From Ottowia thiooxydans DSM 14619 (GTDB taxonomy: Bacteria > Pseudomonadota > Gammaproteobacteria > Burkholderiales > Burkholderiaceae_C), in contig NZ_AUGX01000011.1 in the NCBI RefSeq assembly GCF_000422885.1, positions 248,001 through 312,000 on the forward strand: a stretch of 64,000 nt of DNA, in the 5' to 3' direction. Below the pieces are notes generated by a model. The model had not been told where the DNA came from. It worked only from the letters and a program-made list of their open reading frames with translations, and made no database searches. Made by a program: the position numbers and the translations under genes. Position 1 is the stretch's first letter. Each line of letters begins with the position of its first letter. Positions 1 through 64,000 of the stretch are shown one piece after another.

Positions 1-12
1 GCCTTGAGGTGA

Positions 13-36
13 ACGAGGCCTACCGGCCTCGTCTTT
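13..36 (+). terminator. Possible terminator hairpin of an upstream gene
   Basis: Arms ACGAGGCC (13-20) and GGCCTCGT (25-32) pair perfectly around a TACC loop and are followed by the short pyrimidine run CTTT. The T-run is weak, so this may be only a stable hairpin upstream of yaaA. The gene it would terminate lies outside the window. Confidence 0.35.
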
Positions 37-59
37 GAAGATAGTAGAAAATCGGGCGC

Positions 60-833
60 ATGCTGTTTCTACTGTCCCCCGCGAAAGCGCTCGATTACGA
101 TACCCCCGTGCCGGCTGATGTACCTCATACACAGCCGCTGTTTGCCCGTCAATCCGCTGAGTTGATCAAAGTGCTGCGCGAGAAAACGCCAGCTCAGATT
201 GCTCAGTTGATGCATCTCAGCGACGCGCTGTCAACGCTGAACGTGGCCCGTTACGAGGCTTGGTCGCCCCGTTTCACGGCCCGAAACTCCAAACAAGCCG
301 CATTGGCCTTCAATGGCGATGTATACGGCGGCCTTCAGGCAGCAAGCCTTACTACGGTTGAACTGGGCTGGGCGCAGGAGCACATTCGCATCCTGAGTGG
401 TCTCTATGGGGTTCTACGCCCACTGGATCGCATGCAGCCCTATCGGCTGGAGATGGGCACGCGACTACTGACAGAAAAGGGTAGCAACCTGTATCAGTTC
501 TGGGGAAGCGCAATCGCCGAGTACCTGAACGAGCAGCAAGCAGGTGAGAAATCGCCCGTCGTGGTCAATCTGGCTTCTCAAGAGTATTTCAAATCGGTCG
601 ACCGAAAAGTTCTCAAGGCGCGTGTGATTGAGTGCGTATTTGAAGACTACAAATCCGGCCAGTACAAGATCATCAGCTTTCTGGCCAAGCGGGCACGCGG
701 CTTGATGGCGCGTTACGCTGTGCAGCGGCGGGTGACCACCCCAAAGAAGCTGGAAGGATTCGATCTTGAAGGTTATGCTTTCGATGCATCCGTTTCCGAA
801 CCCGATCGCCTTGTGTTTCGCCGGAAGCTCTAA
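60..833 (+). CDS. yaaA: Peroxide stress protein YaaA (DUF328 family)
   Basis: 257 residues, the usual family length. The N-terminus LFLLSPAKALDY is the family hallmark (E. coli YaaA begins with LILISPAKTLDY). YaaA-family proteins bind DNA and limit free intracellular iron during hydrogen peroxide stress, reducing Fenton damage; they are cytoplasmic. No signal peptide or membrane segment is visible. The next gene starts 28 bases downstream on the same strand, so the two are probably co-transcribed. The start is an ATG at the edge of an AT-rich leader with no strong ribosome binding site. The family assignment is firm; the physiological role is carried over from E. coli. Confidence 0.93.
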   Translation: MLFLLSPAKALDYDTPVPADVPHTQPLFARQSAELIKVLREKTPAQIAQLMHLSDALSTLNVARYEAWSPRFTARNSKQAALAFNGDVYGGLQAASLTTVELGWAQEHIRILSGLYGVLRPLDRMQPYRLEMGTRLLTEKGSNLYQFWGSAIAEYLNEQQAGEKSPVVVNLASQEYFKSVDRKVLKARVIECVFEDYKSGQYKIISFLAKRARGLMARYAVQRRVTTPKKLEGFDLEGYAFDASVSEPDRLVFRRKL

Positions 834-861
834 GGTCTCCTCCTCATTTGACTGATATGCC

Positions 862-1710
862 ATGACTCAGCACATCACTCCCGAACTTCGACAATGGATT
901 GTTTCCCAGGCCCAGGCAGGCCATAGCCTTGAATCGGTCCTGGAGTCAATGAAGGCTTCCGGCTGGGATGAGGACGTAGCGACTGACGCCATGGAGTCCA
1001 CGCTGCGCGATCATCTGGAGACCGAAGCCGTTGCCAAGGGGCTGCCTCCTTCTGTGCCGGTGCCCGAGCCGGCCCTGGATGATTCACCACTGTATCTCGA
1101 CGGGGGCGATCGCCGTGTGGCGGTGCTCGGTTCCATGGCACTTCCGCGCCTGGTGGTATTGGGGGGCTTGCTCTCAGACGAAGAATGCGATGAGCTGATC
1201 GCGTTAGCAACGCCGCGTTTGAGCCGTTCGCTGACGGTGGCAACCCAAACCGGTGGCGAGGAGGTGCATGCCGACCGCACCAGTCAGGGCATGTTCTTCC
1301 AGCGTGGTGAAAACGGACTCGTATCGAAGATCGAAGCCCGGCTGGCAAAGCTGCTGAACTGGCCGGTCGAGAATGGCGAGGGGCTCCAGGTGCTTCAGTA
1401 TGTGCCTGGCACCGAATACAGACCGCATTACGACTACTTCGATCCCAGCGAGCCTGGCACGCCCACCATTTTGAAGCGCGGTGGCCAGCGCGTTGGCACG
1501 GTGGTGATGTATCTCAATGAGCCCGAGAAGGGCGGCGGTACAACCTTCCCGGGGGTGCATTTCGAGGTCGCGCCAAAGCGAGGGAATGCCGTGTTTTTCA
1601 GCTATGAGCGCCCGCACCCTTCCACAGGAACGCTGCATGGCGGAGCGCCCGTGATTGAGGGGGAGAAGTGGATTGCTACGAAATGGTTGCGCGAAGGCGA
1701 GTTTCTTTGA
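862..1710 (+). CDS. Prolyl 4-hydroxylase-like 2-oxoglutarate/Fe(II) oxygenase
   Basis: 282 residues. A helical N-terminal segment (about 5-55) precedes a double-stranded beta-helix oxygenase domain (about 95-280). The iron facial triad is visible as H189-x-D191 in RPHYDYFDP and H259 in GTLHGGAPV; K269 in EGEKWIATKW is positioned to bind the 2-oxoglutarate carboxylate. Bacterial members of this family hydroxylate prolines in protein substrates, such as elongation factor Tu in Pseudomonas, using oxygen and 2-oxoglutarate; the substrate here is unknown. It lies 28 bases behind yaaA, which hints at a shared oxygen or iron stress theme. The extra helical N-terminus resembles a small protein-binding module but I cannot name it. 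Confidence 0.88.
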   Translation: MTQHITPELRQWIVSQAQAGHSLESVLESMKASGWDEDVATDAMESTLRDHLETEAVAKGLPPSVPVPEPALDDSPLYLDGGDRRVAVLGSMALPRLVVLGGLLSDEECDELIALATPRLSRSLTVATQTGGEEVHADRTSQGMFFQRGENGLVSKIEARLAKLLNWPVENGEGLQVLQYVPGTEYRPHYDYFDPSEPGTPTILKRGGQRVGTVVMYLNEPEKGGGTTFPGVHFEVAPKRGNAVFFSYERPHPSTGTLHGGAPVIEGEKWIATKWLREGEFL

Positions 1711-1748
1711 AGGTGCTCGGCAGCAAGCAGCACAGACTTCCGACTTCA

Positions 1749-1770
1749 TCTTTCCCCGGAAGGGGAAAGA
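1749..1770 (+). terminator. Hairpin after the oxygenase gene
   Basis: TCTTTCCCC (1749-1757) pairs perfectly with GGGGAAAGA (1762-1770) around GGAA, 38 bases after the stop codon at 1710. It has no following T-run, so it is either an imperfect terminator or an RNA 3' end stabiliser. Confidence 0.4.
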
Positions 1771-1780
1771 CGAGTACCCC

Positions 1781-2187
1781 GAAGGCCGAGCGAAGCGATG
1801 GCCCGAGTGAGGCTCCCCACCCCTCTGGCTGTGCCGAGGAGCGCAGGGCAAAGGGCGGGCAAGAGCACTGCAAGATGCTCTTGCTTCGTGAACTAGCTTG
1901 CGGCAGCTGTTTGAACGTAGAGAGCGAAGCGAACAAAGTGAGTTCTGCCGCACCGCCCTTTGACCGAGCACCGCAGGTTGCCCGGAGCGCAGCGCAGGGA
2001 CACGGCAAGTGGGGTCGCCTTTTTTGTGCCTACTGTTTTTTGGCGAAACAAAAAAGAGTAGGTGCGCCGCCGGGCGCAATTCCCGGCCTCCGACCTCAAG
2101 AGAAGAGCAGAAGGCAATTTACAACCGCAGCGCTTAAATCAACCGCCGCTTGCCCTCACCCCCGCCCTCTCCCAGAGGGAGAGGGAG
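1781..2187 (+). repeat. Dispersed intergenic repeat, copy A
   Basis: About 0.4 kb that recurs at 4216-4616 in the same orientation with high identity. Shared landmarks in order: GAAGGCCGAGCGAAGC, GAGGAGCGCAGGGCAA, GATGCTCTTGCTTCGTGAAC, GCGGCAGCTGTTTGAACG, AGTTCTGCCGCACCGCCC, CCGGAGCGCAGCG, and a terminal palindrome CCCTCTCCC/GGGAGAGGG (2165-2185). GCGGCAG and CTGCCGC form a long-range inverted repeat. No frame codes for a transposase, so this is a non-autonomous or REP-like element. The remainder to 2347 holds a second CCCTCTCCC-GGGAGAG palindrome near 2234-2256 and no gene. The whole 1711-2347 gap is therefore repeat-derived. Confidence 0.85.
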
Positions 2188-2347
2188 TTAAGACAACCGC
2201 CGCTTGCCCTCACGCCGCAGCCGACCGCCCCCGCCCTCTCCCGCAGGCGGGAGAGCGAGTAAAACCGTCCGCGCGCAAGACATATAAACCCATGTCTCCG
2301 AGTCGCGTTGCTCAGGCCCGACGCACGCAGGCAAGGCCGATCGCACC

Positions 2348-3274
2348 ATGAAACTCTCCATCAACGGCATCACCATAGAAGCCGAAGATTCCGGCGGCTC
2401 CGGCCCCCCCATACTTCTAATCATGGGCCTAGGTGGACAATTGATCCACTGGCCCGCTAGCTTCGTACAAGGCCTGCTCGATGCCGGCTATCGCGTGCTG
2501 CGCTTCGATAACCGTGACGCAGGCCTTTCCACGCATTTCCCCGGGAAATCCGCGCCGAACATACCGTGGATTGCCACCCAGTCCTGGCTGGGCCTGAAGC
2601 CCCGTCTTCCGTACTCACTGGCTGACATGGCCACCGACGCGCGAGGGGTGCTGGACGCTTTCAACGTAAGCCGTGCCCATGTCATTGGCCTGAGTATGGG
2701 CGCCATGATTGCCCAACGCGTCGCACTGGCCGCGCCCGGCCGAGTGGCAAGCCTCACGTGCATCATGGGTAGCAGCGGCGCGCGCGGCCTCATGAAACCC
2801 ACGGCAGCGGTATTGCGCGCAGGTGCCGGCAAGCCTGGGGGGCAAGCTGATGCCGCAGCGCTCGCACGCTATTACGTGCGTTTTTTGCAGGCCATCTCCA
2901 GCCCCACACTGCCCCCATCAGAGGAGGCATTTTTGGAAGTGTTTGAACGCACCGCCAAGCGGCACAGTCCGGATGCGGCGGCCACGGCTCGGCAACTGGC
3001 CGCCATACTCGCCGACGGGCGCAGAGCCAAGTTGCTGGCGGGCATTTCGAATCCCACCCTCGTCATACATGGCGCGGAAGATCCCTTGGTGCCACCTGCT
3101 TGCGGAGCGGATACGGCGCGCCGTATTCCTGGCGCTCGCCTGGAAATGATTGCCGATATGGCCCACGATTTAGCGCCTGCCGTTCACCCTGAGGTGTTGC
3201 GTCGCGTCTTCGCCGTTTTATTGCCTTTCCTTGCTGAACATCCCTTAGATCTTCCAGCCGCCCCTGAAGCCTGA
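2348..3274 (+). CDS. Alpha/beta hydrolase
   Basis: 308 residues with a complete hydrolase triad: nucleophile elbow GLSMG with S116, acid D245 in HGAEDPLVPP, and H273 in MAHDL. The oxyanion region is LLIMGLGGQ near residue 25. The GLSMGAMIAQ elbow and the R-x-D-N-R-D segment (52-57) are typical of the large esterase/lipase-like group often annotated as alpha/beta fold hydrolase or proline iminopeptidase-like. The substrate cannot be assigned. The start is ATG 2348, preceded by AAGG about ten bases upstream. It is followed 24 bases later by queF, and both genes sit between the two copies of the intergenic repeat, so they may move or be lost together. Confidence 0.85.
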   Translation: MKLSINGITIEAEDSGGSGPPILLIMGLGGQLIHWPASFVQGLLDAGYRVLRFDNRDAGLSTHFPGKSAPNIPWIATQSWLGLKPRLPYSLADMATDARGVLDAFNVSRAHVIGLSMGAMIAQRVALAAPGRVASLTCIMGSSGARGLMKPTAAVLRAGAGKPGGQADAAALARYYVRFLQAISSPTLPPSEEAFLEVFERTAKRHSPDAAATARQLAAILADGRRAKLLAGISNPTLVIHGAEDPLVPPACGADTARRIPGARLEMIADMAHDLAPAVHPEVLRRVFAVLLPFLAEHPLDLPAAPEA

Positions 3275-3298
3275 AGTCACCATCGCACAAGCTGAAAC

Positions 3299-4153
3299 AT
3301 GAGTCATTCACCAGACACAGCGGATTCGCCGCTAGGAAAATCAACTACCTATGTGGATCAGTACGACGCCAGCCTGTTGTATCCGATAGCGCGTGCGCCG
3401 CAACGTGCCGCCATGGGCATTCATGGCCAGCCAATGTTCTTTGGCGCTGATCTATGGACGGCCTACGAGCTTTCCTGGCTAAACCTGCGTGGCAAGCCTC
3501 AGGTAGCGATTGCTCAAATCATGGTGCCGGCAGAGAGTACCCACATCATTGAGAGCAAGTCGTTCAAGCTGTATCTCGGCAGCTTCAGCGGCACACGTAT
3601 TGCCGATGCGGAAGAAGTGCGCCAACGGATCAGCCAGGATGTAAGCAGTGCCATGTGGTCGGGCGGCGAGAAGCGAGCAACGGCAGGTGTCAAGCTCGTA
3701 TTGGCGGACGACTTCGACAATGCACCCTTGCATGAGCTAGACGGTTTGAGCCTGGATCGCCTGGATATTGAATGCGAGCATTTTCACCCCGCCCCCGAGC
3801 TGCTTTCATCTGCGGTAGAAGAGAAGCCCGTGGAAGAAACCTTGACCAGCCGATTGCTGAAGAGCAATTGCCCGGTGACCGGTCAGCCCGATTGGGGCAG
3901 TGTGCAGATTCGTTATGCAGGTCCGCAGATTGACCAGGAGGGCTTGCTCAAGTACATCGTGAGCTTCCGTGGTCACGATGATTTTCATGAGCATTGCGTG
4001 GAGCGCATGTTCACTGATATCTGGGCGCGGTGTCACCCCACGAAGCTATCGGTTTATGCGCGTTACACACGCCGTGGTGGGTTGGACATCAACCCCTGGC
4101 GCACCAGCCATCCGGGTCCTATGCCGGCGAGCATCCGTACTGCTCGTCAATGA
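3299..4153 (+). CDS. queF: NADPH-dependent 7-cyano-7-deazaguanine reductase QueF (long type)
   Basis: 284 residues, matching the long bimodular QueF of E. coli (282). It reduces the nitrile of preQ0 to the aminomethyl group of preQ1, a step in queuosine tRNA modification, in the cytoplasm. The thioimide-forming nucleophile is C191 in [12 protein letters not shown] with D198 as general acid; the QueF signature [12 protein letters not shown] is at 85-96. No other queuosine genes are in the window, which is normal because they are scattered. A frame entirely opposite to it was ignored as a shadow. Confidence 0.96.
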
Positions 4154-4215
4154 GTCCGGAGCTAGCCCTTCGTGGTCGTGAATTAGTCTTATCCCCGCTA
4201 GGGGACTAATATCTG

Positions 4216-4616
4216 GAAGGCCGAGCGAAGCAATGGCCCGAGTGAGTCCCCAACCCCTTGAGGCCGTGCCGAGGAGCGCAGGGCAAGGGGTGGGCAAGAG
4301 CACTGAAAGATGCTCTTGCTTCGTGAACTAGCTTGCGGCAGCTGTTTGAACGTAGAGAGCGAAGCGAAAGAAGTGAGTTCTGCCGCACCGCCCCTTGCCC
4401 GAGCACCGGAGGGTGCCCGGAGCGCAGCGTAGGGACACGGACTTGGGGTCGCATTTCTTTGGTTCCTTGCTTTGTGCGAGCAAAGAAAGGGACTGCGCCG
4501 CCGGGCGCAATCCCGGCCTCCGACCTCAAGAGAAGAGTAGAAGGCCATTAGCAACCACCGCGCTTAATCAACCGCCGCTTGCCCTCACCCCAACCCTCTC
4601 CCAGGGGGAGAGGGAG
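4216..4616 (+). repeat. Dispersed intergenic repeat, copy B
   Basis: Second copy of the repeat described at 1781-2187, same orientation, with the same block order and a terminal palindrome CCCTCTCCC/GGGGAGAGGG at 4584-4604. Short differences such as the extra T-rich segment near 4456-4492 show the copies have diverged. Together with copy A it brackets the hydrolase-queF pair as 2-kb-apart direct repeats. The remaining bases of the 4154-4672 gap hold nothing further that I recognise. Confidence 0.85.
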
Positions 4617-4672
4617 TAAGAGTAGCCGCCCTCCCAGGGGGAGTAACACCCCCACGCTCTCACATCCCCATC

Positions 4673-5518
4673 TCAGCTGAACTCGCTGAAATTCTTCAGC
4701 TGTGCAAGAGAAGGAAACTCCCCAGCGCGTTTCTCTTTCATAGCCGTCACAGCTTCACGCACATGCGCATTACTCCAGATAGCCCCTTGCAGCCACCCCA
4801 TTTGGCGCAGACTGTCCTCCACTGAGTGGTCCCGCGCGTAGTTCACTGCCTGCTTGGTGCCCCATACGGCCACTGGCGGTTTGGCAGCAATTTCCGCAGC
4901 GCATTGCATGGCCGCCGCGAGCGTGGCTTCTTGCGTTTCGAACACTTCGTTGACCAGGCCGTACTGCATTGCCTTCTGCGCCCCCAGCCGGCGGCCGGTG
5001 TAGGCCAATTCCTTGACGACTGCCAGCGGAATCAGCTTAGGCAGCCGCTGCAACGTGCCCACATCTGCCACCATGCCAATGTTGATCTCCTGTATGCAAA
5101 AGAACGCTTCGGCGCTGGCATAGCGGATACAGGCCGCGGTCACCATATCTACTGCGCCACCTATGCAGCCCCCGTGCAGAGCGGCGATCACAGGAATGCG
5201 CAGTGACTCCATCCTGGTGAAGGTAGCCTGCATATTCGTCAAGAGATCGAAGATCGCCGCTCGGCCTTCTGCGCTCTTGTCATCCATCTGAATAGCACCA
5301 CCGAATACATCGAGTGCCATGCCGGCTGAAAAGTGCTTGCCTGTACTGGAAATCACCAGTGCTCGTGCGTCCCCTCCTTGCTGCAGGTGCGTTAAAACCT
5401 CGTCCAGCTCGCGCCAGAATGCAGGGTTCATCGTGTTCAGCTCATCGGGACGATTGAGCACCAGGTGCGCAACGTGGTTGACTGTGGTCAGCGAGAAGCA
5501 GGTCAGTTGCAGGGGCAT
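4673..5518 (-). CDS. Delta(3,5)-delta(2,4)-dienoyl-CoA isomerase-like crotonase
   Basis: 281 residues of the enoyl-CoA hydratase/isomerase fold. The oxyanion hole segments are KHFSAGMALD (61-70) and HGGCIGGAVD (115-124). The three acidic residues D124, E144 and D152 have exactly the 20- and 8-residue spacing of D176/E196/D204 in mammalian dienoyl-CoA isomerase, and the block EINIGMVADVGTLQRLPK strongly resembles that enzyme. It would isomerise double bonds of unsaturated acyl-CoAs during beta-oxidation. It is the third gene of a reverse-strand run after fahA and dinB, 19 bases behind dinB. The reaction assignment is by residue spacing and remains an inference; a general enoyl-CoA hydratase is the alternative. 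Confidence 0.85.
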   Translation of the reverse strand: MPLQLTCFSLTTVNHVAHLVLNRPDELNTMNPAFWRELDEVLTHLQQGGDARALVISSTGKHFSAGMALDVFGGAIQMDDKSAEGRAAIFDLLTNMQATFTRMESLRIPVIAALHGGCIGGAVDMVTAACIRYASAEAFFCIQEINIGMVADVGTLQRLPKLIPLAVVKELAYTGRRLGAQKAMQYGLVNEVFETQEATLAAAMQCAAEIAAKPPVAVWGTKQAVNYARDHSVEDSLRQMGWLQGAIWSNAHVREAVTAMKEKRAGEFPSLAQLKNFSEFS

Positions 5519-5537
5519 GGCAATGTCTCCATGGTTA

Positions 5538-6875
5538 TTAAAAGAGTTCTCCAGTGAGCGTATCGTGGCTTGCTGCTCTGAGCGCAGGTGCTGACACGTC
5601 GGTACCGGTTACTGATGGATTTTGTACAGACTGACCCGTGGAATCAATCTTCATCAGTGAGCCTACCCTCACACCCAGGAGGCGCAGGCGGCGAGAGAGA
5701 TCGGCGCGCTTGAGGCACAGGCCCGCCACGCGGCGGATCAGCTTGGGATCAGCGGTATGGCTGTCGATGCTCTGGTCTCGCGTGACGATTTTGAAATCGT
5801 CGAAACGCAGCTTGATGCCAATGGTCTTGCCCACGTAGCCCTTCCTGGCCAGATCCCCGGCGACTTGTTCGCAGAGCCTGGTGAAAATGGCGCCCAAGGC
5901 CGCACGATCGTTCACTGCATGGAGATCTCGTTCGAACGTGGTCTCCCGGCTCATGCTCACGGGCTCGCTCTCGGTTACCACGGGACGGTTGTCTCGGCCA
6001 TGAGCGGCGTGATGAAGCCAGGCTCCATAAACCTTGCCAAAAGTCGCCATGAGCCATGGGAGATCGCGTGTTGCCAACTCGCCAATCGTGTGTATGCCAT
6101 GGCTTTGCAGGCGAGCATCTGCCTTGGGGCCAATGCCGTTGATCTTGCGGCAGGGCAGGGGCCAGATCATCGATTCAAGATCGCTTTCCTGCACGATGCT
6201 GATGCCATTCGGCTTGTTGAACTCGCTTGCCATCTTGGCGATGAGCTTGTTTGGCGCCACGCCAATGGAGCAGGTCAACCCTGTGACTTCAGCGATGCGT
6301 TTTTGAATCAAGCGCGCGAGCACGCGCCCACCTTCGCGCTGGCCGCCCGGCACGTCAGTGAAATCGATGTACACCTCATCTACGCCGCGGTCTTCCATCA
6401 GGGGGGCAATGTCCCGAATGGTTTCCTTGAAGAGGCGCGAATACTTGCGATATTGCTCAAAGTCGACGGGCAAAAGGATCGCTTGCGGACACAGTCGGGC
6501 CGCTTTCATCATTCCCATGGCCGAGCCAATGCCGAACTGGCGTGCGGGGTAGGTGGCGGTGGTGATCACGCCGCGGCCCACGTAATCGCGCAGCAGCGGA
6601 AAGAAATCGAGAGGAATTTCAGCGAGATGCTCGGACGTCCATTCGCGCTCCGGGTGCACTTCACTCAGCCGTGCAATGAGGTCATCTTCGCGCCGCCGCC
6701 CACCGCCAATCACCATAGGCAAGCCCCTGAGCTGCGGATAGCGCAGCCATTCAACGGACGCGTAGAACGCGTCCATGTCGAGATGGGCAATACGGCGGGA
6801 AGGCGCTGGCGGCACGGTTTGCTCCCGTGAATCCAGAATGGGGCTCAGGCTGATGGCAGCACGGTCCCAACGCAT
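5538..6875 (-). CDS. dinB: DNA polymerase IV (Y-family) with an insertion
   Basis: 445 residues versus 351 in E. coli. Catalytic residues are visible: D33 in HLDMDAFYASVEW and D166-E167 in VDEVYIDF. It performs error-prone translesion synthesis. About 40 extra residues (roughly 61-100, starting EDDLIARLSEV) interrupt the finger region between GGGRRR and RGVITTATYPAR, exactly where E. coli reads through directly. Little-finger helix-hairpin motifs follow near PCRKINGIGPKAD. The C-terminal end LTGELF could be a beta-clamp binding peptide. The chosen start (6875) overlaps the end of fahA by 31 bases; a shorter start nearer HLDMD is possible. No LexA box was searched successfully by eye. Confidence 0.92.
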   Translation of the reverse strand: MRWDRAAISLSPILDSREQTVPPAPSRRIAHLDMDAFYASVEWLRYPQLRGLPMVIGGGRRREDDLIARLSEVHPEREWTSEHLAEIPLDFFPLLRDYVGRGVITTATYPARQFGIGSAMGMMKAARLCPQAILLPVDFEQYRKYSRLFKETIRDIAPLMEDRGVDEVYIDFTDVPGGQREGGRVLARLIQKRIAEVTGLTCSIGVAPNKLIAKMASEFNKPNGISIVQESDLESMIWPLPCRKINGIGPKADARLQSHGIHTIGELATRDLPWLMATFGKVYGAWLHHAAHGRDNRPVVTESEPVSMSRETTFERDLHAVNDRAALGAIFTRLCEQVAGDLARKGYVGKTIGIKLRFDDFKIVTRDQSIDSHTADPKLIRRVAGLCLKRADLSRRLRLLGVRVGSLMKIDSTGQSVQNPSVTGTDVSAPALRAASHDTLTGELF

Positions 6876-8158
6876 TCGCCAAAACCAATCCGCACTGTGC
6901 CGGGTTTTTCACACCAGCCGCGCAGGATCACAGTGTCGCCATCTTCCAACCAGGTCCGGCTCTCGCCGTTGGATAGTTGAACAGGGTTCTTGCCGCCTGA
7001 GGTCAGCTCGATCAGCGCGCAGGCCTGGTCCAGGGTAGGGCCGGACAGGGTGCCCGTACCAAGCAGATCGCCGGGTTGCAGGTTACAGCCGTTCACAGTG
7101 TGGTGTGTCACCAATTGGCCTGCGGTCCAATAAGCATGGCGGTAGTTGGTGAGCGTGAGGCGGGCGGGCGCAGCCTTCGCATTGCGCATCTGAGATGTTT
7201 CTATCAGGGCTTCAAGCTGGATGTCCAGGCCGCCCTCCGCGCTGTTGGCAGCGCCGCTGAGGTAGGGCAAGGGTTGCGGGTCATCAGCGGGGTGCGCGAA
7301 CGACGTACGGAAGGGCGCCAGTGCTTCCATCGTCACGATCCAGGGCGAGATGGTCGAAGCGAAGCTCTTGGAAAGGAAAGGGCCGAGCGGCTGATACTCC
7401 CAAGCCTGAATGTCCCTTGCTGACCAGTCGTTGAACAAAACCAAACCAAAGATATGTGACTCAGCCTGTTCAATAGGAACGGATTCGCCCAATTCGTTGC
7501 CTTGACCTACAAAGATGCCCATTTCAAGTTCAATGTCCAAGCGTGCGCATGGCTTGACTTGCGGCGCATCGGCATCTGGTGATTTGAGCTGTCCGCGAGG
7601 TCGCTTGAAGGACTGTCCCGAGATGCCGATGCTGGACGAGCGTCCGTGGTAGCCAATCGGCACCCATTTGTAATTTGGCAGCAGCGGGTTGTCTGGGCGG
7701 AACTGCTTGCCGATATTGGTCGCGTGATGGATTGAGGTGTAGAAATCGGTGTAGTCGCCAATGCTTGCCGGCAGCGCATATTCCGCCTGGGATTGGGGAA
7801 CCAACCCGGCCTTGATCGCGGCTTCGTCTTTGGAGCCGGCTCGCAAGGCCTTTGAAAGGGCTTTGCGCAGGTGCGAAACCTTCCCGGCGCCTAGCGCCAT
7901 CAGGTGATTGAGCGTGGGTTCAGCGGCGGCTTGAGCCGCTGGGAGCGCATCGCCCTCGAAAATCCCCGCCTGAAGGGCGGCGGCCATATCCACGATCTGA
8001 TCGCCAATGGCGACGCCACCCCGCCAGGCTTCTTGTGTTCCTTGGCGGCGGAACACGGCAAATGGAAGATTCTGGATTGGAAAATCCGTCCTGCCGTCGT
8101 TCGCTGATAGAACCCAGCTGGTGAGGGCGGGGTCGTGCGTTTCGTTGATTTTTGCCAT
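6845..8158 (-). CDS. fahA: Fumarylacetoacetase
   Basis: 437 residues when started at the ATG at 8158, which has AGGAGG six bases upstream; the in-frame ATG 18 bases earlier lacks a good site. The enzyme hydrolyses 4-fumarylacetoacetate to fumarate and acetoacetate, the last step of tyrosine/homogentisate catabolism. Family markers include DFYTSIHHATNIGKQF with the catalytic histidine, metal-binding LDIELEMGIFVG, NDWSARDIQAWEYQPLGPF and a C-terminal ILRGWCEKPG segment. Usually it neighbours homogentisate dioxygenase; here that gene is absent and the next genes are dinB and a crotonase, which is an unusual operon. Confidence 0.96.
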   Translation of the reverse strand: MAKINETHDPALTSWVLSANDGRTDFPIQNLPFAVFRRQGTQEAWRGGVAIGDQIVDMAAALQAGIFEGDALPAAQAAAEPTLNHLMALGAGKVSHLRKALSKALRAGSKDEAAIKAGLVPQSQAEYALPASIGDYTDFYTSIHHATNIGKQFRPDNPLLPNYKWVPIGYHGRSSSIGISGQSFKRPRGQLKSPDADAPQVKPCARLDIELEMGIFVGQGNELGESVPIEQAESHIFGLVLFNDWSARDIQAWEYQPLGPFLSKSFASTISPWIVTMEALAPFRTSFAHPADDPQPLPYLSGAANSAEGGLDIQLEALIETSQMRNAKAAPARLTLTNYRHAYWTAGQLVTHHTVNGCNLQPGDLLGTGTLSGPTLDQACALIELTSGGKNPVQLSNGESRTWLEDGDTVILRGWCEKPGTVRIGFGECVGTVLPSA

Positions 8159-8346
8159 GAAGCCTCCTGAGCGCAAGAAAATTCGAGATGGTGAGGATGG
8201 TACCCGCCCCAGTTATCGGTGTCGGTTCACAGGGCATTCATGAGCAATGCGGATTTCACCCGCGCCGCTGAAGGAGGCTCGTTCTTTCGTGAGGGCGGGA
8301 ATACCCTGCTCCGAAAGCCTTTATTTCAAGCAATTTTTGTGGTGCA

Positions 8347-8375
8347 TTGCAGCAATTGCAATTTACAGTGATAAT
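8347..8375 (+). promoter_or_regulatory. Candidate promoter and 0.3-kb leader of the DEAD-box helicase gene
   Basis: TTGCAG (8347-8352) and GATAAT (8370-8375) are separated by 17 bases. Transcription from here would give a leader of about 310 bases (to 8687) that is AT-rich relative to its surroundings, contains U-runs and a CCCGGCGTTACGCCG-type hairpin near 8525, and has no convincing gene. Long leaders are common in cold-induced RNA helicase mRNAs. The minus-strand interval 8159-8240 would carry the fahA promoter, which I could not pick out. Confidence 0.4.
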
Positions 8376-8687
8376 AGAGGGCTTCGCGGTTGACCTTTTG
8401 GCAACGCGTTGTAGATACATCTCCCCTCTCGCACGCTGTCACGGGCCTATCAGGCCGAGTTGACTCAAAGGTGAAGAATCGGGATTCGGCTGAAAATTTC
8501 AAAAGCCGTCTCTTTTGTTTCTCACCCGGCGTTACGCCGTTTCTTTTGCTTGCCGCGTTGTTGGATGGTTGGTGTTTTTTAAACCCCGGGCGTATTTTTT
8601 GCCCGACCATTTGACATGCGCGTTGGCGCGACCCTGCCAGAGCTTTAATCGCCAGGCCGGTTCCGCTGCTGCATGCCGGAAAGAAAC

Positions 8688-10508
8688 ATGATGGACTCCT
8701 TTGATCATTTGACGGCACTGCCGTCCCAAGAGACTACAGCTTCGGAACTGATTGCGTTGCTGACTCAGCAGCCCGTGGTTTCGGAAGTTGACGCGTCTGC
8801 TTCTACGCCAGCCGTTCCTAAAGTGAACGCTTTTGCGGCCATGGGCCTTGCACCAGAGTTGGTGCAAGCTGTCACCGACATGGGCTTCACTGAACCCACT
8901 ACCGTACAAGCTCGCGCCATTCCGCTCGCGCTTCCAACGGATGCTAAAAACATCGCCGATCTGATGGTTTCCAGCCAGACCGGCAGCGGCAAGACTGCAG
9001 CTTTTCTGCTGCCAGTGCTGCATACACTGCTTACTGCTCAGCAAAGCGAGTACGAGCGCGAAAAAGCCGATTGGGATGCCAAAGTGGCTGAAGCCCTGGA
9101 GCGTGGGGAGCCTGCTCCCAAACGTGCGCGTCGTAAAGACCCTACCAGCTCGCGTAACTTCAAGCCCGCTGTACCCGGCGCGCTGATTCTTTGCCCCACG
9201 CGTGAACTGGCGCAACAAGTGTGCGCTGATGCCATTGACCTGGTTCGCCATTGCCGTGGCCTGCGTGTGGCCAACATTGTGGGCGGTATGCCTTACCAAC
9301 TGCAGATTGCCAAGCTGCAAAACGCTGACCTCGTGGTAGCGACCCCTGGCCGTCTTCTGGATCTGCAACGCTCCGGCCAGATCAAGCTTGATGAAGTGCG
9401 CTTCCTGGTGGTCGACGAAGCTGACCGCATGTTGGATCTCGGCTTCTCGGACGATCTTGCTGAAGTCAACAATCTGACTGCCCAGCGCCAGCAGACCATG
9501 ATGTTCTCGGCCACGTTTGCGCCGCGCATCCAGCAACTGGCCATGCGCGTGATGCATGACGGCGGTTCACGCCTGCAGCGCATTCAGATTGATTCTCCGC
9601 GCGAAGCACATGCCAATATTCGTCAGGAACTGTACTGGGCAGATAGCCCTGAGCACAAGCGTCGCCTGCTTGACTACTGGCTGCGCGATCCTGGCATCAA
9701 CCAAGCCATCGTCTTTGCCTGCACGCAAATTGAATGCGAGCAATTGGCTGAAGAGCTGCAACAAGCTAACTTTGCAGCGGTTTCCCTGCATGGCGCCCTG
9801 AGCCAGGCTGTTCGCAACCGCCGCCTGAGCGCCCTGCGCGATGGCCGGGTACAAATCCTGGTGGCCACTGACGTAGCCGCACGCGGTATTGACGTACCTA
9901 CCGTGACGCACGTGTTCAACTTTGGCCTGCCCATGAAGGCAGAGGATTACACCCACCGTATCGGCCGTACCGGACGCGCTGGCCGTGATGGCTTGGCTAT
10001 CACTTTGGCGGAGATTCGTGATCGTCGTCGCTTGGCCGATATCGAGGCCTATACGCAACAACCTTTCCGTCCTCTCACGATCGACGGACTGGAGCCAACC
10101 AAGTCCTTCCCTGCCGTGACCGGCCCGAAAGAATACGGCCGTGGTGGCAAGCCAGCTGGTCGGGGTCGTCGTCCTGGCGGCCGTGAAAGCTTCGGTGGCC
10201 GTGACAGCTTTGGCGGCGGTGGCCGCGAAGGCTTTGGCGGTGGTGGTGGCCGTGAAGGCTTTGGTGGCCCACGTGGAGGTGACTCCCGCGGTCCGCGCCA
10301 ATTCAAGCCTGAAGGTACATTCGATCGCAGCGAGCGCGGTGCAGCTCCCCGCCGCGCTGAGGGCGGCGGTAACTTCGGCAAGCCAGCTCATGGTCAGCCT
10401 ATGGCACGCGTGAAGGCCACAACGTTTGGCCAGAACCGCAAACCTGCCGCGCCTCGCGGCCATGGTGCACCTGCAGCGCGCACTGCAAAGCCATATTCAC
10501 CACGCTAA
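8688..10508 (+). CDS. DEAD-box ATP-dependent RNA helicase, RhlE-like, RG-rich tail
   Basis: About 606 residues from the ATG at 8688, which follows GGAAAG; an ATG at 8673 is the alternative. All helicase motifs are present in order: Walker A SQTGSGKTAAF, PTRELAQQ, TPGRLLDL, VVDEADRMLDLGF, SATF, ARGIDVPTV and HRIGRTGRAGR. A charged insertion of about 40 residues (SEYEREKADWDAKV onward) separates Walker A from motif Ia. The last 130 residues are a glycine/arginine-rich tail with repeated GGREGFGG units that should bind RNA without sequence specificity. It probably remodels rRNA or mRNA structure in the cytoplasm. It is monocistronic, ending in a strong terminator. Confidence 0.93.
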   Translation: MMDSFDHLTALPSQETTASELIALLTQQPVVSEVDASASTPAVPKVNAFAAMGLAPELVQAVTDMGFTEPTTVQARAIPLALPTDAKNIADLMVSSQTGSGKTAAFLLPVLHTLLTAQQSEYEREKADWDAKVAEALERGEPAPKRARRKDPTSSRNFKPAVPGALILCPTRELAQQVCADAIDLVRHCRGLRVANIVGGMPYQLQIAKLQNADLVVATPGRLLDLQRSGQIKLDEVRFLVVDEADRMLDLGFSDDLAEVNNLTAQRQQTMMFSATFAPRIQQLAMRVMHDGGSRLQRIQIDSPREAHANIRQELYWADSPEHKRRLLDYWLRDPGINQAIVFACTQIECEQLAEELQQANFAAVSLHGALSQAVRNRRLSALRDGRVQILVATDVAARGIDVPTVTHVFNFGLPMKAEDYTHRIGRTGRAGRDGLAITLAEIRDRRRLADIEAYTQQPFRPLTIDGLEPTKSFPAVTGPKEYGRGGKPAGRGRRPGGRESFGGRDSFGGGGREGFGGGGGREGFGGPRGGDSRGPRQFKPEGTFDRSERGAAPRRAEGGGNFGKPAHGQPMARVKATTFGQNRKPAAPRGHGAPAARTAKPYSPR

Positions 10509-10525
10509 TCAGACCAGCGCTGATT

Positions 10526-10562
10526 AAAAAAGCGGGAGCACGAAAGTGCTCCCGCTTTTTTT
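10526..10562 (+). terminator. Rho-independent terminator of the helicase gene
   Basis: A-rich AAAAAA then GCGGGAGCAC (to 10541), GAAA tetraloop, GTGCTCCCGC and seven Ts. The stem is perfect and the flanks are A- and T-rich, so it may act in both directions. It begins 17 bases after the helicase stop codon. The rest of the interval to 10764 shows no gene. Confidence 0.93.
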
Positions 10563-10764
10563 GTGCATCCAGCAGAGTCGCAGCAGTGAGGTGCGACTCC
10601 TTTCGCGAGCTGATCACGGAGAGCGAAGCGAACCTATCGCGGCCTGACTGAATGCAGTCCGATCCATTGTGGCTCGACGTAGCTACATGAACGCAATCGA
10701 GTGTGGAGAAGATGTGGAGGCGCAGCCGGAAGTAGACCCAAGCTTTTACCCGACAGGCTAGGTC

Positions 10765-11394
10765 TTACTGCTTGCGACCCAGCGCAAGAATGGAAAGGCC
10801 AGCAGCGAAGAATGTGATTCCTGCACCGACGTTGGCCGCCGCTATAGCCTTGGGCCGGCGCTCAAGCCATGCAGAGAGTTTTGTCGCCAACCCGCCCAAC
10901 ACTGTGAAAACCACGGCAGTGACGACGGCAAAGATGGCGCCGTAAACGAGCATCTGCGTTTGCACGGACCCACGCGAGGCTGAAACGAATTGCGGAATAA
11001 AGGCCACCACGAACAACCCCGGCTTTGGGTTTAGAACGTTCGACAGCAACCCTGTCATGAAAACGCGGCTGAGGGGCTGGCGGTCAGAAGGGCTCAACGA
11101 GATAAGACTGCGAGCAGTGATGGCTTTGTAACCCAACCACAACAGATACGCGGCACCGGCCACTTTGATCAACCAGAACGCCAAGGGAGATGACTGCAGC
11201 ACCAAGGCCAATCCGAGCGTAGCGGCTATTGAATGCACCATGATTCCAAGACCCGCACCGACCGACGAAGCGGCCGCTGCAGACCAGCCTTGGCTGAGGC
11301 CACGGCTGATAGCCAAGATATTGTCGGGGCCAGGGGCTGCCACGACCAGCAGGACAGCAGCAAAGTACGCGATGAGAATGTCAAAAGGGAACAT
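10765..11394 (-). CDS. LysE/RhtB-family amino acid exporter
   Basis: 209 residues with about six hydrophobic segments. The N-terminal helix ILIAYFAAVLLVVAAPGPD and the motif APGPDNILAISRGLSQG are the family signature. Such inner-membrane proteins export amino acids or homoserine lactones by proton exchange. A C-terminal helix ends in LALGRKQ. The substrate cannot be assigned. It stands alone on the reverse strand, at the edge of the accessory stretch that follows. Confidence 0.9.
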   Translation of the reverse strand: MFPFDILIAYFAAVLLVVAAPGPDNILAISRGLSQGWSAAAASSVGAGLGIMVHSIAATLGLALVLQSSPLAFWLIKVAGAAYLLWLGYKAITARSLISLSPSDRQPLSRVFMTGLLSNVLNPKPGLFVVAFIPQFVSASRGSVQTQMLVYGAIFAVVTAVVFTVLGGLATKLSAWLERRPKAIAAANVGAGITFFAAGLSILALGRKQ

Positions 11395-11523
11395 GGAGAC
11401 CTTCCGAGCGAGTAAGCCGCACGCTGAAGATTGCTGCTTGGCGTGCGTCCATTGTGCCTCTAAGCTTCTGGGTATCCGCCATCAGTTCTTAGGCGAGGAT
11501 CGGATCGGCTACAAACCAGTCGC

Positions 11524-11961
11524 CTAAAGGCTTGGTGCGGCCAATGTCTTCTTCATGTGAATCAAACCGAAGCCTTTGATGTAGTCATCGAGACGCGCAT
11601 ACTCTTCGTAGCCCTGCTTGAGATAGAAATCGCGGGCTTGCCATTCAAATGTCTCTAGCGCGGCGCATTTGGCGCCAATATCTCTCGCCTTGGTTTCAGC
11701 TGATTCAAGCAGGCTAGAGCCCACGCCGATTTGTCGCACGCTGTCATCTACGAACAGCAGGTCGATGCGAAACCAGTCCAGAAAAACGAATCCGCGCAGC
11801 CCACCAATCAAGTCGCCCCCGCTGCTCTTCGCGCTAACCCAGATAGGCTGCACTTCACCGTATTCGCCCACGAACTGATAGTTGAATTGGCGCATCCGGC
11901 GCCCCAACTCACCCGAGCGAACTTCCTCGACCGATGGGGTGTAGATCTCAAATGGCTTCAT
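11524..11961 (-). CDS. GNAT-family N-acetyltransferase
   Basis: 145 residues. The acetyl-CoA binding region is the segment RQIGVGSSLLESAETKARDIG (Q/R-x-x-G-x-G/A pattern), followed by ALETFEWQARDFYLKQGYEEY, the typical beta6-alpha4 end where F-Y-x-K-x-G-Y closes the fold. The gene starts at an ATG at 11961. Substrate unknown. It is the first of several single-gene units on the reverse strand that look like gene cassettes. Confidence 0.85.
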   Translation of the reverse strand: MKPFEIYTPSVEEVRSGELGRRMRQFNYQFVGEYGEVQPIWVSAKSSGGDLIGGLRGFVFLDWFRIDLLFVDDSVRQIGVGSSLLESAETKARDIGAKCAALETFEWQARDFYLKQGYEEYARLDDYIKGFGLIHMKKTLAAPSL

Positions 11962-12033
11962 GGGTTGAATGCTCGTTTTAGCCGAGATGCTGTCTCAAGA
12001 TACCCAAGTCCAAAAAATTCATGAACATGTTTT

Positions 12034-12180
12034 TAGACCGCACTGCGCACATCAGTGTGATAGACGACCCGAAATCGTTCACGGGCGAGCAGCATCTCGC
12101 TACTGAACTTGCGCCCAGACCGCTCGCACTCCCTCTGGTGAAGTAGTTGAGGTGCGACTCTCGCCAGTAGTCCAAAGCGC
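12034..12180 (-). pseudogene. Truncated, frameshifted copy of an ASCH-domain gene
   Basis: Reading the reverse strand, this fragment encodes LDYWRESHLNYFTR and then, after a two-base insertion (CTCCCTCTGGTG against CTCCCTGGTG), a close match to the C-terminus of the intact ASCH protein at 14192-14677 (ECERSGRKFS...FRVVY...DVRSA). Only the last third is present; the N-terminal two thirds are missing. The fragment begins about 30 bases after the SRPBCC stop codon and ends in GTCTAAAAAC where the intact gene has GCCTAAC. It is best read as a relic of a lost cassette. Confidence 0.8.
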
Positions 12181-12209
12181 ATCTTTGGGCCGTCTCCTGG
12201 ACCGAGGGC

Positions 12210-12632
12210 TTAAGCAGCATTCGTCCCCTCGGCGAGTGCCTTCAGGTTGCGGAGCGTGACCGGAAGGCCTGAGTTCAGTTGCTTGGCCAGCATTGAACCT
12301 AGAACAAAGGACAGCAAACCTGAGAATGTAACTCTGTGGACGACCTCTGTCGCTCCTGACACTGGGATGAGTTCGTGCTCGAATTTCATACGAAACAGCG
12401 GAATCTTCGAATCGACCGTGAAGCACCTTCCGGGCACCACTTGAGTCAGAACCATTGGAACGGCCATGCCTTTGGGGGGTGTGATTCGGCCGCGGCAGCC
12501 GACACGAAATGGACCGTCAAGAAAGGCTTGCTTCGTGTCAGGGTCCCACGTGTGCCAGTTTTGGACATTCTCGTATATCCGGAAGATTGTTTCCGGGGGC
12601 GCAGCGATTACGATTCGGTGTTCAACTTGCAT
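12210..12632 (-). CDS. SRPBCC (START-like) family protein
   Basis: 140 residues. The N-terminus VEHRIVIAAPPETIFRIYENVQNWHTWDPDT is the opening of the polyketide cyclase/dehydrase-like helix-grip fold, and the C-terminal helix LNSGLPVTLRNLKALAEG closes it. These proteins bind hydrophobic ligands; the ligand is unknown. A heptamer GTTAGGC lies on the coding strand 36 bases before the ATG (complement at 12668-12674), the place where an integron recombination point would be. Confidence 0.85.
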   Translation of the reverse strand: MQVEHRIVIAAPPETIFRIYENVQNWHTWDPDTKQAFLDGPFRVGCRGRITPPKGMAVPMVLTQVVPGRCFTVDSKIPLFRMKFEHELIPVSGATEVVHRVTFSGLLSFVLGSMLAKQLNSGLPVTLRNLKALAEGTNAA

Positions 12633-12667
12633 TGAAAATTTTCAGATAGAGGAAGATGACATGCGCG

Positions 12668-12674
12668 GCCTAAC
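12668..12674 (-). other. attC R-box-like heptamer upstream of the SRPBCC gene
   Basis: On the reverse strand the sequence reads GCGTTAGGC, matching the integron cleavage consensus G^TTRRRY. The partner R box should lie towards 12790; the only candidate is the poorly matching CCCTAAGC at the stop of the next gene, so a complete attC is not demonstrated. Confidence 0.35.
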
Positions 12675-12682
12675 GCAAAATA

Positions 12683-12706
12683 TAGACCCGCATGCTATGC
12701 GGTCTA
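12683..12706 (-). terminator. Hairpin downstream of the GNAT gene
   Basis: TAGACCCGCAT (12683-12693) pairs with ATGCGGTCTA (12697-12706) with one bulged base. On the reverse strand it is followed by TATATTTT, compatible with termination of the acetyltransferase transcript. It could alternatively be the variable stem of a degraded attC. Confidence 0.45.
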
Positions 12707-12790
12707 GGCTTGGCGCTGAAAATTTGGATGGGTACTGCCGCTCAACATATTTCGCTTCATGCCTGATTGGTTCGTACCACTAGATCGGGC

Positions 12791-13303
12791 TTAGGGTGAG
12801 GCAGACCCAACAGTGAGGCTCATCGGCTGTACCAAGAGGCTAGAGCTTTCACGCAGCGGCTCCGTAGCTCCGGCGGGGCGAAAGCCACATGCCAGATACA
12901 AGCCCATCGCTGGTGTTTCTGCTGAGGTGACACACAAACAAACCCGACGCGCGCCGACGCGTTCGGCCCAATCGATGGCCGCTTTTAGTAGGGCGCGTCC
13001 CGCTCCTTTTCCGCGCGATGCGGGATCAACCCACATCTGGAATACGTTCGCAACCATCGGCTCGCCGGCCGACAACTTGCACCACACGAGACCACAAACG
13101 TTCTCGCGATGGCGTGCAAAAAGAACGCAGTCCTGACCTGAGGACGCCGCTGCAGCGATCCTGGCCGCCCAGATGGCGTCCGTTCTATCGACCTCTTCTT
13201 CATAGGTACTGCCAAAGGCATTCGGAGAATCAAGCAGTGCCTGAAGGCGCACATCCCGATAGGTTCGCCATTCATTCGGTTCTGTTGGTCGAATAGAAAT
13301 CAC
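12791..13303 (-). CDS. GNAT-family N-acetyltransferase
   Basis: About 170 residues if started at the GTG at 13303; the frame is open to a GTG at 13453, but the extra 50 residues have no family character. The GNAT domain opens ISIRPTEPNEWRTYRDVRL, a standard beta1-alpha1, and the acetyl-CoA loop is DPASRGKGAGRALLKAAIDW (R-G-x-G-x-G/A). It ends with A-x-x-L-Y-L-A-C-G-F. Substrate unknown; the group with DSPNAFGSTYEEE resembles uncharacterised small-molecule or antibiotic-like acetyltransferases. Confidence 0.85.
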   Translation of the reverse strand: MISIRPTEPNEWRTYRDVRLQALLDSPNAFGSTYEEEVDRTDAIWAARIAAAASSGQDCVLFARHRENVCGLVWCKLSAGEPMVANVFQMWVDPASRGKGAGRALLKAAIDWAERVGARRVCLCVTSAETPAMGLYLACGFRPAGATEPLRESSSLLVQPMSLTVGSASP

Positions 13304-13475
13304 AACACAACTTTTAGTTGAAAACACTTCCAAACCGGCTTTTACGCCTGTCAAAATGGCCACCAGGGAAGGCAGCTTCTGGCCGACTGTAGCATCGCTA
13401 ATGTGAGTCGCGAGCGCCAGACATGATCTGCGTGGCGATTCGGTCAACCTCACGTTAAGGCACTAGGAAAACACG

Positions 13476-13937
13476 ATGCCAAGCTCTCTTACCCAGTTTC
13501 TACACGCTGCTAAGCTGGTCACTTATGCTGGGCAGGATAACTCCGCGTCCGTCGAGCCTCTTCTTCCATCAACCAAGCAATTCGAGTTCGCGGAGGGAGA
13601 CTTTCTGTATCGAGATATCTACGCTGGCATGGGATTTTTCGTCGGACAGGAGCTTGTCTACGACCTCAAACGCCCAGTCTGGTCAATGGCCTATGCTGGA
13701 GGCCTCACGGCAGAGATCGGTGCATCGGCTCCCGAGATCTACAGATTTCTGAGGAACGCTCTATGCAAATGTCCACCCGATCTACCGGTTCGTGGTCCCG
13801 GCGCCTTCCAAGTCGCAGACTTTGCCTATGCTTGTGAGATTCAAGGTTCCTTGGATCGTTTCGGTGGGCGCGAGCAAGTCATGCTCGCTGGCACCAAGGT
13901 GTACGAGCTCCAGTTCTCAGGTGGCTTTATCCGGTGA
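13476..13937 (+). CDS. DUF5680-like protein
   Basis: 153 residues. The opening LTQFLHAAKLVTYAGQ, the central FLYRDIYAGMGFFVGQELVYD, the tryptophan-containing PVWSMAYAGG and the ending VYELQFSGGFIR match the family I know as DUF5680, of unknown function. It lies on the forward strand while its neighbours are on the reverse, starting 22 bases from the 5' end of the GNAT frame. The family name is from memory and unverified. Confidence 0.7.
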   Translation: MPSSLTQFLHAAKLVTYAGQDNSASVEPLLPSTKQFEFAEGDFLYRDIYAGMGFFVGQELVYDLKRPVWSMAYAGGLTAEIGASAPEIYRFLRNALCKCPPDLPVRGPGAFQVADFAYACEIQGSLDRFGGREQVMLAGTKVYELQFSGGFIR

Positions 13938-14135
13938 AGCTGGGGGAGTGGGGTTGGCCAGACACCTGAGATCAAACAATACTAAGAGGTCACCGCCGCT
14001 CGCCGAGCCGAGCAAAGATTCCTGAGTTCGCTGGAAGGAACTGATTGAGCGGCACGCCAGAGCGGCCACTATTCAGAATGCTGTGCGGCGGCCACGGGCT
14101 AACAGCGGTCCGTGAGTGAATTCCAAAGTAGGCGC

Positions 14136-14197
14136 GCTTAACCGTAGAGCTGAGCGGGTGACCACGCCAAGCGCTCCGCTTGAGCGATGGGTTAGGC
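14136..14197 (-). other. attC: Integron attC recombination site
   Basis: On the reverse strand the site reads GCCTAAC (R'') at its start and GTTAAGC (R') at its end. Folding pairs GC-TAACC with its complement, leaves three to four unpaired central bases, then pairs GCT-AGCGG with CCGCT-AGC while one adenine of CAAGCGG stays extrahelical; a 19-base variable stem-loop closes it. This is the complete attC layout (R box, unpaired central spacer, L box with extrahelical base, variable terminal structure). The TAA stop codon of the ASCH gene lies inside R'', as is typical of cassettes. No integrase gene lies in the window. Confidence 0.65.
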
Positions 14198-14677
14198 CGC
14201 ACTGCGCACATCGGGAGGATAGACGACCCGAAACCGTTCACAGGCGAGCAGCATCTCACCACTGAATTTGCGCCCGGAGCGCTCGCACTCCCTGGTGAAA
14301 TAATTAAGGTGCGCCTCCCGCCAGTAGTCCAGAGAGCCATCGCCTTCTCCCTCAGTTGCCGCGAACTCTTCTGTGACATCATCGAATGGGACGATATCGA
14401 CTTGTACCGTTTCGATAATGCACAGCGGTACATTGTTTGAGTCGGTTACGACGCTGAGGTCACCCGGCTTCGGCACGCCTTGACCTGATGACTCGTACGA
14501 CCAGACTGATCCTGCAGTCGCTCGCTTGATGCCTGCCAGCACGAGTTGTCCAAGATCATCGACCATTGAAGGCGAGTCTCCAAACCCGAAAGCCTCATAG
14601 AACCGGTCTTCTTCAATGCCTCCAGCTTCCGCGGCGAATGCGGACCACATGGTCTGTACGTGAGTTGGGATGGGCAT
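14192..14677 (-). CDS. ASCH-domain protein
   Basis: 161 residues. The ASCH beta-barrel is visible from about residue 40: LVLAGIKRATAGSVWSYE (the G-x-K-x-x-T signature), PKPGDLSVVTDSNNVPLCIIET, and the closing DYWREAHLNYFTRECE. ASCH proteins resemble PUA domains and are expected to bind RNA or modified nucleosides; YqfB-type members are amidohydrolases. The gene starts 19 bases after an R-box heptamer and ends inside the attC site at 14136-14197, so it is the body of an integron cassette. A decayed second copy of its 3' end lies at 12034-12180. Confidence 0.88.
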   Translation of the reverse strand: MPIPTHVQTMWSAFAAEAGGIEEDRFYEAFGFGDSPSMVDDLGQLVLAGIKRATAGSVWSYESSGQGVPKPGDLSVVTDSNNVPLCIIETVQVDIVPFDDVTEEFAATEGEGDGSLDYWREAHLNYFTRECERSGRKFSGEMLLACERFRVVYPPDVRSAA

Positions 14678-14695
14678 GGTGGATGTTTCTGTGCG

Positions 14696-14852
14696 AGCTA
14701 ACGGCTCAATGATGTCGACTTTTGCTAGTAGGCTGCGTCTGTTGTGAACCTTGCGACGCTGCTCTGGCTACCAGAGAGCAATTGCCCATTGTTAGCGTTG
14801 AGGTGCAGCCCGGCGTTCACCACAGGACAGAGCGCTGAATGGCGGGTTAGAC
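14696..14852 (-). other. Cluster of attC-like half-sites between two cassette genes
   Basis: On the reverse strand GTCTAAC (14852-14846) follows the stop codon of the membrane-protein gene by one base, CGCTAAC lies at 14797-14791, and GTTAGCT at 14702-14696, 19 bases before the ASCH start. CGCTAAC and GTTAGCT can pair over six bases and enclose the hairpin CTCTGG/CCAGAG (14762-14776). The spacing of the outermost pair (157 bases) is above the usual range, so this may be two overlapping or fused sites. Confidence 0.4.
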
Positions 14853-14853
14853 G

Positions 14854-15285
14854 TCACAGTACCGGCCATTGCAAGACAAGGCCGTAGATGTGAACCAGCC
14901 CAATAACAAGGCATATGCCAGAAGACACAAGCCAGAAGACTTGAGAGTTCTCGGGAAAGGCCGGCTTGAGGAGTGGAAATGCGACTGCGCGGGATAAGTA
15001 CACCGTGCTGATGGCGAGGAGCACAAACTTGACGAGTGGTAAGCCACCCATGATGCCAGCTCCTGCCAACGCGTAGGCAGACCAGACCAGGAGCACAGCT
15101 GTGACGCCCAGAGTGACGAGAGTAGGCCGAAGTTTCCCAGCCTCCACGGCGCGCGCCATCTTCTCGCCTGCGCCCATGAAGCGATACGCTGGCGCACCCC
15201 ATAGGATGCAGGCCAGGTGAGCAACTGCCGCTGCGGCGCTGAGTGCTGCGCCTATGACGAGCGCTTGAGCTCCGGAAATGATCAT
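14854..15285 (-). CDS. Small membrane protein with four helices, unknown function
   Basis: 143 residues from the ATG at 15285. Four hydrophobic segments: residues about 5-28, 53-73, 79-98 and 113-137. No family recognised. It starts 18 bases after the heptamer GTTGGGC and its stop is one base from GTCTAAC, the arrangement of an integron cassette. Membrane proteins of unknown function are frequent cassette contents. The frame is open for 32 more codons upstream, but those would overlap hipA and read like shadow sequence. Confidence 0.75.
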   Translation of the reverse strand: MIISGAQALVIGAALSAAAAVAHLACILWGAPAYRFMGAGEKMARAVEAGKLRPTLVTLGVTAVLLVWSAYALAGAGIMGGLPLVKFVLLAISTVYLSRAVAFPLLKPAFPENSQVFWLVSSGICLVIGLVHIYGLVLQWPVL

Positions 15286-15302
15286 GGCGAATTCTGTATG
15301 AT

Positions 15303-15309
15303 GCCCAAC
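15303..15309 (-). other. R-box-like heptamer at the hipA-cassette junction
   Basis: The reverse strand reads GTTGGGC, a perfect G^TTRRRY match, five bases past the hipA stop codon and 18 bases before the next start. No partner R'' is visible inside hipA, so this could be a secondary insertion site or the remaining end of a truncated attC. Confidence 0.35.
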
Positions 15310-15313
15310 ATTT

Positions 15314-16564
15314 TTAAGACGTGAACGCCTTCCGTTGCTGGAGCAGGAACGGCCGATCGATCTGGCCGGCCAGGGATTCAATGTCTGCCGCCGCCACGCC
15401 CACGAGCGCGAAGTGTTCTTTCCACCCTGCTACGGCCGCGCTGACTTGACGCACCTCTGCTATGGCTTCATCCCGCTTCAAGCCGAACTGCCTGTACTCC
15501 GATAGCGCGTTTTCCAGAGTCGCATCCGCCGCATGCGCACCCACCCGCATTTGCTGGTAGCCCAGCGCTTGGCCTGACGGCAATACGTCGAAAGCGGGCG
15601 AGAGTTCGTATTCGCCGCTGTCTGCCATCAGCAGTGCGTGGTTCTTCTCGTGGTCGTCGGTGTTGTCGATCAAAATGTTGAAGACCATGCGCCGAAATAG
15701 TTCGCGCATTTGTGCGAGGTGCAGCCCACCCGTCGTGATCCCGCGCCGACGCAGCCATTGTCCCAGCTCTGGATATCCTAGAGACTCACCGGCAGCCTTG
15801 AGCGCTACGTTGGCTGAAAGCGCGTGCCTGCGCAGGCCACCCGCCTCGCGGTCGAAGCGCTGGACGGCGACTGCGTGGCCGTGGCTCAGTTTCACGGGCA
15901 GCGTACGTGCGGCGCGAATGCCGGCTTGCACGGCTAGCGTCATCGCGGCGTGTTCTACCAGCGGAGTGTCGATAGGTTCGCCGGGTTCGTTGAATTTCAA
16001 TACCCAGGGATGGCCATCCAACTCCAGCAAGGCCTTAGGGCGGGCGCCGCCCAGCGTGGTTCCGGGAGTGATGAGTCTGCGCTTGGCTTCTTCCACGGGC
16101 TCGCCCGAAAGGATCTGGTGAACTAGTGCCTCCACCTCTCCCGCCTGTGCAAGCTGGGGCAGCGGGCCGGTATCGCGTGCCAAGTATTTGCTGGCGGAGA
16201 CGGACACTCCCAGGGCGCCGAAGCGCTGGTCTCCAGCAAAAAAAAGGAAATCCAGCACCGCCAGACGTGGTGGCTTGTCCAGTGCGCGGATGACGCGCTC
16301 GCCCCAACGGTCTGGACGCGCGTCATCGACTGCTCCCGCTGCGGTTTCTTTTTCATGAGGAAAAAATTCCCCCTCAACCAGGGGAAGATCTTCGCTTAGT
16401 GGGAAGCCGGATGTAAGCCACTGCGGCGCATAGACCAGTGACACACCCTTGCGCGAGCGCGCCGTTCGTAGTTCGCCGATGAGGCGGGGGGCAGAGGGAT
16501 TGGCCAGCCACCATAGGTAAAGCACGTCGCCGGGCTGGTAATGCCTGAGGTCGAAGGGGGTCAT
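15314..16564 (-). CDS. hipA: HipA-family serine/threonine kinase toxin
   Basis: 416 residues from the ATG at 16564, which overlaps the hipB stop as ATGA, so translation is coupled. HipA toxins phosphorylate aminoacyl-tRNA synthetases (GltX in E. coli) and cause growth arrest and persistence. The ATP-binding P-loop is TPGTTLGGARPKALL; the catalytic loop is NILIDNTDDHEKNHAL (D followed by H-x-K-N), and the metal-binding aspartate is in SPAFDVLPS. The order antitoxin-toxin and the overlap are standard for hipBA. The 3' end abuts the cassette region. Confidence 0.93.
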   Translation of the reverse strand: MTPFDLRHYQPGDVLYLWWLANPSAPRLIGELRTARSRKGVSLVYAPQWLTSGFPLSEDLPLVEGEFFPHEKETAAGAVDDARPDRWGERVIRALDKPPRLAVLDFLFFAGDQRFGALGVSVSASKYLARDTGPLPQLAQAGEVEALVHQILSGEPVEEAKRRLITPGTTLGGARPKALLELDGHPWVLKFNEPGEPIDTPLVEHAAMTLAVQAGIRAARTLPVKLSHGHAVAVQRFDREAGGLRRHALSANVALKAAGESLGYPELGQWLRRRGITTGGLHLAQMRELFRRMVFNILIDNTDDHEKNHALLMADSGEYELSPAFDVLPSGQALGYQQMRVGAHAADATLENALSEYRQFGLKRDEAIAEVRQVSAAVAGWKEHFALVGVAAADIESLAGQIDRPFLLQQRKAFTS

Positions 16565-16941
16565 GGCTTGCCGTTCTCGCTGTCTGCGTCCTGGGCTGCC
16601 ACAGTGGCATAAAGCGATGGCCGCTTGCGTACCGAACGTGTTTTCGCTGCGCGCACTGAATCTTCCAGCGCACCCAAGTCGAATTCGGGAGAAGCGCACT
16701 CCGGCAAAGCCTGCGCGCGGCCCATCAGCCACAGGGCGGTGGCGTAGACACCCATGGAGACACTGGGATCGCCCTTTTCCATGCGCATGAGCGTGGGCTC
16801 GGATACGCCAATGCGCTGGGCCCACGAGGCGAGCGGCTCGCGCCGGCGTTTGCGCGCAATGCTGAGGTTCTCCCCCAGCGCGCGTAAATGAGTCAGCACG
16901 GCAGAGGGCATAGCATCAATGGCTGGAGAGCGTTTTGGCAT
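16561..16941 (-). CDS. hipB: HipB-like antitoxin, XRE-type transcription regulator
   Basis: 126 residues. A helix-turn-helix lies at about 24-62 (LSIARKRRREPLASWAQRIG then VSEPTLMRMEKGD). The C-terminal half is basic and probably disordered. It should neutralise HipA and repress the operon by binding the palindromes directly upstream. The start ATG at 16941 is two bases from the operator and has no clear ribosome binding site; a second ATG at codon 11 is an alternative. Confidence 0.9.
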   Translation of the reverse strand: MPKRSPAIDAMPSAVLTHLRALGENLSIARKRRREPLASWAQRIGVSEPTLMRMEKGDPSVSMGVYATALWLMGRAQALPECASPEFDLGALEDSVRAAKTRSVRKRPSLYATVAAQDADSENGKP

Positions 16942-16942
16942 G

Positions 16943-16984
16943 ATATATATGTTAGATCATCTAATGAAATACCAACATATATAT
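16943..16984 (-). promoter_or_regulatory. Nested palindromic operator of hipBA
   Basis: ATATATATGTT (16943-16953) and AACATATATAT (16974-16984) form a perfect 11-base inverted repeat. Inside it TTAGAT-C-ATCTAA (16952-16964) is a second perfect palindrome. The block is far more AT-rich than its surroundings and touches the hipB start, as expected for a HipB dimer or multi-dimer operator covering the promoter. Confidence 0.7.
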
Positions 16985-17072
16985 TTGTTTAAGGCCGATT
17001 AACTTCTCTTTTTGAGCTGAAATGGCTTGTGCACGAATCCCTAAGGCTAAAGCCAGTACGGCAGCGAAAACC

Positions 17073-18497
17073 TTAGATACGAGTACTGAGCACCCGTCCC
17101 GGATTCATGATGGAGTCAGGGTCCAGGGCCTTTTTGATGGCGTGCATCATGTTCAGGGCTACGGGTGATTTGTAGTCGGGCAGTTTCTCAACTTTCAAGC
17201 TGCCAATGCCGTGCTCGGCGCTGATGGAGCCTTCATGCTTCGCCACGGAATCGAACACCACGGTGTTGATTCGATCTTCATATTTGAGCAGGAACTCTCG
17301 TGCATCACCGCCTTCGGGTGTTTGCACGTTGTAGTGCAGATTGCCATCGCCCAGGTGGCCGAAATCGACCAGGCGTACTCCAGGAATTTCGCGCATCAGC
17401 GCTGCATCGGTCTCCTCCACGAAGGCAGGAATGCGCGATATAGGTACGCTGATGTCCTGCTTGATATTCAGACCTTCTTCGGCCTGCGCCATCGGAATGC
17501 TCTCGCGGATATGCCGAAGGGTGCTGGCTTGAGCCAAGCTTTCTGCAACTATGGCATCGGCAACGCAGCCAGCCTCCAGCGCTGCTTCGAGCAGGCCTTC
17601 AAACTGCGTGCGGGCATGTTCCTCGCTCTCGTGATCGGAGTTTTCCACCAGCACGCACCAGGGGTATTCGCGCCAAAAAGGTACGCGCAATTGGGGGAGG
17701 TGCTTGTCGACCAGGCTCAAGGCGAACTGGTTCATCACCTCAAAACCCGTCAAGCCTGCGCCCAGGTGCTTGTGCGCCAGTCCTAGTAGATCCACCGCTG
17801 CCTGCATCGAAGGCACCGCCGCCCACGCGGTAAGGCGTGCCGCTGGCAGAGGGTACAGCTTCATGGTGGCCGCAGTGATGATGCCCAGGGTGCCTTCGCT
17901 GCCGATGAACAGATCGCGCAGGTCATAGCCCGTGTTGTCTTTGCGCAAGCCAGTGAGGCCGTTCCATATTTCGCCCTGGGCTGTGACTACTTCAAGGCCA
18001 AGGCATAGCTCGCGCGCATTGCCGTAGCGAACCACCTGGGTGCCGCCAGCGTTGGTGCCCAGGTTGCCACCGATGGTGCAGCTGCCTTCCGCAGCCAGGC
18101 TCAAGGGGAACAGGAAGCCGGCGGCTTCTGCGGTAGTCTGAAGGTTTTGCAGGATGCAGCCGGCTTCTACGGTGATGGTCAGGTTGGCTGGATCCATGGC
18201 GCGAACCTTATCCAGGCGCCTCAAGCTGAGCACCACTTGTGATCCGCTCGTGTCTGGCACCGCACCCACTGCCAGCCCCGTGTTTCCTCCCTGGGGCACG
18301 ATGCTGGCGCCATGCTTTGCGCAGGCACGCACCACGGCTGCCACCTGCTCGGTATCAGCTGGGCGAACCACCGCCAGGGCGTTACCTTCTGCGCGCTTGC
18401 GCCAATCGCGCGTGTAAGCGCTCAGGTCACCATCGGTCAACACATGCGCAGCGCCAACGATGTCACGCAGGGTCTTTAGAAGATCGGAATAGTTCAT
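17073..18497 (-). CDS. FAD-binding oxidase, D-lactate/glycolate dehydrogenase type
   Basis: About 474 residues from ATG 18497, preceded by AAGAGA; a start at 18518 would overlap the upstream stop as ATGA. The FAD PCMH domain holds VVRPADTEQVAAVVRAC, PQGGNTGLAVGAVP and the pyrophosphate loop CTIGGNLGTNAGGTQVVRYGN; the C-terminal FAD-oxidase domain has DFGHLGDGNLHYN and HEGSISAEHGIGSLK. It oxidises a 2-hydroxy acid and passes electrons to a quinone or cytochrome. Members include D-lactate, D-2-hydroxyglutarate and glycolate dehydrogenases, and the substrate cannot be decided. Confidence 0.92.
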   Translation of the reverse strand: MNYSDLLKTLRDIVGAAHVLTDGDLSAYTRDWRKRAEGNALAVVRPADTEQVAAVVRACAKHGASIVPQGGNTGLAVGAVPDTSGSQVVLSLRRLDKVRAMDPANLTITVEAGCILQNLQTTAEAAGFLFPLSLAAEGSCTIGGNLGTNAGGTQVVRYGNARELCLGLEVVTAQGEIWNGLTGLRKDNTGYDLRDLFIGSEGTLGIITAATMKLYPLPAARLTAWAAVPSMQAAVDLLGLAHKHLGAGLTGFEVMNQFALSLVDKHLPQLRVPFWREYPWCVLVENSDHESEEHARTQFEGLLEAALEAGCVADAIVAESLAQASTLRHIRESIPMAQAEEGLNIKQDISVPISRIPAFVEETDAALMREIPGVRLVDFGHLGDGNLHYNVQTPEGGDAREFLLKYEDRINTVVFDSVAKHEGSISAEHGIGSLKVEKLPDYKSPVALNMMHAIKKALDPDSIMNPGRVLSTRI

Positions 18498-18514
18498 TGC
18501 GGTGTCTCTTTTAA

Positions 18515-18943
18515 TCATGAGCTTGCGGCGGCGGAGGCGGCGCGTTTAGCGTGCTTTTGCCGCAAGCGTACGTGCAGCGTGCAGGCTGTGAACAGTGCGG
18601 CGCAAAGCAGCACTTGCAACAGCGCCAGCTTATCTCCAGGTGGGCGATCTCCACTGGCGCGCACGATCCCTTCGGTCATGTAGAGCCATACGAAGAGAGA
18701 TGTCCAGCGATAGGTATACATGCGGTTTCGCAGTAAACCCGGCAAAGGCAAGACCAGCGGCAATGCCTTCAGCACCAGCCAGGAACCTCCGGGGCGCAGC
18801 GGTGCCAACCAGAGTTCCCAGGCCAGTACGAGCACAATCAACGCTAACAGGGTGGATACAGCGATCACCCTTGTCCAGCGGACGTCAGGAGGCGCCTGAG
18901 CTGGCGAGGAAGCAGGGGGAGAGATAGGCATGGGCGGTGACAT
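18515..18943 (-). CDS. DUF2069 membrane protein
   Basis: About 142 residues from the ATG at 18943; the frame is open to a TTG at 19003. Three to four hydrophobic segments: VIAVSTLLALIVLVLAWELW, WLVLKALPLVLPLPGLL, a WTSLFVWLYMTEGIVRA segment and LLQVLLCAALFTACTLHV. The pattern L-P-x-x-G-L-x-R-x-x-x-Y-x-Y-x-W is the DUF2069 hallmark. Function unknown; this family often neighbours wrbA and yihY, and here yihY is divergent. The 3' end touches the start region of the oxidase gene. Confidence 0.82.
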   Translation of the reverse strand: MSPPMPISPPASSPAQAPPDVRWTRVIAVSTLLALIVLVLAWELWLAPLRPGGSWLVLKALPLVLPLPGLLRNRMYTYRWTSLFVWLYMTEGIVRASGDRPPGDKLALLQVLLCAALFTACTLHVRLRQKHAKRAASAAASS

Positions 18944-19093
18944 CCAGGAGATCTTAGGAGAGTGGGCGGTCAGACCGGGGCATATAGCGCTCTCCTCTGT
19001 CAATCGAAGGTCAGCGAAGAGCTCAATTGAGGCTTCGCGTGACTTTCATGAAGATCACAAGCGGTCAACTTCCGTTTCTAGGATGATACTGGT

Positions 19094-20335
19094 ATGAAGT
19101 TGCAGGCTTTGAGAGCGCGCGCGCACGAATTTATTACGGGGATCACCGATTTTCCGGTGCTTCCCACGGCCGCCACCTTGTGGCAGCGCTTTCAGCAGGA
19201 CAGGCTGGGTCTTACGGCCAGTTCGCTTACTTTCACTTCTACGCTTGCGTTGGTACCGTTTTTCGCCATCGTGCTTTCGGTCTTCACCGCGTTTCCGCTG
19301 TTCGCGGAGCTCAAGGCCGCCTTGGAGCAGTGGCTGATCGAGAGCCTGATTCCGGCGAGCATCGCCAGCAACGTGATGGACTATCTCACGCAGTTTGCGG
19401 GCAAGGCGAGTGAGCTGGGTGTAGCAGGTGGTATAGGTTTTCTTATCACCGCGCTCATGCTGGTGCTCACGATAGACCACACCTTGAATGACATCTGGCG
19501 GGTGACCAGTCACAGGCCGTTGGGCCAACGCGTGCTGGTGTACTGGGCTGTGCTCACCTTAGCCCCGCTGGTGATGGGCGGAAGCCTGGCGATCACCTCC
19601 TACGTGGTCACTCGTTCGCGAGGGGTCTTGCCCGACCTGCCAGGTGGCCTGAATTTCTTGCTTGATAGCGCTCAGTTTTTCCTGATGGCCGGCGGCCTGG
19701 CGCTTCTTTATCGGTTCGTTCCCAATACCCCGGTGAAATGGAAACATGCCTTGGCTGGGGGCCTGTTCGTGGCCGTGTGCATTGGTTTGGTCAAGCAAAT
19801 TATGGGTTGGTATTTGTCCCGCATACCCACCTATTCGTTGATCTACGGCACCTTCGCCGCGGTGCCAATTTTGCTGCTGTGGATTTACCTGTGCTGGTTA
19901 ATTGTTTTGTTCGGTGCGGTCATCGCCGCCTATTTGCCAAGCCTTATCTCAGGCGTGGCGAGGCGTGGCGGCGGGCCCGGTTGGGAGTTTCAGCTGGGCT
20001 GCGAGGTGCTCAGGGCGCTACACGGAGCGCGAGACTTAAGTGCAAAGGGAATGACTCTGCCGCAACTAGCTCAGAGCCTGAGGGTGGACACCCTGCAACT
20101 CAGCCCCGTGCTTGAAGCATTGCAATCACTCGACTGGGTGGGCGCGCTCGCGACGCTGAGAGAGAACGAGGAGCCTCGCTATGTGCTGCTTGCCAATCCA
20201 GAGCGCACCCCACTTGCGCCGCTCATGGAGCGCCTGTTGCTGGTGCCCGACGAGGGACTTAAATCCTGGTGGTGCAATGAGGGTGTCGCTGCCCTGACGT
20301 TGAACGACATTCTCCAGTCACCACCCGCCAGATAA
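19094..20335 (+). CDS. YihY/BrkB-family inner membrane protein
   Basis: 413 residues. Residues 1-290 form the YihY domain with six hydrophobic segments; the motif LGLTASSLTFTSTLALVPFFA near 36-56 and WKHALAGGLFVAVCIGLVKQ are typical. The C-terminal 120 residues form a soluble winged-helix-like tail (GMTLPQLAQSLRVDTLQLSPVLEAL). Once called ribonuclease BN, the family has no proven enzymatic role. ATG 19094 is the start. Confidence 0.9.
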   Translation: MKLQALRARAHEFITGITDFPVLPTAATLWQRFQQDRLGLTASSLTFTSTLALVPFFAIVLSVFTAFPLFAELKAALEQWLIESLIPASIASNVMDYLTQFAGKASELGVAGGIGFLITALMLVLTIDHTLNDIWRVTSHRPLGQRVLVYWAVLTLAPLVMGGSLAITSYVVTRSRGVLPDLPGGLNFLLDSAQFFLMAGGLALLYRFVPNTPVKWKHALAGGLFVAVCIGLVKQIMGWYLSRIPTYSLIYGTFAAVPILLLWIYLCWLIVLFGAVIAAYLPSLISGVARRGGGPGWEFQLGCEVLRALHGARDLSAKGMTLPQLAQSLRVDTLQLSPVLEALQSLDWVGALATLRENEEPRYVLLANPERTPLAPLMERLLLVPDEGLKSWWCNEGVAALTLNDILQSPPAR

Positions 20336-20352
20336 ATTTGCGTGTTTGCCGT

Positions 20353-20640
20353 TTAGTGTGAACACGCCCGCGTTTCCAGGGGCTGAGAAAGACGCGTTTC
20401 TCTCACGATGTTCCGCATCCCAAGGCAAACAATCCAGGCAAAAATAAGCTGCCAAATGGCGTAGAACAGGTAGCTCGAAAACGTGTGAACCAGTAGAACC
20501 ACAGAGGGTCGTCTACGGCACGATCAGCCAGAAAACCGATGATATTAGTCGCCACGAGCCAGATGACCAAGCAGTAAAAAAAAGACCTTGGTGTGGCGGG
20601 CAGGAGCCATGCAAAGTGACGTGACGCAAGTTTAGAGCCT
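20353..20640 (-). pseudogene. Decayed small membrane-protein gene
   Basis: On the reverse strand two frames together encode a plausible two-helix protein: SFFYCLVIWLVATNIIGF then LADRAVDDPLWFYWFT, a one-base frame change near 20480, and FSSYLFYAIWQLIFAWIV with a tail ending in ACSH and a TAA at 20353. A run of eight Ts near 20575 may hide another frame change next to MAPARHTKVFF. No intact frame spans the region and no family is recognised. This is the only content I see in the 20336-20700 gap. Confidence 0.4.
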
Positions 20641-20700
20641 TATCATTTGCGGCTTCCTGGACGTATCCATGCCATCCTCTTCACCATCTCTCCCATCACT

Positions 20701-21108
20701 ATGATCCTGTTGAACGCCGACGAAGCGGTACCCGTTCCTCCCACATCGGAGCAGCTGGAAGTCCGCGTGGAAGAGCTACAGGAGCAGCTGGAGGGTCTGC
20801 AGGCCATCCTCGCCAAACCTTTGAACGAAATCCTTGCCGACACGGACAAGTCGAAGGAGGCTGCAGCAGCCTGGGATGCTTACAGCGCGATGTGGATGTT
20901 GTCGCAACGTGCGATGCGGCGCGTGGCGTTGGACCTGGCGGAGCAGCAGGGCGTGAGCGAGGCCGAGGTGGTGGCGCGGGCCATGACCTTTGCCAACGAG
21001 GTCCTCAATGGCGACGGGGTGGACCTCGGCGGCACGATTGCCGCGCCGCATATGGAGCACATTGCGCGCCACAAACCTTTTCTGCGAAAGCAATTCCGAA
21101 AAAGTTAA
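20701..21108 (+). CDS. Conserved-looking hypothetical protein with a coiled coil
   Basis: About 135 residues from the ATG at 20701; the frame is open to a TTG at 20647. Residues 15-40 (SEQLEVRVEELQEQLEGLQAI) predict a coiled coil. A helical region follows (AWDAYSAMWMLSQRAMRRVALDLAEQQGVSEAEVVARAMTFANEVL) that could be a small DNA- or protein-binding domain. The C-terminus is basic. I do not recognise a family. It ends 38 bases before the convergent LysR gene. Confidence 0.55.
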   Translation: MILLNADEAVPVPPTSEQLEVRVEELQEQLEGLQAILAKPLNEILADTDKSKEAAAAWDAYSAMWMLSQRAMRRVALDLAEQQGVSEAEVVARAMTFANEVLNGDGVDLGGTIAAPHMEHIARHKPFLRKQFRKS

Positions 21109-21146
21109 ACGGGTTCCACTAGATCACTACCTCGTGGGGGCACCGT

Positions 21147-22106
21147 TCACCCTGCTTGCAAGACCGCCAACAGGGCGTCCCGTAGCGCGACAATGCGATC
21201 AGACTTTGGGGAGCCTCTGAGCCAGGCCAATCCCACAGGCGGCAATGAAGAGGGCAATACATACGGCAATATCTCAGCGGCGCCACCAACGCAAACCGCT
21301 TGCGCGATATCGTCCGGAAGAATCGTGATGCCTCGCGGGAGTGTGCGCAAGGCTGAAGCCACCGTGCGTACTGCGTACGCTTCCAATGCTGGAACCGGCA
21401 GTTTGCGGCCTGCGGCAGTAAAAATGGCTTCGATCATGTGGCCGATCGGTGTTCCAGCGGGTGGAAAAATCCAGTCCATTTCATGTAGCCGTGCAACGTC
21501 CAATTCCGAATACCGCGTGAGTAAGGCCGCACTTTGACGCGCCACCACCAGACGAGCCCGCTGGTGATAGAGCAGCACATGCTCAATATCGTCACCGGAA
21601 TCACCGCTGTCCGGCGAGAAGCGGCATATGGCGCAATCCAGAGTGCGGGCGCGTAGCGCCGCCAGCAGTGGCCCGGTCACATCTTCGGTAGCGGTCATGC
21701 TGACCCGTGGACGCAGCGACAACAGATGCGCCCACGCTGCGTCAAGCACACGGGTGGAGGCATAAGGAATAAAACCCAGGCGTAGCCTGCCCTGGAACCC
21801 AGCTTGCACGCTCTCAAGCTCACCTAACAGCGCCTGACTTTCCGAGATCGCGTGCGCTGCCCGGGCTATGACCACTTTACCCGCTGCCGTGGGCTCCAAA
21901 CCTCTGCCAGTGCGGAAAAAAAGCGGAGTTCGAAAGACAGCTTCAATGTCTGCAAGTGAGCGCGTCACCGACGGCTGGCTGATACCCAGGGTCTCGGCCA
22001 CACGAGTGACGGATCGGAGCTGATCAAGGGCGACCAGGAGACGGTAGTGGCGAACCTTGATACGCGACTCAACTGCGTTTTGTATGAGGAGGCTAGGGTT
22101 ATCCAC
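21147..22106 (-). CDS. LysR-family transcriptional regulator
   Basis: 319 residues starting at a GTG (22106). The N-terminal winged helix-turn-helix runs from YRLLVALDQLRSVTRVAETLGISQPSVTRSLADIE; the effector domain follows from about residue 105 (LRLGFIPYASTRVLDAAW). It is divergent from the gamma-glutamyltransferase-like gene with 109 bases between, the usual arrangement for control of the neighbouring catabolic operon. The opening RHYRLLVALDQL resembles GbpR/galactose-binding protein regulator-type members. Confidence 0.9.
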   Translation of the reverse strand: MDNPSLLIQNAVESRIKVRHYRLLVALDQLRSVTRVAETLGISQPSVTRSLADIEAVFRTPLFFRTGRGLEPTAAGKVVIARAAHAISESQALLGELESVQAGFQGRLRLGFIPYASTRVLDAAWAHLLSLRPRVSMTATEDVTGPLLAALRARTLDCAICRFSPDSGDSGDDIEHVLLYHQRARLVVARQSAALLTRYSELDVARLHEMDWIFPPAGTPIGHMIEAIFTAAGRKLPVPALEAYAVRTVASALRTLPRGITILPDDIAQAVCVGGAAEILPYVLPSSLPPVGLAWLRGSPKSDRIVALRDALLAVLQAG

Positions 22107-22215
22107 GACTGTGAAATAGCACTTAGTGTATGAGTCGATGCGAATTCATTGCCATTAGTCTATTTCAAAAGCGTACAGTTGAAGGACAAAAGGACCAGCC
22201 ACTTACTGGCATCAA

Positions 22216-24054
22216 ATGAGCGAATTCACCACACGGCCGGAGATTTCCGGCACCTTCGGCGTCGTATCTTCAACTCATTGGCTCGCCTCGCAGGCGGCCA
22301 TGGGTGTTCTTGAACGTGGGGGCAACGCCTATGACGCGGCCGTTGCCGGTGGGTTTGTGTTGCAGGTTGTGGAACCTCATTTGAACGGCCCAGGCGGCGA
22401 AGTCCCTATCTTGCTTTGGAGCGAACGTTTGGGCAAAACGCTGGCGATCAATGGTCAGGGCGTGGCTCCGATGGAGGCTACGGTTGAGGTTTTTCGGCGC
22501 ATGGGGTTTGAGCAAGTGCCAGGCATCGGTTTATTGCCTGCTACTGTGCCCGGCGCATTCGGTGCCTGGATGACTTTGCTGCGTGAGCACGGGACGTGGT
22601 CTTTGGCCGACGTATTGGCTCCTGCCATTCGATATGCACGGGACGGGTTTCCGCTGATTCCGCGCGCAGTGCAAGCCATCTATGCAGTCCAGGAGCTTTT
22701 TCGCACGCAATGGACCAGCTCAGCCGATACATGGTTGCCGGGCGGCCGCGTACCCGTGCCTGGGGAGCTTTTCCAGATGCCTCAATTGGCAAAAACCTAT
22801 GAACGCATCGTTCAAGAGGCGCAGGCAAGCAGCGAAGATCGGACCACCCAAATCGACGCAGCGATCGAAATTTGGTACCGGGGCTTCGTAGCGCGGGAGA
22901 TAGATCTTTACTACCGGAGCGCCAAAGTGCAAGACACCAGTGGCGAGCTCCACGGTGGTCTGCTGCGCTACGAGGACATGGCTGCATGGTCCCCAACAGT
23001 GGAGTCACCTCTGACGGTTGACTTTGGCCGCTATACGCTGGCCAAGTGTGGGTACTGGAGCCAGGGGCCTGCCTTTCTTCAGCAGATTGGAATGCTGCGT
23101 CACGCGGGCTTGGAACAGTTTGCACCTGGCACCGCAGGTTTTGTCCACCGCATCGCCGAGGCCGCCAAACTCGCCATGGCCGACCGCTTGGCTTGGTATG
23201 GCGTGGCGCCCGGCGCGAACACTGAAGTGCAGATGGCGCTGCTGTCGGACGAGTATTTAAGTGCACGCTGGGCCGAAATTGGCGAAATAGCCTCTAACGA
23301 ACTGCGTCCTGGTAATCCGCTCGGCCGGAGCGCTCGGTTGCCCGACCTGGACGTAGCTCGCCGCACATTGCTGACCGCTGACACCCGATTCGGCATTGGC
23401 GAGCCCACATTCGCGACGCTGCCACCTGTCTCTCAATGGGCAGAGCGCGAAGTGTTCGTCGGGGACACCTGTCACATAGACGTGATCGACCGGCATGGCA
23501 ACATGGCCGCTGCCACACCTTCGGGCGGATGGCTTTCCTCCAGTCCAACGGTGCCGGCTTTGGGGTTTGCGATCAACACGCGGCTGCAAATGACCTGGAT
23601 GGACGATGGTCTGCCCAACAGCCTGACGCCAGGGGTCGCCCCTTGCACGACCTTGTCACCGTCGCTGGCGCTGCGAGACGGCGAGCCTTACATGGTCTTT
23701 GGCACACCTGGAGGCGATCAGCAGGATCAGTGGTCGCCCGCATTCTTTCTTCGTCATGCCGTTCACGGCATGAATCTCCAGGAGGCTATTGATGCGCCCG
23801 CCTGGCACGTCGATCATTTCCCCGCTTCATTCTGGCCGCGACAAACTCGCTTGAACCAACTGACGCTCGAATCACGGTTCATGCCCTCGGAAATCGATGA
23901 GCTCCGGCGAGCTGGGCATGAGGTCAAGGTTGGCCCGGACTGGTCAGAGAGCCGCATGTCTGCATGCAGCAGAGAGCGTGACTCGCGTGGCCGCCTTCTG
24001 TTGCGTGCTGCGGCTAATCCGCGTGGCATGCAGGGCTATGCCGTAGGGCGTTGA
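22216..24054 (+). CDS. Gamma-glutamyltransferase-family Ntn hydrolase (cytoplasmic type)
   Basis: 612 residues. The family core is present: GGNAYDAAVAGGFVLQVVEPHLNGPGGE near the N-terminus and the autoprocessing nucleophile region GDTCHIDVIDRHGNMAAAT around residue 418, where T419 would become the catalytic N-terminal threonine. The substrate loop is NTRLQMTW and a further glycine loop is FGTPGGDQQDQW. No signal peptide is visible, unlike periplasmic Ggt. It may hydrolyse gamma-glutamyl amides or act as an acylase on another amide. First gene of an operon with a Bug receptor and a GAF-like protein. Confidence 0.9.
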   Translation: MSEFTTRPEISGTFGVVSSTHWLASQAAMGVLERGGNAYDAAVAGGFVLQVVEPHLNGPGGEVPILLWSERLGKTLAINGQGVAPMEATVEVFRRMGFEQVPGIGLLPATVPGAFGAWMTLLREHGTWSLADVLAPAIRYARDGFPLIPRAVQAIYAVQELFRTQWTSSADTWLPGGRVPVPGELFQMPQLAKTYERIVQEAQASSEDRTTQIDAAIEIWYRGFVAREIDLYYRSAKVQDTSGELHGGLLRYEDMAAWSPTVESPLTVDFGRYTLAKCGYWSQGPAFLQQIGMLRHAGLEQFAPGTAGFVHRIAEAAKLAMADRLAWYGVAPGANTEVQMALLSDEYLSARWAEIGEIASNELRPGNPLGRSARLPDLDVARRTLLTADTRFGIGEPTFATLPPVSQWAEREVFVGDTCHIDVIDRHGNMAAATPSGGWLSSSPTVPALGFAINTRLQMTWMDDGLPNSLTPGVAPCTTLSPSLALRDGEPYMVFGTPGGDQQDQWSPAFFLRHAVHGMNLQEAIDAPAWHVDHFPASFWPRQTRLNQLTLESRFMPSEIDELRRAGHEVKVGPDWSESRMSACSRERDSRGRLLLRAAANPRGMQGYAVGR

Positions 24055-24080
24055 ACCGTTTTTTTCCTTGGAGTAAACCC

Positions 24081-25046
24081 ATGACTTTCATCCGCCTGAG
24101 ACATTTCCTCGGTGCTTTGCTGCTCGGAGCTGCCAGCATCGCAACAGCAGCGTATCCTGAAAAGCCCATTACTCTCATAGTTCCCTGGGCGCCGGGCGGA
24201 TCCACGGACATTCTTGCGCGCGCACTCGCCGAACAGCTCGCCAAATCGCTTGGTCAACCTGTGATTGTCGACAACCGGGCCGGTGCGTCTGGCAACATCG
24301 GCTCAAACATGGTGGCCAAAGCGCGTCCTGACGGCTACACGTTGTTGGTGGGGTCAATGAGCACGCACGCGATGAACCCGGCATTGATGGAGAGCATGCC
24401 CTTCAAGGGTGTTGAGGACTTCACGCCGATCGCTCAACTGGCAAACGTCGTCAACACATTCGTCGTGAGCAACTCCGTGCCGGCGAAGAACGTCCGCGAA
24501 CTCATCGCCTACGCCAAGGCCAACCCCGGAAAGCTCAATTACGCCAGCGCCGGTGCCGGCTCAACGAATCACCTCAGCGCCGTGTTTTTTGAACGCGCTG
24601 CCGGCGTGCGCATGACCCACATTCCTTATAAGGGGGGTGCTCCGGCTGTAGTGGATACCGTGGCCGACCAGACTCAAGTGCTGTTCTCCGCAGGCACCCA
24701 AACGCTTCCCCACGTCAAGGCTGGAAAACTCAAGCTGCTCGCTGTGACGGAGGCCAAGCGTTCCGTTCTGCTGCCGGAAATACCCACTGTGGCTGAAACA
24801 TTACCGGGCTATGAGCTCGGAGTTTGGTATGGCTTCTTCGGCCCGGCACGCATGCCTAAAGATCTGGTCGATCGCCTCAACGCCGCAGCAAACGCTGCCA
24901 TGGCAGATCCGAATGTGAAAGTCCGGATGGACAGCATGGGCGTGGAGGTGACTAACGCGACGGCTGCGGAGTTTGCTGCCACTTTGCGTAGCGATGCCGA
25001 CCGTTACGGCAAGATTATTCGCGAGCTCGGGATCAAGAATGAGTGA
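24081..25046 (+). CDS. Bug-type (TctC) extracytoplasmic solute receptor
   Basis: 321 residues from the ATG at 24081, preceded by GGAG. Signal peptide: basic start then FLGALLLGAASIATA, cleaved near AYPEKP. The Bug fold markers are ITLIVPWAPGGSTDILAR, DNRAGASGNIGSNMVAKA and LNYASAGAGSTNHLSAVFF. These receptors bind carboxylates or amino acid derivatives and feed tripartite tricarboxylate transporters, although many are orphans, as here where no TctA/TctB gene is seen. It starts 27 bases after the upstream stop and overlaps the next gene by 8 bases. Confidence 0.93.
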   Translation: MTFIRLRHFLGALLLGAASIATAAYPEKPITLIVPWAPGGSTDILARALAEQLAKSLGQPVIVDNRAGASGNIGSNMVAKARPDGYTLLVGSMSTHAMNPALMESMPFKGVEDFTPIAQLANVVNTFVVSNSVPAKNVRELIAYAKANPGKLNYASAGAGSTNHLSAVFFERAAGVRMTHIPYKGGAPAVVDTVADQTQVLFSAGTQTLPHVKAGKLKLLAVTEAKRSVLLPEIPTVAETLPGYELGVWYGFFGPARMPKDLVDRLNAAANAAMADPNVKVRMDSMGVEVTNATAAEFAATLRSDADRYGKIIRELGIKNE

Positions 25047-25620
25047 CTCTGAACGAGGTGAAGTCCTTGTTAGTCTGCCTGCAGACGCATTCTCTGTCTT
25101 GTGCGAGCGCTTGCCCAGAGCTGAAGGTTTTGATGACTCCATGGGCCTTGCAGAGCGCTTTCGTCAAACGGTGTTAGGCGACGGGCTGATGACAGTTAAT
25201 CGCGTTCATGCGGCTTCGGAGCGAGATGTGCTTTTGCAGCGTATCTGGTCTTCCAGGCCCCAGGAATATCCTGTCGGTGGAACGAAGCTCAAGTCCATGA
25301 CGAACTGGACTCGGCAACTGCTGCTGCGTGGCGAGCTTTTCATCGGCGAGGGCCTGGGTGCGCTGCAAGACGTTTTCGATGACGCTCAATTGATTACATC
25401 CATGGGTCTGCGGGCAGTCATGAATGTACCTTTGGTGCGGCAGGATGGCAGTTGCTTCGCGACCTTCAATGTGCTCGGTACACGGGAACGTTGGACCACT
25501 GGAGACCAGGTCGTGATTAGGCTCCTTGCTGAACTGATGCGACCTCAGGCGGCCGGTTACTTGGCGGATATGGCGGCCTCTGCGCGCAGTCATCAGAAGG
25601 CCATGTCTACGCATTCGTGA
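25039..25620 (+). CDS. GAF-like domain protein of an amide-catabolism operon
   Basis: 193 residues from the ATG at 25039, overlapping the receptor stop codon by 8 bases, so it is translationally coupled. The sequence ITSMGLRAVMNVPLVRQDGSCFATFNVLGTRERWTTGDQVVIRLLAEL has the strand-helix rhythm of a GAF domain ending. It has no DNA-binding or output domain, so it probably senses or stabilises a small molecule. I cannot assign a ligand. The three-gene context (hydrolase, receptor, GAF) implies it responds to or processes the transported compound. Confidence 0.7.
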   Translation: MSDSERGEVLVSLPADAFSVLCERLPRAEGFDDSMGLAERFRQTVLGDGLMTVNRVHAASERDVLLQRIWSSRPQEYPVGGTKLKSMTNWTRQLLLRGELFIGEGLGALQDVFDDAQLITSMGLRAVMNVPLVRQDGSCFATFNVLGTRERWTTGDQVVIRLLAELMRPQAAGYLADMAASARSHQKAMSTHS

Positions 25621-25722
25621 TACGCGGAGTGCAAATACCGTTCAGAAGATTCCATCACCCGGTGGCAGGGTCGAGAAGTCGCTAACTCCTGCCAACCGCG
25701 GTTTCCACGTTTTTGATGGGAG

Positions 25723-26529
25723 TCACTCCAACAGAAATTCCCGCAGCGCGAACAGCACCTCATCCGGCGCTTCAGTCATGAGCGAATGCCCGGCATTCAC
25801 CTCTGTGATCTTGGCCAGCCTTGCATGGGCGGCCAGCGCCTTGGCGGACTTGGGTGGTGTCATCTGATCGTTCCGGCCAATCAGAAAAAGGGTAGGGCAG
25901 TGCACCGCCGCCATGGCCTGCTCGCCACCGGAATAGCTGTCGCATGCCTTGAAGCCCGTGTAGAACACATTGGTCTTAGAGTTGCTGGCCAGCATTCGCC
26001 GCATCAGGGCGCGAGAGCCGCCGTACAGCCATGAGCCGGGGCCGAAGGCTGAGGGGGGTGGCGCCAGCATTGAGTGCGAAAACTGATTGACCATGGCAAT
26101 CGCCTTTTCCGGTGCCTTCACAGAGCTTTCCAGCAGAGCAGGCGAGACCTTCATTGGGCAGGCTGCGCCGGCCATGACCAGATGGCTGACGTGAGCAGGG
26201 GCACGTGCCGCTGTTTCCAGCGCAATCAGCGAGCCGAAGCTGTGACCCACCAGTGCCGCCTGGTTGAGGCCCGCCGCTGCAAGCAGGGCAATGATGGTGT
26301 CGGCAGCTTCCTCCACCGTGGTGGGTGGCTCGCCACCGCTTTTACCCTGGCCCGGCAGATCGATGGCCAGCACGTTCCAGCCATGATTGGCCATATATCG
26401 GCTTTGCAGGATCCAGACGCTGTGATCGTTCAGCACCCCATGGATGAAAACAACCGTGGGCTGCGCGGCGTTGAACGCCTTGCCACCTGTGTAAGCGTAG
26501 ATTTTGTGTCCGTTGACGGTTAGAAACAT
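25723..26529 (-). CDS. Alpha/beta hydrolase
   Basis: 268 residues from the ATG at 26529, with GGAGAA about seven bases upstream. Triad: S in VGHSFGSLIA (about residue 96), D in LIGRNDQMTPP and H in NAGHSLMTEAPD. The oxyanion motif is VFIHGVLNDHSVW. Close to haloalkane dehalogenase/esterase-like hydrolases; substrate unknown. It stands alone on the reverse strand, preceded at its 5' side by a CCCTCTCCC palindrome. Confidence 0.87.
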   Translation of the reverse strand: MFLTVNGHKIYAYTGGKAFNAAQPTVVFIHGVLNDHSVWILQSRYMANHGWNVLAIDLPGQGKSGGEPPTTVEEAADTIIALLAAAGLNQAALVGHSFGSLIALETAARAPAHVSHLVMAGAACPMKVSPALLESSVKAPEKAIAMVNQFSHSMLAPPPSAFGPGSWLYGGSRALMRRMLASNSKTNVFYTGFKACDSYSGGEQAMAAVHCPTLFLIGRNDQMTPPKSAKALAAHARLAKITEVNAGHSLMTEAPDEVLFALREFLLE

Positions 26530-26572
26530 ATCAATTTTCTCCAGCGCCAAGCGCCCTTAGATGCGCTGCCGA

Positions 26573-26612
26573 CCCTCACCCCAGCCCTCTCCCGCAGGCG
26601 GGAGAGGGAGCG
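26573..26612 (+). repeat. Palindromic intergenic repeat CCCTCTCCC-GGGAGAGGG
   Basis: CCCTCACC followed by CCCTCTCCC (26585-26593) and GGGAGAGGG (26600-26608) around GCAGGC. The same module ends both copies of the dispersed repeat at 2165 and 4584 and recurs near 2234. It is a REP-type element; the gap 26557-26795 holds nothing else I can identify. Confidence 0.8.
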
Positions 26613-26795
26613 GGAGCAGAAGCCAACTGCAGCGCATGAAATGTGATCCAGTCGTACCCCTACCGCGCGAGCAAGAAAGGGCGTAAAAATCGGAAGGTCG
26701 CGGAGCAGACCATGCGGGTGTAGCCGCGGAGCTGGCTTTGCCAGGCCGCTGGCTGCGTCCCCCTTGGGGGAAGGCGCGACAGCGACTCAGGGGGG

Positions 26796-28088
26796 TCATG
26801 TTTTTAGAGCGCGTTTCAAGTCTTCTATCAGGTCATCAGCGTCTTCGAGCCCAATAGAAAGCCGGATCGTGCCGGGGCCGATGCCTGCGCCTGCCAGGGC
26901 GTCGTCGCTCATCCTGAAGTGCGTGGTGCTGGCAGGGTGGATGACCAAGCTGCGGCAGTCGCCTACGTTGGCCAGATGGCTGAAGATTTTGAGTTGCTCG
27001 ATGAAGCGCTTGCCTTGCTCCCTTGAACCCTTGATATCGAAGCTGAAGACGCTGCCCGCGCCTTTGGCACCATGCTTGAGCAGCCGCTCAGCCAATGCGT
27101 GGCTCGGGTGCGATGCGAGCATAGGATGGCGAACGGTGGAGACGAAAGGATGCTCGGACAGAAATTGCACCACTTTCTCTGTGTTGGACAGGTGCTTTTC
27201 CATGCGAAGCGGCAGGGTTTCGATGCCTTGCAGGATCAGCCAGGCCGAATGGGGGCTGAGGCACGCGCCGAAATCACGCAGACCTTCACGCCGCGCTCGC
27301 AGAAGGAAGGCGCCCACGGTGCTCTCTTCGGTGAACACCATGTTGTGAAAACCGTCATAGGGGGCCGTGAGTTCTGCGAATTTCCCGCTGGCGTCCCAGT
27401 CGAAAGAGCCGCCATCTACGACGATGCCGCCGATCACAGTGCCATGGCCGCTCAGGAATTTGGTGGCGGAGTGGTAGACCAGGTCCGCGCCGTGATCGAA
27501 CGGTTTGAGCAGGTAGGGCGTTGTGAACGTGGAGTCCACCAGAAGGGGGACGCCGGCCTCATGTGCGATGGCAGAGACGGTAGGGATGTCGAGCACATCC
27601 AGACCGGGGTTGCCCACGGTTTCGCCAAACAGAAGTTTGGTATTGGGCCGGATGGCGGCTTTCCAGCCGTCCATATCGCCTGGTTTGACGAAGGTGGTTT
27701 CGATGCCGAAGCGCCGCATTGTGAAATGCAGCAGGTTCTGGCTTCCTCCGTAGAGCGCCGTACTGGCCACGATATGGCTACCGGCGCCCATCAGCGTGGC
27801 GATGGTCAGGTGCAACGCCGCCTGGCCGCTGGAGGTGGTGATGGCGCCTATACCGCCTTCGAGCGCCGCGACGCGTTGCTCAAGCACCGCGTTCGTTGGG
27901 TTGCTAAGGCGGCTGTAGACGTGGCCCGAGCGTTCGAGGTTGAACAGCGCCGCCGCATGGTCGCTGGATTCGAAAACGAAGGAAGTGGTGAGGTGGATCG
28001 GTACCGCGCGCGCGCCTGTGGCCGCATCGGGTGCGGCACCGGCGTGAATGGCGAGGGTATCGAAGCCGGGATCGGCGTAGCCGGGCAT
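26796..28088 (-). CDS. metY: O-acetylhomoserine sulfhydrylase/aminocarboxypropyltransferase
   Basis: 430 residues of the Cys/Met-metabolism PLP family. The cofactor lysine is in LVYHSATKFLSGHG, the phosphate loop is TSSGQAALHL, and SRLSNPTNAVLEQRVAALEGG is the family signature. The length and the opening FDTLAIHAGAAPD favour MetY, which makes homocysteine from O-acetylhomoserine and sulfide in methionine synthesis, over cystathionine gamma-synthase. It is divergent from the CBS-domain gene. Confidence 0.93.
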   Translation of the reverse strand: MPGYADPGFDTLAIHAGAAPDAATGARAVPIHLTTSFVFESSDHAAALFNLERSGHVYSRLSNPTNAVLEQRVAALEGGIGAITTSSGQAALHLTIATLMGAGSHIVASTALYGGSQNLLHFTMRRFGIETTFVKPGDMDGWKAAIRPNTKLLFGETVGNPGLDVLDIPTVSAIAHEAGVPLLVDSTFTTPYLLKPFDHGADLVYHSATKFLSGHGTVIGGIVVDGGSFDWDASGKFAELTAPYDGFHNMVFTEESTVGAFLLRARREGLRDFGACLSPHSAWLILQGIETLPLRMEKHLSNTEKVVQFLSEHPFVSTVRHPMLASHPSHALAERLLKHGAKGAGSVFSFDIKGSREQGKRFIEQLKIFSHLANVGDCRSLVIHPASTTHFRMSDDALAGAGIGPGTIRLSIGLEDADDLIEDLKRALKT

Positions 28089-28191
28089 GCAAAGCTCTCC
28101 TGCTGAATTTTGTTACCGGCCGCTGGTGGCCGTGCGTCATTGTGGGCTATATTTGTTCAAACGTGATCATTGGTGCTGGAAGGAGAAGAGC

Positions 28192-28641
28192 ATGAGAGTC
28201 AGCGACATCTTGCGCGTAAAGGGCGGCGCGTTGTATACCGTCACGCCCGACGAGCCTTTGGCCAATGCAATCAGTGTGATGTCAGAAAAAGACATTGGCT
28301 CGCTGGTGGTGATGGAGCATGGCGATTTGGTGGGCATGCTCACCTTCCGGGAGATCATCCTGGCATTGGCCAGAACCAATGGGCATCTGGGCGATCTTCC
28401 CGTGCGCACCAGCATGGACGACCATCCGCTCACGTGCACGCTGGAAACAGACATGGACGAGGTGCGCCGCATGATGCTCGACCGTCACGCACGCTATATG
28501 CCTGTGATGGACAAAAAAATGCTGATGGGCGTGATCAGCTTCTACGACGTCGCCAAGGCCGTGGTGGACAGCCAGAATTTCGAGAATCAGATGCTCAAGG
28601 CGTATATCCGCGATTGGCCAGAGGACGCAGCCCGTCCTTGA
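28192..28641 (+). CDS. Tandem CBS-domain protein
   Basis: 149 residues from ATG 28192, with AGGAG 9 bases upstream. Two CBS motifs: residues about 8-60 (DEPLANAISVMSEKDIGSLVVMEH then LVGMLTFREI) and about 72-128 (TCTLETDMDEVRRMMLDRHARYMPVMD then LMGVISFYDVAKAV). CBS pairs bind adenosine nucleotides and usually regulate another domain; standalone ones are thought to be energy sensors. The partner here is unknown. Confidence 0.92.
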   Translation: MRVSDILRVKGGALYTVTPDEPLANAISVMSEKDIGSLVVMEHGDLVGMLTFREIILALARTNGHLGDLPVRTSMDDHPLTCTLETDMDEVRRMMLDRHARYMPVMDKKMLMGVISFYDVAKAVVDSQNFENQMLKAYIRDWPEDAARP

Positions 28642-28760
28642 GGTGATTCGGTCTAAGAAGGTGCTCCTAAGGTCAATGAACACCTTCTGAAAGGCGAGTT
28701 TTCGGCAAGATGGGCCCTGGTTCCATCAAGACGTCGTTACACGCGAGATAATCGCCACCT

Positions 28761-29846
28761 ATGAGTGGCAATACCTTCGGCTCCCTTTTCGCAGTTACAA
28801 ACTTCGGTGAATCCCATGGCCCGGCCATTGGATGCGTGATAGATGGCTGTCCGCCCGGCATGGCGCTGGCGGAGAGTGATATCCAGCCGGATCTCGATCG
28901 ACGCCGGCCCGGCACCTCCAAGTTCGTGACCCAACGCAACGAGGCGGATACGGTTGAAATCCTTTCTGGCGTTTACGAAGGCCTGACTACGGGCACACCT
29001 ATTTGCTTGCTGATTCGCAATACTGATCAGCGCAGCAAGGATTACGGCGAGATCGCCCAGACTTTCCGCCCAGGCCATGCGGATTACACCTATTGGCGCA
29101 AATATGGCGTTCGAGACCCTCGTGGCGGTGGGCGCTCATCCGCTCGGTTGACTGCGCCTACGGTGGCCGCTGGCGCGGTGGCTAAAAAGTGGCTGTACGA
29201 GAAATACGGCACCGTATTTCGTGGCTGCATGACTCAGGTCGGAGATTTGACGATCGGTTTCGAGGATTGGGCGCACGTCGAAAACAATCCGTTTTTTGCT
29301 CCGGTGGCTGATGTTTCCTCCATCGAGGAATACATGAACGTCCTGCGAAAATCCGGCGATTCCTGCGGCGCACGGCTGCGCGTGATGGCTGAAAAAGTGC
29401 CCGTTGGCCTGGGAGAGCCGCTTTATGACAGGTTGGATGCGGACATCGGCAAGGCCATGATGGGCTTGAATGCCGTGAAGGGCGTGGAAATCGGAGATGG
29501 CTTTGCCAGCGTCGCTCACCGGGGCAGCATGCACGGCGATTCACTGATGCCTGGCGGCGGCTTTGCCTCCAACCATGATGGCGGTGTGCTTGGCGGTATC
29601 AGCACCGGCCAAAACCTGGAGGTGGCCATTGCCATCAAGCCCACCAGCTCAATCCTGGTGCCACGCCAATCCATCAACACTTCCGGGCAACCCGTAGAGC
29701 TGATTACCAAGGGGCGACACGATCCTTGTGTGGGCATCCGCGCCACACCGATTGCCCAGGCGCTGCTCGCGCTGGTGGTGATGGAGCATGCCTTGCGTCA
29801 GCGCGCTCAATGCGGTGATGTCGTTGTGCCTGCGGGTTTTGAGTAA
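28761..29846 (+). CDS. aroC: Chorismate synthase
   Basis: 361 residues. It converts 5-enolpyruvylshikimate-3-phosphate to chorismate with reduced FMN, the last common step to aromatic amino acids. All signatures are present: [19 protein letters not shown], the basic [28 protein letters not shown] block and the late [16 protein letters not shown] segment. It is followed 28 bases later by a sensor kinase gene. Confidence 0.97.
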
Positions 29847-29874
29847 CTCGCATCCAGCGAAGGCTTCAGCGCCA

Positions 29875-31236
29875 ATGAGCCTAGCCGATACCCTGGTTCT
29901 GCCTTCAGAGGCGCAATGGGTTGAGGCGGCGGAATACGGCATGCTCGTCGAAGGGGGGCGCACCACGCAAGCGGCCGCCCTGCTGGTGATCGGCTTGCTG
30001 TGCGCCTTGCTGTATTGGTATGTACCCGTTTGGCAGCTCGTTCTATGGGCCACAGCCGCCCTGACGGTATCGGCTTTCAGGCACGTTTTTTGCCGCCATT
30101 TCGCCAAGCTCGCTGAAACGCATTCCATAGAAGTCCAGTTGGACTTTGTGCGGCGCTACAACTGGATTTGGCCTTTATATGGCGCCACCTGGATCAGCTG
30201 TGCGTTGCTGCTGCTGGAGCGCTTACCACCCAGATTGGAGGCCGTTTGCTGGATGCTGGTGGCAGGTGTTTGCGGGGCGGGCGTCTTGTGGATGTCTGCC
30301 CATCTGAAGACGGCTCGGCTGTTCGTATTTGCGGCCATTGTGTGCCTGGCCGTGAGCATAGGCCTTCACCATCTGTTCGATTGGCATGCGGTTCATAGCG
30401 AAGGCAGTTTCTGGTTTTCCGGCCTCCTTCTGATTTTTCTGTTGACGCTGCTGCACGTTGCCAACAAACAGCACAAGGTGTTTGCGAGCAGAATTGAGCT
30501 GAGCTATCAGAACGCGCGCTTGATCTATTCGCTGCGCCAGCAGGCGAGTGCCTTGCAGGAAGCGATTAAATTCAAGGACCGGTTCCTGGCAGGCGCTGCG
30601 CATGATCTCAAACAACCTGTCAATGCGCTCGGTATCTACGCGGAATGGCTCAGCAAAGAGCCTGAGCTGAGCCCCGAAATCAGCCCCAAGATCCTCCAGG
30701 CGACGACCGCCATCAATACGCTGTTCGACTCGATGTTCGATTTTGTCAAACTCGATGCGGGGCAGTTTCGAATTGAGCAGCAGCAGGTCAATGTCCCAAG
30801 GCTGCTGTCGGATCTGGAGGCTCAATTCCACCCCATGGCTTCTCAGCGCAAACTTAAGCTGCGCATACGGCCATCGCCCGTGGCAACGTTTCGAAGCGAC
30901 CCAGCCATATTGCAACGTATTCTGGGGAATTTGCTGGCTAATGCCATTCGCTATACGCGCCAGGGCGGCATCCTGTTGGCTGTACGCCGTGAACCGCAGG
31001 CCTTGCGGTTTGAGGTGTGGGATACAGGTATTGGTATGCGCCCAGAGGAGCTTTCGCGCATATTCGGCGAGTTCTACAAGGTAGAGACTGCCGGCACTGA
31101 AGAGGGGTTTGGCCTGGGTTTGGCCATTGTGAAGCGGTTGTCAGACCTTATGGGCTACAGCGTGAGCGTTCGCTCGCGCCAGCACCGTGGCTCCGTGTTC
31201 TGTGTACGTGTGCCGCTGGTGGAGGCTGATGAGTAA
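29875..31236 (+). CDS. Membrane sensor histidine kinase
   Basis: About 453 residues from ATG 29875; a longer frame starts inside aroC. Five to six membrane helices occupy residues 30-195 without a large periplasmic loop. The phosphoacceptor histidine is in FLAGAAHDLKQPVNALGIYA. The ATP-binding domain shows NLLANAIRYTRQGG (N box), WDTGIGM (G1) and GFGLGLAIVKRL (G2). The response regulator of matching architecture lies convergent downstream, the two genes sharing a terminator, rather than in tandem. The signal is unknown; a membrane-embedded sensor is likely. Confidence 0.9.
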   Translation: MSLADTLVLPSEAQWVEAAEYGMLVEGGRTTQAAALLVIGLLCALLYWYVPVWQLVLWATAALTVSAFRHVFCRHFAKLAETHSIEVQLDFVRRYNWIWPLYGATWISCALLLLERLPPRLEAVCWMLVAGVCGAGVLWMSAHLKTARLFVFAAIVCLAVSIGLHHLFDWHAVHSEGSFWFSGLLLIFLLTLLHVANKQHKVFASRIELSYQNARLIYSLRQQASALQEAIKFKDRFLAGAAHDLKQPVNALGIYAEWLSKEPELSPEISPKILQATTAINTLFDSMFDFVKLDAGQFRIEQQQVNVPRLLSDLEAQFHPMASQRKLKLRIRPSPVATFRSDPAILQRILGNLLANAIRYTRQGGILLAVRREPQALRFEVWDTGIGMRPEELSRIFGEFYKVETAGTEEGFGLGLAIVKRLSDLMGYSVSVRSRQHRGSVFCVRVPLVEADE

Positions 31237-31241
31237 AAGAC

Positions 31242-31278
31242 AAAGGGGCTGCATGCCTGTCTGGCATGCAGCCCCTTT
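31242..31278. terminator. Bidirectional terminator between kinase and regulator
   Basis: AAAGGGGCTGCATGCC (31242-31257) and GGCATGCAGCCCCTTT (31263-31278) form a perfect 16-bp stem with the loop TGTCT. It is flanked by A and T runs on the two strands, so it can serve both convergent genes. Confidence 0.85.
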
Positions 31279-31295
31279 AGATCGTGAACAGACTC

Positions 31296-31901
31296 TTAAA
31301 AACCGAGCATGCCGTTCAAGCGTGCGAAGTGCAGGGTCTGTGTACGGCTCTTGACGCCCAGGCGCCGGAACAGGCGCCACAGATGCACCTTGACGGTATG
31401 TTCGCTGATACCTAAGCGTTCAGCGATATCACGATTGGACAGACCCTCATCCAGCATGATGATGAGCTGTTTTTGCCGTTTGGTCAGCTTGGTGGGGCCG
31501 CCGGCTTCGCCATCTTCTGACTCACCGTCTTGACCTTCGGGCTGCATCATCGCGCGCAGAGTGGCCGCAATTTCGCCTGCCCCGCTGGATTTTTCGATGT
31601 AGACATCAGCGCCAGCTTCCCGGCACCACTCTTCAACGTCTGCCGCTGGCGTGGCTGATATCACCGCCAGGGGCACGGCAGGATAGGTGGCCTTCAATAC
31701 TTTGACACCGGAAATGCCTACCGTATCAGGCAGCTTCAGGTCAAGGCAAAAAATTTCTGGTGCGCCACGAAGGGCGACGGCTTCGTCCAGATCTGATAAT
31801 TGCGAAAGCTCCACTACTTCGGAGCCCGGCCGTACCCGACGCAACACCATCACAATGGCATCGCGCATCAGCGGGTGGTCGTCGATTACATAGATAGCCA
31901 A
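31296..31901 (-). CDS. Response regulator, receiver plus LuxR-type HTH
   Basis: 201 residues starting at a TTG (31901) with GGGAG seven bases upstream. Receiver domain residues 1-120: acidic pocket D7-D8 (VIDDHPL), phospho-accepting aspartate in FCLDLKLPD, conserved lysine in VYIEKSSG. A linker rich in E, G and D (about 122-135) joins the LuxR/NarL HTH (LTKRQKQLIIMLDEGLSNRDIAERLG then SEHTVKVHLWRLFRRLG). It likely answers the kinase encoded convergently at 29875-31236. Confidence 0.93.
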   Translation of the reverse strand: MAIYVIDDHPLMRDAIVMVLRRVRPGSEVVELSQLSDLDEAVALRGAPEIFCLDLKLPDTVGISGVKVLKATYPAVPLAVISATPAADVEEWCREAGADVYIEKSSGAGEIAATLRAMMQPEGQDGESEDGEAGGPTKLTKRQKQLIIMLDEGLSNRDIAERLGISEHTVKVHLWRLFRRLGVKSRTQTLHFARLNGMLGF

Positions 31902-32018
31902 GATGTACTCCCGAACAGGTGTTGTTCTAATTTGATGAGTTATTTTGGCCTATTCGGTTCTTAGTTCTAAAGATTTCTCTCTCAAACCTCTATCAAAACC
32001 TCACAAGGTGGGCGTATT

Positions 32019-33332
32019 TCACGCTCCTGTTTCATCAAGCAGACGTTTTAATGCATCTGTGACCAGCTCTAACTTGACATTCGTCAAGGGCTCCAGCAAA
32101 AGATTGAGATCTGCAAGCGCTGCAGAGCCCTCTGTCTGCAGTCTTTTTACAGCTTGCCCCGCCTCGCGCGGAGACTCAAACCCCACGCTCTGCAGTAATA
32201 CCTCACCGTTGGCTTCCGTGAATTTGAAGTAAAAGCGGCCGTCCTTTTCACGGTACTGCTTGAACTGCGGCAGGGAGCCTTTTGGCTGACTCTTGTCCTT
32301 GCCTGGGGTGCTCTGGGCACCAAGCGCTCGCAGGCCGACAGCAGAACGCAGGTCACGTAGAAAGGGCGCGGCGATGGCTCTGGCTTTTTCGGCGCCCGCC
32401 AGCAAAATAGCCTGAACTTCGGCCGGGTTGTCAATCAGATGCTGGTAGCGCTCGCGCATGGGCCCGATTTCGCGTTCAATGCGCTCGAACAACTGCTGCT
32501 TGGCGTCTGCCCAGCCAATCCCGTCCGCGAAGGCTTGGGCAAATGCCTTGGTCTCTTCATCGCTTGCGAACGCACGAAAGATAGAAAAGAGTGAAGATCC
32601 CGCAGTCTCTTTGGGCTCTCCGGGCGCACGGGAATCTGTGACGATACCCATGATCTGCTTGCGCAACTGCTCGCGGGGCCCGAACAGTGGAATGGTGTTG
32701 TCATAGCTTTTGCTCATCTTGCGGCCATCCAGGCCTGGGAGCAGGGCTACGTTTTCGTCAATCACTGCATCTGGCAGAACCAGCAGTTCTCCGTACAGGT
32801 GGTTAAAGCGCTGCGCGATATCGCGCGCCATTTCAATGTGTTGCACCTGATCGCGCCCCACAGGTACCCTGTGCGCTTTGAACATCAGGATGTCTGCTGC
32901 CATGAGCACGGGGTACATGAACAGGCCGGCTGTCACATCGAAGTCGGCGTCTTGGCCGGCAGCCTCATTTTTGTCAAGAGCAGCTTTGTAGGCGTGAGCG
33001 CGGTTCAGAATGCCCTTGCCCGTGACACAGGTCAGCAGCCAGGTGAGCTCAGGAATCTCTGGAATATCGCTCTGGCGGTAGAAGGTGACTTTTTCCGGGT
33101 CAAGCCCCGCCGCCAGCCAACTGGCCGCTATTTCGAGCGTGGAGCGCTGTATGCGCTCAGGCTCATCACACTTGATGAGTGCATGGAAATCAGCCAGAAA
33201 ATAGAAGTTCTCCAGCCCTGGCTCGCGGCTTGCGCGCACTGCGGGGCGAATAGCTCCGACATAGTTGCCAAGGTGGGGGGTGCCGGTTGTGGTGATGCCG
33301 GTGAGAGAGCGTACGAGGTCTTTAACAGTCAT
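32019..33332 (-). CDS. trpS: Tryptophanyl-tRNA synthetase with extra C-terminal domain
   Basis: 437 residues; E. coli TrpS has 334. Class I motifs are TTTGTPHLGNYVGA (the HIGH equivalent HLGN) and GRKMSKSYDN (KMSKS). The start is the ATG at 33332; a TTG five codons upstream is possible. After the anticodon-binding domain there is a linker (about 345-362) and an extra module, KQYREKDGRFYFKFTEANGE and onwards to ALADL (about 363-412), whose K-D-G-R-F-Y-F-K pattern resembles DUF1508/YegP. The extension could bind tRNA or nucleic acid. Confidence 0.95.
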   Translation of the reverse strand: MTVKDLVRSLTGITTTGTPHLGNYVGAIRPAVRASREPGLENFYFLADFHALIKCDEPERIQRSTLEIAASWLAAGLDPEKVTFYRQSDIPEIPELTWLLTCVTGKGILNRAHAYKAALDKNEAAGQDADFDVTAGLFMYPVLMAADILMFKAHRVPVGRDQVQHIEMARDIAQRFNHLYGELLVLPDAVIDENVALLPGLDGRKMSKSYDNTIPLFGPREQLRKQIMGIVTDSRAPGEPKETAGSSLFSIFRAFASDEETKAFAQAFADGIGWADAKQQLFERIEREIGPMRERYQHLIDNPAEVQAILLAGAEKARAIAAPFLRDLRSAVGLRALGAQSTPGKDKSQPKGSLPQFKQYREKDGRFYFKFTEANGEVLLQSVGFESPREAGQAVKRLQTEGSAALADLNLLLEPLTNVKLELVTDALKRLLDETGA

Positions 33333-33349
33333 GAGTGGCGCAGACAAAA

Positions 33350-34018
33350 CTAGCGAATCAGGGCGCCCAACGGGGAGAGCACCAGATCAAGAAAATTGAA
33401 GGTCAGTGACATCAGCGGCCTCATCCACAGGTTGCTGATGACGCCAGCCACGACCAGAGCCATAACGATGAAAAAGCCCCAGGGCTCCAGGCGGCTGAAC
33501 GGGATAGCGAGCCTGGTTGGCAGCAGGCTGGTCACCACGCGCCCGCCATCCAGCGGCGGCAGAGGAAACAGGTTGAAGACGAACATCACCACGTTGACCA
33601 AAATACCGGCGCGGCACATTTCGAGGAAGAAGCGCTCTTCCACGTCCGCTCCACGCAAGAGATACAGGCCAACACCCCAGCCCAGCGCCTGTAGCAAATT
33701 GGAGACTGGCCCGGCTAGGGCCACCCAGATCGTGTCCCGGCGCGGGTTCTTCAATCGTCCAAAGTTAACGGGTACCGGTTTGGCATAGCCGAAAAGGAAA
33801 GACCCACCCGTGGCGATGTAGAGAAACAGCGGCATGGCGATGGTGCCGATAGGGTCGATGTGCTTGAGGGGGTTCAGCGTGACCCTGCCCATCACGGCGG
33901 CGGTGTCGTCGCCGAAGTAACGCGCGATGTACCCATGGGCAGCCTCATGCACGGTGATTGCAAAAAGCACCGGCAGGGCGTAGATGGCGATGGTTTGGAT
34001 GATATTGGCGATGTCCAC
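33350..34018 (-). CDS. Site-2 protease family membrane metalloprotease (M50)
   Basis: 222 residues from a GTG start. Zinc motif HEAAH (about residues 24-28, in FAITVHEAAHGYIARYFG) lies in the first transmembrane helix and the third ligand is in NLFPLPPLDGGRVV near 167-180. Five to six membrane helices. It is a compact S2P without PDZ domain, likely cleaving membrane-bound substrates. It lies 18 bases upstream of trpS on the same strand. Confidence 0.92.
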   Translation of the reverse strand: MDIANIIQTIAIYALPVLFAITVHEAAHGYIARYFGDDTAAVMGRVTLNPLKHIDPIGTIAMPLFLYIATGGSFLFGYAKPVPVNFGRLKNPRRDTIWVALAGPVSNLLQALGWGVGLYLLRGADVEERFFLEMCRAGILVNVVMFVFNLFPLPPLDGGRVVTSLLPTRLAIPFSRLEPWGFFIVMALVVAGVISNLWMRPLMSLTFNFLDLVLSPLGALIR

Positions 34019-34122
34019 AGGCGGATTGTCTCAGAGCGGGGGAGGGGGTAGGCGTGCGTTGTTCAGTGGGGAGCCTGTCAGCTCCCGGGCTGTGAGAACA
34101 CGTTCTAAGGCTTGAGCGTGCG

Positions 34123-34746
34123 TCAAAGACCCAGTATGGCCAAGTCACCGCGCCCTTGGCGCAGTACTTCTGGAGGGCTTTCCGAGAGGTTGATCACCGT
34201 GGTGGGCTCTGAAGGGCAGCCACCCGCATCAATCACGCCTGCGATCTGGCGCTCCAGGCGGTCACGGATCAACTCTGGATCGTTAAGGGGGTCAGTTTCA
34301 CCCGGAAGAATCAGCGTGGTGGCCAGGAGCGGCCCGCCATGGTGCTCAATCAGATCAAGCACCACGCGGTGATCTGGTACGCGCAGCCCAATGGTCTTGC
34401 GCTGAGGATGGCTGAGGCGGCGAGGTACTTCCTTACTGGCTTCCAGCACGAAAGTGAACGGCCCGGGAGTGCCGAGCTTGAGCAGGCGAAACTGGGTGTT
34501 ATCCACTCGCGCGTAGTTGGCCAACTCGCTTAAGTCACGGCAAATGAGGGAAAGCTGATGCTTGTCATCCAGCCCCCGGATGCGCCTGAGTGACTCTGCG
34601 GCGGCCTTATCGTCGAGCTGGCAGACAAGCGCATAGCTGGAGTCCGTGGGGATGGCCAAAATGCCCCCTTGCCGCAGCAATTCGGCGGCCTGCTTGAGCA
34701 AGCGAGGTTGCGGGTTGGCGGGATGAACGCTGAAATACTGTGCCAC
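34123..34746 (-). CDS. YciO/Sua5/YrdC-family protein
   Basis: 207 residues from a GTG start. The YrdC fold appears with AAELLRQGGILAIPTDSSYALVCQLDD, KHQLSLICRDLSELANYARVD and GLRVPDHRVVLDLIEHHGGPLLATTL. This size and the QYFSVHPANPQ opening match YciO, a paralogue of the enzyme making threonylcarbamoyl-adenylate for tRNA t6A modification; activity of YciO itself is weak or uncertain. It lies 9 bases after the PHP gene, an arrangement conserved in many proteobacteria. Confidence 0.9.
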   Translation of the reverse strand: MAQYFSVHPANPQPRLLKQAAELLRQGGILAIPTDSSYALVCQLDDKAAAESLRRIRGLDDKHQLSLICRDLSELANYARVDNTQFRLLKLGTPGPFTFVLEASKEVPRRLSHPQRKTIGLRVPDHRVVLDLIEHHGGPLLATTLILPGETDPLNDPELIRDRLERQIAGVIDAGGCPSEPTTVINLSESPPEVLRQGRGDLAILGL

Positions 34747-34755
34747 GGCTATGAA

Positions 34756-35610
34756 TCAATGTACGCGGTCGCTGAGTTGCGACCATACGGGAGTGAGCCC
34801 CGCGGGTAATGGGGGAAGTTTGCCAAGATCGACATGGCTCTCGGTGGGGCTATGAAAATCGCTGCCACGCGAGGCCAGTAAATCCATTTCGCGTGCCATA
34901 TCTGCATACCGCAGTGCCTCGGCAGATGAATGGCTTCCTGTGACCACCTCCACGCCCAGCCCGCCGTGCTGTTTGAACTCAGAAAACAATGCGTATTCAA
35001 CCGTGGGCGAGAAATGGTAGCGGGCAGGATGTGCGATGACTGCAATGCCGCCACCCTGGGTGATCCACTGGACGGCATCGCCCAGTTTGGCCCAGCGATG
35101 CTCTACATAGCCCGGTTTGCCCTCAGTGAGATATTTACGAAATACTTCGGAGGTGTCGCGACATACGCCGGTTTCAACCAGAAACCGGGCGAAATGCGTG
35201 CGTGAGATCAGCTTTGGATTTCCTGCGTGCTTGAGAGCGCCTTCATAGGCACCATGGATACCCACTTTGGCCAGTTGATTGCTCATTTCCAGCGCGCGAG
35301 GCCCACGGCCATCGCGTGTATCCGCCAAGCCTTCAACCATACGCGGATTGGTGTGATCAAAGCCCAGGCCCACGATATGTACCGTGGTGTCCGCAAAAGT
35401 CACTGAAATCTCTACCCCGGTGAGGTATTTCAACCCTTCAGCCTGAGCAGCCTCCAGCGCCCGCTGCTGGCCACCAATTTCATCATGGTCGGTCAATGCC
35501 CATAGCTCTACCCCATTGGCTTTGGCTCTGGCGGCCAGAACCTCGGGTTCAAGGGTGCCGTCGGAGACGGTGGAATGGCAATGGAGGTCGGCGTTAATTT
35601 GAAGAGTCAC
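34756..35610 (-). CDS. PHP-domain phosphoesterase (RNase AM/YciV-like)
   Basis: 284 residues from a GTG start. Metal ligands: DLHCHSTVSDG (residues 8-18), LTDHDE near 39, E in LTGVEIS, H near 195 in VIAHPARYHF, and GSDFHS near 249. E. coli YciV hydrolyses 3'-phosphorylated nucleotides and trims the 5' ends of rRNA; the same reaction is plausible. First gene of the run PHP, yciO-like, M50, trpS. Confidence 0.92.
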   Translation of the reverse strand: MTLQINADLHCHSTVSDGTLEPEVLAARAKANGVELWALTDHDEIGGQQRALEAAQAEGLKYLTGVEISVTFADTTVHIVGLGFDHTNPRMVEGLADTRDGRGPRALEMSNQLAKVGIHGAYEGALKHAGNPKLISRTHFARFLVETGVCRDTSEVFRKYLTEGKPGYVEHRWAKLGDAVQWITQGGGIAVIAHPARYHFSPTVEYALFSEFKQHGGLGVEVVTGSHSSAEALRYADMAREMDLLASRGSDFHSPTESHVDLGKLPPLPAGLTPVWSQLSDRVH

Positions 35611-35647
35611 AGCTCCATTCTATGAGTCTGCACCTTTGAACGTGTTC

Positions 35648-37057
35648 TCACGTTAATGGCCAATCCTGCTGGGGTCCACGCAATTGCTCGAAAGCCCGTG
35701 CTATTTGGAGCACACCGAGGTCATCAAAGCGCTGGCCAGCGATCTGCAAGCCGATCGGCCAAAGCTTGCCATCGCCCGTAGCTGAGTCGGCATATCCGCA
35801 GTTGACTGAGATAGCCGGCTGCTCGCCCATGTTGAAAGGCACCGTGAAGCCTATGTGCTCCAAACCGTGCAGCGGGTCGTTGGTGGGAGATGCCCAATCG
35901 AATGGTGCCGGGCCCACTGGTGAGGTCGGTGACAACACATAATCAAATTCCTGGAGCGCTGCTTGAGTGGCTACCCGCGTGGCGTGGGTGGCGCTGAAAG
36001 CGCGGAAAACGTCGGGGCCGCTCATGCCGCGCGCACTCTCAGCCCATTCGCGGATGACGGGCAAGGCGGCCGCCCGGGTTTCAGGGGTCAGTGCATCGAG
36101 ATCGAGCATCGAACGCATGCGCCAAAAATGGTCCAGGCCTGAGAGGAGTTCAGGCGTCATGATCGGCCTCATGCGCGTGACTACCGCACCTTTTTCCTCG
36201 AAAAGATGCGCGGCATGTTCGACGGCTGCGCGGATGGCTGGCTCCACGGGCAGGCCGCAGCCGGCGTCCAGCCATAGGCCGATGCGCACCCCCGCCAGCG
36301 ATTTTTCTTGCCGCCATACCAGCGACCAGTCTATGGCTTGGGCAGGCAAGGCCATGCAATCTCTAGCGTCTGGGCGACTCAGCACCTGCATCAGCAAAGC
36401 CGCGTCGGCGACCGTGCGGGTCATGGGGCCGGCAGCGCGCCCCATGTAGGGGGGATCGATGGGTACGCGACCCAAGCTTGGCTTCAGCCCGACAATACCG
36501 CACCACCCGGCGGGAAGCCTGATGGAGCCGCCTATGTCCGTGCCCAGGTGCAGAGGGCCGTACCCCGCTGCGGCTGCCGTGCCGGCGCCTGCGCTGGAGC
36601 CCCCGGGTGTGCGTGTCATGTCCCAGGGGTTGCGCGCAATGGCGTGGAAGGTGGAGAGCCCGGAGGACAGCATGCCGTAATCGGGCATGGTGGTCTTGCA
36701 GACGATGACTGCACCGGCCTCACGCACCCTAGCGGCTGGTGGTGCGTCTTCTGGCGCGGGGGTCAGCGTCACGGCTTTGGTACCCAGCGGCATGGGATCG
36801 CCCCGGGTGGCAATGTTGTCCTTGATCGTAATCGGCACCCCGTCCAGAGCGCCGCACGGTTCTCCCTTGAGCCAGCGCGCTTCCGAGATTCGAGCTTGTT
36901 CGAGTGCTGCGTCTTGCCGCAGCAGGAAGGTGGCCGCAAGCTGCGGCTCCCAGCGTTCGATCTGCCCCAGTACTGACTGCGTCACCTCGACCGGGGAAAA
37001 CTCCCCGGCCTTGTAGCCCGCGATCAGTTCATGGGCGGAGAGTTCATGCAAGGCCAT
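35648..37057 (-). CDS. Amidase signature family hydrolase
   Basis: 469 residues. The Ser-cisSer-Lys triad is visible: K in GVPITIKDNIATRG (near 77), the cis-serine in TPGGSSAGAGTAAAAGYG and the nucleophile in LGTDIGGSIRLPAGWCG. These cytoplasmic enzymes hydrolyse amides to acids and ammonia. As last gene of an ABC peptide-transport operon (receptor 20 bases upstream) it probably hydrolyses an imported amide. It is too short to be a full allophanate hydrolase and lacks GatB/GatC partners, so it is not the tRNA amidotransferase. Confidence 0.92.
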   Translation of the reverse strand: MALHELSAHELIAGYKAGEFSPVEVTQSVLGQIERWEPQLAATFLLRQDAALEQARISEARWLKGEPCGALDGVPITIKDNIATRGDPMPLGTKAVTLTPAPEDAPPAARVREAGAVIVCKTTMPDYGMLSSGLSTFHAIARNPWDMTRTPGGSSAGAGTAAAAGYGPLHLGTDIGGSIRLPAGWCGIVGLKPSLGRVPIDPPYMGRAAGPMTRTVADAALLMQVLSRPDARDCMALPAQAIDWSLVWRQEKSLAGVRIGLWLDAGCGLPVEPAIRAAVEHAAHLFEEKGAVVTRMRPIMTPELLSGLDHFWRMRSMLDLDALTPETRAAALPVIREWAESARGMSGPDVFRAFSATHATRVATQAALQEFDYVLSPTSPVGPAPFDWASPTNDPLHGLEHIGFTVPFNMGEQPAISVNCGYADSATGDGKLWPIGLQIAGQRFDDLGVLQIARAFEQLRGPQQDWPLT

Positions 37058-37077
37058 GCGAGGGAGTCCCTTTTTTG

Positions 37078-38562
37078 TCAGGTCCAGCTAAGTGCTGCCA
37101 GATCGTTGACGAACACAGGCATGTCTTTCCAAAGGCCTGTCAAGCGGCGGTTGGCCACCGTCAACCATTGTGGCTGATAGAGCCAGGTCAGCACGGAGTC
37201 GTCTGCCAGCATCTTCTGAGCATCACCCAGAAGCTTGTTGCGTTCGGCCAGATTGGGCGTGGTTTTTATTTTGTCGAACAGCGTGTTGAATTTGGGATTG
37301 TTGTAGCCCCAGTAGTAATCTGATTTGGTGAAATTGACCAAGTCAAACGGCTCCACGTGGCTGATGATGGTCATGTCGTAGTTATGCGACCCCCCATAGG
37401 TGTTGGCAAGCCACTGCGCCCATTCCACGTTCTGCACCTTGGCGGTGATGCCTATCTTGGCCAACTGCGCCACGATGACTTCACCGCCCTGACGCGCGTA
37501 AGGGGGAGGGGGCAGCACCAGACTCAACTCCAGCGGCGTGGTGATGCCCGCTTCCTTTAGCAGTGCACGAGCTTTTTCCGGGTTGTAGGGGTTGATGCCC
37601 GTGGTGTCTATATAACCTGCAGCGCCCGGTGCATAGTGGCTGCCTATGGCTACACCAAAACCATCACCCGCGCCGGAGATCACCGCTTTGCGGTCAATGG
37701 CAGCTGCAATGGCGCGCCGCACGCGCACGTCACTCAAGGGTTTCTTCGCGTTGTTAAGGGCCAGTACGGTCTTGGCGCGCGAGCCGCTCACAATGGTTTG
37801 CAGACGCGAATTCGCTTTGAACTGAGCGGCGCCCCGCGGCGTTACGCGCACAAAGGCGTCTACATCACCTGACAGCACAGAGGCCACCTGGGCCGCTGGA
37901 TCGCTGATGAAGCGAAACGTAGCGCGCTTGATCCGGATGGCGCCGGGATTGCGGTAGGTGGGTGAGGCGCGCAAACTAATTGACGAGCCTTTGCTCCAGC
38001 GATCCAGAACGTAAGGGCCCGTGCCGACCGGGGTTGCATTGTTCGTAGTAACGCTCTTGGGCTCAACGATGACAGACGTTGCCTGGCCCATATAGAACAG
38101 GAAATCCGGATCGGGCTCCTTGTTGATGATGACCAGCGTGTGTTCATCGACCACGCGGACACTTTCCATGGAAGCGAAAGTGCGCTTGTCCTTGTTGGTG
38201 CTTTTCTCGCCACCCGCGCGCTCAAAGCTGAATTTCACGGTAGACGCGTTGAGGGGTTCTCCGTTACTGAATTTCACTCCCTTGCGCAGGTAAAACGTAT
38301 AGGTGCGCAGATCGGGCGAAACTTCCCAACGCTCGGCCAGCAAAGGCGTGACGCTGCCGTTGGCATTGATCTTGGTGAGCGTTTCCAGAATGTTGTATTG
38401 CACGATCTCGGCAATAGCCGAAGCAGCGCCAGCTGTGGGATCCAGGCCTGGCGGCTCAAGTGTGATGCCCATGACCACCGAATTCTTGTTGGCCTGAGCG
38501 AAGGCAGGCTGGCCTACAAGCGCGACAGCGGGGATAGACAAGGCAAATGCGCGGCGTTTCAT
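37078..38562 (-). CDS. Peptide/nickel-type ABC transporter substrate-binding protein
   Basis: 494 residues with a signal peptide (MKRRAFALSIPAVALVGQPAFA, cleaved before QANKN). It belongs to the DppA/OppA fold: VTPLLAERWEVSPDLRTYTFYLRKGVKFSNGEPLNA near 68-104 is the family signature. It should capture a peptide or similar ligand in the periplasm for the permeases and ATPases of the same operon. The receptor precedes the amidase and follows the second ATPase after an 81-base gap. Confidence 0.92.
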   Translation of the reverse strand: MKRRAFALSIPAVALVGQPAFAQANKNSVVMGITLEPPGLDPTAGAASAIAEIVQYNILETLTKINANGSVTPLLAERWEVSPDLRTYTFYLRKGVKFSNGEPLNASTVKFSFERAGGEKSTNKDKRTFASMESVRVVDEHTLVIINKEPDPDFLFYMGQATSVIVEPKSVTTNNATPVGTGPYVLDRWSKGSSISLRASPTYRNPGAIRIKRATFRFISDPAAQVASVLSGDVDAFVRVTPRGAAQFKANSRLQTIVSGSRAKTVLALNNAKKPLSDVRVRRAIAAAIDRKAVISGAGDGFGVAIGSHYAPGAAGYIDTTGINPYNPEKARALLKEAGITTPLELSLVLPPPPYARQGGEVIVAQLAKIGITAKVQNVEWAQWLANTYGGSHNYDMTIISHVEPFDLVNFTKSDYYWGYNNPKFNTLFDKIKTTPNLAERNKLLGDAQKMLADDSVLTWLYQPQWLTVANRRLTGLWKDMPVFVNDLAALSWT

Positions 38563-38643
38563 CTTCGTGAGTCTCCTGATCTGGCGTGAGAGTAAAACTG
38601 TGTGGACGATCTATCCGGGGTCGTTCTACGGGCGCATCGTAGC

Positions 38644-39471
38644 CTATCGGAGTGCGAATTCGCCGGTTGAAAGATCCGGCACAGACTCCAGCAAAGTTTG
38701 GGTGTATTGATGTTTGGGTTCACTCAGAACTTGTCGTACCGGGCCTTGTTCTACGATCAGGCCGTCCTTCATTACGGCCACGTCTGCACAGAGATGGCTC
38801 ACCACTGCCAGGTCATGGCTGATGAAGAGGAAAGTTACCCCTTGCTGGTCGCGCAGATCCGCCATCAGGTTGAGCACCTGTGCTTGCACGGAAACATCCA
38901 GAGCGCTGACGGCTTCGTCGGCAACGATTAGTTTGGGCTGCGTCACGATGGCGCGAGCGATGGCGATGCGCTGGCGCTGGCCCCCAGAAAACTGGTGCGG
39001 ATACAGATCCAGCATATCAGCGCGAAGGCCCACAGATTCGAGCGCGGTGGCGGCGCGCTCCCGTTGCTGTGCCTGGGTTAGCCGCTCCGTTGCGGATAGT
39101 GGCTCCGTCACGGTACGCCATACCGTCAGACGTGGATCCAGTGAACCGTATGGATCTTGGAAAATCATCTGGAAGTCGCGCCGCGCCACACGTAAATCGC
39201 TGGCAGACAGGGCATTCAAATCACGCCCTTCAAAGCGAACCGTTCCGCTGTCAGGCCGCTCCAGCGCCATGGCCAGGCGCGCCAGCGTGCTCTTGCCAGA
39301 GCCTGATTCCCCCACAATGCCCATGCTGCGGCCGGCTTGAATGTTGAGTGAGACGCCTCGCAGCGCTTGTACGGCTCTTTGAGGCTTGAACAGTGACTCT
39401 CTTGGCAGGGTGTAGCTGCGGGTGAGGTCCGTCATCTCAAGCAGTCCGGGAGGTTTACTTATGTCTGCCAT
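38644..39471 (-). CDS. Peptide-type ABC transporter ATP-binding protein (DppF/OppF type)
   Basis: 275 residues. Walker A GIVGESGSGKSTLARLA, Q-loop MIFQDPYGSLDPR, signature QFSGGQRQRIAIARA, Walker B KLIVADEAVSALDVS and switch histidine in FISHDLAVV. The oligopeptide ABC C-terminal tail is short (ends LLESVPDLSTGEF), consistent with a DppF-type subunit. It starts five bases after the preceding ATPase gene. Confidence 0.94.
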   Translation of the reverse strand: MADISKPPGLLEMTDLTRSYTLPRESLFKPQRAVQALRGVSLNIQAGRSMGIVGESGSGKSTLARLAMALERPDSGTVRFEGRDLNALSASDLRVARRDFQMIFQDPYGSLDPRLTVWRTVTEPLSATERLTQAQQRERAATALESVGLRADMLDLYPHQFSGGQRQRIAIARAIVTQPKLIVADEAVSALDVSVQAQVLNLMADLRDQQGVTFLFISHDLAVVSHLCADVAVMKDGLIVEQGPVRQVLSEPKHQYTQTLLESVPDLSTGEFALR

Positions 39472-39475
39472 GCCC

Positions 39476-40477
39476 TCAGCCTCTCGTGAAAGCGCTTGGT
39501 TTCATCGCCTCAGCTACTCCGCAGCGTACGCGATGACGGTCTGAAAGCGCTATTTCAGGTGGCGCTTCAGTGTGGCAAGCAGGTTGAGCGAACGTGCAGC
39601 GTGCCGCGAAAGCGCAGCCTGTGGGCATATGAAAGAGATCGGGTACGGAGCCCGGGATCGTGGGAAGGCGTGCACTGCGGTGCGCTACCAGCCTGTGAGC
39701 AAGACTTGGGCGTGCGGCCAGAAGTCCGCGCGAATAGGGGTGAGCCGGGCGGGTAAAGATTTCCGCAGTTGGGCCGCTCTCAATGACGTGGCCCGCATAC
39801 ATCACCAGCACACGTTGCACGTTCTGCGCGATAACGCCCAAATCGTGTGAAATCAGAATGAGCGCCATCCCGCGTTCAGCGACCAGTTCCGCAATCAACC
39901 GCAGAACCTGTTTTTGCACGGTGACATCCAACGCCGTGGTGGGCTCATCGGCAATCAGCACATCCGGGTCTGCAGCCAGGGCCATGGCAATCATGATGCG
40001 CTGACGCTGCCCACCTGAGAACTGATGCGGGAAACTGTCAATCCGTTTGGCTGGTTCCGGAATGCCCACGCGCTCCATCAGTCCCATGGTTTTTCGGCGA
40101 GCAGCATCTGCGTCCATTCCCAGGTGCAGGCGCATAGGTTCGGCAATCTGAATGCCTACGCGGTGCACAGGATTCAGCGCCGTCATGGGTTCCTGGAAGA
40201 TCATCGCCATGCGCCGGCCACGCAGAGCCCGCCAGGCGCTATCACGCAATCCCACCAGTTCCTCACCGTTTAACCGGATGCTGCCATTCACCGTTCCATT
40301 GCCTGGCGCTAATCCCATCAAAGCGAGCGCGGTCATCGATTTCCCACAGCCGGACTCGCCGACCAGCCCCAGCGTTTCACCACGATCCAACGTGAAGTTC
40401 GTGTCGCGAACCGCCGTTGCGGTGCCACGGTGGGTGCGCAAATCGACACGCAGTCGAGAGGCTTCGAGTAAAGGCAT
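39476..40477 (-). CDS. Peptide-type ABC transporter ATP-binding protein (DppD/OppD type)
   Basis: 333 residues. Walker A GLVGESGCGKSMTALA, Q-loop MIFQEPMTALNPVH, signature QFSGGQRQRIMIAMA, Walker B DVLIADEPTTALDVT, switch LISHDLG. The C-terminal extension carries CAFAARCTFAQPACHTEAP, a cysteine-rich tail that in DppD/OppD relatives can hold an Fe-S cluster. It partners the following ATPase. Confidence 0.94.
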   Translation of the reverse strand: MPLLEASRLRVDLRTHRGTATAVRDTNFTLDRGETLGLVGESGCGKSMTALALMGLAPGNGTVNGSIRLNGEELVGLRDSAWRALRGRRMAMIFQEPMTALNPVHRVGIQIAEPMRLHLGMDADAARRKTMGLMERVGIPEPAKRIDSFPHQFSGGQRQRIMIAMALAADPDVLIADEPTTALDVTVQKQVLRLIAELVAERGMALILISHDLGVIAQNVQRVLVMYAGHVIESGPTAEIFTRPAHPYSRGLLAARPSLAHRLVAHRSARLPTIPGSVPDLFHMPTGCAFAARCTFAQPACHTEAPPEIALSDRHRVRCGVAEAMKPSAFTRG

Positions 40478-40565
40478 CAGTTTTTTGTGTTGGCTTGTTC
40501 AATCATGATCGAACCAAGGGGACATCCATATTCACTGCTCAATAATTGTGTGAAGCTTCGAGAGC

Positions 40566-41426
40566 CTACGCGAGCCTCTTATCGAGCAAATCGCGCAATC
40601 CATCTCCCATAAGATTGAGCCCCAATACCGCAAGGGCAATCGCCAACCCTGGCCACACGGCCAGCATCGGGGTTTGGAACATCAACGTCTGGGCCTCGGC
40701 CAACATCCTGCCCCAGCTTGGCTGAGGTGGCTGGGTGCCCAGACCCAGATACGACAAGGCCGCTTCGGCGAGGATGGCGATGGCAAAGCGAATAGTGGCT
40801 TGTACGATCAGCACCGCAAGGATATTGGGCAGCACGTGCTGCCAGGTGATGGCCCAGGCGCCTTTGCCGCAGGCGCGGGCAGCTAGCACGTAGTCTCTGG
40901 TCCAAATGGCATTGGCTGAGGCTCGCGTGATGCGTGCGAAGGTGGGAATGTTGTAGATGCCGATGGCAATGATGGCGTTGACGATTCCCGGTCCGTACAC
41001 GGCGGTCAGCATGATGGCGGTGAGGATGGCCGGAAAGGCCAGGCCGAAATCGCATACGCGCATGATCAGCTCCTCCACCCACCCGCGTCTCGCGGAGGCC
41101 AGCAGGCCTAGAGCGGTGCCCACCACCAGACCAATGCTGACGGCGATCACGCCAACGAGTATGGAGGCACGCGCGCCCACCAGTAGCAGCGAGCCCACGT
41201 CGCGCCCGAACGCATCGGTGCCTAGCCAGTGCTTCACGCTTGGAGGCAGGAGCTTGGCATCCATGTCGATTTCAAACACGGAGTAGGGTGTCCAGAAATA
41301 GGAAAGCAGGGCGGCCAGCAGAAGCCACAGGGCGAGTGCGCCACCGATGACGAACCCCGGGTGCCGGCGGGCACGGTGCCAGAAGCTTGGTGCGGCGCCG
41401 GAAAGCGCGAAAGCAGAGCTCGTCAT
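40566..41426 (-). CDS. Peptide-type ABC transporter permease (DppC type)
   Basis: 286 residues from the ATG at 41426, overlapping the upstream permease stop as ATGA. An N-terminal helix (FVIGGALALWLLLAALLSYF) precedes the five-helix transport domain; the EAA-type coupling loop is ARACGKGAWAITWQHVLPN. It ends in GDGLRDLLDKRLA, the usual end of DppC. Pairs with the DppB-type protein. Confidence 0.93.
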   Translation of the reverse strand: MTSSAFALSGAAPSFWHRARRHPGFVIGGALALWLLLAALLSYFWTPYSVFEIDMDAKLLPPSVKHWLGTDAFGRDVGSLLLVGARASILVGVIAVSIGLVVGTALGLLASARRGWVEELIMRVCDFGLAFPAILTAIMLTAVYGPGIVNAIIAIGIYNIPTFARITRASANAIWTRDYVLAARACGKGAWAITWQHVLPNILAVLIVQATIRFAIAILAEAALSYLGLGTQPPQPSWGRMLAEAQTLMFQTPMLAVWPGLAIALAVLGLNLMGDGLRDLLDKRLA

Positions 41427-42391
41427 ACTTCGCTGGCCCTGACCCGCGGGTCGATTTCTGCATACAACAGATCGACGAGGAAGTTCACCACCACCACCAT
41501 GGCGGCCAACAGCATGACGCAATTGCGCACCACGATCAGATCACGATTGGCGATGCTCTGAAAAATCAGCCGGCCAAGCCCTGGAAGGTAAAACACACTC
41601 TCCACCACAATAGTGCCCGCCAGCAATTCTGAAAATTGCATGCCCATGACCGTAATGACAGGGATCATGGCGTTGCGAAGCACATGGCCCCAAAGTGTGG
41701 CGCGCTGCGATAAGCCCTTGGCGCGAGCGGTTCGCACAAAATCTTCACGCAGCACCTCCAGCACCGCTGAACGGCAAAACCGGGCCAATATGGCGGCCTG
41801 AACCACCGCCAAGGCAGTGGCGGGAAGAATAAGGGCCTTGAACCCTTCCCAGAGACCTAGCCAGAAACCGTCTTCGAAATACCAACCGTCAAAGCCTCCA
41901 GCCGAGAACCACTGCAACTTCACCGAAAAAAGCAGGATCAGCAGAATCGCGAACCAGAAGTTGGGAATGGCAATGCCTATCTGCGCAAGCGTCATGAGGC
42001 CTATATCGCCCGCACGATTGTGGTTGGAGGCTGCGTAGATACCCACCACCAGCGCCAGGACGGTGGTCAGCAGCATGGCCATGAGCGCGAGCGGTACCGT
42101 GAGGGCAAGGCGCTCGGCGATAAGTTCAGATACGGGGGAGCCGTAGACATAGGAGAGGCCCATGTCGCCACGAACCAATCCACTGATCCAATGGAAATAG
42201 CGCTCTAGCGCTGGCTGATCAAGACCTAGTTCAATCGACTTGGCGATTACCGCTGCGGGGTCGGCATCTGGCCCCATGAGCACCTGGGCCGCGTTGCCGG
42301 GCAGGATTTCAAGTACGGAAAACACGATGACCGATGTGGCCGCCAGGGTGGCGAGCAGGGTCAGGACGCGTTTTAAGAGGAAGAAGCTCAT
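41423..42391 (-). CDS. Peptide-type ABC transporter permease (DppB type)
   Basis: 322 residues, the first gene of the operon. N-terminal helix LTLLATLAATSVIVFSVLEILPGNAA, six further helices, and the coupling loop TARAKGLSQRATLWGHVLRNAMIPV. The opening FLLKRVLTLLATLAATSVIVF is standard for DppB. The promoter should lie between 42391 and 42507, shared with the divergent ferredoxin gene. Confidence 0.93.
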   Translation of the reverse strand: MSFFLLKRVLTLLATLAATSVIVFSVLEILPGNAAQVLMGPDADPAAVIAKSIELGLDQPALERYFHWISGLVRGDMGLSYVYGSPVSELIAERLALTVPLALMAMLLTTVLALVVGIYAASNHNRAGDIGLMTLAQIGIAIPNFWFAILLILLFSVKLQWFSAGGFDGWYFEDGFWLGLWEGFKALILPATALAVVQAAILARFCRSAVLEVLREDFVRTARAKGLSQRATLWGHVLRNAMIPVITVMGMQFSELLAGTIVVESVFYLPGLGRLIFQSIANRDLIVVRNCVMLLAAMVVVVNFLVDLLYAEIDPRVRASEV

Positions 42392-42468
42392 GGTTGCGCC
42401 GCATTATCAACACAAAGGGTAGCGGTTTTGCCAATCACTTGGGCCGAGGGAGGGCGCGAAGCGGATAA

Positions 42469-42768
<300 letters not shown>

Positions 42769-42788
42769 ACGCGCAGATCTCCGCAGGT

Positions 42789-43451
42789 CTACTCAGGGCG
42801 ACCCAACGCCGACTCAGGCTTGGCCGAATCTTCTTTCGCTGCTCCCGCAGCTTCTCGGCGGGGTGGTTTTTCCCTCGGCGGTTTTGAGGTGTGAATCAGC
42901 ACGGTCGCGGGGGCTATCTCGCCAGCAGCCAGCAGGGGGAGGGCTTTTGCAGATCGAGCCACGGCCTCCTCCACAGCGATGAGTTCATCTGCCGGTGGTT
43001 TTTTCAGCACCCAGCCCACCACCTGCGATTTGTCGCCCGGGTGGCCAACGCCCAGCCTCAGCCGCCAGTAATCGGAAGAGCCCAGCTGTGCATGGATATC
43101 CCGCAGGCCATTGTGGCCGGCGTGCCCGCCGCCTTTTTTTAGCTTGACCTGTCCAGGTGGAAGATCAAGTTCGTCGTGCGCGACCAGAATCTCTTCTGGA
43201 GCAATTTTGTAAAAACGCGCCAGTGCCGCCACCGATTTGCCAGACAAATTCATGAAAGTCTGGGGTTCCAGCAGCCAGAGAGTGCGCCCCTGTACATTCG
43301 TGCGTGCCACTTTTCCGTGGTATCCGCGCTCCATCACCAGATTGGCGCCCAGTGAGCGTGCCACGGCGTCAATCCACCAAAACCCGGCGTTATGCCGGGT
43401 ATCTTCATACTCAGGGCCTGGGTTGCCGAGGCCTACGAACAGCTTGATCAT
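42789..43451 (-). CDS. pth: Peptidyl-tRNA hydrolase
   Basis: 220 residues from the ATG at 43451; longer frames upstream are out of family. It releases tRNA from peptidyl-tRNA dropped by ribosomes. Motifs: [17 protein letters not shown] with the catalytic histidine, FMNLSGKSV, and [27 protein letters not shown]. The C-terminal 25 residues are a charged tail. The -10-like GATAAT on the reverse strand lies seven bases before the ATG, so the mRNA may be nearly leaderless. The start codon is part of an 18-bp sequence repeated at 52404. Confidence 0.96.
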
Positions 43452-43466
43452 GTGGGGATTATCGGG
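43449..43466. repeat. 18-bp direct repeat, left copy, at the pth start
   Basis: CATGTGGGGATTATCGGG, identical to 52404-52421. On the coding strand of pth it contains the start codon and the preceding GATAATCCCC. The two copies bracket the 8.9-kb regulator/transporter/peptidase/aminotransferase block. Confidence 0.75.
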
Positions 43467-43560
43467 TGGTCTGTGAGGCGCGGCCGCTGGTTGCCTTCTT
43501 GCCAGCTTTTGGAGCGTTGGAACGGGGCTTACCGTTCTTGAAAAGGAGATTCTTCGACAC
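43459..43560 (-). CDS. Possible small basic protein of unknown kind
   Basis: From GTG 43560 to TAA 43459 the reverse strand encodes 33 residues ([14 protein letters not shown]..., very lysine- and arginine-rich), ending 8 bases before the pth ATG. The frame is open without a stop back to about 43690 but contains no ATG. It resembles the tail of a longer basic protein more than a complete gene. Treat as a possible gene remnant exposed by the insertion at this point. Confidence 0.25.
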
Positions 43561-43574
43561 GATTGAGCACTCAT

Positions 43575-44030
43575 GCCGATGAGAACGACATGAGTCCAGT
43601 ATGTGCCGAAACTTCTTCAGAGCGAGAATTATGTGTATTGAGGTGTCGTCGACGGTGACGCTCTTTTTTACACGCCAATTTGGTGCCTCTCCTCACCCGC
43701 GATAACCATGCGCAGGCCTTAACACGTTGCTGAAATACTCCCCGAAGGTCCGGAAATTGGTTGCGCTTGGGGTGCCTAACCGATCAACCACCTAAAAAAA
43801 TCGCTTATAAGCCGTTTTACGAGGTCACTCTCGTTGGGTGCCAGTCGTCGCGACAGTATTTCAGCAGCCTGTTAAGCCCGCAGCGTCACAGAAACGAAGT
43901 GCACGCCCGTGATCGTGATTCGTACTGCGATCTATTCCCGAGAATCAACCATCCATTATTTGAACTGAGGAATCAATATGGCTTGCAAACAACTTGCTTC
44001 TATTTTTCAACGATATGAGCCGGGAGCACG
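43575..44030. other. Gene-poor boundary and promoter region of the inserted block
   Basis: About 455 bases with lower GC content than either neighbour and no convincing gene. An 85-codon forward frame (43761-44018) has composition and content unlike a protein family. The region presumably contains the promoter and operator of the LysR-type regulator that starts at 44031. Confidence 0.5.
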
Positions 44031-44945
44031 ATGACAGACAATTTGCCAATGGAAAATGATTCGCTGCGTATTCCTCCACTGACCGCCGTTAGGTCTTTTT
44101 TTGCCTTGGGGCGACACAAGAGTATTCGCAAGGCCGCCGCAGAACTCGACGTCACCCATACCGCAGTCATTCGTCAAGTCCGAATCCTGGAGTCCTGGCT
44201 GGGCGCATCCTTGATCGAAACGACTTCAACTGGAACCAGCCTGAATGCCCAAGGGCTGCGGTTTCACAACTCGCTGCAAAGTGCCTTCAAGATCATCTCT
44301 GATGCGACCGCTGAAATCCGCCCGCCGGGACAGACCAGGGAATTGCGCATTTGCGCGCCGCCGGGATTTGCCACGTTCTGGATACTTCCCCGCCTTCACG
44401 AGATCCAGCGGCAACTACCATCCGTTGCTTTCGAGATCATTCCCTTCGAGGCCCACCGCTTCGACCCAAATAGCTTCGATGTGGAGATTGCCTACGGCGA
44501 CAGGGAGGGCAACGCACTGATCAACATCGAACTGATCCGCCCTCGGATGAGAGTGCTTGCATCGCCCGCCTGGATCGATAGCCATCCGGAAGTTCGGAAT
44601 GCCTCTGACCTGATGCACGTATCGTTGATTCATGAACGCTTGACCGATGTTTGGCGTGCCTGGTTCGAGGCGTTGGACCTAGTCCCGGGACGCTTGGCAG
44701 GTCCGCGTGTAGGAGCCCTGACCACGGTGCTCGAGGCGGTGCACATGCATCAGGGACCAGGAGTTTTTGCCCAGATTTTCGTAGATCAACCTTTGACGCG
44801 CGGGGTGTTGCAGCCGGTGGTCGACGACTCGCCGCGGGTCGATGCCTATCGCTTGGTGACGACCCCCGAACGCTACGCCGACCCGGTGGTCAAACGGTTT
44901 GTCGAATGGCTTCATGCGAGTCTCGACGAGGCCAGACAGACCTGA
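44031..44945 (+). CDS. LysR-family regulator, GcvA-like
   Basis: 304 residues. The opening IPPLTAVRSFFALGRHKSIRKAAAELDVTHTAVIRQVRILE is the GcvA-type winged helix, and the effector domain starts near 97 (RELRICAPPGFATFWILPRLHE). GcvA-like regulators commonly control amino acid or beta-lactamase genes. Here it is in line with and just upstream of the ABC transporter genes (gap 159 bases), unlike the usual divergent layout, and probably regulates them. Confidence 0.9.
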   Translation: MTDNLPMENDSLRIPPLTAVRSFFALGRHKSIRKAAAELDVTHTAVIRQVRILESWLGASLIETTSTGTSLNAQGLRFHNSLQSAFKIISDATAEIRPPGQTRELRICAPPGFATFWILPRLHEIQRQLPSVAFEIIPFEAHRFDPNSFDVEIAYGDREGNALINIELIRPRMRVLASPAWIDSHPEVRNASDLMHVSLIHERLTDVWRAWFEALDLVPGRLAGPRVGALTTVLEAVHMHQGPGVFAQIFVDQPLTRGVLQPVVDDSPRVDAYRLVTTPERYADPVVKRFVEWLHASLDEARQT

Positions 44946-45104
44946 ACGGCGCCCTGATACCACTGCGTGAAAGGCTTCTTGTGGAAACTTTGAGTCACCA
45001 CGGTGTTGTCTTTTAGAGGACTTACCAGCGGGAGGGTGCATACCTAAACTGTGGTTCTGCCAGCTGCATACCTGGGTGCAGCGCACAAACCAAGGAAATT
45101 CGGT

Positions 45105-46289
45105 ATGAATAAAAAATATCAGTTTTTGCTGATGCTTGCCACATTTAGCCTGTCCAGTTCGGTGTTCGCACAAGCTGGTGAAATTCGAATCGTACATATT
45201 CACAGCATGACCGGACCGCAAGAGGATCTGGGCCGACAAACGAGGCTGGGACTGCAGATTGGCCTCGACTATGCGACCAACGGCACTCGGATGCTGCACG
45301 GGAAAAAGATCGTCCTGATCGAGAAGGATGACCAGGGTAAGCCGGATGTGGGCAAAGCCCTGCTGGCTGCCGCGTACTCCGACGACAAAGCTGATATTGC
45401 CATCGGCCCCACTATGTCGAATGTCGCGCTGGCAATGCTGCCAGTCGCCGAAGAATACAAAAAGGTCCTGATCGTCGAACCGGCAGTTGCTGACTCGATT
45501 ACCGGCGATAAATGGAACCGCTATATATTTCGGACCGGTCGAAACAGTACCCAGGATGCAGTTGCCAATGCGGCGGCCATCGATGGCCCGGGAGTTTCTA
45601 TTGCTACGCTGGCCCAGGACTATGCCTTTGGCAAGGACGGCGTGCGGGCCCTGAAGGCGGCGATCAAGAAGGGAACGGTTGTGCACGAGGAGTACGCACC
45701 GCCGACGACCAGTGATTTCACGGCGAGCGCGCAACGCATCATTGACAAGCTGAAGGACCGTCCGGGCCGCAAGGTCATCTGGATACTCTGGTCCGGTGCC
45801 GGAAATCCCTACAAGATCATCGATATGGACCTCAAGCGCTACGGTATCGAGGTAGCGTCATTCGGCAATACGTTCGCTGCAATGGCGGCATATAAAAACT
45901 TGCCGGGAATGCAAGGCGCCAGCACCTATTACTTCGGCTTACCCCAAAACAAAGTAAATGATTACCTTGTCGCTGAGCACCAAAAGCGCCACGGCATCCC
46001 GCCTGACACTTTCACCGCCGGCGGATTCTCCGCAGGCGTAGCCGCTGTGACGGCGCTACGGAAAACCGGTGGAGAAACGGGCAGCGCCAAACTCATCGAA
46101 GCCATGGAGGGCATGAGTTTCGAGTCGCCGAAAGGGACGATGACTTTCCGCAAGGAAGATCATCAGGCAATGCAGTCGATGTACCACTTCAAGATCAAGG
46201 TCGACCCGGCACTTGCCTGGGGGGTACCCGAGCTTGTCAAGGAAATCAAGCCGGAAGAGATGGCCATCCCGGTTGCCAACAAGCGATAA
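45105..46289 (+). CDS. Branched-chain-type ABC transporter substrate-binding protein
   Basis: 394 residues from ATG 45105 with AAGGAAA upstream. Signal peptide KKYQFLLMLATFSLSSSVFA. Periplasmic type I fold: EIRIVHIHSMTGPQEDLGRQ, then IGPTMSNVALAMLPVAEEY and IATLAQDYAFGKDGVRALK. The LivK/Leu-Ile-Val receptor family includes receptors for amides, urea, aromatic compounds and peptides, so the ligand is open. First structural gene of the cluster. Confidence 0.9.
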   Translation: MNKKYQFLLMLATFSLSSSVFAQAGEIRIVHIHSMTGPQEDLGRQTRLGLQIGLDYATNGTRMLHGKKIVLIEKDDQGKPDVGKALLAAAYSDDKADIAIGPTMSNVALAMLPVAEEYKKVLIVEPAVADSITGDKWNRYIFRTGRNSTQDAVANAAAIDGPGVSIATLAQDYAFGKDGVRALKAAIKKGTVVHEEYAPPTTSDFTASAQRIIDKLKDRPGRKVIWILWSGAGNPYKIIDMDLKRYGIEVASFGNTFAAMAAYKNLPGMQGASTYYFGLPQNKVNDYLVAEHQKRHGIPPDTFTAGGFSAGVAAVTALRKTGGETGSAKLIEAMEGMSFESPKGTMTFRKEDHQAMQSMYHFKIKVDPALAWGVPELVKEIKPEEMAIPVANKR

Positions 46290-46405
46290 GTGCTTGCCTG
46301 CTGTGGGTGGGCCTGATTTTCGGCTCGCCTTCATGTTTTCACGACTGTGGTGATCGAGGCGCCGGTGAGCCTGCGCATGTCATCGTCTTCCAAAACACTA
46401 TCCCG

Positions 46406-47170
46406 ATGCTTGAAACGCGAAATCTAACCGTGCGGTTTGGTGGGCATACTGCCGTCAACGCAGTGTCATGCAAGTTTTTGCCCGGGACACTGACGGCCAT
46501 CGTCGGCCCCAACGGGGCGGGCAAGACGACCTACTTCAACCTGATCTCGGGCCAACTCAAGGCGACCGCAGGAGAGGTAGAACTCCACGGGCGAAAACTC
46601 GGAGACCTTCCTGCATCCGCCCGCACGCGGGCTGGTCTGGGCAGAGCGTTCCAGCTCACTAACCTCTTCCCGAATCTGTCGGTACTGGAGAACGTACGCC
46701 TCGCCGTGCAAGCTACGCGACAAGGAAAACATCGCCACGGGCACAACCTCTGGAGTGTGTGGAGCGACCACGCGGCCTTGACTGATCGTGCCAGAGATCT
46801 TCTGTTGCAAACCAGGCTTGACTACAAGCAAAACGCCGACGTCGCAAGCTTGCCCCACGGCGACCAGCGAAAGCTAGAGGTTGCGCTGCTCATGGCTCTG
46901 GAGCCACAGGTGTTCATGTTCGACGAGCCGACAGCGGGAATGACGGCCGCGGAGGCGCCTGTGATCCTTGACCTGATCCGTAACCTGAAGCAGGACAGGA
47001 CAAAAGCCATCCTTCTCGTGGAGCACAAGATGGATGTGGTGCGGGAGCTGGCAGACAGGATCATCGTACTGCACAACGGAACACTGGTTGCAGATGGAGA
47101 GCCGTCTGCGGTTATCGCTTCAAGTGTTGTCCAGGAAGCTTACCTGGGCGTTGCTGCGGAGGCTGCATGA
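46406..47170 (+). CDS. Branched-chain-type ABC transporter ATPase (LivG type)
   Basis: 254 residues from ATG 46406. Walker A IVGPNGAGKTTYFN, LivG-typical GLGRAFQLTNLFPNLSVLENV, a signature replaced by LPHGDQRKLEVALLMA (the usual LSGGQ reads LPHGD, as in other LivG-type subunits), Walker B QVFMFDEPTAGM and switch LVEHKMDVV. It overlaps the next gene by four bases. Confidence 0.93.
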   Translation: MLETRNLTVRFGGHTAVNAVSCKFLPGTLTAIVGPNGAGKTTYFNLISGQLKATAGEVELHGRKLGDLPASARTRAGLGRAFQLTNLFPNLSVLENVRLAVQATRQGKHRHGHNLWSVWSDHAALTDRARDLLLQTRLDYKQNADVASLPHGDQRKLEVALLMALEPQVFMFDEPTAGMTAAEAPVILDLIRNLKQDRTKAILLVEHKMDVVRELADRIIVLHNGTLVADGEPSAVIASSVVQEAYLGVAAEAA

Positions 47171-47886
47171 ATCTGCTTGAACTTCATGGCGTGCACAGCC
47201 ACATTGGCGCCTATCACATACTGCATGGTGTTGACTTGGCGGTGCCTAAGGGCCAACTCACAATGTTGCTGGGCCGCAATGGTGCAGGCAAGACGACGAC
47301 TTTGCGGACCATCATGGGTCTGGTCAACGCCAGCCAGGGAAATGTGTGGTTTTCCGGCCAAGAAATCACATCGATGCGAACGCCCGATATCGCCGGCAAG
47401 GGCATCGCGTACGTTCCCGAAACGATGGGCATTTTTTCCGATCTGACAGTCAGGGAAAACATGCTACTTGCAGCACGGTCCGCGAGAAGCCACGAAGGTT
47501 TTGATCAGAAACGGCTGAAGTGGATATTTCAATTGTTCCCTGCCGTGGAGCGCTTCTGGAACCACCCAGCTGGAAAGCTCTCGGGTGGACAAAAGCAGAT
47601 GCTCGCCGTCTCGCGTGCCATCGTGGAGCCGCGCGAGTTACTGGTGATCGACGAGCCCAGCAAGGGACTGGCCCCCGTCATGATCAACAGTCTGATAGAG
47701 GCGTTCTCCCAGCTGAAGTCGAGCGGAGTGACGATCCTGCTTGTCGAACAAAACTTCAATTTCGCCCAGAAGCTTGGCGACACGGTGGCTGTGATGGACA
47801 ACGGTCGCGTAGTGCACAGCGGCGACATGGCCGCCTTCGCGGCTGACGAACAACTGCAGCAGTCGCTGCTTGGACTTGCATTATGA
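47167..47886 (+). CDS. Branched-chain-type ABC transporter ATPase (LivF type)
   Basis: 239 residues. Walker A LLGRNGAGKTTTLRT, the LivF block GIAYVPETMGIFSDLTVRENM, signature KLSGGQKQMLAVSRA, Walker B LLVIDEPSKGLAP, switch LVEQNFNFA. It overlaps both neighbours by four bases, so the ATPase pair and the first permease are translationally coupled. Confidence 0.94.
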   Translation: MNLLELHGVHSHIGAYHILHGVDLAVPKGQLTMLLGRNGAGKTTTLRTIMGLVNASQGNVWFSGQEITSMRTPDIAGKGIAYVPETMGIFSDLTVRENMLLAARSARSHEGFDQKRLKWIFQLFPAVERFWNHPAGKLSGGQKQMLAVSRAIVEPRELLVIDEPSKGLAPVMINSLIEAFSQLKSSGVTILLVEQNFNFAQKLGDTVAVMDNGRVVHSGDMAAFAADEQLQQSLLGLAL

Positions 47887-48866
47887 AACCCCAACTCGAC
47901 TGGAGGCCGATCGCGCTGGTGCCCGCTTTGGCATTCGCAGCCGTACCGCCCACCGGATCTCTTTCAACCTGGATGACGCTGACGGTGGCAGGTCTAGCCA
48001 TGGGCATGATCATCTTCATCATTGCATCGGGGCTGACCCTAATTTTCGGCTTGATGGACGTGCTGAACTTCGGTCACGGCGTGTTCATCGCGCTTGGCGC
48101 TTTCGTGGCTAGCAGCGTTCTGGGTGGCATGGCCGACTGGACGGGTTCTGCCGAGTTATTGCGCAACGTTGTGGCTGTCCTTCCTGCCATGTTGGTTGCG
48201 ATGCTCGTGGCTGCCGCCATTGGCCTGGCGTTCGAACGGTATCTCGTTCGGCCGGTGTATGGCGATCACCTCAAGCAGATCCTGATTACGATGGGCGGGA
48301 TGATCATCGGCGAGGAGCTGATCAAGGTCGTGTGGGGACCGGCTCAGATTCCGCTTCCGTTGCCCGAAGCATTGCGCGGATCCGTGCTGATCGGTGATGC
48401 TGCGGTCAGCAAGTACCGGTTACTGGCGGTCATCGTTGGCTGTGCGGTCTTCGCCATACTGGCATGGACATTGAGCCGCACCAAGATCGGTTTGTTGATT
48501 CGCGCAGGTGTGCAGGATCGAGAGATGGTCGAGTCACTAGGCTATCGCATAAGCCGCCTCTTTGTCGGCGTGTTTGTCGTCGGCAGCGCATTGGCCGGTC
48601 TGGGGGGTGTGATGTGGGGGCTATTCCAGCAAAACTTGGTTCCCCAGATGGGCGCGCAAGTCAACATCATTATCTTTATCGTCATCATCATCGGTGGCCT
48701 TGGCTCTACTGCAGGAGCCCTTATTGGCTCGTTGCTCGTTGGGCTGATGACGAACTACGTGGGTTTCCTGGCGCCGACGCTGACTCAGTTCTCGAGCATT
48801 TTCCTGATGGTCGTAGTGCTGTTGTGGCGACCGCAAGGCCTCTACCCTGTGGCATCCAGCCGTTGA
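47883..48866 (+). CDS. Branched-chain-type ABC transporter permease (LivH type)
   Basis: 327 residues with about eight membrane helices. Family motifs GLTLIFGLMDVLNFGHGVFIALGAF near 46-70 and the coupling stretch GVQDREMVESLGYRISRLF near 202-220. It forms the translocation channel with the LivM-type protein; 11 bases separate them. Confidence 0.93.
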   Translation: MKPQLDWRPIALVPALAFAAVPPTGSLSTWMTLTVAGLAMGMIIFIIASGLTLIFGLMDVLNFGHGVFIALGAFVASSVLGGMADWTGSAELLRNVVAVLPAMLVAMLVAAAIGLAFERYLVRPVYGDHLKQILITMGGMIIGEELIKVVWGPAQIPLPLPEALRGSVLIGDAAVSKYRLLAVIVGCAVFAILAWTLSRTKIGLLIRAGVQDREMVESLGYRISRLFVGVFVVGSALAGLGGVMWGLFQQNLVPQMGAQVNIIIFIVIIIGGLGSTAGALIGSLLVGLMTNYVGFLAPTLTQFSSIFLMVVVLLWRPQGLYPVASSR

Positions 48867-48877
48867 AAAGTCATCAC

Positions 48878-49966
48878 ATGCTCACCCGAATCCTTTCCGG
48901 CGATTTTCCGCGTAGTCGTACGCTGGCTGTTCTTTTGGCACTGGTGCTGATCAGCCTAACTTTTGCACCCTTCCTGTTCCCAGGCATGAAGGCCCTAAGC
49001 GTGGCCGCAAAAATCCTCGTCTTCATCGTCTTGGTGGCGAGTTTTGACCTCTTGCTTGGCTATACCGGCATTGTCAGTTTTGCTCACACCATGTTTTTTG
49101 GCATCGGTGCGTACGGCATCGCGATCTCAGCAAGTCGACTCGGCGCGGGCTGGAATTCGATCTTCGTGGGACTTGCCGGCGCGTTGGTGATATCGACCGT
49201 GTTGGCACTGGCCATTGGCTTGTTTTCGCTGCGCGTGCGCGCAGTCTTCTTTGCCATGATCACGCTGGCGGTAGCGTCGGCCTTTCAGACGTTGGCATCG
49301 CAGCTGTCGGACATCACGGGTGGCGAGGACGGGCTCACGTTCAAGTTGCCCCAGCTGCTCTCCCCGGGCCTTGAGTTTTCGGATCAGCCCTTCCTGGGTG
49401 TCTCGCTTAACGGGCGCCTCTTGTGCTACTACCTGCTTTTCTTGACGGCTGTAGTGTTGGTCCTGGCTCTGCTGCGAATTGTCAATTCTCCTTTTGGTCG
49501 GGTTTTACAGGCAATCCGGGAGAACGAGTTTCGCGCCGAAGCCATTGGTTACCGCGTCGTTGTTTACCGAACCACGGCAGCCGTGCTGTCTGCACTGTTC
49601 GCCACCATTGCCGGTGCTATGTTAGCAATCTGGCTACGCTACACCGGTCCAGATACAACGCTGAGTTTCGAAGTGATGATCGATGTCCTGCTGATCGTCG
49701 TGATCGGCGGTATGGGATCGATCTACGGGGCAGTGGTTGGATCTGTGATGTTCCTAATCGCGCAGAACTACCTCCAGGACCTGCTGGCGGTTACTAGCAA
49801 GGCCCTGCAGGGCATCCCGTTCCTGCATGACCTCTTTTCACCGGACCGCTGGCTCCTCTGGTTAGGTGTTTTGTTCGTGCTCGCCGTCTACTTCATCCCG
49901 AACGGCGTCGTGGGCCGGCTTCGAGGCACACAATTTTTGCCAAGTAATTCTGGAGAGACACCATGA
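48878..49966 (+). CDS. Branched-chain-type ABC transporter permease (LivM type)
   Basis: 362 residues from the ATG at 48878; a much longer frame upstream is the shadow of livH. About nine helices; LLLGYTGIVSFAHTMFFGIGAYG and the coupling loop AIRENEFRAEAIGYRVVVYR are the family markers. The gene overlaps the M81 peptidase by four bases, so uptake and hydrolysis are produced together. Confidence 0.92.
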   Translation: MLTRILSGDFPRSRTLAVLLALVLISLTFAPFLFPGMKALSVAAKILVFIVLVASFDLLLGYTGIVSFAHTMFFGIGAYGIAISASRLGAGWNSIFVGLAGALVISTVLALAIGLFSLRVRAVFFAMITLAVASAFQTLASQLSDITGGEDGLTFKLPQLLSPGLEFSDQPFLGVSLNGRLLCYYLLFLTAVVLVLALLRIVNSPFGRVLQAIRENEFRAEAIGYRVVVYRTTAAVLSALFATIAGAMLAIWLRYTGPDTTLSFEVMIDVLLIVVIGGMGSIYGAVVGSVMFLIAQNYLQDLLAVTSKALQGIPFLHDLFSPDRWLLWLGVLFVLAVYFIPNGVVGRLRGTQFLPSNSGETP

Positions 49967-51444
49967 AAATTGCAGTTGGTGCAATGTTGTACGAGGGAAA
50001 TACGTTTGCGAGAGGAGAGACTGGCCTGGCCGCGTTCCAAAGCAATTACCTCTTTGAGGGAGCGGAGATACTGGAGCGGCTCATTGATGGTGACGTCGAG
50101 GTGTCTGGTGCATTGAAAGTGCTGCAGGCGTCCGGGGCAACCATCGTGCCGCTCATTGCAACGCACGGAGGGTGCGGCGGTAAGTTGGTAGCCGGATGCT
50201 TTGAAGAACTTTGCTCCAGGTTGTTGAGCCGGATGGACTGTGACGTCGATGGCGTTTACTTGGCCCTGCATGGCGCGATGGTGTGCGCTGACGAACCCGA
50301 ACCTGAGGTGGCGCTCATGCAACGCATCAGGGAGCTAGTAGGTTCGGTACCCATCGTCGTGACGCTTGACCTTCATGCACACATCACACCCAAGTTGCTC
50401 TCACTGTGCGATGCGATCGTCGGCTACCAGCACTACCCTCACGACGATGCCTTCGAAACCGGGGTAAGGGGTGCGAGCCTTCTGCTGCAGTCCCTGGGTG
50501 GCAGAGCCCGGCTGACCAGCCGCATGCGTAAACTCTCACTCCTGGTACCGCCAACGACGGCGGGCACCCGGCTGCCGACGCCGATGCGCGAGATGTACCG
50601 GCAGTGCCGTAGCCTCGAAGGCCTGCCCGGGATTCTCGCGGTGAGTTATTTTCCCTCGACCCCATGGGCCGAGCGTCCCGATGGTGGCACCGCTTTCGTC
50701 GTGGTAACCGATGGCACAGCGGTAGACGTCGAAACCCATCTCGAAAAACTGTGCACGGTTTTGTGGCGTTCCCGGTCCAGGTTTCAGCCTGACGTTCACC
50801 TGCTGGAAGACGTAATCTCCCTGACTGCCCACGACATCGCAGGCCCGGTGATTGTCAGTGAGATGTCAGACGCAGTTGGCGCGGGCGCAGCGGGCGACAG
50901 CGCATACATCCTGGAAAAATTCAAGCACTCCGCAGTGCAAACGCCAGTGCTCATTCAGATCGTGGATCCGGAGGTCAGTGCCCTTGCCCGGCGGTACGGC
51001 GTCGGGAGCCGCATTTCTTGTGTGATCGGCAACAAGGTAGAGAACCGATATGGTGAGCCGGTTGAATTGACTGCGGAAGTATTGAGTTTCTTCGATGGCG
51101 CGTTTACTTACTCAGGCGGGCTCATGAGCGGTATCCGCGCCACGGTTGGCCCGTCCGCCGTCATCCGTGCGCGAAACATCACGATCCTGGTCACCGACAG
51201 GCCGGCCTACGAGTACGCAGACGAGCAATATGCCGCAGCCGGGCTGAACGTGCGCGAGTTCCAGTACGTAGTGGTCAAGAACCCGATGAATTTTCAACAG
51301 GTGTATGCCTGGGCTCCGAAGCGATTCGGGCTCGACACGCCCGGCGCGGGTCGCGCGGACCTGACCAAGCTCGAGTGGGAAAGCTGTCAGCGTCCGTTTT
51401 ATCCCCTGGATGACAGCGAAGAGGCCATATACCGAAGTACGTAA
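49963..51444 (+). CDS. M81 (MlrC/DUF1485)-family metallopeptidase-like protein
   Basis: 493 residues. Expected zinc ligands lie in VVTLDLHAHITPKL (D and H) and GYQHYPHDDAFETG (H); LALHGAM near 102 is the third conserved block. MlrC of the microcystin degraders cleaves a linear tetrapeptide and Adda-containing fragments; most M81 members, including those linked with ABC transporters, have no known substrate. It follows livM with a four-base overlap and precedes an aminotransferase by 41 bases. A role as peptidase or amide hydrolase releasing an amino acid for the transaminase is an inference. Confidence 0.9.
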   Translation: MKIAVGAMLYEGNTFARGETGLAAFQSNYLFEGAEILERLIDGDVEVSGALKVLQASGATIVPLIATHGGCGGKLVAGCFEELCSRLLSRMDCDVDGVYLALHGAMVCADEPEPEVALMQRIRELVGSVPIVVTLDLHAHITPKLLSLCDAIVGYQHYPHDDAFETGVRGASLLLQSLGGRARLTSRMRKLSLLVPPTTAGTRLPTPMREMYRQCRSLEGLPGILAVSYFPSTPWAERPDGGTAFVVVTDGTAVDVETHLEKLCTVLWRSRSRFQPDVHLLEDVISLTAHDIAGPVIVSEMSDAVGAGAAGDSAYILEKFKHSAVQTPVLIQIVDPEVSALARRYGVGSRISCVIGNKVENRYGEPVELTAEVLSFFDGAFTYSGGLMSGIRATVGPSAVIRARNITILVTDRPAYEYADEQYAAAGLNVREFQYVVVKNPMNFQQVYAWAPKRFGLDTPGAGRADLTKLEWESCQRPFYPLDDSEEAIYRST

Positions 51445-51485
51445 GCGTGATGGCAGGGACCGTAGAACAGAAAAAGGACTGATAA

Positions 51486-52397
51486 ATGGATACGGAAAAA
51501 TTCAGGAATGGCGCAGCCTATGTGGGTGGTAAATTTGTACCTTTCAGCGAGGCTGCGATTTCAGTAGCCGACTGGGGTTTCACCCGGTCCGACGCCGTGT
51601 ATGACGTCGTGCACGTTGATGACTACCGGTTCTTTCGCTTGAAGGACCACGTGGAGCGCTTCGAAGCTTCGATGAAAAAACGACGCATTGACGTCGGTCT
51701 GAGCACTCAAGAAATCGAAGTCGTGCTACACCGCGTGGTCGCGCTTTCAGGTCTGTCGAGTGCTTACGTTGCCATGGTGGCGCTGCGGGGACGTCCGAGG
51801 GTCGTCGGCTCGAGGCGGCCTGAAGATTGCACTAACCACCTAGTTGCCTACGCCGTGCCATGGGTCGATGTGATTTCCAAAGAGATGCAGGAAACAGGGG
51901 CCACGCTCTGGATTTCCGAGCATCCGCGAGTACCCGATGCGTCTGTAGACCCTGCTGTCAAAAACTATCAGTGGAGTGATCTGACCTCGGCACTTTTCGA
52001 GGCGCACGACCACGGCTATGAGACAGCAGTTCTTTGTGATGCTGAAGGGTTCGTCACTGAAGGGCCCGGGTTTAATGTGTTCGTGGTAAAGGAAGGCCGG
52101 CTGGTCACACCGGACCGAGGTGCATTACCTGGCATCACTCGCAAGACGATCTTGGAATTATGTGCCGAACTCGGTGTCCCGCATTCGATCGGCCCGGTAT
52201 CGAGGTCTGACTTGCAGAGCGCAGACGAAGTTTTCATCAGCTCGTCAGCTGGCGGTGTCATGCCGGTGCGACAGGTCTCCGACGGGGGCGCATTGCCTGG
52301 ATCTGGCGGAACTGTTTTCCGTTCAATCAGAGAAGCCTATTGGTCAGCACATAAACGCCCGCTATTCTCTACGCCGGTGGAGGCGGTCCAGGCTTAG
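51486..52397 (+). CDS. Class IV aminotransferase (D-alanine/branched-chain type)
   Basis: 303 residues. The PLP lysine is in VDPAVKNYQWSDLTSALFEA and the glycine-rich phosphate region in TEGPGFNVFVV; SSSAGGVMPVRQV is the fold class IV C-terminal signature. Fold class IV members act on branched-chain L-amino acids, D-amino acids, or as (R)-amine transaminases; the sequence alone does not decide. With its location after an M81 hydrolase and amino acid-type transporter it most likely deaminates the imported or released amino acid, perhaps a D- or beta-amino acid. Start ATG 51486 follows GGACTGATAA. Confidence 0.9.
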   Translation: MDTEKFRNGAAYVGGKFVPFSEAAISVADWGFTRSDAVYDVVHVDDYRFFRLKDHVERFEASMKKRRIDVGLSTQEIEVVLHRVVALSGLSSAYVAMVALRGRPRVVGSRRPEDCTNHLVAYAVPWVDVISKEMQETGATLWISEHPRVPDASVDPAVKNYQWSDLTSALFEAHDHGYETAVLCDAEGFVTEGPGFNVFVVKEGRLVTPDRGALPGITRKTILELCAELGVPHSIGPVSRSDLQSADEVFISSSAGGVMPVRQVSDGGALPGSGGTVFRSIREAYWSAHKRPLFSTPVEAVQA

Positions 52398-52403
52398 GCA
52401 TCG

Positions 52404-52421
52404 CATGTGGGGATTATCGGG
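52404..52421. repeat. 18-bp direct repeat, right copy
   Basis: CATGTGGGGATTATCGGG, exact copy of 43449-43466, seven bases after the aminotransferase stop codon. On the reverse strand it reads like the start region of pth but is followed by unrelated sequence, so one copy was generated by the event that placed the block. Confidence 0.75.
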
Positions 52422-52500
52422 CGATGAGTGAATCGTGGTCGTTGGGGGCCCTATTGCAATACGATACCTGCGTGAGCGGACTGCCCTGGGGGCTCCGTGG

Positions 52501-53598
52501 CTACGCACCCTCCATGGAATGGTTCGGCAAGGGCGCGCCTCTGCGCCACTGCCCAGGTGTCTCGCCCGTCCAGCGCTTGAAGGCGCGCTGGAAAGCGCTC
52601 TGCTCCGAGAAGCCGAGAAGGAATGCAATGTCTACCAGGGATAGCCGCGTGTCGCGTATGTAGCTGAGCGCCATCGCCTGGCGCAAGTCATCGACAAAGG
52701 CGCGAAAGCTCAGATTGTGTTGTGCGAGCAATGCTTTGAAGTCGTCGGGCGTGACCCCTATAGCGGCGGCTATCCTGCTTGGTTCGGGGCCGCCACTCTT
52801 GAACGCATCCAGAGTGGCGCGGCGGGCGGGCTCCAGCCAGGCGGGCTCGAATGCGCTGGCGAGCTGTTGCATCAGCTTGGCACACAGCTCTTCCATCATC
52901 CGCCGCACCTGCGGGTCGGCGTGCGGCAGCGCCAGGCTGGCTATGCGGGCATCGAAGGCGATGGCCTGTGTATCCTCGCCAAAGCGCAGCGGGCAACGAA
53001 ACAGGGCTTCATACTCTGCGGAATCCTCGGGTGGCGGATAGCGAAACGACGCCCAGAGCGGAGTGGCGTCTTCCCGGTTCGTGATCCAGCGGCCAAAGGT
53101 GACGGCAATCGCGTGCTGCAGGTCTTCGCAGATGCGCCCTAGCGGCGCGTTGCCGGGCAGGTTGCTATGGATAGTTCGCACGAACTCGTCGCCGCGTTGC
53201 TCGATGACGTTGCGGCAGGCGTCTATGGTGAGAGCCGAGTAGCGCGCCGACTGCCGCGCCAGATCCAGGGCATCGGTGCAGTTCATGAGTGCATAGCCGT
53301 GTGAACCGAGGTGGCCCGGCCGGATCGAGGCGCCCAGGTGGAGGCCTAGTGAGGGGTCGCCAAGCAGCTCTGCCGCCGCATCGCACAGCGTGCGAAACAC
53401 GTCAAAGGGTACGCGGCCATTGGCATCGCCTTGCGTGGCAGAAGCCGGCAGGCCCGCGCGCGCCAGGAGCGCAGGCATGGCCAAACCTTTGCGCTCGGTG
53501 TAGTCCGCCAGCAGTTGAAAGAAGTGCACGGCCACGGAAAACCCCTCACCGGGTGGCGCTGGTTGGTGCGGTGGGGCGTGATTTGCGAGTTTGTCCAT
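52501..53598 (-). CDS. AraC-family regulator (OruR/ArgR-like architecture)
   Basis: 365 residues from the ATG at 53598. The N-terminal 'Arabinose-binding domain' type region (FFQLLADYTERKGLAMPALLARAG, LGLHLGASIRPGHLGSHGYAL) is found in regulators such as OruR and VirS. The C-terminal double HTH contains AIGVTPDDFKALLAQH and SLVDIAFLLGFSEQSAFQRAFKRWTGETPGQWR. It is divergent from the M24 hydrolase with only 91 bases between, so it most likely controls that operon. Confidence 0.93.
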   Translation of the reverse strand: MDKLANHAPPHQPAPPGEGFSVAVHFFQLLADYTERKGLAMPALLARAGLPASATQGDANGRVPFDVFRTLCDAAAELLGDPSLGLHLGASIRPGHLGSHGYALMNCTDALDLARQSARYSALTIDACRNVIEQRGDEFVRTIHSNLPGNAPLGRICEDLQHAIAVTFGRWITNREDATPLWASFRYPPPEDSAEYEALFRCPLRFGEDTQAIAFDARIASLALPHADPQVRRMMEELCAKLMQQLASAFEPAWLEPARRATLDAFKSGGPEPSRIAAAIGVTPDDFKALLAQHNLSFRAFVDDLRQAMALSYIRDTRLSLVDIAFLLGFSEQSAFQRAFKRWTGETPGQWRRGAPLPNHSMEGA

Positions 53599-53689
53599 GG
53601 GCAGTTCGGTCAATTCTCCCGCAGATTGGTCAATACGCCCCGCTCGCTTCCACCTAGAGTTCGGGACACAAAAATATGAGGAGACATGC

Positions 53690-54592
53690 ATGCCTCTTGG
53701 CTATACGCCCGAACCTACGGGACCTCTCGACCGGCTCTACCGCAGCATCTCACGTTACGCCTCGCACCGGATGGCTGGCGGGGCCGACCGCCAGGCTACG
53801 GCCGAGGCATTAAAGGGCTTTCGCCGCGCACAGCGCCTAGCCTATGACGCAGTTGAGCATGTGGCTGCCCAACTAGTGCCGGGAATAACCGAGCGCGAGG
53901 CCGCTGATCTGCTTGCCGACTATCTGCGAGAGCACGGCACCGAACGCTTCCTGCACCGCCCGTTTGCATGGTTTGGTGACCACGCGCGGTTCGATGGGTA
54001 TTCGGGTTATGGCGACTACCACCCCAGTGACACGCCGCTGGAGCAGGGTGCAACGGCCATCCTCGACGTATCGCCCATCCTCGACGGCTACATCGGAGAC
54101 GTAGGCTATGCCGTGTCTGTTGGGCCGAATCCCGAGCTGGAGAAGGCGCGTGAATTCATGCTGGTCTTGCGCAGCGAGATTCCTGCGATGTTCGCCAGCG
54201 CAATGACACCGGCTGAGATCTGGCATACGGTGAACAGACGCATCATCGGTGCCGGTTATGACACTGTCCATGCCAAGTACCCGCACTGTGTGCTGGGCCA
54301 CCGGGTTTTCCGGATGAAGGTGCGCAAGGGAAGCTCGGCCCGAGTGGGTTTCCGCGCCTTCGGCTGGTTTTCGCTGGACACCAACCTCGCATTCCTGCGG
54401 CTTGGGCCATCGGCGGCGCTGTCGCCCGAGCACGTGGGACGCAAGCTGGGGTTGTGGGCAATAGAGCCGCACATTGGCTGGCCGGGTGGGGGATGCAAGT
54501 TCGAGGAAATCCTGGTGGTGGAGGAAAAGCGCTGCTATTGGCTGGACGATGACGTACCTCATGTGCGAAATGGCCGGAGGGCCGCCTCGTGA
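53690..54592 (+). CDS. M24 (pita-bread fold) metallohydrolase
   Basis: 300 residues from ATG 53690, with GAGGAG upstream. All five expected metal ligands can be placed: D in ILDVSPIL, D in IGDVGYAV, H in VLGHRVF, E in WAIEPHIG and E in KFEEILVV. The family includes aminopeptidase P, methionine aminopeptidase, creatinase and ectoine hydrolase; which activity applies is unknown. The sequence around the catalytic histidine (HCVLGHRVFRMKV) is not the usual H-x-x-G-H-G-I-G. It shares a four-base overlap with the next gene and is under the divergent AraC regulator. Confidence 0.88.
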   Translation: MPLGYTPEPTGPLDRLYRSISRYASHRMAGGADRQATAEALKGFRRAQRLAYDAVEHVAAQLVPGITEREAADLLADYLREHGTERFLHRPFAWFGDHARFDGYSGYGDYHPSDTPLEQGATAILDVSPILDGYIGDVGYAVSVGPNPELEKAREFMLVLRSEIPAMFASAMTPAEIWHTVNRRIIGAGYDTVHAKYPHCVLGHRVFRMKVRKGSSARVGFRAFGWFSLDTNLAFLRLGPSAALSPEHVGRKLGLWAIEPHIGWPGGGCKFEEILVVEEKRCYWLDDDVPHVRNGRRAAS

Positions 54593-55839
54593 AAAAAGTA
54601 CGCATCTTCGCCATTGCCGCCATAGTGGTCATTGCCGGTTGGTGGGTGGCTGCCGCCCCGGCGTCGCACTATTCGCCCGCGGTCGCGCTGGCCATTGACG
54701 GCGAGGCTGAGCGCGCAGCGCTCGCCGTAGACAAATCCGCCGACTTCGCCACGGGACTGGAAGTGCTGGAGGCTGCGGTCCCGGGATACGACGACGTTGT
54801 GTTCCTCGATCAAGGTAAGCGCTGGCTGCTGTCTGCGATGGACGGACGCATCTGGTCGTACGACCCGGCGGCGCGCAAGGCAGAGCCATTCGTCGACACG
54901 CCGCTGATGGCGGCCGGCCTGCATGAGTCGCCCACGGACCATGACACGGTGTATTTTTGCGCCTCTCGGCTGTGGGGCAGCACCTATCCAGAAGGCGAAC
55001 GCGTTGGCCTGTATCGCCTCTCGGTGTCGACAAGGAAGATCGAGCCGCTGGTGCTGGATGTGCCGGACACGGTCATCGACGGCCAGAGGGCCTGGGGTCT
55101 TGCCGATGCCGGCGCGCCGCAGTCCGTACGTGGCGTTGCAAGCGGCAAACAACGCCCGCTCGCCTTCTGCAATGATCTGGAGGTGTCGGCCGACGGCAAG
55201 CGCATTTACTTCTCGGAGCCTTTCGCTTATGCGGGCGCTTCCATGGGCGGAGGGGCGGTGCCAGAGGCGGTGGCCTTTCGCGGCAACGGCCGGATCTGGA
55301 TGCACGAGGTCGTCACGGGGCAAACGCGCTTGGTTGCCCAAGGCGTGCACTTCCCCGACGGACTATTGGTGGACCTCCACCCCGGCCAAGACCAGGAACA
55401 GTCTATTCTCACCAGCCTGACGACCAGCTTTCAGATCGCGCGTGTCCACGTGAGCGGACCGAAAGCAGGGCGTATCGAGCTTGTGCAAAACGGCCTTGCG
55501 GGCATGTGTGACGGCATGGATCGTGACGCCGCAGGTCGCATATGGTGCGGTATGTATGCTCAGCGCTCTCCCCTCATGACCTGGCTGCATGGCAAGCCTT
55601 GGGCCAAGGAGGTGCTACTGCGTCTACCCCTCAACTTGATGCCCCAGCCTAGGACCACCGGTGTCCTGGTGTTGAGCCCCGACGCCGCCAAACCGCTGTA
55701 TAGCGCTTGGTACACCGGTGCCAAGCTCGTGCACAACGCCTCTGCCTTGCCAGGGCCTGACGGTTATGTCTACATGGCGCCGTTCTCAAGCAAGCAACGC
55801 GGGATTGTGCGGATTAAGAACCCTCTGGGGGATAGCTAG
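54589..55839 (+). CDS. SMP-30/strictosidine synthase-like beta-propeller protein
   Basis: 416 residues starting at a GTG, overlapping the M24 stop. An N-terminal helix (VRIFAIAAIVVIAGWWVAAA) is a signal anchor or signal peptide, so the propeller lies in the periplasm. Propeller-type blocks include DDVVFLDQGKRWLLSAMDGRIW, FCNDLEVSADGKRIYFSEPF, GVHFPDGLLVDL and NGLAGMCDGMDRDAAGRIWCG. Related proteins are calcium-dependent lactonases or strictosidine synthase-like. No substrate can be inferred. Confidence 0.87.
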   Translation: MKKVRIFAIAAIVVIAGWWVAAAPASHYSPAVALAIDGEAERAALAVDKSADFATGLEVLEAAVPGYDDVVFLDQGKRWLLSAMDGRIWSYDPAARKAEPFVDTPLMAAGLHESPTDHDTVYFCASRLWGSTYPEGERVGLYRLSVSTRKIEPLVLDVPDTVIDGQRAWGLADAGAPQSVRGVASGKQRPLAFCNDLEVSADGKRIYFSEPFAYAGASMGGGAVPEAVAFRGNGRIWMHEVVTGQTRLVAQGVHFPDGLLVDLHPGQDQEQSILTSLTTSFQIARVHVSGPKAGRIELVQNGLAGMCDGMDRDAAGRIWCGMYAQRSPLMTWLHGKPWAKEVLLRLPLNLMPQPRTTGVLVLSPDAAKPLYSAWYTGAKLVHNASALPGPDGYVYMAPFSSKQRGIVRIKNPLGDS

Positions 55840-55840
55840 C

Positions 55841-56878
55841 ATGGCTCTGCGCTCTATAGCGCGCCGCGTCTTGCGCTGGAGCGCGGTTGGGGTAGCGGGA
55901 GTGATCGTTGGTTTGCTGGCGTGGTCGCTGGTAGTCGATACGCAGCCGATGCACGTAGCTGATGATTCGGGCGATGCACGCTTGGCCGACGTCTACCTCA
56001 ACACGCCCGATGCACAACGCGCGGCCAACTTCTACGCCAAGGTATTCGGGGGGACGCCGGAGACGGCGCAATCGACGCATGCCAGCCTTCTCGGTGCCAC
56101 CGACCCGGTGATCCGCGTGCGCACGCCAGGTTATGCCGGGCAGGCGCCCGCTCTCGCCTTCATCTCTCGACCCACAGGAGGCGACCGTCCTCTTGGCCCG
56201 CAGGACCTTGGCTATGCCCACCTGTGCTTTGAGGCCGACGATGTGGCAGCGGTTGTTGCCTTGATAGAGGCTCATGGCGGCAAGGTTTCGAGCCGCTTCG
56301 ACAAACCGGCCCGGGCGCCGGTCATCTACGCTACTGACCCTGATGGCAACACCATCGAGGTTCATGTGCCCCTGCCGTCGCCACTCACACCGGGTACGGT
56401 GGTGCGGGCCGTCCGCGCGATGGCTAAGACGTATTTGCAACTCGGCGTGCCGGAGAACCGCGTCAGGTTCCTGCACGTCAACATCAACACCCCTGATTGG
56501 AAGCGGACGCTGGATCAGTATGAAGCTGGCGGAATCGGCAAGCCCACGGGCGTACAGCGGGCTTACGATGGTGATTTTATTGGCACCCTCACCGGCGTGC
56601 CAGGCGCGCGCGTCCATGGTCGCCATCTGGCCCTGGATGGCTACAGTACCGGCGGGCCTACGCTGGAAGTTTTCACCTATTTGGGGCAAGCCGGCACACG
56701 GCGCCTAGGCCTTGCAGACCCCGGCGTGATTGCGACCGGCTTCGCAGCAACAGATGTAGAGCTCGTGGCACGCCGGCTTGAGGCTGCCGGATTCAAGGGC
56801 GAGCGGGCAAACGGTAGTGCTCGCCTGATGCGAGATGGGGATGGCAACCGATTGCTGGTGTTTCCGCGTTTGCCCTGA
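55841..56878 (+). CDS. Membrane-anchored double VOC-domain protein
   Basis: 345 residues from ATG 55841, one base after the preceding stop. A basic N-terminus and helix (VAGVIVGLLAWSLVV, about 14-30) anchor it. Two vicinal-oxygen-chelate domains follow: residues about 45-180 (DVYLNTPDAQRAANFYAKVFG, YATDPDGNTIEVHVP) and about 205-344 (RVRFLHVNINTPDWKRTLDQYE, LMRDGDGNRLLVF). VOC proteins include glyoxalase I, extradiol dioxygenases and resistance proteins. An outside-facing VOC protein in an operon with a periplasmic propeller is unusual. Confidence 0.87.
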   Translation: MALRSIARRVLRWSAVGVAGVIVGLLAWSLVVDTQPMHVADDSGDARLADVYLNTPDAQRAANFYAKVFGGTPETAQSTHASLLGATDPVIRVRTPGYAGQAPALAFISRPTGGDRPLGPQDLGYAHLCFEADDVAAVVALIEAHGGKVSSRFDKPARAPVIYATDPDGNTIEVHVPLPSPLTPGTVVRAVRAMAKTYLQLGVPENRVRFLHVNINTPDWKRTLDQYEAGGIGKPTGVQRAYDGDFIGTLTGVPGARVHGRHLALDGYSTGGPTLEVFTYLGQAGTRRLGLADPGVIATGFAATDVELVARRLEAAGFKGERANGSARLMRDGDGNRLLVFPRLP

Positions 56879-56910
56879 AACTGCTCAAACCGGCGCCTGG
56901 ACGCGGGCGC

Positions 56911-57001
56911 CATGTATCTCTGTGCCAGTGGCTCCGCTGGCGGCGAGCGTTCTCTTGGCGTGCTGGCCTTGGCTGTGCCCACCTGTGCTTTTAGGCCGAC
57001 T
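56911..57001 (+). pseudogene. Remnant of a second VOC gene
   Basis: The segment GGCGGCGAGCGTTCTCTTGG followed by CTTGGCTGTGCCCACCTGTG and CTTTTAGGCCGAC closely matches the first VOC domain of the upstream gene (GGAGGCGACCGTCCTCTTGG, CTTGGCTATGCCCACCTGTG, CTTTGAGGCCGAC at about 56178-56243). It carries a one-base deletion and a stop codon (TAG for GAG). It shows that the VOC gene once had a tandem paralogue that has decayed. The rest of the 56879-57048 gap shows nothing more. Confidence 0.75.
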
Positions 57002-57048
57002 GCTCACGGAGCTCAAAGCCGCATCTGCGTCGGGCACCAAAGGCTATC

Positions 57049-57693
57049 TCATTCTGACGGTGACGGTAGCTCAATCAAACCTGATAGCGGTACAGAATCG
57101 ATTCGCTCAGCGCTTGCAATCACGATCGCGCGGCCGGGTTGACCAGCGACATCGGAGAGGACTCGCCACAAGAAACGAATCGAATTGGCATCGAGCGCTG
57201 AGGTTGGTTCATCGAGTAATGTGAGCGCGCGTCCTGACGCAAGCGCAGCCGCCAGCCAGACTTTTCGCTTCGACCCGGTGGAGAGCATGTACATTGGCTT
57301 GTCGAGATGCGGAGTTAGAGAGAAGCCCTCTACAAGTGATTGCCACATCTGCGCGTCGAAGCGCGAATCTCCCGCACTCAAGGACAACGTGCACTCCGTC
57401 GCCGAGATCTGATCGAATGCGTCGGTCGCTGGTTCAACAAAGAACACGTTCTGCCGATAGGCTTCGGGGTCTTCGTGTAGGCCCGCCCCGGCAACGTTTA
57501 GCTGACCTTCGCCGCGAAGGTTTCCTGCAAATAACCGGAGGATGGTCGACTTTCCACTCCCGTCGCCACCATAGAGCTGGGTTAGCCCGGTACCGACGTG
57601 AACGCTCCAAGCAGATAAAAGCGCAGGCCTGTGTGCGTAAGCGAAGCTCAAATTTTTGACGACGAGAATGGACGCGGTTGACGCTGAGTTCAT
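57049..57693 (-). CDS. Orphan ABC transporter ATPase
   Basis: 214 residues. Walker A LYGGDGSGKSTILRLF, signature LSTGSKRKVWLAAALA (LSTGS in place of LSGGQ), Walker B ALTLLDEPTSALD. It resembles CcmA-like and small exporter ATPases. No permease gene is adjacent. The 3' end is 170 bases from the VOC operon and is convergent with it. Confidence 0.85.
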   Translation of the reverse strand: MNSASTASILVVKNLSFAYAHRPALLSAWSVHVGTGLTQLYGGDGSGKSTILRLFAGNLRGEGQLNVAGAGLHEDPEAYRQNVFFVEPATDAFDQISATECTLSLSAGDSRFDAQMWQSLVEGFSLTPHLDKPMYMLSTGSKRKVWLAAALASGRALTLLDEPTSALDANSIRFLWRVLSDVAGQPGRAIVIASAERIDSVPLSGLIELPSPSE

Positions 57694-57864
57694 GTCTCAA
57701 CCTTACCGCAAAACCAGGGGCGCCCCCGCACAAAGCCCTTTTGTAGGTGACACGTGCACGGCATAAATCAGGCGCGTGCGCTGGCAAGGGGTTGAGGTCG
57801 CCACGCTATCCGAGAAACGATGGGGGTGGAGCCCGGGCGGGCATTGATGAGCTTGCATCTATCC

Positions 57865-57899
57865 AAAAAAAATGCCCCGCGTGAGCGGGGCATTTTTTT
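57865..57899 (-). terminator. Terminator downstream of rplY
   Basis: AAAAAAAATGCCCCGC, GTGA loop and GCGGGGCATTTTTTT form a perfect stem, with the T-run on either side, so it can terminate the reverse-strand prs-rplY transcript and transcripts from the opposite side. A second hairpin, GCAGGCTAA/TTAGCCTGC (57908-57929), lies between it and rplY. Confidence 0.92.
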
Positions 57900-57969
57900 C
57901 GCCGATCGCAGGCTAAATACTTAGCCTGCGGGGCGTGTCGACAAAGAAGTCGGCAGAAGTCGGAAGAAA

Positions 57970-58584
57970 TTACTTCTTCTCTGGGGCAGCAGGAGCCGCA
58001 GCGGCTTCAGGAGCAGCTTCTTCGGCCGCAGGATTCACCACCGACACCAACACAGGGTTGGCTTTACCGTGCAGAACGGCTTTCACGCCTTTAGGCAGCG
58101 TGACATCGTTCAGCGTCAGGGTGGCGCCTTTTTCCAGCTTGGAGAGGTCGATGTTGATCGCCTCAGGCAAGTCGGAAGGCAGGCAGGACACTTCGAGTTC
58201 GGTCAGAACGTGGTTAACCAGGCACTTGTCGAGCTTGACGGCGTTCGACTCTTCTTCACCGGAGTAGTGCAATGGCACTTTGGTGTGAAGCTTGGTCTTG
58301 GCAGACACGCGTTGGAAATCGATGTGCAGAATGAGTTGTTTGAACGGGTGGATCTGCAGATCACGCAGCAGCACCGGGCTGGTCTTGCCGTCCAGGTCCA
58401 TGTCGAGCACGGACGAGTGGAAAGCTTCTTTTTTGATGGCTTGCCACAATGCATTGTGGTCGAGCTCGATCAGCTGGGGCTCGCCCTCGCCACCGTAAAC
58501 AATACCGGGCACTTTGCCGGCGTTGCGGAGACGGCGGCTCGCACCCGTACCCTGCTTAGCGCGCTCAAAAGCGACAAATTTCAT
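57970..58584 (-). CDS. rplY: 50S ribosomal protein L25/general stress protein Ctc
   Basis: 204 residues, the long TL5/CTC type (E. coli L25 is 94). The N-terminal 5S rRNA-binding domain includes [21 protein letters not shown] and the C-terminal CTC domain runs from about 95, ending in an alanine/proline/glutamate-rich tail. It binds 5S rRNA in the large subunit. It follows prs by 93 bases, the order known from many proteobacteria; pth normally comes next but is 14.5 kb away here. Confidence 0.96.
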
Positions 58585-58677
58585 AACTAACTCCTTGGAT
58601 GAAGCCGACCGCGACCAGTACAGCTTCCGTTTAAAAAAGGCTGCGCACCGATCAATGGGCGCAAGCCATCTGAGTTC

Positions 58678-59655
58678 TTAAAACAGGTTGTCCTGTTCCG
58701 AGAACAAACTCATTACCGATTCACCACGTGCAATGCGCTGGATAGTCTGCGCAATCAGTGGGGCCACGGAAAGCTGGCGAATCTTGCCGCAGGCAGCAGC
58801 GCTGTCGGACAAAGGAATGGTGTTGGTGACCACGACTTCATCAAGTGCGCCGCCTTGAGCGATACGCTCGATGGCAGGGCCAGAAAAAATGGGGTGTGTG
58901 CAGTAAGCGTATACCTTCTTGGCACCGCGCTCCTTGAGCACTTCAGCGGCTTTCACCAGCGTGCCTGCGGTATCAATCATGTCATCCATGATGACGCAAT
59001 TGCGGCCTTCGATGTCGCCGATGACGTGCATCACTTCGCTCACGTTGGCCTTTGGCCGACGCTTGTCGATGATCGCGAGATCACAACCTAGCTGTTTAGC
59101 CAGTGCGCGTGCACGCACCACGCCACCGACGTCTGGGCTGACGACCAGCAGGTCTTCATAGTTTTTCTGCCGCAGATCGCCCAGCAACACAGGCGAGGCG
59201 TAGATGTTGTCTACGGGGATGTCGAAGAAGCCCTGGATCTGGTCTGCGTGGAGATCCATGGTGAGCACGGCGTTCACACCCACGGCCTGCAGCATGTTCG
59301 CCACAACTTTGGCTGAAATCGGTACCCGCGTGGAACGAGGGCGGCGATCTTGACGCGCATAGCCGAAATAAGGAATGACCGCGCTGATGCGCTCAGCCGA
59401 GGCGCGTTTGAGCGCATCGACCATGATCAGCAATTCCATCAGGTTTTCGTTCGTAGGCTGGCAGGTGGACTGCACCACGAACACATCGCGAGCGCGAACG
59501 TTCTGCTTGATCTCGACCGTGACTTCTCCATCTGAGAAGCGGCCGACATCGGCAGCGCCGAGCGAAAGGCCTAGGTTGCTCGCTATTTCAGCGGCCAGTG
59601 CGGGATTGGCGTTGCCAGTGAACACCAGAAAGTCGGGAGAGGATGACGGCTGCAT
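58678..59655 (-). CDS. prs: Ribose-phosphate pyrophosphokinase
   Basis: 325 residues from the ATG at 59655, which follows GGAAAG; an ATG ten codons upstream is less likely. It makes PRPP from ribose 5-phosphate and ATP. Motifs: [25 protein letters not shown] (flexible loop), [14 protein letters not shown], and the PRPP-binding [12 protein letters not shown]. Located just downstream of tRNA-Gln and ispE on the same strand. Confidence 0.97.
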
Positions 59656-59761
59656 GAGCTTTCCGGTGGTTGCGCTGGACGGCAAACTTCTTTTTTATCG
59701 AACTGGCAACCGAGTGGCGCCTTTCGGCGCGTGCTCGGTATCTTCTATAACGATAATGGTT

Positions 59762-59838
59762 TGGCAGGGGAGGAAGGACTCGAACCCTCGCATGCCGGAA
59801 TCAAAATCCGGTGCCTTTACCAACTTGGCGACTCCCCT
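59762..59838 (-). tRNA. tRNA-Gln (anticodon TTG)
   Basis: 77 bases including an encoded CCA. Acceptor arms AGGGGAG and CTCCCCT pair perfectly; the anticodon stem CCGGA/TCCGG encloses TTTTGAT with anticodon TTG, the T-loop is TTCGAGT. Between ispE and prs, its usual place in this order. Confidence 0.97.
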
Positions 59839-59876
59839 ACACTGGCCACCACCTCCGAAGTAGGAGGTGACTGCCT

Positions 59877-60737
59877 TCAATTGTCGCTGGCAACCCAACC
59901 AACCAGTGGATGAATTGCCATATTGCTACAGTCCCTGATTTGCCAATTTGCCGATTCTAATAAATGTACCAATTTAGCTGGCACACCGTTACTTGAACGG
60001 GCAAATAAAGCGCTGCCTGAGCCAGTCATTCTGCCTTGAAGTCCGTGCTCACTTAAAGTGGCAAGGCCTTCGGCGATGAGCGGACAAAGCCGCTCAGCAA
60101 CCGGCTGCAGATCATTGTGGCCAAAGCCCCAGGGGTTTGCAGCGAAGCCTGCGAGTATAGCAAGGTTTGTATCGCGCTTCAAATACTCGTCAGAAAAAAT
60201 TGCTTTTGTTTCGAGCCCGACTGGTGGTTTGATCACCAGAAAGGATGCAGCGGGTAATTCTATGGGGGTGATGCGCTCACCCACACCCTCCACCCAGGCG
60301 TTTCGCCCACGCAGAAAAAAGGGCACATCTGCACCCAGCGAGAGGCCTATGGCTTCCAGTTGCCCTCGGTTCAGTCCAAGATTCCACAGGCGGTTGAGTG
60401 CCAGTAGCGTTGTGGCTGCATCCGAGGAGCCGCCACCCAGACCGGCCTGGGCCGGAAGGCGCTTGTGCAACCCGATGTGAACACCGTCCGTGCAGCCAGT
60501 GGCCGCTTTCAGCGCGCGCGCAGCCCTTGTACACAGATCATCTGCAGGCAGGGCAGGCCCGCTCAGGTCTTCCCGGGAAACCGCACCATCAGAGCGGAGT
60601 TCAAAATGAAGTGTGTCGCACCAGTCGATCAGCATGAATACTGATTGCAACAAGTGGTATCCATCTGGGCGGCGCCCATTGATGTGCAGGAAAAGGTTGA
60701 GCTTGGCCGGTGCCGGCACGTCGAAGATGGCGCGCAT
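59877..60737 (-). CDS. ispE: 4-diphosphocytidyl-2-C-methyl-D-erythritol kinase
   Basis: 286 residues of the GHMP kinase family. ATP loop PAQAGLGGGSSDAATTLLAL, substrate residues in VPAPAKLNLFLHINGRRPDGYHLL and the late MTGSGSALFA loop. It phosphorylates CDP-ME in the non-mevalonate isoprenoid pathway. Follows lolB, 18 bases away. Confidence 0.97.
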   Translation of the reverse strand: MRAIFDVPAPAKLNLFLHINGRRPDGYHLLQSVFMLIDWCDTLHFELRSDGAVSREDLSGPALPADDLCTRAARALKAATGCTDGVHIGLHKRLPAQAGLGGGSSDAATTLLALNRLWNLGLNRGQLEAIGLSLGADVPFFLRGRNAWVEGVGERITPIELPAASFLVIKPPVGLETKAIFSDEYLKRDTNLAILAGFAANPWGFGHNDLQPVAERLCPLIAEGLATLSEHGLQGRMTGSGSALFARSSNGVPAKLVHLLESANWQIRDCSNMAIHPLVGWVASDN

Positions 60738-60755
60738 CGTAGTTAGAACACGTTC

Positions 60756-61289
60756 TTAGCGATCAAATACCAACCGCAGTTCTACCGCAGGAAAGGGCTG
60801 CAAGCGCTTTGCAAGCAAGCGGCCATCGCCCAGGGAGCTGAGGTCGGCCTGCCAGCCTTCCACGATTTCGGGCTCGCCGCGCAGCCATGCGAACAGCGCG
60901 CGTATGGGAATGGGGGTGCCACTGGTCTGGGCAACAAGTTGTTCCAGCGAGTTAAAGCGCTGCTCTTTCCCGCCTTGGTTGATCACGGCGTTGCCAGGTT
61001 GCCACTTCATGACTGCCAGCGTACTACCCAGTGGTGAAGTCAGAGTGAGTTCGCCAGTCTCCGCGCTGCCGCCAAGGGAAAAGCTTGTAGAAAATGATTG
61101 GGGTGGCTCGGAGTCAATGATCAAGCCCAACCGGCCTGACCACTCCGATCTGTCTTTATCAATAGCTCCGGTTTCCCTCTTGGTGCTGGCACACCCAGTG
61201 GCGAGGGCTGCCGCCGCCAGCGCCAAAGCCTGCACCGCCTTGCGGCGGGAGTGGGTCGAAGGGCGGTTGAGGGCGTGCGTTGAACTCAC
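60756..61289 (-). CDS. lolB: Outer membrane lipoprotein-insertion protein LolB
   Basis: 177 residues. Lipobox LATGCAS with the lipidated cysteine at residue 33 after a basic, hydrophobic leader (RRKAVQALALAAAALATGC). LolB accepts lipoproteins from LolA and inserts them into the outer membrane; the curve-sheet pattern EWSGRLGLIIDSEPPQSFS matches. The start overlaps the TPR gene stop as ATGA and ispE follows, the standard gene order. Confidence 0.9.
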   Translation of the reverse strand: MSSTHALNRPSTHSRRKAVQALALAAAALATGCASTKRETGAIDKDRSEWSGRLGLIIDSEPPQSFSTSFSLGGSAETGELTLTSPLGSTLAVMKWQPGNAVINQGGKEQRFNSLEQLVAQTSGTPIPIRALFAWLRGEPEIVEGWQADLSSLGDGRLLAKRLQPFPAVELRLVFDR

Positions 61290-63064
61290 AGGCTGACCTG
61301 CAGCCGCTTGAGGGTTTCCTGCAAGGTTTCGTTGTCAGCAGCCAATCGCAGGCCCTCTTGCCAAACGGATTTGGCCTCGTCCTGGCGGCCCATGGTCCAG
61401 AGGACTTCACCCAAATGAGCTGCAATCTCTGCATCAGGCCGCTTGGCAAACGCTGCCGTTAGGATGCGAAGTGCCTCCGCGTGCCGCCCAAGGCGGAATT
61501 CCACCCAAGCCAGGCTGTCCTGGATGAACGGATCATCAGGGGCCAGCTTTACGGCGGTCTCGATCAGCTGCTTGGCTTCCGGTAGCCGCATATTTCGCTC
61601 GGCGAGCGTATAGCCGAGCGCGTTGTAAGCACTTTGGGAATCGGGCTTGAGCTCTATGACCTTGCGCAGCAGGCGCTCCATTTCATCCACCAGCCCCACT
61701 CTTTCAGCGGCCATGGCGGTGTCATAAAGCAGATCTTCATCTTCGGGTTTTTTCGCCAATTCGCCCTTCAACAGCTCGTAGGCTTGCTGCGGTTGCTTGT
61801 TGTCCCGTAGAAGCTGCGCTTCGGCAGCCAGTTTCATGCGCTCGTCTTCAGGGCGGGTGACAGGGATGCTGCGCACCAGTTGCCGTGCTTCCTCAAGGCG
61901 GCCCTGCTTCGCGATGATGGAGGCCCGGCGCAACTGCACGGTCATCTTTTCGTCAGCAGCGGTGATGCCGGCAAGCAGGCTCTCCGCCTCAGCGAAGTTG
62001 CCTTTTCGCTCCGCGATCTGGGCCAAGCTCAGGCGAGCTTGATTGAGGCCATTGGCGCGGTCTGTGCGTTCGTCCTCTGGCGTTTTTTCGGCCAGTTGCA
62101 AGTAGCGGTTGAGGGATGTTTCGGCCTCTTTGTCATAGCGACCCTCGGCCAGTAGCAAGCCCTGAGCTAGCCAGCCCTCCGGGTAATTGGGCTGCCGACG
62201 CGTGAGGTCTGCCAGCTGTTCCCGCGCTTGTTGCCCCCGGCCGGAGTCAAGGAGTGCGCGGGCATAGCCAATCTGCACTTCAGGCTTGGGTGAAGCTTCG
62301 CGCAGGTATCGCTGAACGAGGGCTTCGGCTCCTGTTTGACCGGCGCCTCCCATGAGTTGAAGCCCGAGCAATGCCGGCCACTCTGAACCGGCATTGGCTG
62401 CTTGCCCCAGGGTGGCGGCCGAGACCGCCCCTGCGTTGTCGCCAACGGCCAGCCGCATGCGTCCAATGGAAGTCCAGGCCGCGGGCGCCAAGGCATTGTT
62501 TTTCAAGGCAGCTGCGAAGCCGCGTTCGACCACCTGTAGCGCCCCACCTTTATTGGGAACGCGCGCGTAGAGCGAAGGAACAGCCGTAATGAAGGCTTCT
62601 TGTTCGTTCGCTGGCAACGCGGCCAGTGTGGCGGCCAACGGGACATCGGACTCTTCAATTCGGCCTAGTGCCACCAGAACCTGCAGCTCCATTCGGTTGG
62701 CATCCACCGATTGAGGTTCAGCCCGGCGCCATGCGCGCACAGCATCTAAAGCCATCGTGCCTGAGCGCGATTGGATCGCCATCTCCACGGCTCGTTTGTA
62801 GAGCGCGGGGTCAGCTGTACGCCGTGCGGCATCAAGCATCAGCTCGATTCCCTGCGTTGAGCCCTCCCGGAAGCTGATTTCTCCTATCAGCAACTCATAA
62901 AGGAGCCGCGCTGTGAGAGCGGATGGCCCAGGTGTTGGGGCTGGTGCGGCAGCGGACGCCTGGGCGGCTGGAGCTGATGCGGGCTGAGCGGGGGCAGTTG
63001 CCTGAGCAATTGCCAACCCCGGAATCAGTGTGATCAGCGGAAAAAAACGGAAGAAATGCTGCAT
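61286..63064 (-). CDS. TPR-repeat periplasmic or lipoprotein-pathway protein
   Basis: 592 residues from the ATG at 63064. Signal peptide MQHFFRFFPLITLIPGLAIA, followed by an alanine/proline-rich linker and about ten tetratricopeptide repeats to the end. The spaced helical repeats (e.g. AYNALGYTLAERNMRLPEAKQ, DDPFIQDSLAWVEFRLGRHA) are clear. Its neighbour lolB and mutM define a widely conserved arrangement; the function of this TPR protein is unknown. The N-terminal residues before ATG 63064 are probably untranslated. Confidence 0.9.
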   Translation of the reverse strand: MQHFFRFFPLITLIPGLAIAQATAPAQPASAPAAQASAAAPAPTPGPSALTARLLYELLIGEISFREGSTQGIELMLDAARRTADPALYKRAVEMAIQSRSGTMALDAVRAWRRAEPQSVDANRMELQVLVALGRIEESDVPLAATLAALPANEQEAFITAVPSLYARVPNKGGALQVVERGFAAALKNNALAPAAWTSIGRMRLAVGDNAGAVSAATLGQAANAGSEWPALLGLQLMGGAGQTGAEALVQRYLREASPKPEVQIGYARALLDSGRGQQAREQLADLTRRQPNYPEGWLAQGLLLAEGRYDKEAETSLNRYLQLAEKTPEDERTDRANGLNQARLSLAQIAERKGNFAEAESLLAGITAADEKMTVQLRRASIIAKQGRLEEARQLVRSIPVTRPEDERMKLAAEAQLLRDNKQPQQAYELLKGELAKKPEDEDLLYDTAMAAERVGLVDEMERLLRKVIELKPDSQSAYNALGYTLAERNMRLPEAKQLIETAVKLAPDDPFIQDSLAWVEFRLGRHAEALRILTAAFAKRPDAEIAAHLGEVLWTMGRQDEAKSVWQEGLRLAADNETLQETLKRLQVSL

Positions 63065-63103
63065 GCAATCATAATAATCCATGCCTGAAATAGATGTTTG
63101 CCC

Positions 63104-63916
63104 ATGCCAGAGCTTCCTGAAGTCGAAGTAACCCGCCGCAGCTTCGCAGAAAGAATCCGCGGAGCTCGTATTCTTTCGGCTACGCCTGGAAAACCTCTGC
63201 GCTGGCCGCTAGGTGTGGCGCCCGAAGTGCTTGCCGGCCAAACCGTACGCGAGGTGGGTCGGCGCGGAAAATATTTGCTGCTGGAGCTAGACGAAGGCGT
63301 TTTGCTGATGCATCTGGGCATGTCGGGTAGCTTGGCTTTTTCTCCTTATCCAGGGGCGCCGGGGCCTCATGATCACTTCGATCTGGTAACTACGGCCGGC
63401 ACGCTCCGGCTGCACGACCCGCGCCGTTTTGGAGCCGTGGTGTGGTCTGAAAGCCAGGATGTTGATCCGGCGCGCAAACTGCTGGCAGGTCTTGGTGTGG
63501 AGCCACTTGGCGAAGAGTTCGATCCAACACGCTTTCACGCCGGGCTCAAGCCCCGGCGAGCGCCTATCAAGCAGGTGCTCCTGGCGGGGGACGTAGTGGT
63601 TGGCGTAGGCAATATTTATGCCTCAGAGGCGCTTTTTCTAGCGGGCATTCGACCCACGGTACGGGCCAGCCGCTTGTCCAGGATTCGCTCCGATCGCCTG
63701 CATGCCGCTATTCGCCAGGTGCTGGCACGCGCCGTGGAGCGCGGGGGCAGTACATTGCGCGATTTTTCCAGTGCCACGGGGGATACGGGCCATTTTCAGC
63801 TTGAAGTGGCGGTCTATGCCCGCGCAGCCCAGCCCTGCCATCAGTGCGGGACTCCCATTCGCTTGATTCGCCAAGGGCAGCGCTCCACGTTTTTCTGCCC
63901 TGCCTGCCAGACGTGA
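63104..63916 (+). CDS. mutM: Formamidopyrimidine-DNA glycosylase (MutM/Fpg)
   Basis: 270 residues from ATG 63104, not the TTG two codons earlier, because the catalytic proline must be residue 2 ([11 protein letters not shown]). It excises 8-oxoguanine and formamidopyrimidines. Other markers are K57-region [21 protein letters not shown], and the zinc finger CHQCG...CPAC at the C-terminus. Divergent from the TPR gene. The last 84 bases of the window after its stop hold no recognisable gene start. Confidence 0.97.
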
Positions 63917-64000
63917 CTCGGCCGCCCTGGGCTATTTCGGCCTGAAGTGGTCAATAAGTCCTACTTGTTCACGTTTAGCCGCATGGAGCCTAGCAAAAGG

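Follow-up and report, generated by a model that had tools for sequence, protein, structure and literature searches.

Closest described systems

Integrative elements such as SXT, which sits in prfC, occupy the 5' ends of housekeeping genes, where they leave a short repeat and supply the upstream region of the gene; they carry an integrase. The segment described here, an island located at the start codon of pth within a 64-kb window (the whole stretch of DNA that was analysed), shares with such elements the short 5'-end repeat and the supplied upstream region, but no integrase was found among its scanned proteins.

The microcin H47 island of E. coli is bounded by imperfect direct repeats of 144-148 bp that are 76% identical, with identical stretches of 11-20 bp, and has no recombinase of its own; its excision has been demonstrated experimentally (PMC3191183, PMC5426353). 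The pth island is also small, has imperfect repeats (76% over 54 nt) with an 18-bp identical stretch and has no recombinase of its own, but its repeats are 54-58 nt long and lie on the putative promoter core of an essential gene. An extension of its repeat beyond 18 bp, as in an H47-type island, is probable.

Homology-facilitated illegitimate recombination has one homologous and one illegitimate end, needs no recombinase and usually produces a deletion of comparable size, with 3-10 bp of microhomology; in the study cited, most of 60 clones carried a duplication instead, explained by one crossover with a circular molecule (PMC3240628). It is this duplication outcome that comes closer to the pth island, where, unlike in the usual deletion, no loss is visible.

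An island at the start codon of pth

The sequence CATGTGGGGATTATCGGG is present exactly at both 43449-43466 and 52404-52421 (+ strand coordinates). In the left copy, CAT is the start codon of pth (42789..43451, - strand; PF01195), which is intact, and the 18-mer reads on the - strand as the pth core (GATAAT box) plus ATG. The right copy, which begins at the seventh base past the stop codon of an aminotransferase gene (the stop ends at 52397), is a pth core with its start codon, orphaned and directed towards the 3' terminus of that gene. The preliminary description had reported an exact repeat placed inside the pth 5' end and seven bases after the aminotransferase stop, and the coordinates bear out both points. 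The scatter of the 18-mer over unrelated places that it had named as an argument against insertion was looked for in the whole genome (7,046,641 bases), which holds just two copies, and none of a reversed control.

Even with up to 3 mismatches allowed, the window contains no third site, and two matches were reached in 1 of 100 shuffles. First-order simulation of 20 sequences of 64 kb gave 19 without a repeated 18-mer and one with a single such repeat; in the window itself, 11 maximal exact direct repeats reach at least 18 nt, and 8 of them lie wholly inside 1.8-4.6 kb.

In the nearest relative compared (G010), the pth start codon is followed by a single leader copy (17/18) and then by an AraC-type gene, and the island is absent. 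This is the uninterrupted site with one copy of the 18-mer that the preliminary description had expected in a relative. The empty-site evidence comes from this one genome, which is 78% complete, and the leader of the sole empty site seen resembles the right copy. Relative to it, the island amounts to 8,955 bp added, with no visible loss of target sequence. As judged from these comparisons, an insertion at the pth start is supported.

The repeat as a conserved pth core

GATAAT is found within 20 nt of the ATG at 21 of 26 pth loci in the genus (chance 0.0012), and a strict GATAATC-spacer-pth-start pattern was detected in 50 of 399 family genomes, with 0 for the control. By this conservation the 18-mer is a pth core, GATAAT box plus ATG, with a predicted promoter function. 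The repeats at the island ends may be two versions of the pth promoter core, rather than a scar left by the enzyme of a mobile element.

Similarity of the arms beyond the 18-mer

Past the 18-mer the two copies stay similar on one side. There the left arm (43467..43506, +), on the island side, matches the right arm (52422..52461, +) at 64% for about 40 nt, after which the similarity ends; the right arm is the resident leader and shares 83% identity with the G010 pth leader across 42 nt, the left arm being 69% identical to that leader (39 aligned nt). In successive 10-nt bins that begin at the start codon, the copies agree at 10, 9, 5, 7, 6 and 5 positions, then at 2, 2, 1, 2 and 2, and the imperfect direct repeat as aligned covers 54 nt at 76%. 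Over the 36 nt past the 18-mer, 23 bases match in register (chance p 4e-6); among 318,394 ungapped positions, just 3 equalled or exceeded 23/36: those of the query and of the right copy, and an unrelated site that scored 24. In the comparison with G010, with the register kept fixed, the left arm has only 19/36, a score reached at 306 positions. On the opposite side, where pth is set against the aminotransferase gene and no homology is expected, the bins are 2, 5, 5, 4, 2 and 1 (14/30, chance p 0.016). When the left arm was compared with other pth leaders (51 of 54, the 3 without a GATAAT box having been dropped), matches averaged 11.1/40 with a maximum of 16, compared to 26 for the right arm and 23 for G010, each of these two scores counting 3 bases of the 18-mer. 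It is unlikely, from these matches, that the arms resemble each other past 18 bp by chance, and the left arm is probably a true, diverged homologue of the pth leader.

Transposition, or fill-in after a staggered break, would account for the repeat as an 18-bp target duplication and leave the further similarity to chance. Although this would agree with the exact duplication without visible loss, with a free local alignment of the flanks past the 18-mer that scored 12, not above shuffles (mean 9.7, sd 1.6, max 16, n=500), and with an outlier position of the left arm that reaches just p 0.075, we regard it as distinctly improbable, as it has to contend with the 23/36 further matches in register, with island ends that have no terminal inverted repeats of at least 15 nt (both inverted pairs found are internal) and with scanned proteins that include no transposase.

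The difference between left/right (25/39) and right/G010 (35/42) gives p 0.075, and p 0.16 when the 18-mer, where left equals right and G010 differs once, is added. The left copy tends to fall outside the right/G010 pair in these alignments (64% vs 83%, p 0.075), a placement that is not settled. Three points make the initial view, that the repeat is an attachment site or a duplicated target, less well supported than the insertion itself: similarity passes 18 bp, those 18 bp are a pth core that is conserved, and the left copy shows this tendency. Two pth leaders united by recombination fit somewhat better. Genome comparisons, one scan of which scored two candidates per genome, found no donor with the left leader, and the left arm had no match among plasmids and phages.

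An exchanged tract on both sides of the island

Within pth, 66 of 80 third positions in codons 2-81 are the same as in G010, compared to 37 of 79 in codons 82-160 (Fisher p 2.7e-6); codons 1 to about 88 lie in a tract recently shared with G010, and the remainder is at background divergence. On the opposite flank, fourfold-site distances between G010 and G000, the genome that carries the island, are 0.20-0.29 in the araC block, as opposed to 0.66-1.03 in transporter genes, ferredoxin and pth. By these comparisons, both flanks are parts of a single tract, recently exchanged between G000 and G010, which the island divides, so that the order of the island relative to gene exchange can be read from its flanks.

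The reverse order would have the island and left leader resident, with the right leader and araC block imported later from a G010-like relative, the pth 5' end converted separately and the 18-mer a conserved orthologous sequence. The right leader and araC block are indeed young, and the identity of the left arm to G010 (69%, 39 nt) is near that of background neutral sites (pth fourfold mismatch 0.46). However, the high-identity tract resumes beyond the island in pth codons 1-88, so this order needs two flanking tracts, and we consider it improbable.

Recombinases and a possible origin of the island

No integrase or transposase was recognized by Pfam among the eight island proteins, which agrees with the absence of an integrase noted in the preliminary description. 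An additional 85-aa frame (43761-44015) has no Pfam match and encodes no integrase or transposase, and the only Pfam match of a 77-aa - strand frame in the left arm (E 0.07) is below the cut-off. Genome-wide, PF00589 has 20 matches, with 0 on the island's contig. Evidence from ComEC is weak, because the control genomes include E. coli.

The 20 PF00589 matches could supply an integrase in trans, and site-specific integration would take the 18-mer as an att core located at the 5' end of pth, with the integrase lost or acting from elsewhere and the left arm supplying the upstream region of pth. SXT in prfC is a precedent for integration into a housekeeping gene at its 5' end, and the exact 18-bp identity, the lack of visible target loss and the boundary right at the start codon are all as expected. 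Against this, the scanned island proteins include no integrase, the contig has no PF00589 match, and an att site is not expected to show left-arm homology to the resident leader unless that arm was captured. Overall we judge site-specific integration to be unlikely, though the strongest of the rival readings.

The account that we put forward, tentatively and as somewhat short of probable, is that the island brought its own diverged copy of the pth leader and, having no recombinase itself, entered the chromosome at the core shared by both leaders; the microcin H47 island is a precedent for this. The incoming DNA, probably from a related bacterium, would have borne this leader, and a crossover would have taken place inside the 18 bp common to both leaders, the conserved pth core, possibly singly, with the DNA in circular form, or as an additive event with one-sided homology. 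The island would in this way have been added cleanly between the pth start codon and its upstream leader; pth would retain its core promoter and reading frame, with the left arm of the island becoming its upstream region and the old leader orphaned at the right-hand end. Since the importer genes of the island have relatives in the genus at 68-78% DNA identity, the donor may plausibly be a related bacterium.

A stretch of 18 bp is short for RecA. Homology alone does not explain a junction exactly at the start codon, an observation that counts against a crossover between leaders.

More generally, the -10/start core of pth could be a natural docking site, where islands with a captured pth promoter arm are swapped between related bacteria without their own recombinase; we hold this to be very doubtful, but if true, an essential gene would stay expressed at every step. 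The locus is a clean insertion that lacks its own recombinase and sits precisely on the putative core promoter of an essential gene. It can also serve as a test of how to distinguish direct repeats that an insertion generates from homologous regulatory sequences united by recombination; the repeat and the empty site by themselves would have pointed to an attachment site.

Gene content of the island

The island encodes a LysR-family regulator (44031..44945, +; PF00126, PF03466), a LIV-type periplasmic binding protein (45105..46289, +; PF13458; PDB 3n0x, 5.3e-153), LivG-like and LivF-like ABC ATPases (46406..47170 and 47167..47886, both + and PF00005), LivH-like and LivM-like permeases (47883..48866 and 48878..49966, both + and PF02653), an M81 family, MlrC-like metallopeptidase (49963..51444, +; PF07364, PF07171; PDB 3iuu, 7ylq) and a class IV aminotransferase (51486..52397, +; PF01063; PDB 8zm7, 6snl). 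With MlrC and other M81 hydrolases, and with fold-IV amine transaminases, the island proteins share PF07364, PF07171 and PF01063 (PDB 7ylq, 3iuu, 8zm7). Near the left end lies a MITE-like element (43715..43879) with 25-nt imperfect terminal inverted repeats, of which a 95% copy over 153 nt is present at G000:C2:252450-252601.

Both M81 domains score above the curated cut-off (244.3 and 119.1 bits), while microcystinase MlrC proper was rejected for this protein (NCBIfam NF041767, 95 bits vs a cut-off of 999). Its nearest named relatives, at 58-59% in Herbaspirillum autotrophicum and Allopusillimonas ginsengisoli, have different transporters beside them, and no plasmid match was obtained at 1e-80. 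The aminotransferase is nearest in sequence to solved amine transaminases, with entries named branched-chain aminotransferase scoring almost equally, and is predicted to be an amine-type class IV enzyme as its closest assignment. The importer genes have a paralogous LIV operon (G000:C3:327897-332809, 69-71%), and the importer part has matches below 1e-100 in 17 of 28 other genus genomes. The whole island as a local duplicate is ruled out for the M81 gene, whose 4 other copies in the genome are at 24-28%. Against plasmids, the island DNA gave one 50-bp match only, in the first ATPase gene (4 Azospirillum records). The best explanation of this gene set is that the segment represents a horizontally acquired, putatively catabolic island comprising LysR, a LIV-type importer, an M81 hydrolase and a class IV (amine-type) transaminase.

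The interval between pth and rplY

Of the 26 genomes of the genus in which pth was matched, 21 have it adjoining rplY, a count that includes G013 as judged from a pth fragment at a contig end; for G003, G007 and G025 the surroundings of pth were compared at the level of reading frames. The usual adjacency and the present distance of about 14.5 kb to rplY (57970..58584, -; PF01386), which had been remarked on from the outset, both hold, but the island makes up only 8.96 kb of it. The other 5.5 kb or so is a separate block (52501..57693) encoding an AraC-type regulator, an M24 peptidase, a 416-aa protein for which Pfam gave no match, a glyoxalase-like protein and an ABC ATPase. This block is mostly present in G010 as well, at low synonymous divergence, with the glyoxalase-like gene there in pieces only.

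Clean insertion of a catabolic operon at the pth start codon

The two copies of the 18-bp repeat bounding the island, at 43449-43466 (left, on the pth side) and 52404-52421 (right, on the aminotransferase side), are identical, in agreement with the preliminary description, and have no third copy in the Ottowia thiooxydans genome. The left copy starts on the pth start codon; the first base of the right copy is the seventh past the stop of the aminotransferase gene. The window contains 11 exact direct repeats of at least 18 nt, 8 of them wholly inside 1.8-4.6 kb; among the local repeats, 1831-2194 is duplicated in direct orientation at 4266-4569, the longest exact run in the pair being 62 nt.

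A pth match was found in 26 of the 29 genus genomes searched and, by our own count, rplY adjoins it in 21 of these, so the two genes are usually adjacent, as had been stated; the exceptions are O. thiooxydans, G010, G003, G007 and G025. In G010, the nearest relative by pth among the genomes compared (88-89%), pth is followed directly by an araC-type gene, with one leader copy between them matching the 18-mer at 17 of 18 positions. Comparison with this one genome, which is 78% complete and has a single contig spanning the site, supplies the uninterrupted version that an insertion at the pth start predicts: 8,955 bp have been added in O. thiooxydans, with no visible loss of target. We conclude that a catabolic operon was cleanly inserted here and that its junction is informative.

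The repeat and the pth leader

Read on the pth strand, the 18-mer is CCCGATAATCCCCACATG. Of the 26 genus pth loci, 21 have GATAAT no more than 20 nt from the start codon, 6-8 nt upstream of it. A stricter pattern (GATAATC, 3 to 6 nt, ATG and the first pth codons) matched 50 of 399 family genomes, representing 24 of 141 genera, with 349 genomes lacking a match; its reversed control matched none of the 399. This GATAAT looks like a -10 box, which would place the transcription start at or near the ATG, and the near-fixed spacing of GATAATC before the ATG in those 24 genera suggests that their pth mRNA may be leaderless or near-leaderless. Because the 18-mer holds this -10-like box, the repeat coincides with a conserved pth element that is probably functional.

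Outward from the start codon, the left and right copies share 10, 9, 5, 7, 6, 5, 2, 2, 1, 2 and 2 matches per 10 nt, with identity dropping past the 18-mer and stopping about 60 nt from the start codon; the side without expected homology gave 2, 5, 5, 4, 2 and 1 per bin. Past the 18-mer, 23 of 36 nt agree in register; of 318,394 positions scanned, 3 reach this score, namely the query, the right copy and a single unrelated site. The left arm (the ~40 nt adjoining the left copy) is unlike other pth leaders (51 of 54 leaders), with a mean score of 11.1/40 and a maximum of 16, but scored 26 against the right arm and 23 against G010, with 3 bases of the 18-mer counted in both of these scores. Free local alignment of the flanks beyond the 18-mer did not score above shuffles, and the left arm against G010 in fixed register was unremarkable (19/36). 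Arm identities were 64% for left/right, 69% for left/G010 and 83% for right/G010. If insertion had created the repeat, the left copy would be expected to resemble the right one more than the right one resembles the leader of another species; left/right identity is instead lower than right/G010 identity, which speaks against such an origin. Set against a two-leader origin are the free alignment, the 19/36 score, the bins on the side without expected homology and the p value for 25/39 versus 35/42 (p 0.075; p 0.16 counting the 18-mer). On balance, the ends are probably two pth leaders, not one sequence duplicated by insertion.

Mechanism of entry

No recombinase was found among the island proteins scanned. 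The genome-wide search, which covered PF00589, gave 20 matches, all of them off the island's contig. The insertion proposed in the preliminary description stands; its reading of the pth start as an attachment site is one candidate among others and does not have the strongest support. The nearest known parallel is the microcin H47 island, for which PMC3191183 and PMC5426353 describe imperfect repeats at 76%, recombination inside short identical stretches without a recombinase, and excision unchanged in those mutants of site-specific and homologous recombination that were tested. In homology-facilitated illegitimate recombination (HFIR), according to PMC3240628, target DNA is usually deleted, whereas the pth-start island is an addition with nothing visibly lost. 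Because circular molecules gave duplications in that system, an additive single-crossover form, by which the island may have entered, fits better than the usual HFIR outcome. The presence of ComEC in the genome is weak evidence on mechanism. The island probably belongs, as a new member, with the recombinase-less, repeat-flanked islands.

The island splits a probably exchanged tract

O. thiooxydans and G010 are collinear at ~80% over most of the contig. Third positions are the same as in G010 at 66/80 in pth codons 2-81 but only 37/79 in codons 82-160; codons 2-81 of 21 other loci gave 0.30-0.70 per bin, with the exclusion of three loci that lack the usual start region. Fourfold-site distances to G010 are 0.20-0.29 for the araC, M24, 416-aa and ABC genes, which lie across the island from pth, intermediate for rplY (0.48) and prs (0.57), and 0.66-1.03 for ferredoxin, pth and the dpp-type transporter genes; other parts of the window also show values of 0.48-0.50 and 0.11-0.16. 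Because third-position sharing and fourfold-site distances both indicate low divergence there, recent exchange probably affected a tract that runs from the 5' end of pth through the araC block and that the island splits at the pth start codon. In the simplest order, the tract was exchanged first and the island came second; alternatively, the island may be the older feature, with two tracts exchanged separately around it. The araC-M24-416-aa-glyoxalase-ABC block (52422-57693), which has low synonymous divergence to G010, forms a segment of its own between pth and rplY, probably of recent exchange. Its 416-aa gene occurs in 2 of 29 genus genomes, O. thiooxydans and G010. GC is higher in the block, at 0.63-0.64 over 53-57 kb. 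A second stretch, 21132-25500, is ~95% identical to G010 against the 80% background and includes two genes with fourfold-site distances of 0.11-0.16.

Gene content of the island

By Pfam, the island encodes a LysR regulator, a LIV-type binding protein, two ABC ATPases, two BPD_transp_2 permeases, an M81 hydrolase and a class IV aminotransferase. Amine transaminases are the nearest PDB relatives of the aminotransferase, followed closely by entries that bear the name branched-chain aminotransferase. PDB 3iuu and microcystinase C are relatives of the M81 protein, which falls far below the cut-off of the NCBI MlrC model. The operon would likely serve to take up a compound with an amide or amine group and to process it by hydrolysis and then transamination. 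Allopusillimonas and an alphaproteobacterial MAG also have the aminotransferase-M81 pair, beside other transporters; one Rhizobium and one Tistrella plasmid stretch carry the aminotransferase without an M81 match. The importer genes are less exotic than the M81 gene: importer parts have matches below 1e-100 in 17 of 28 other genus genomes (68-78% identity), while the M81 protein at E 1e-100 was found in O. thiooxydans only, among 299 family and 300 order genomes. A second LIV operon is present in O. thiooxydans. At 43715-43879 lies a MITE-like element of ~165 bp whose inverted ends are imperfect and 25 nt long; contig C2 of the same genome holds a copy that is 95% identical over 153 nt, and related ends occur in other family genomes.
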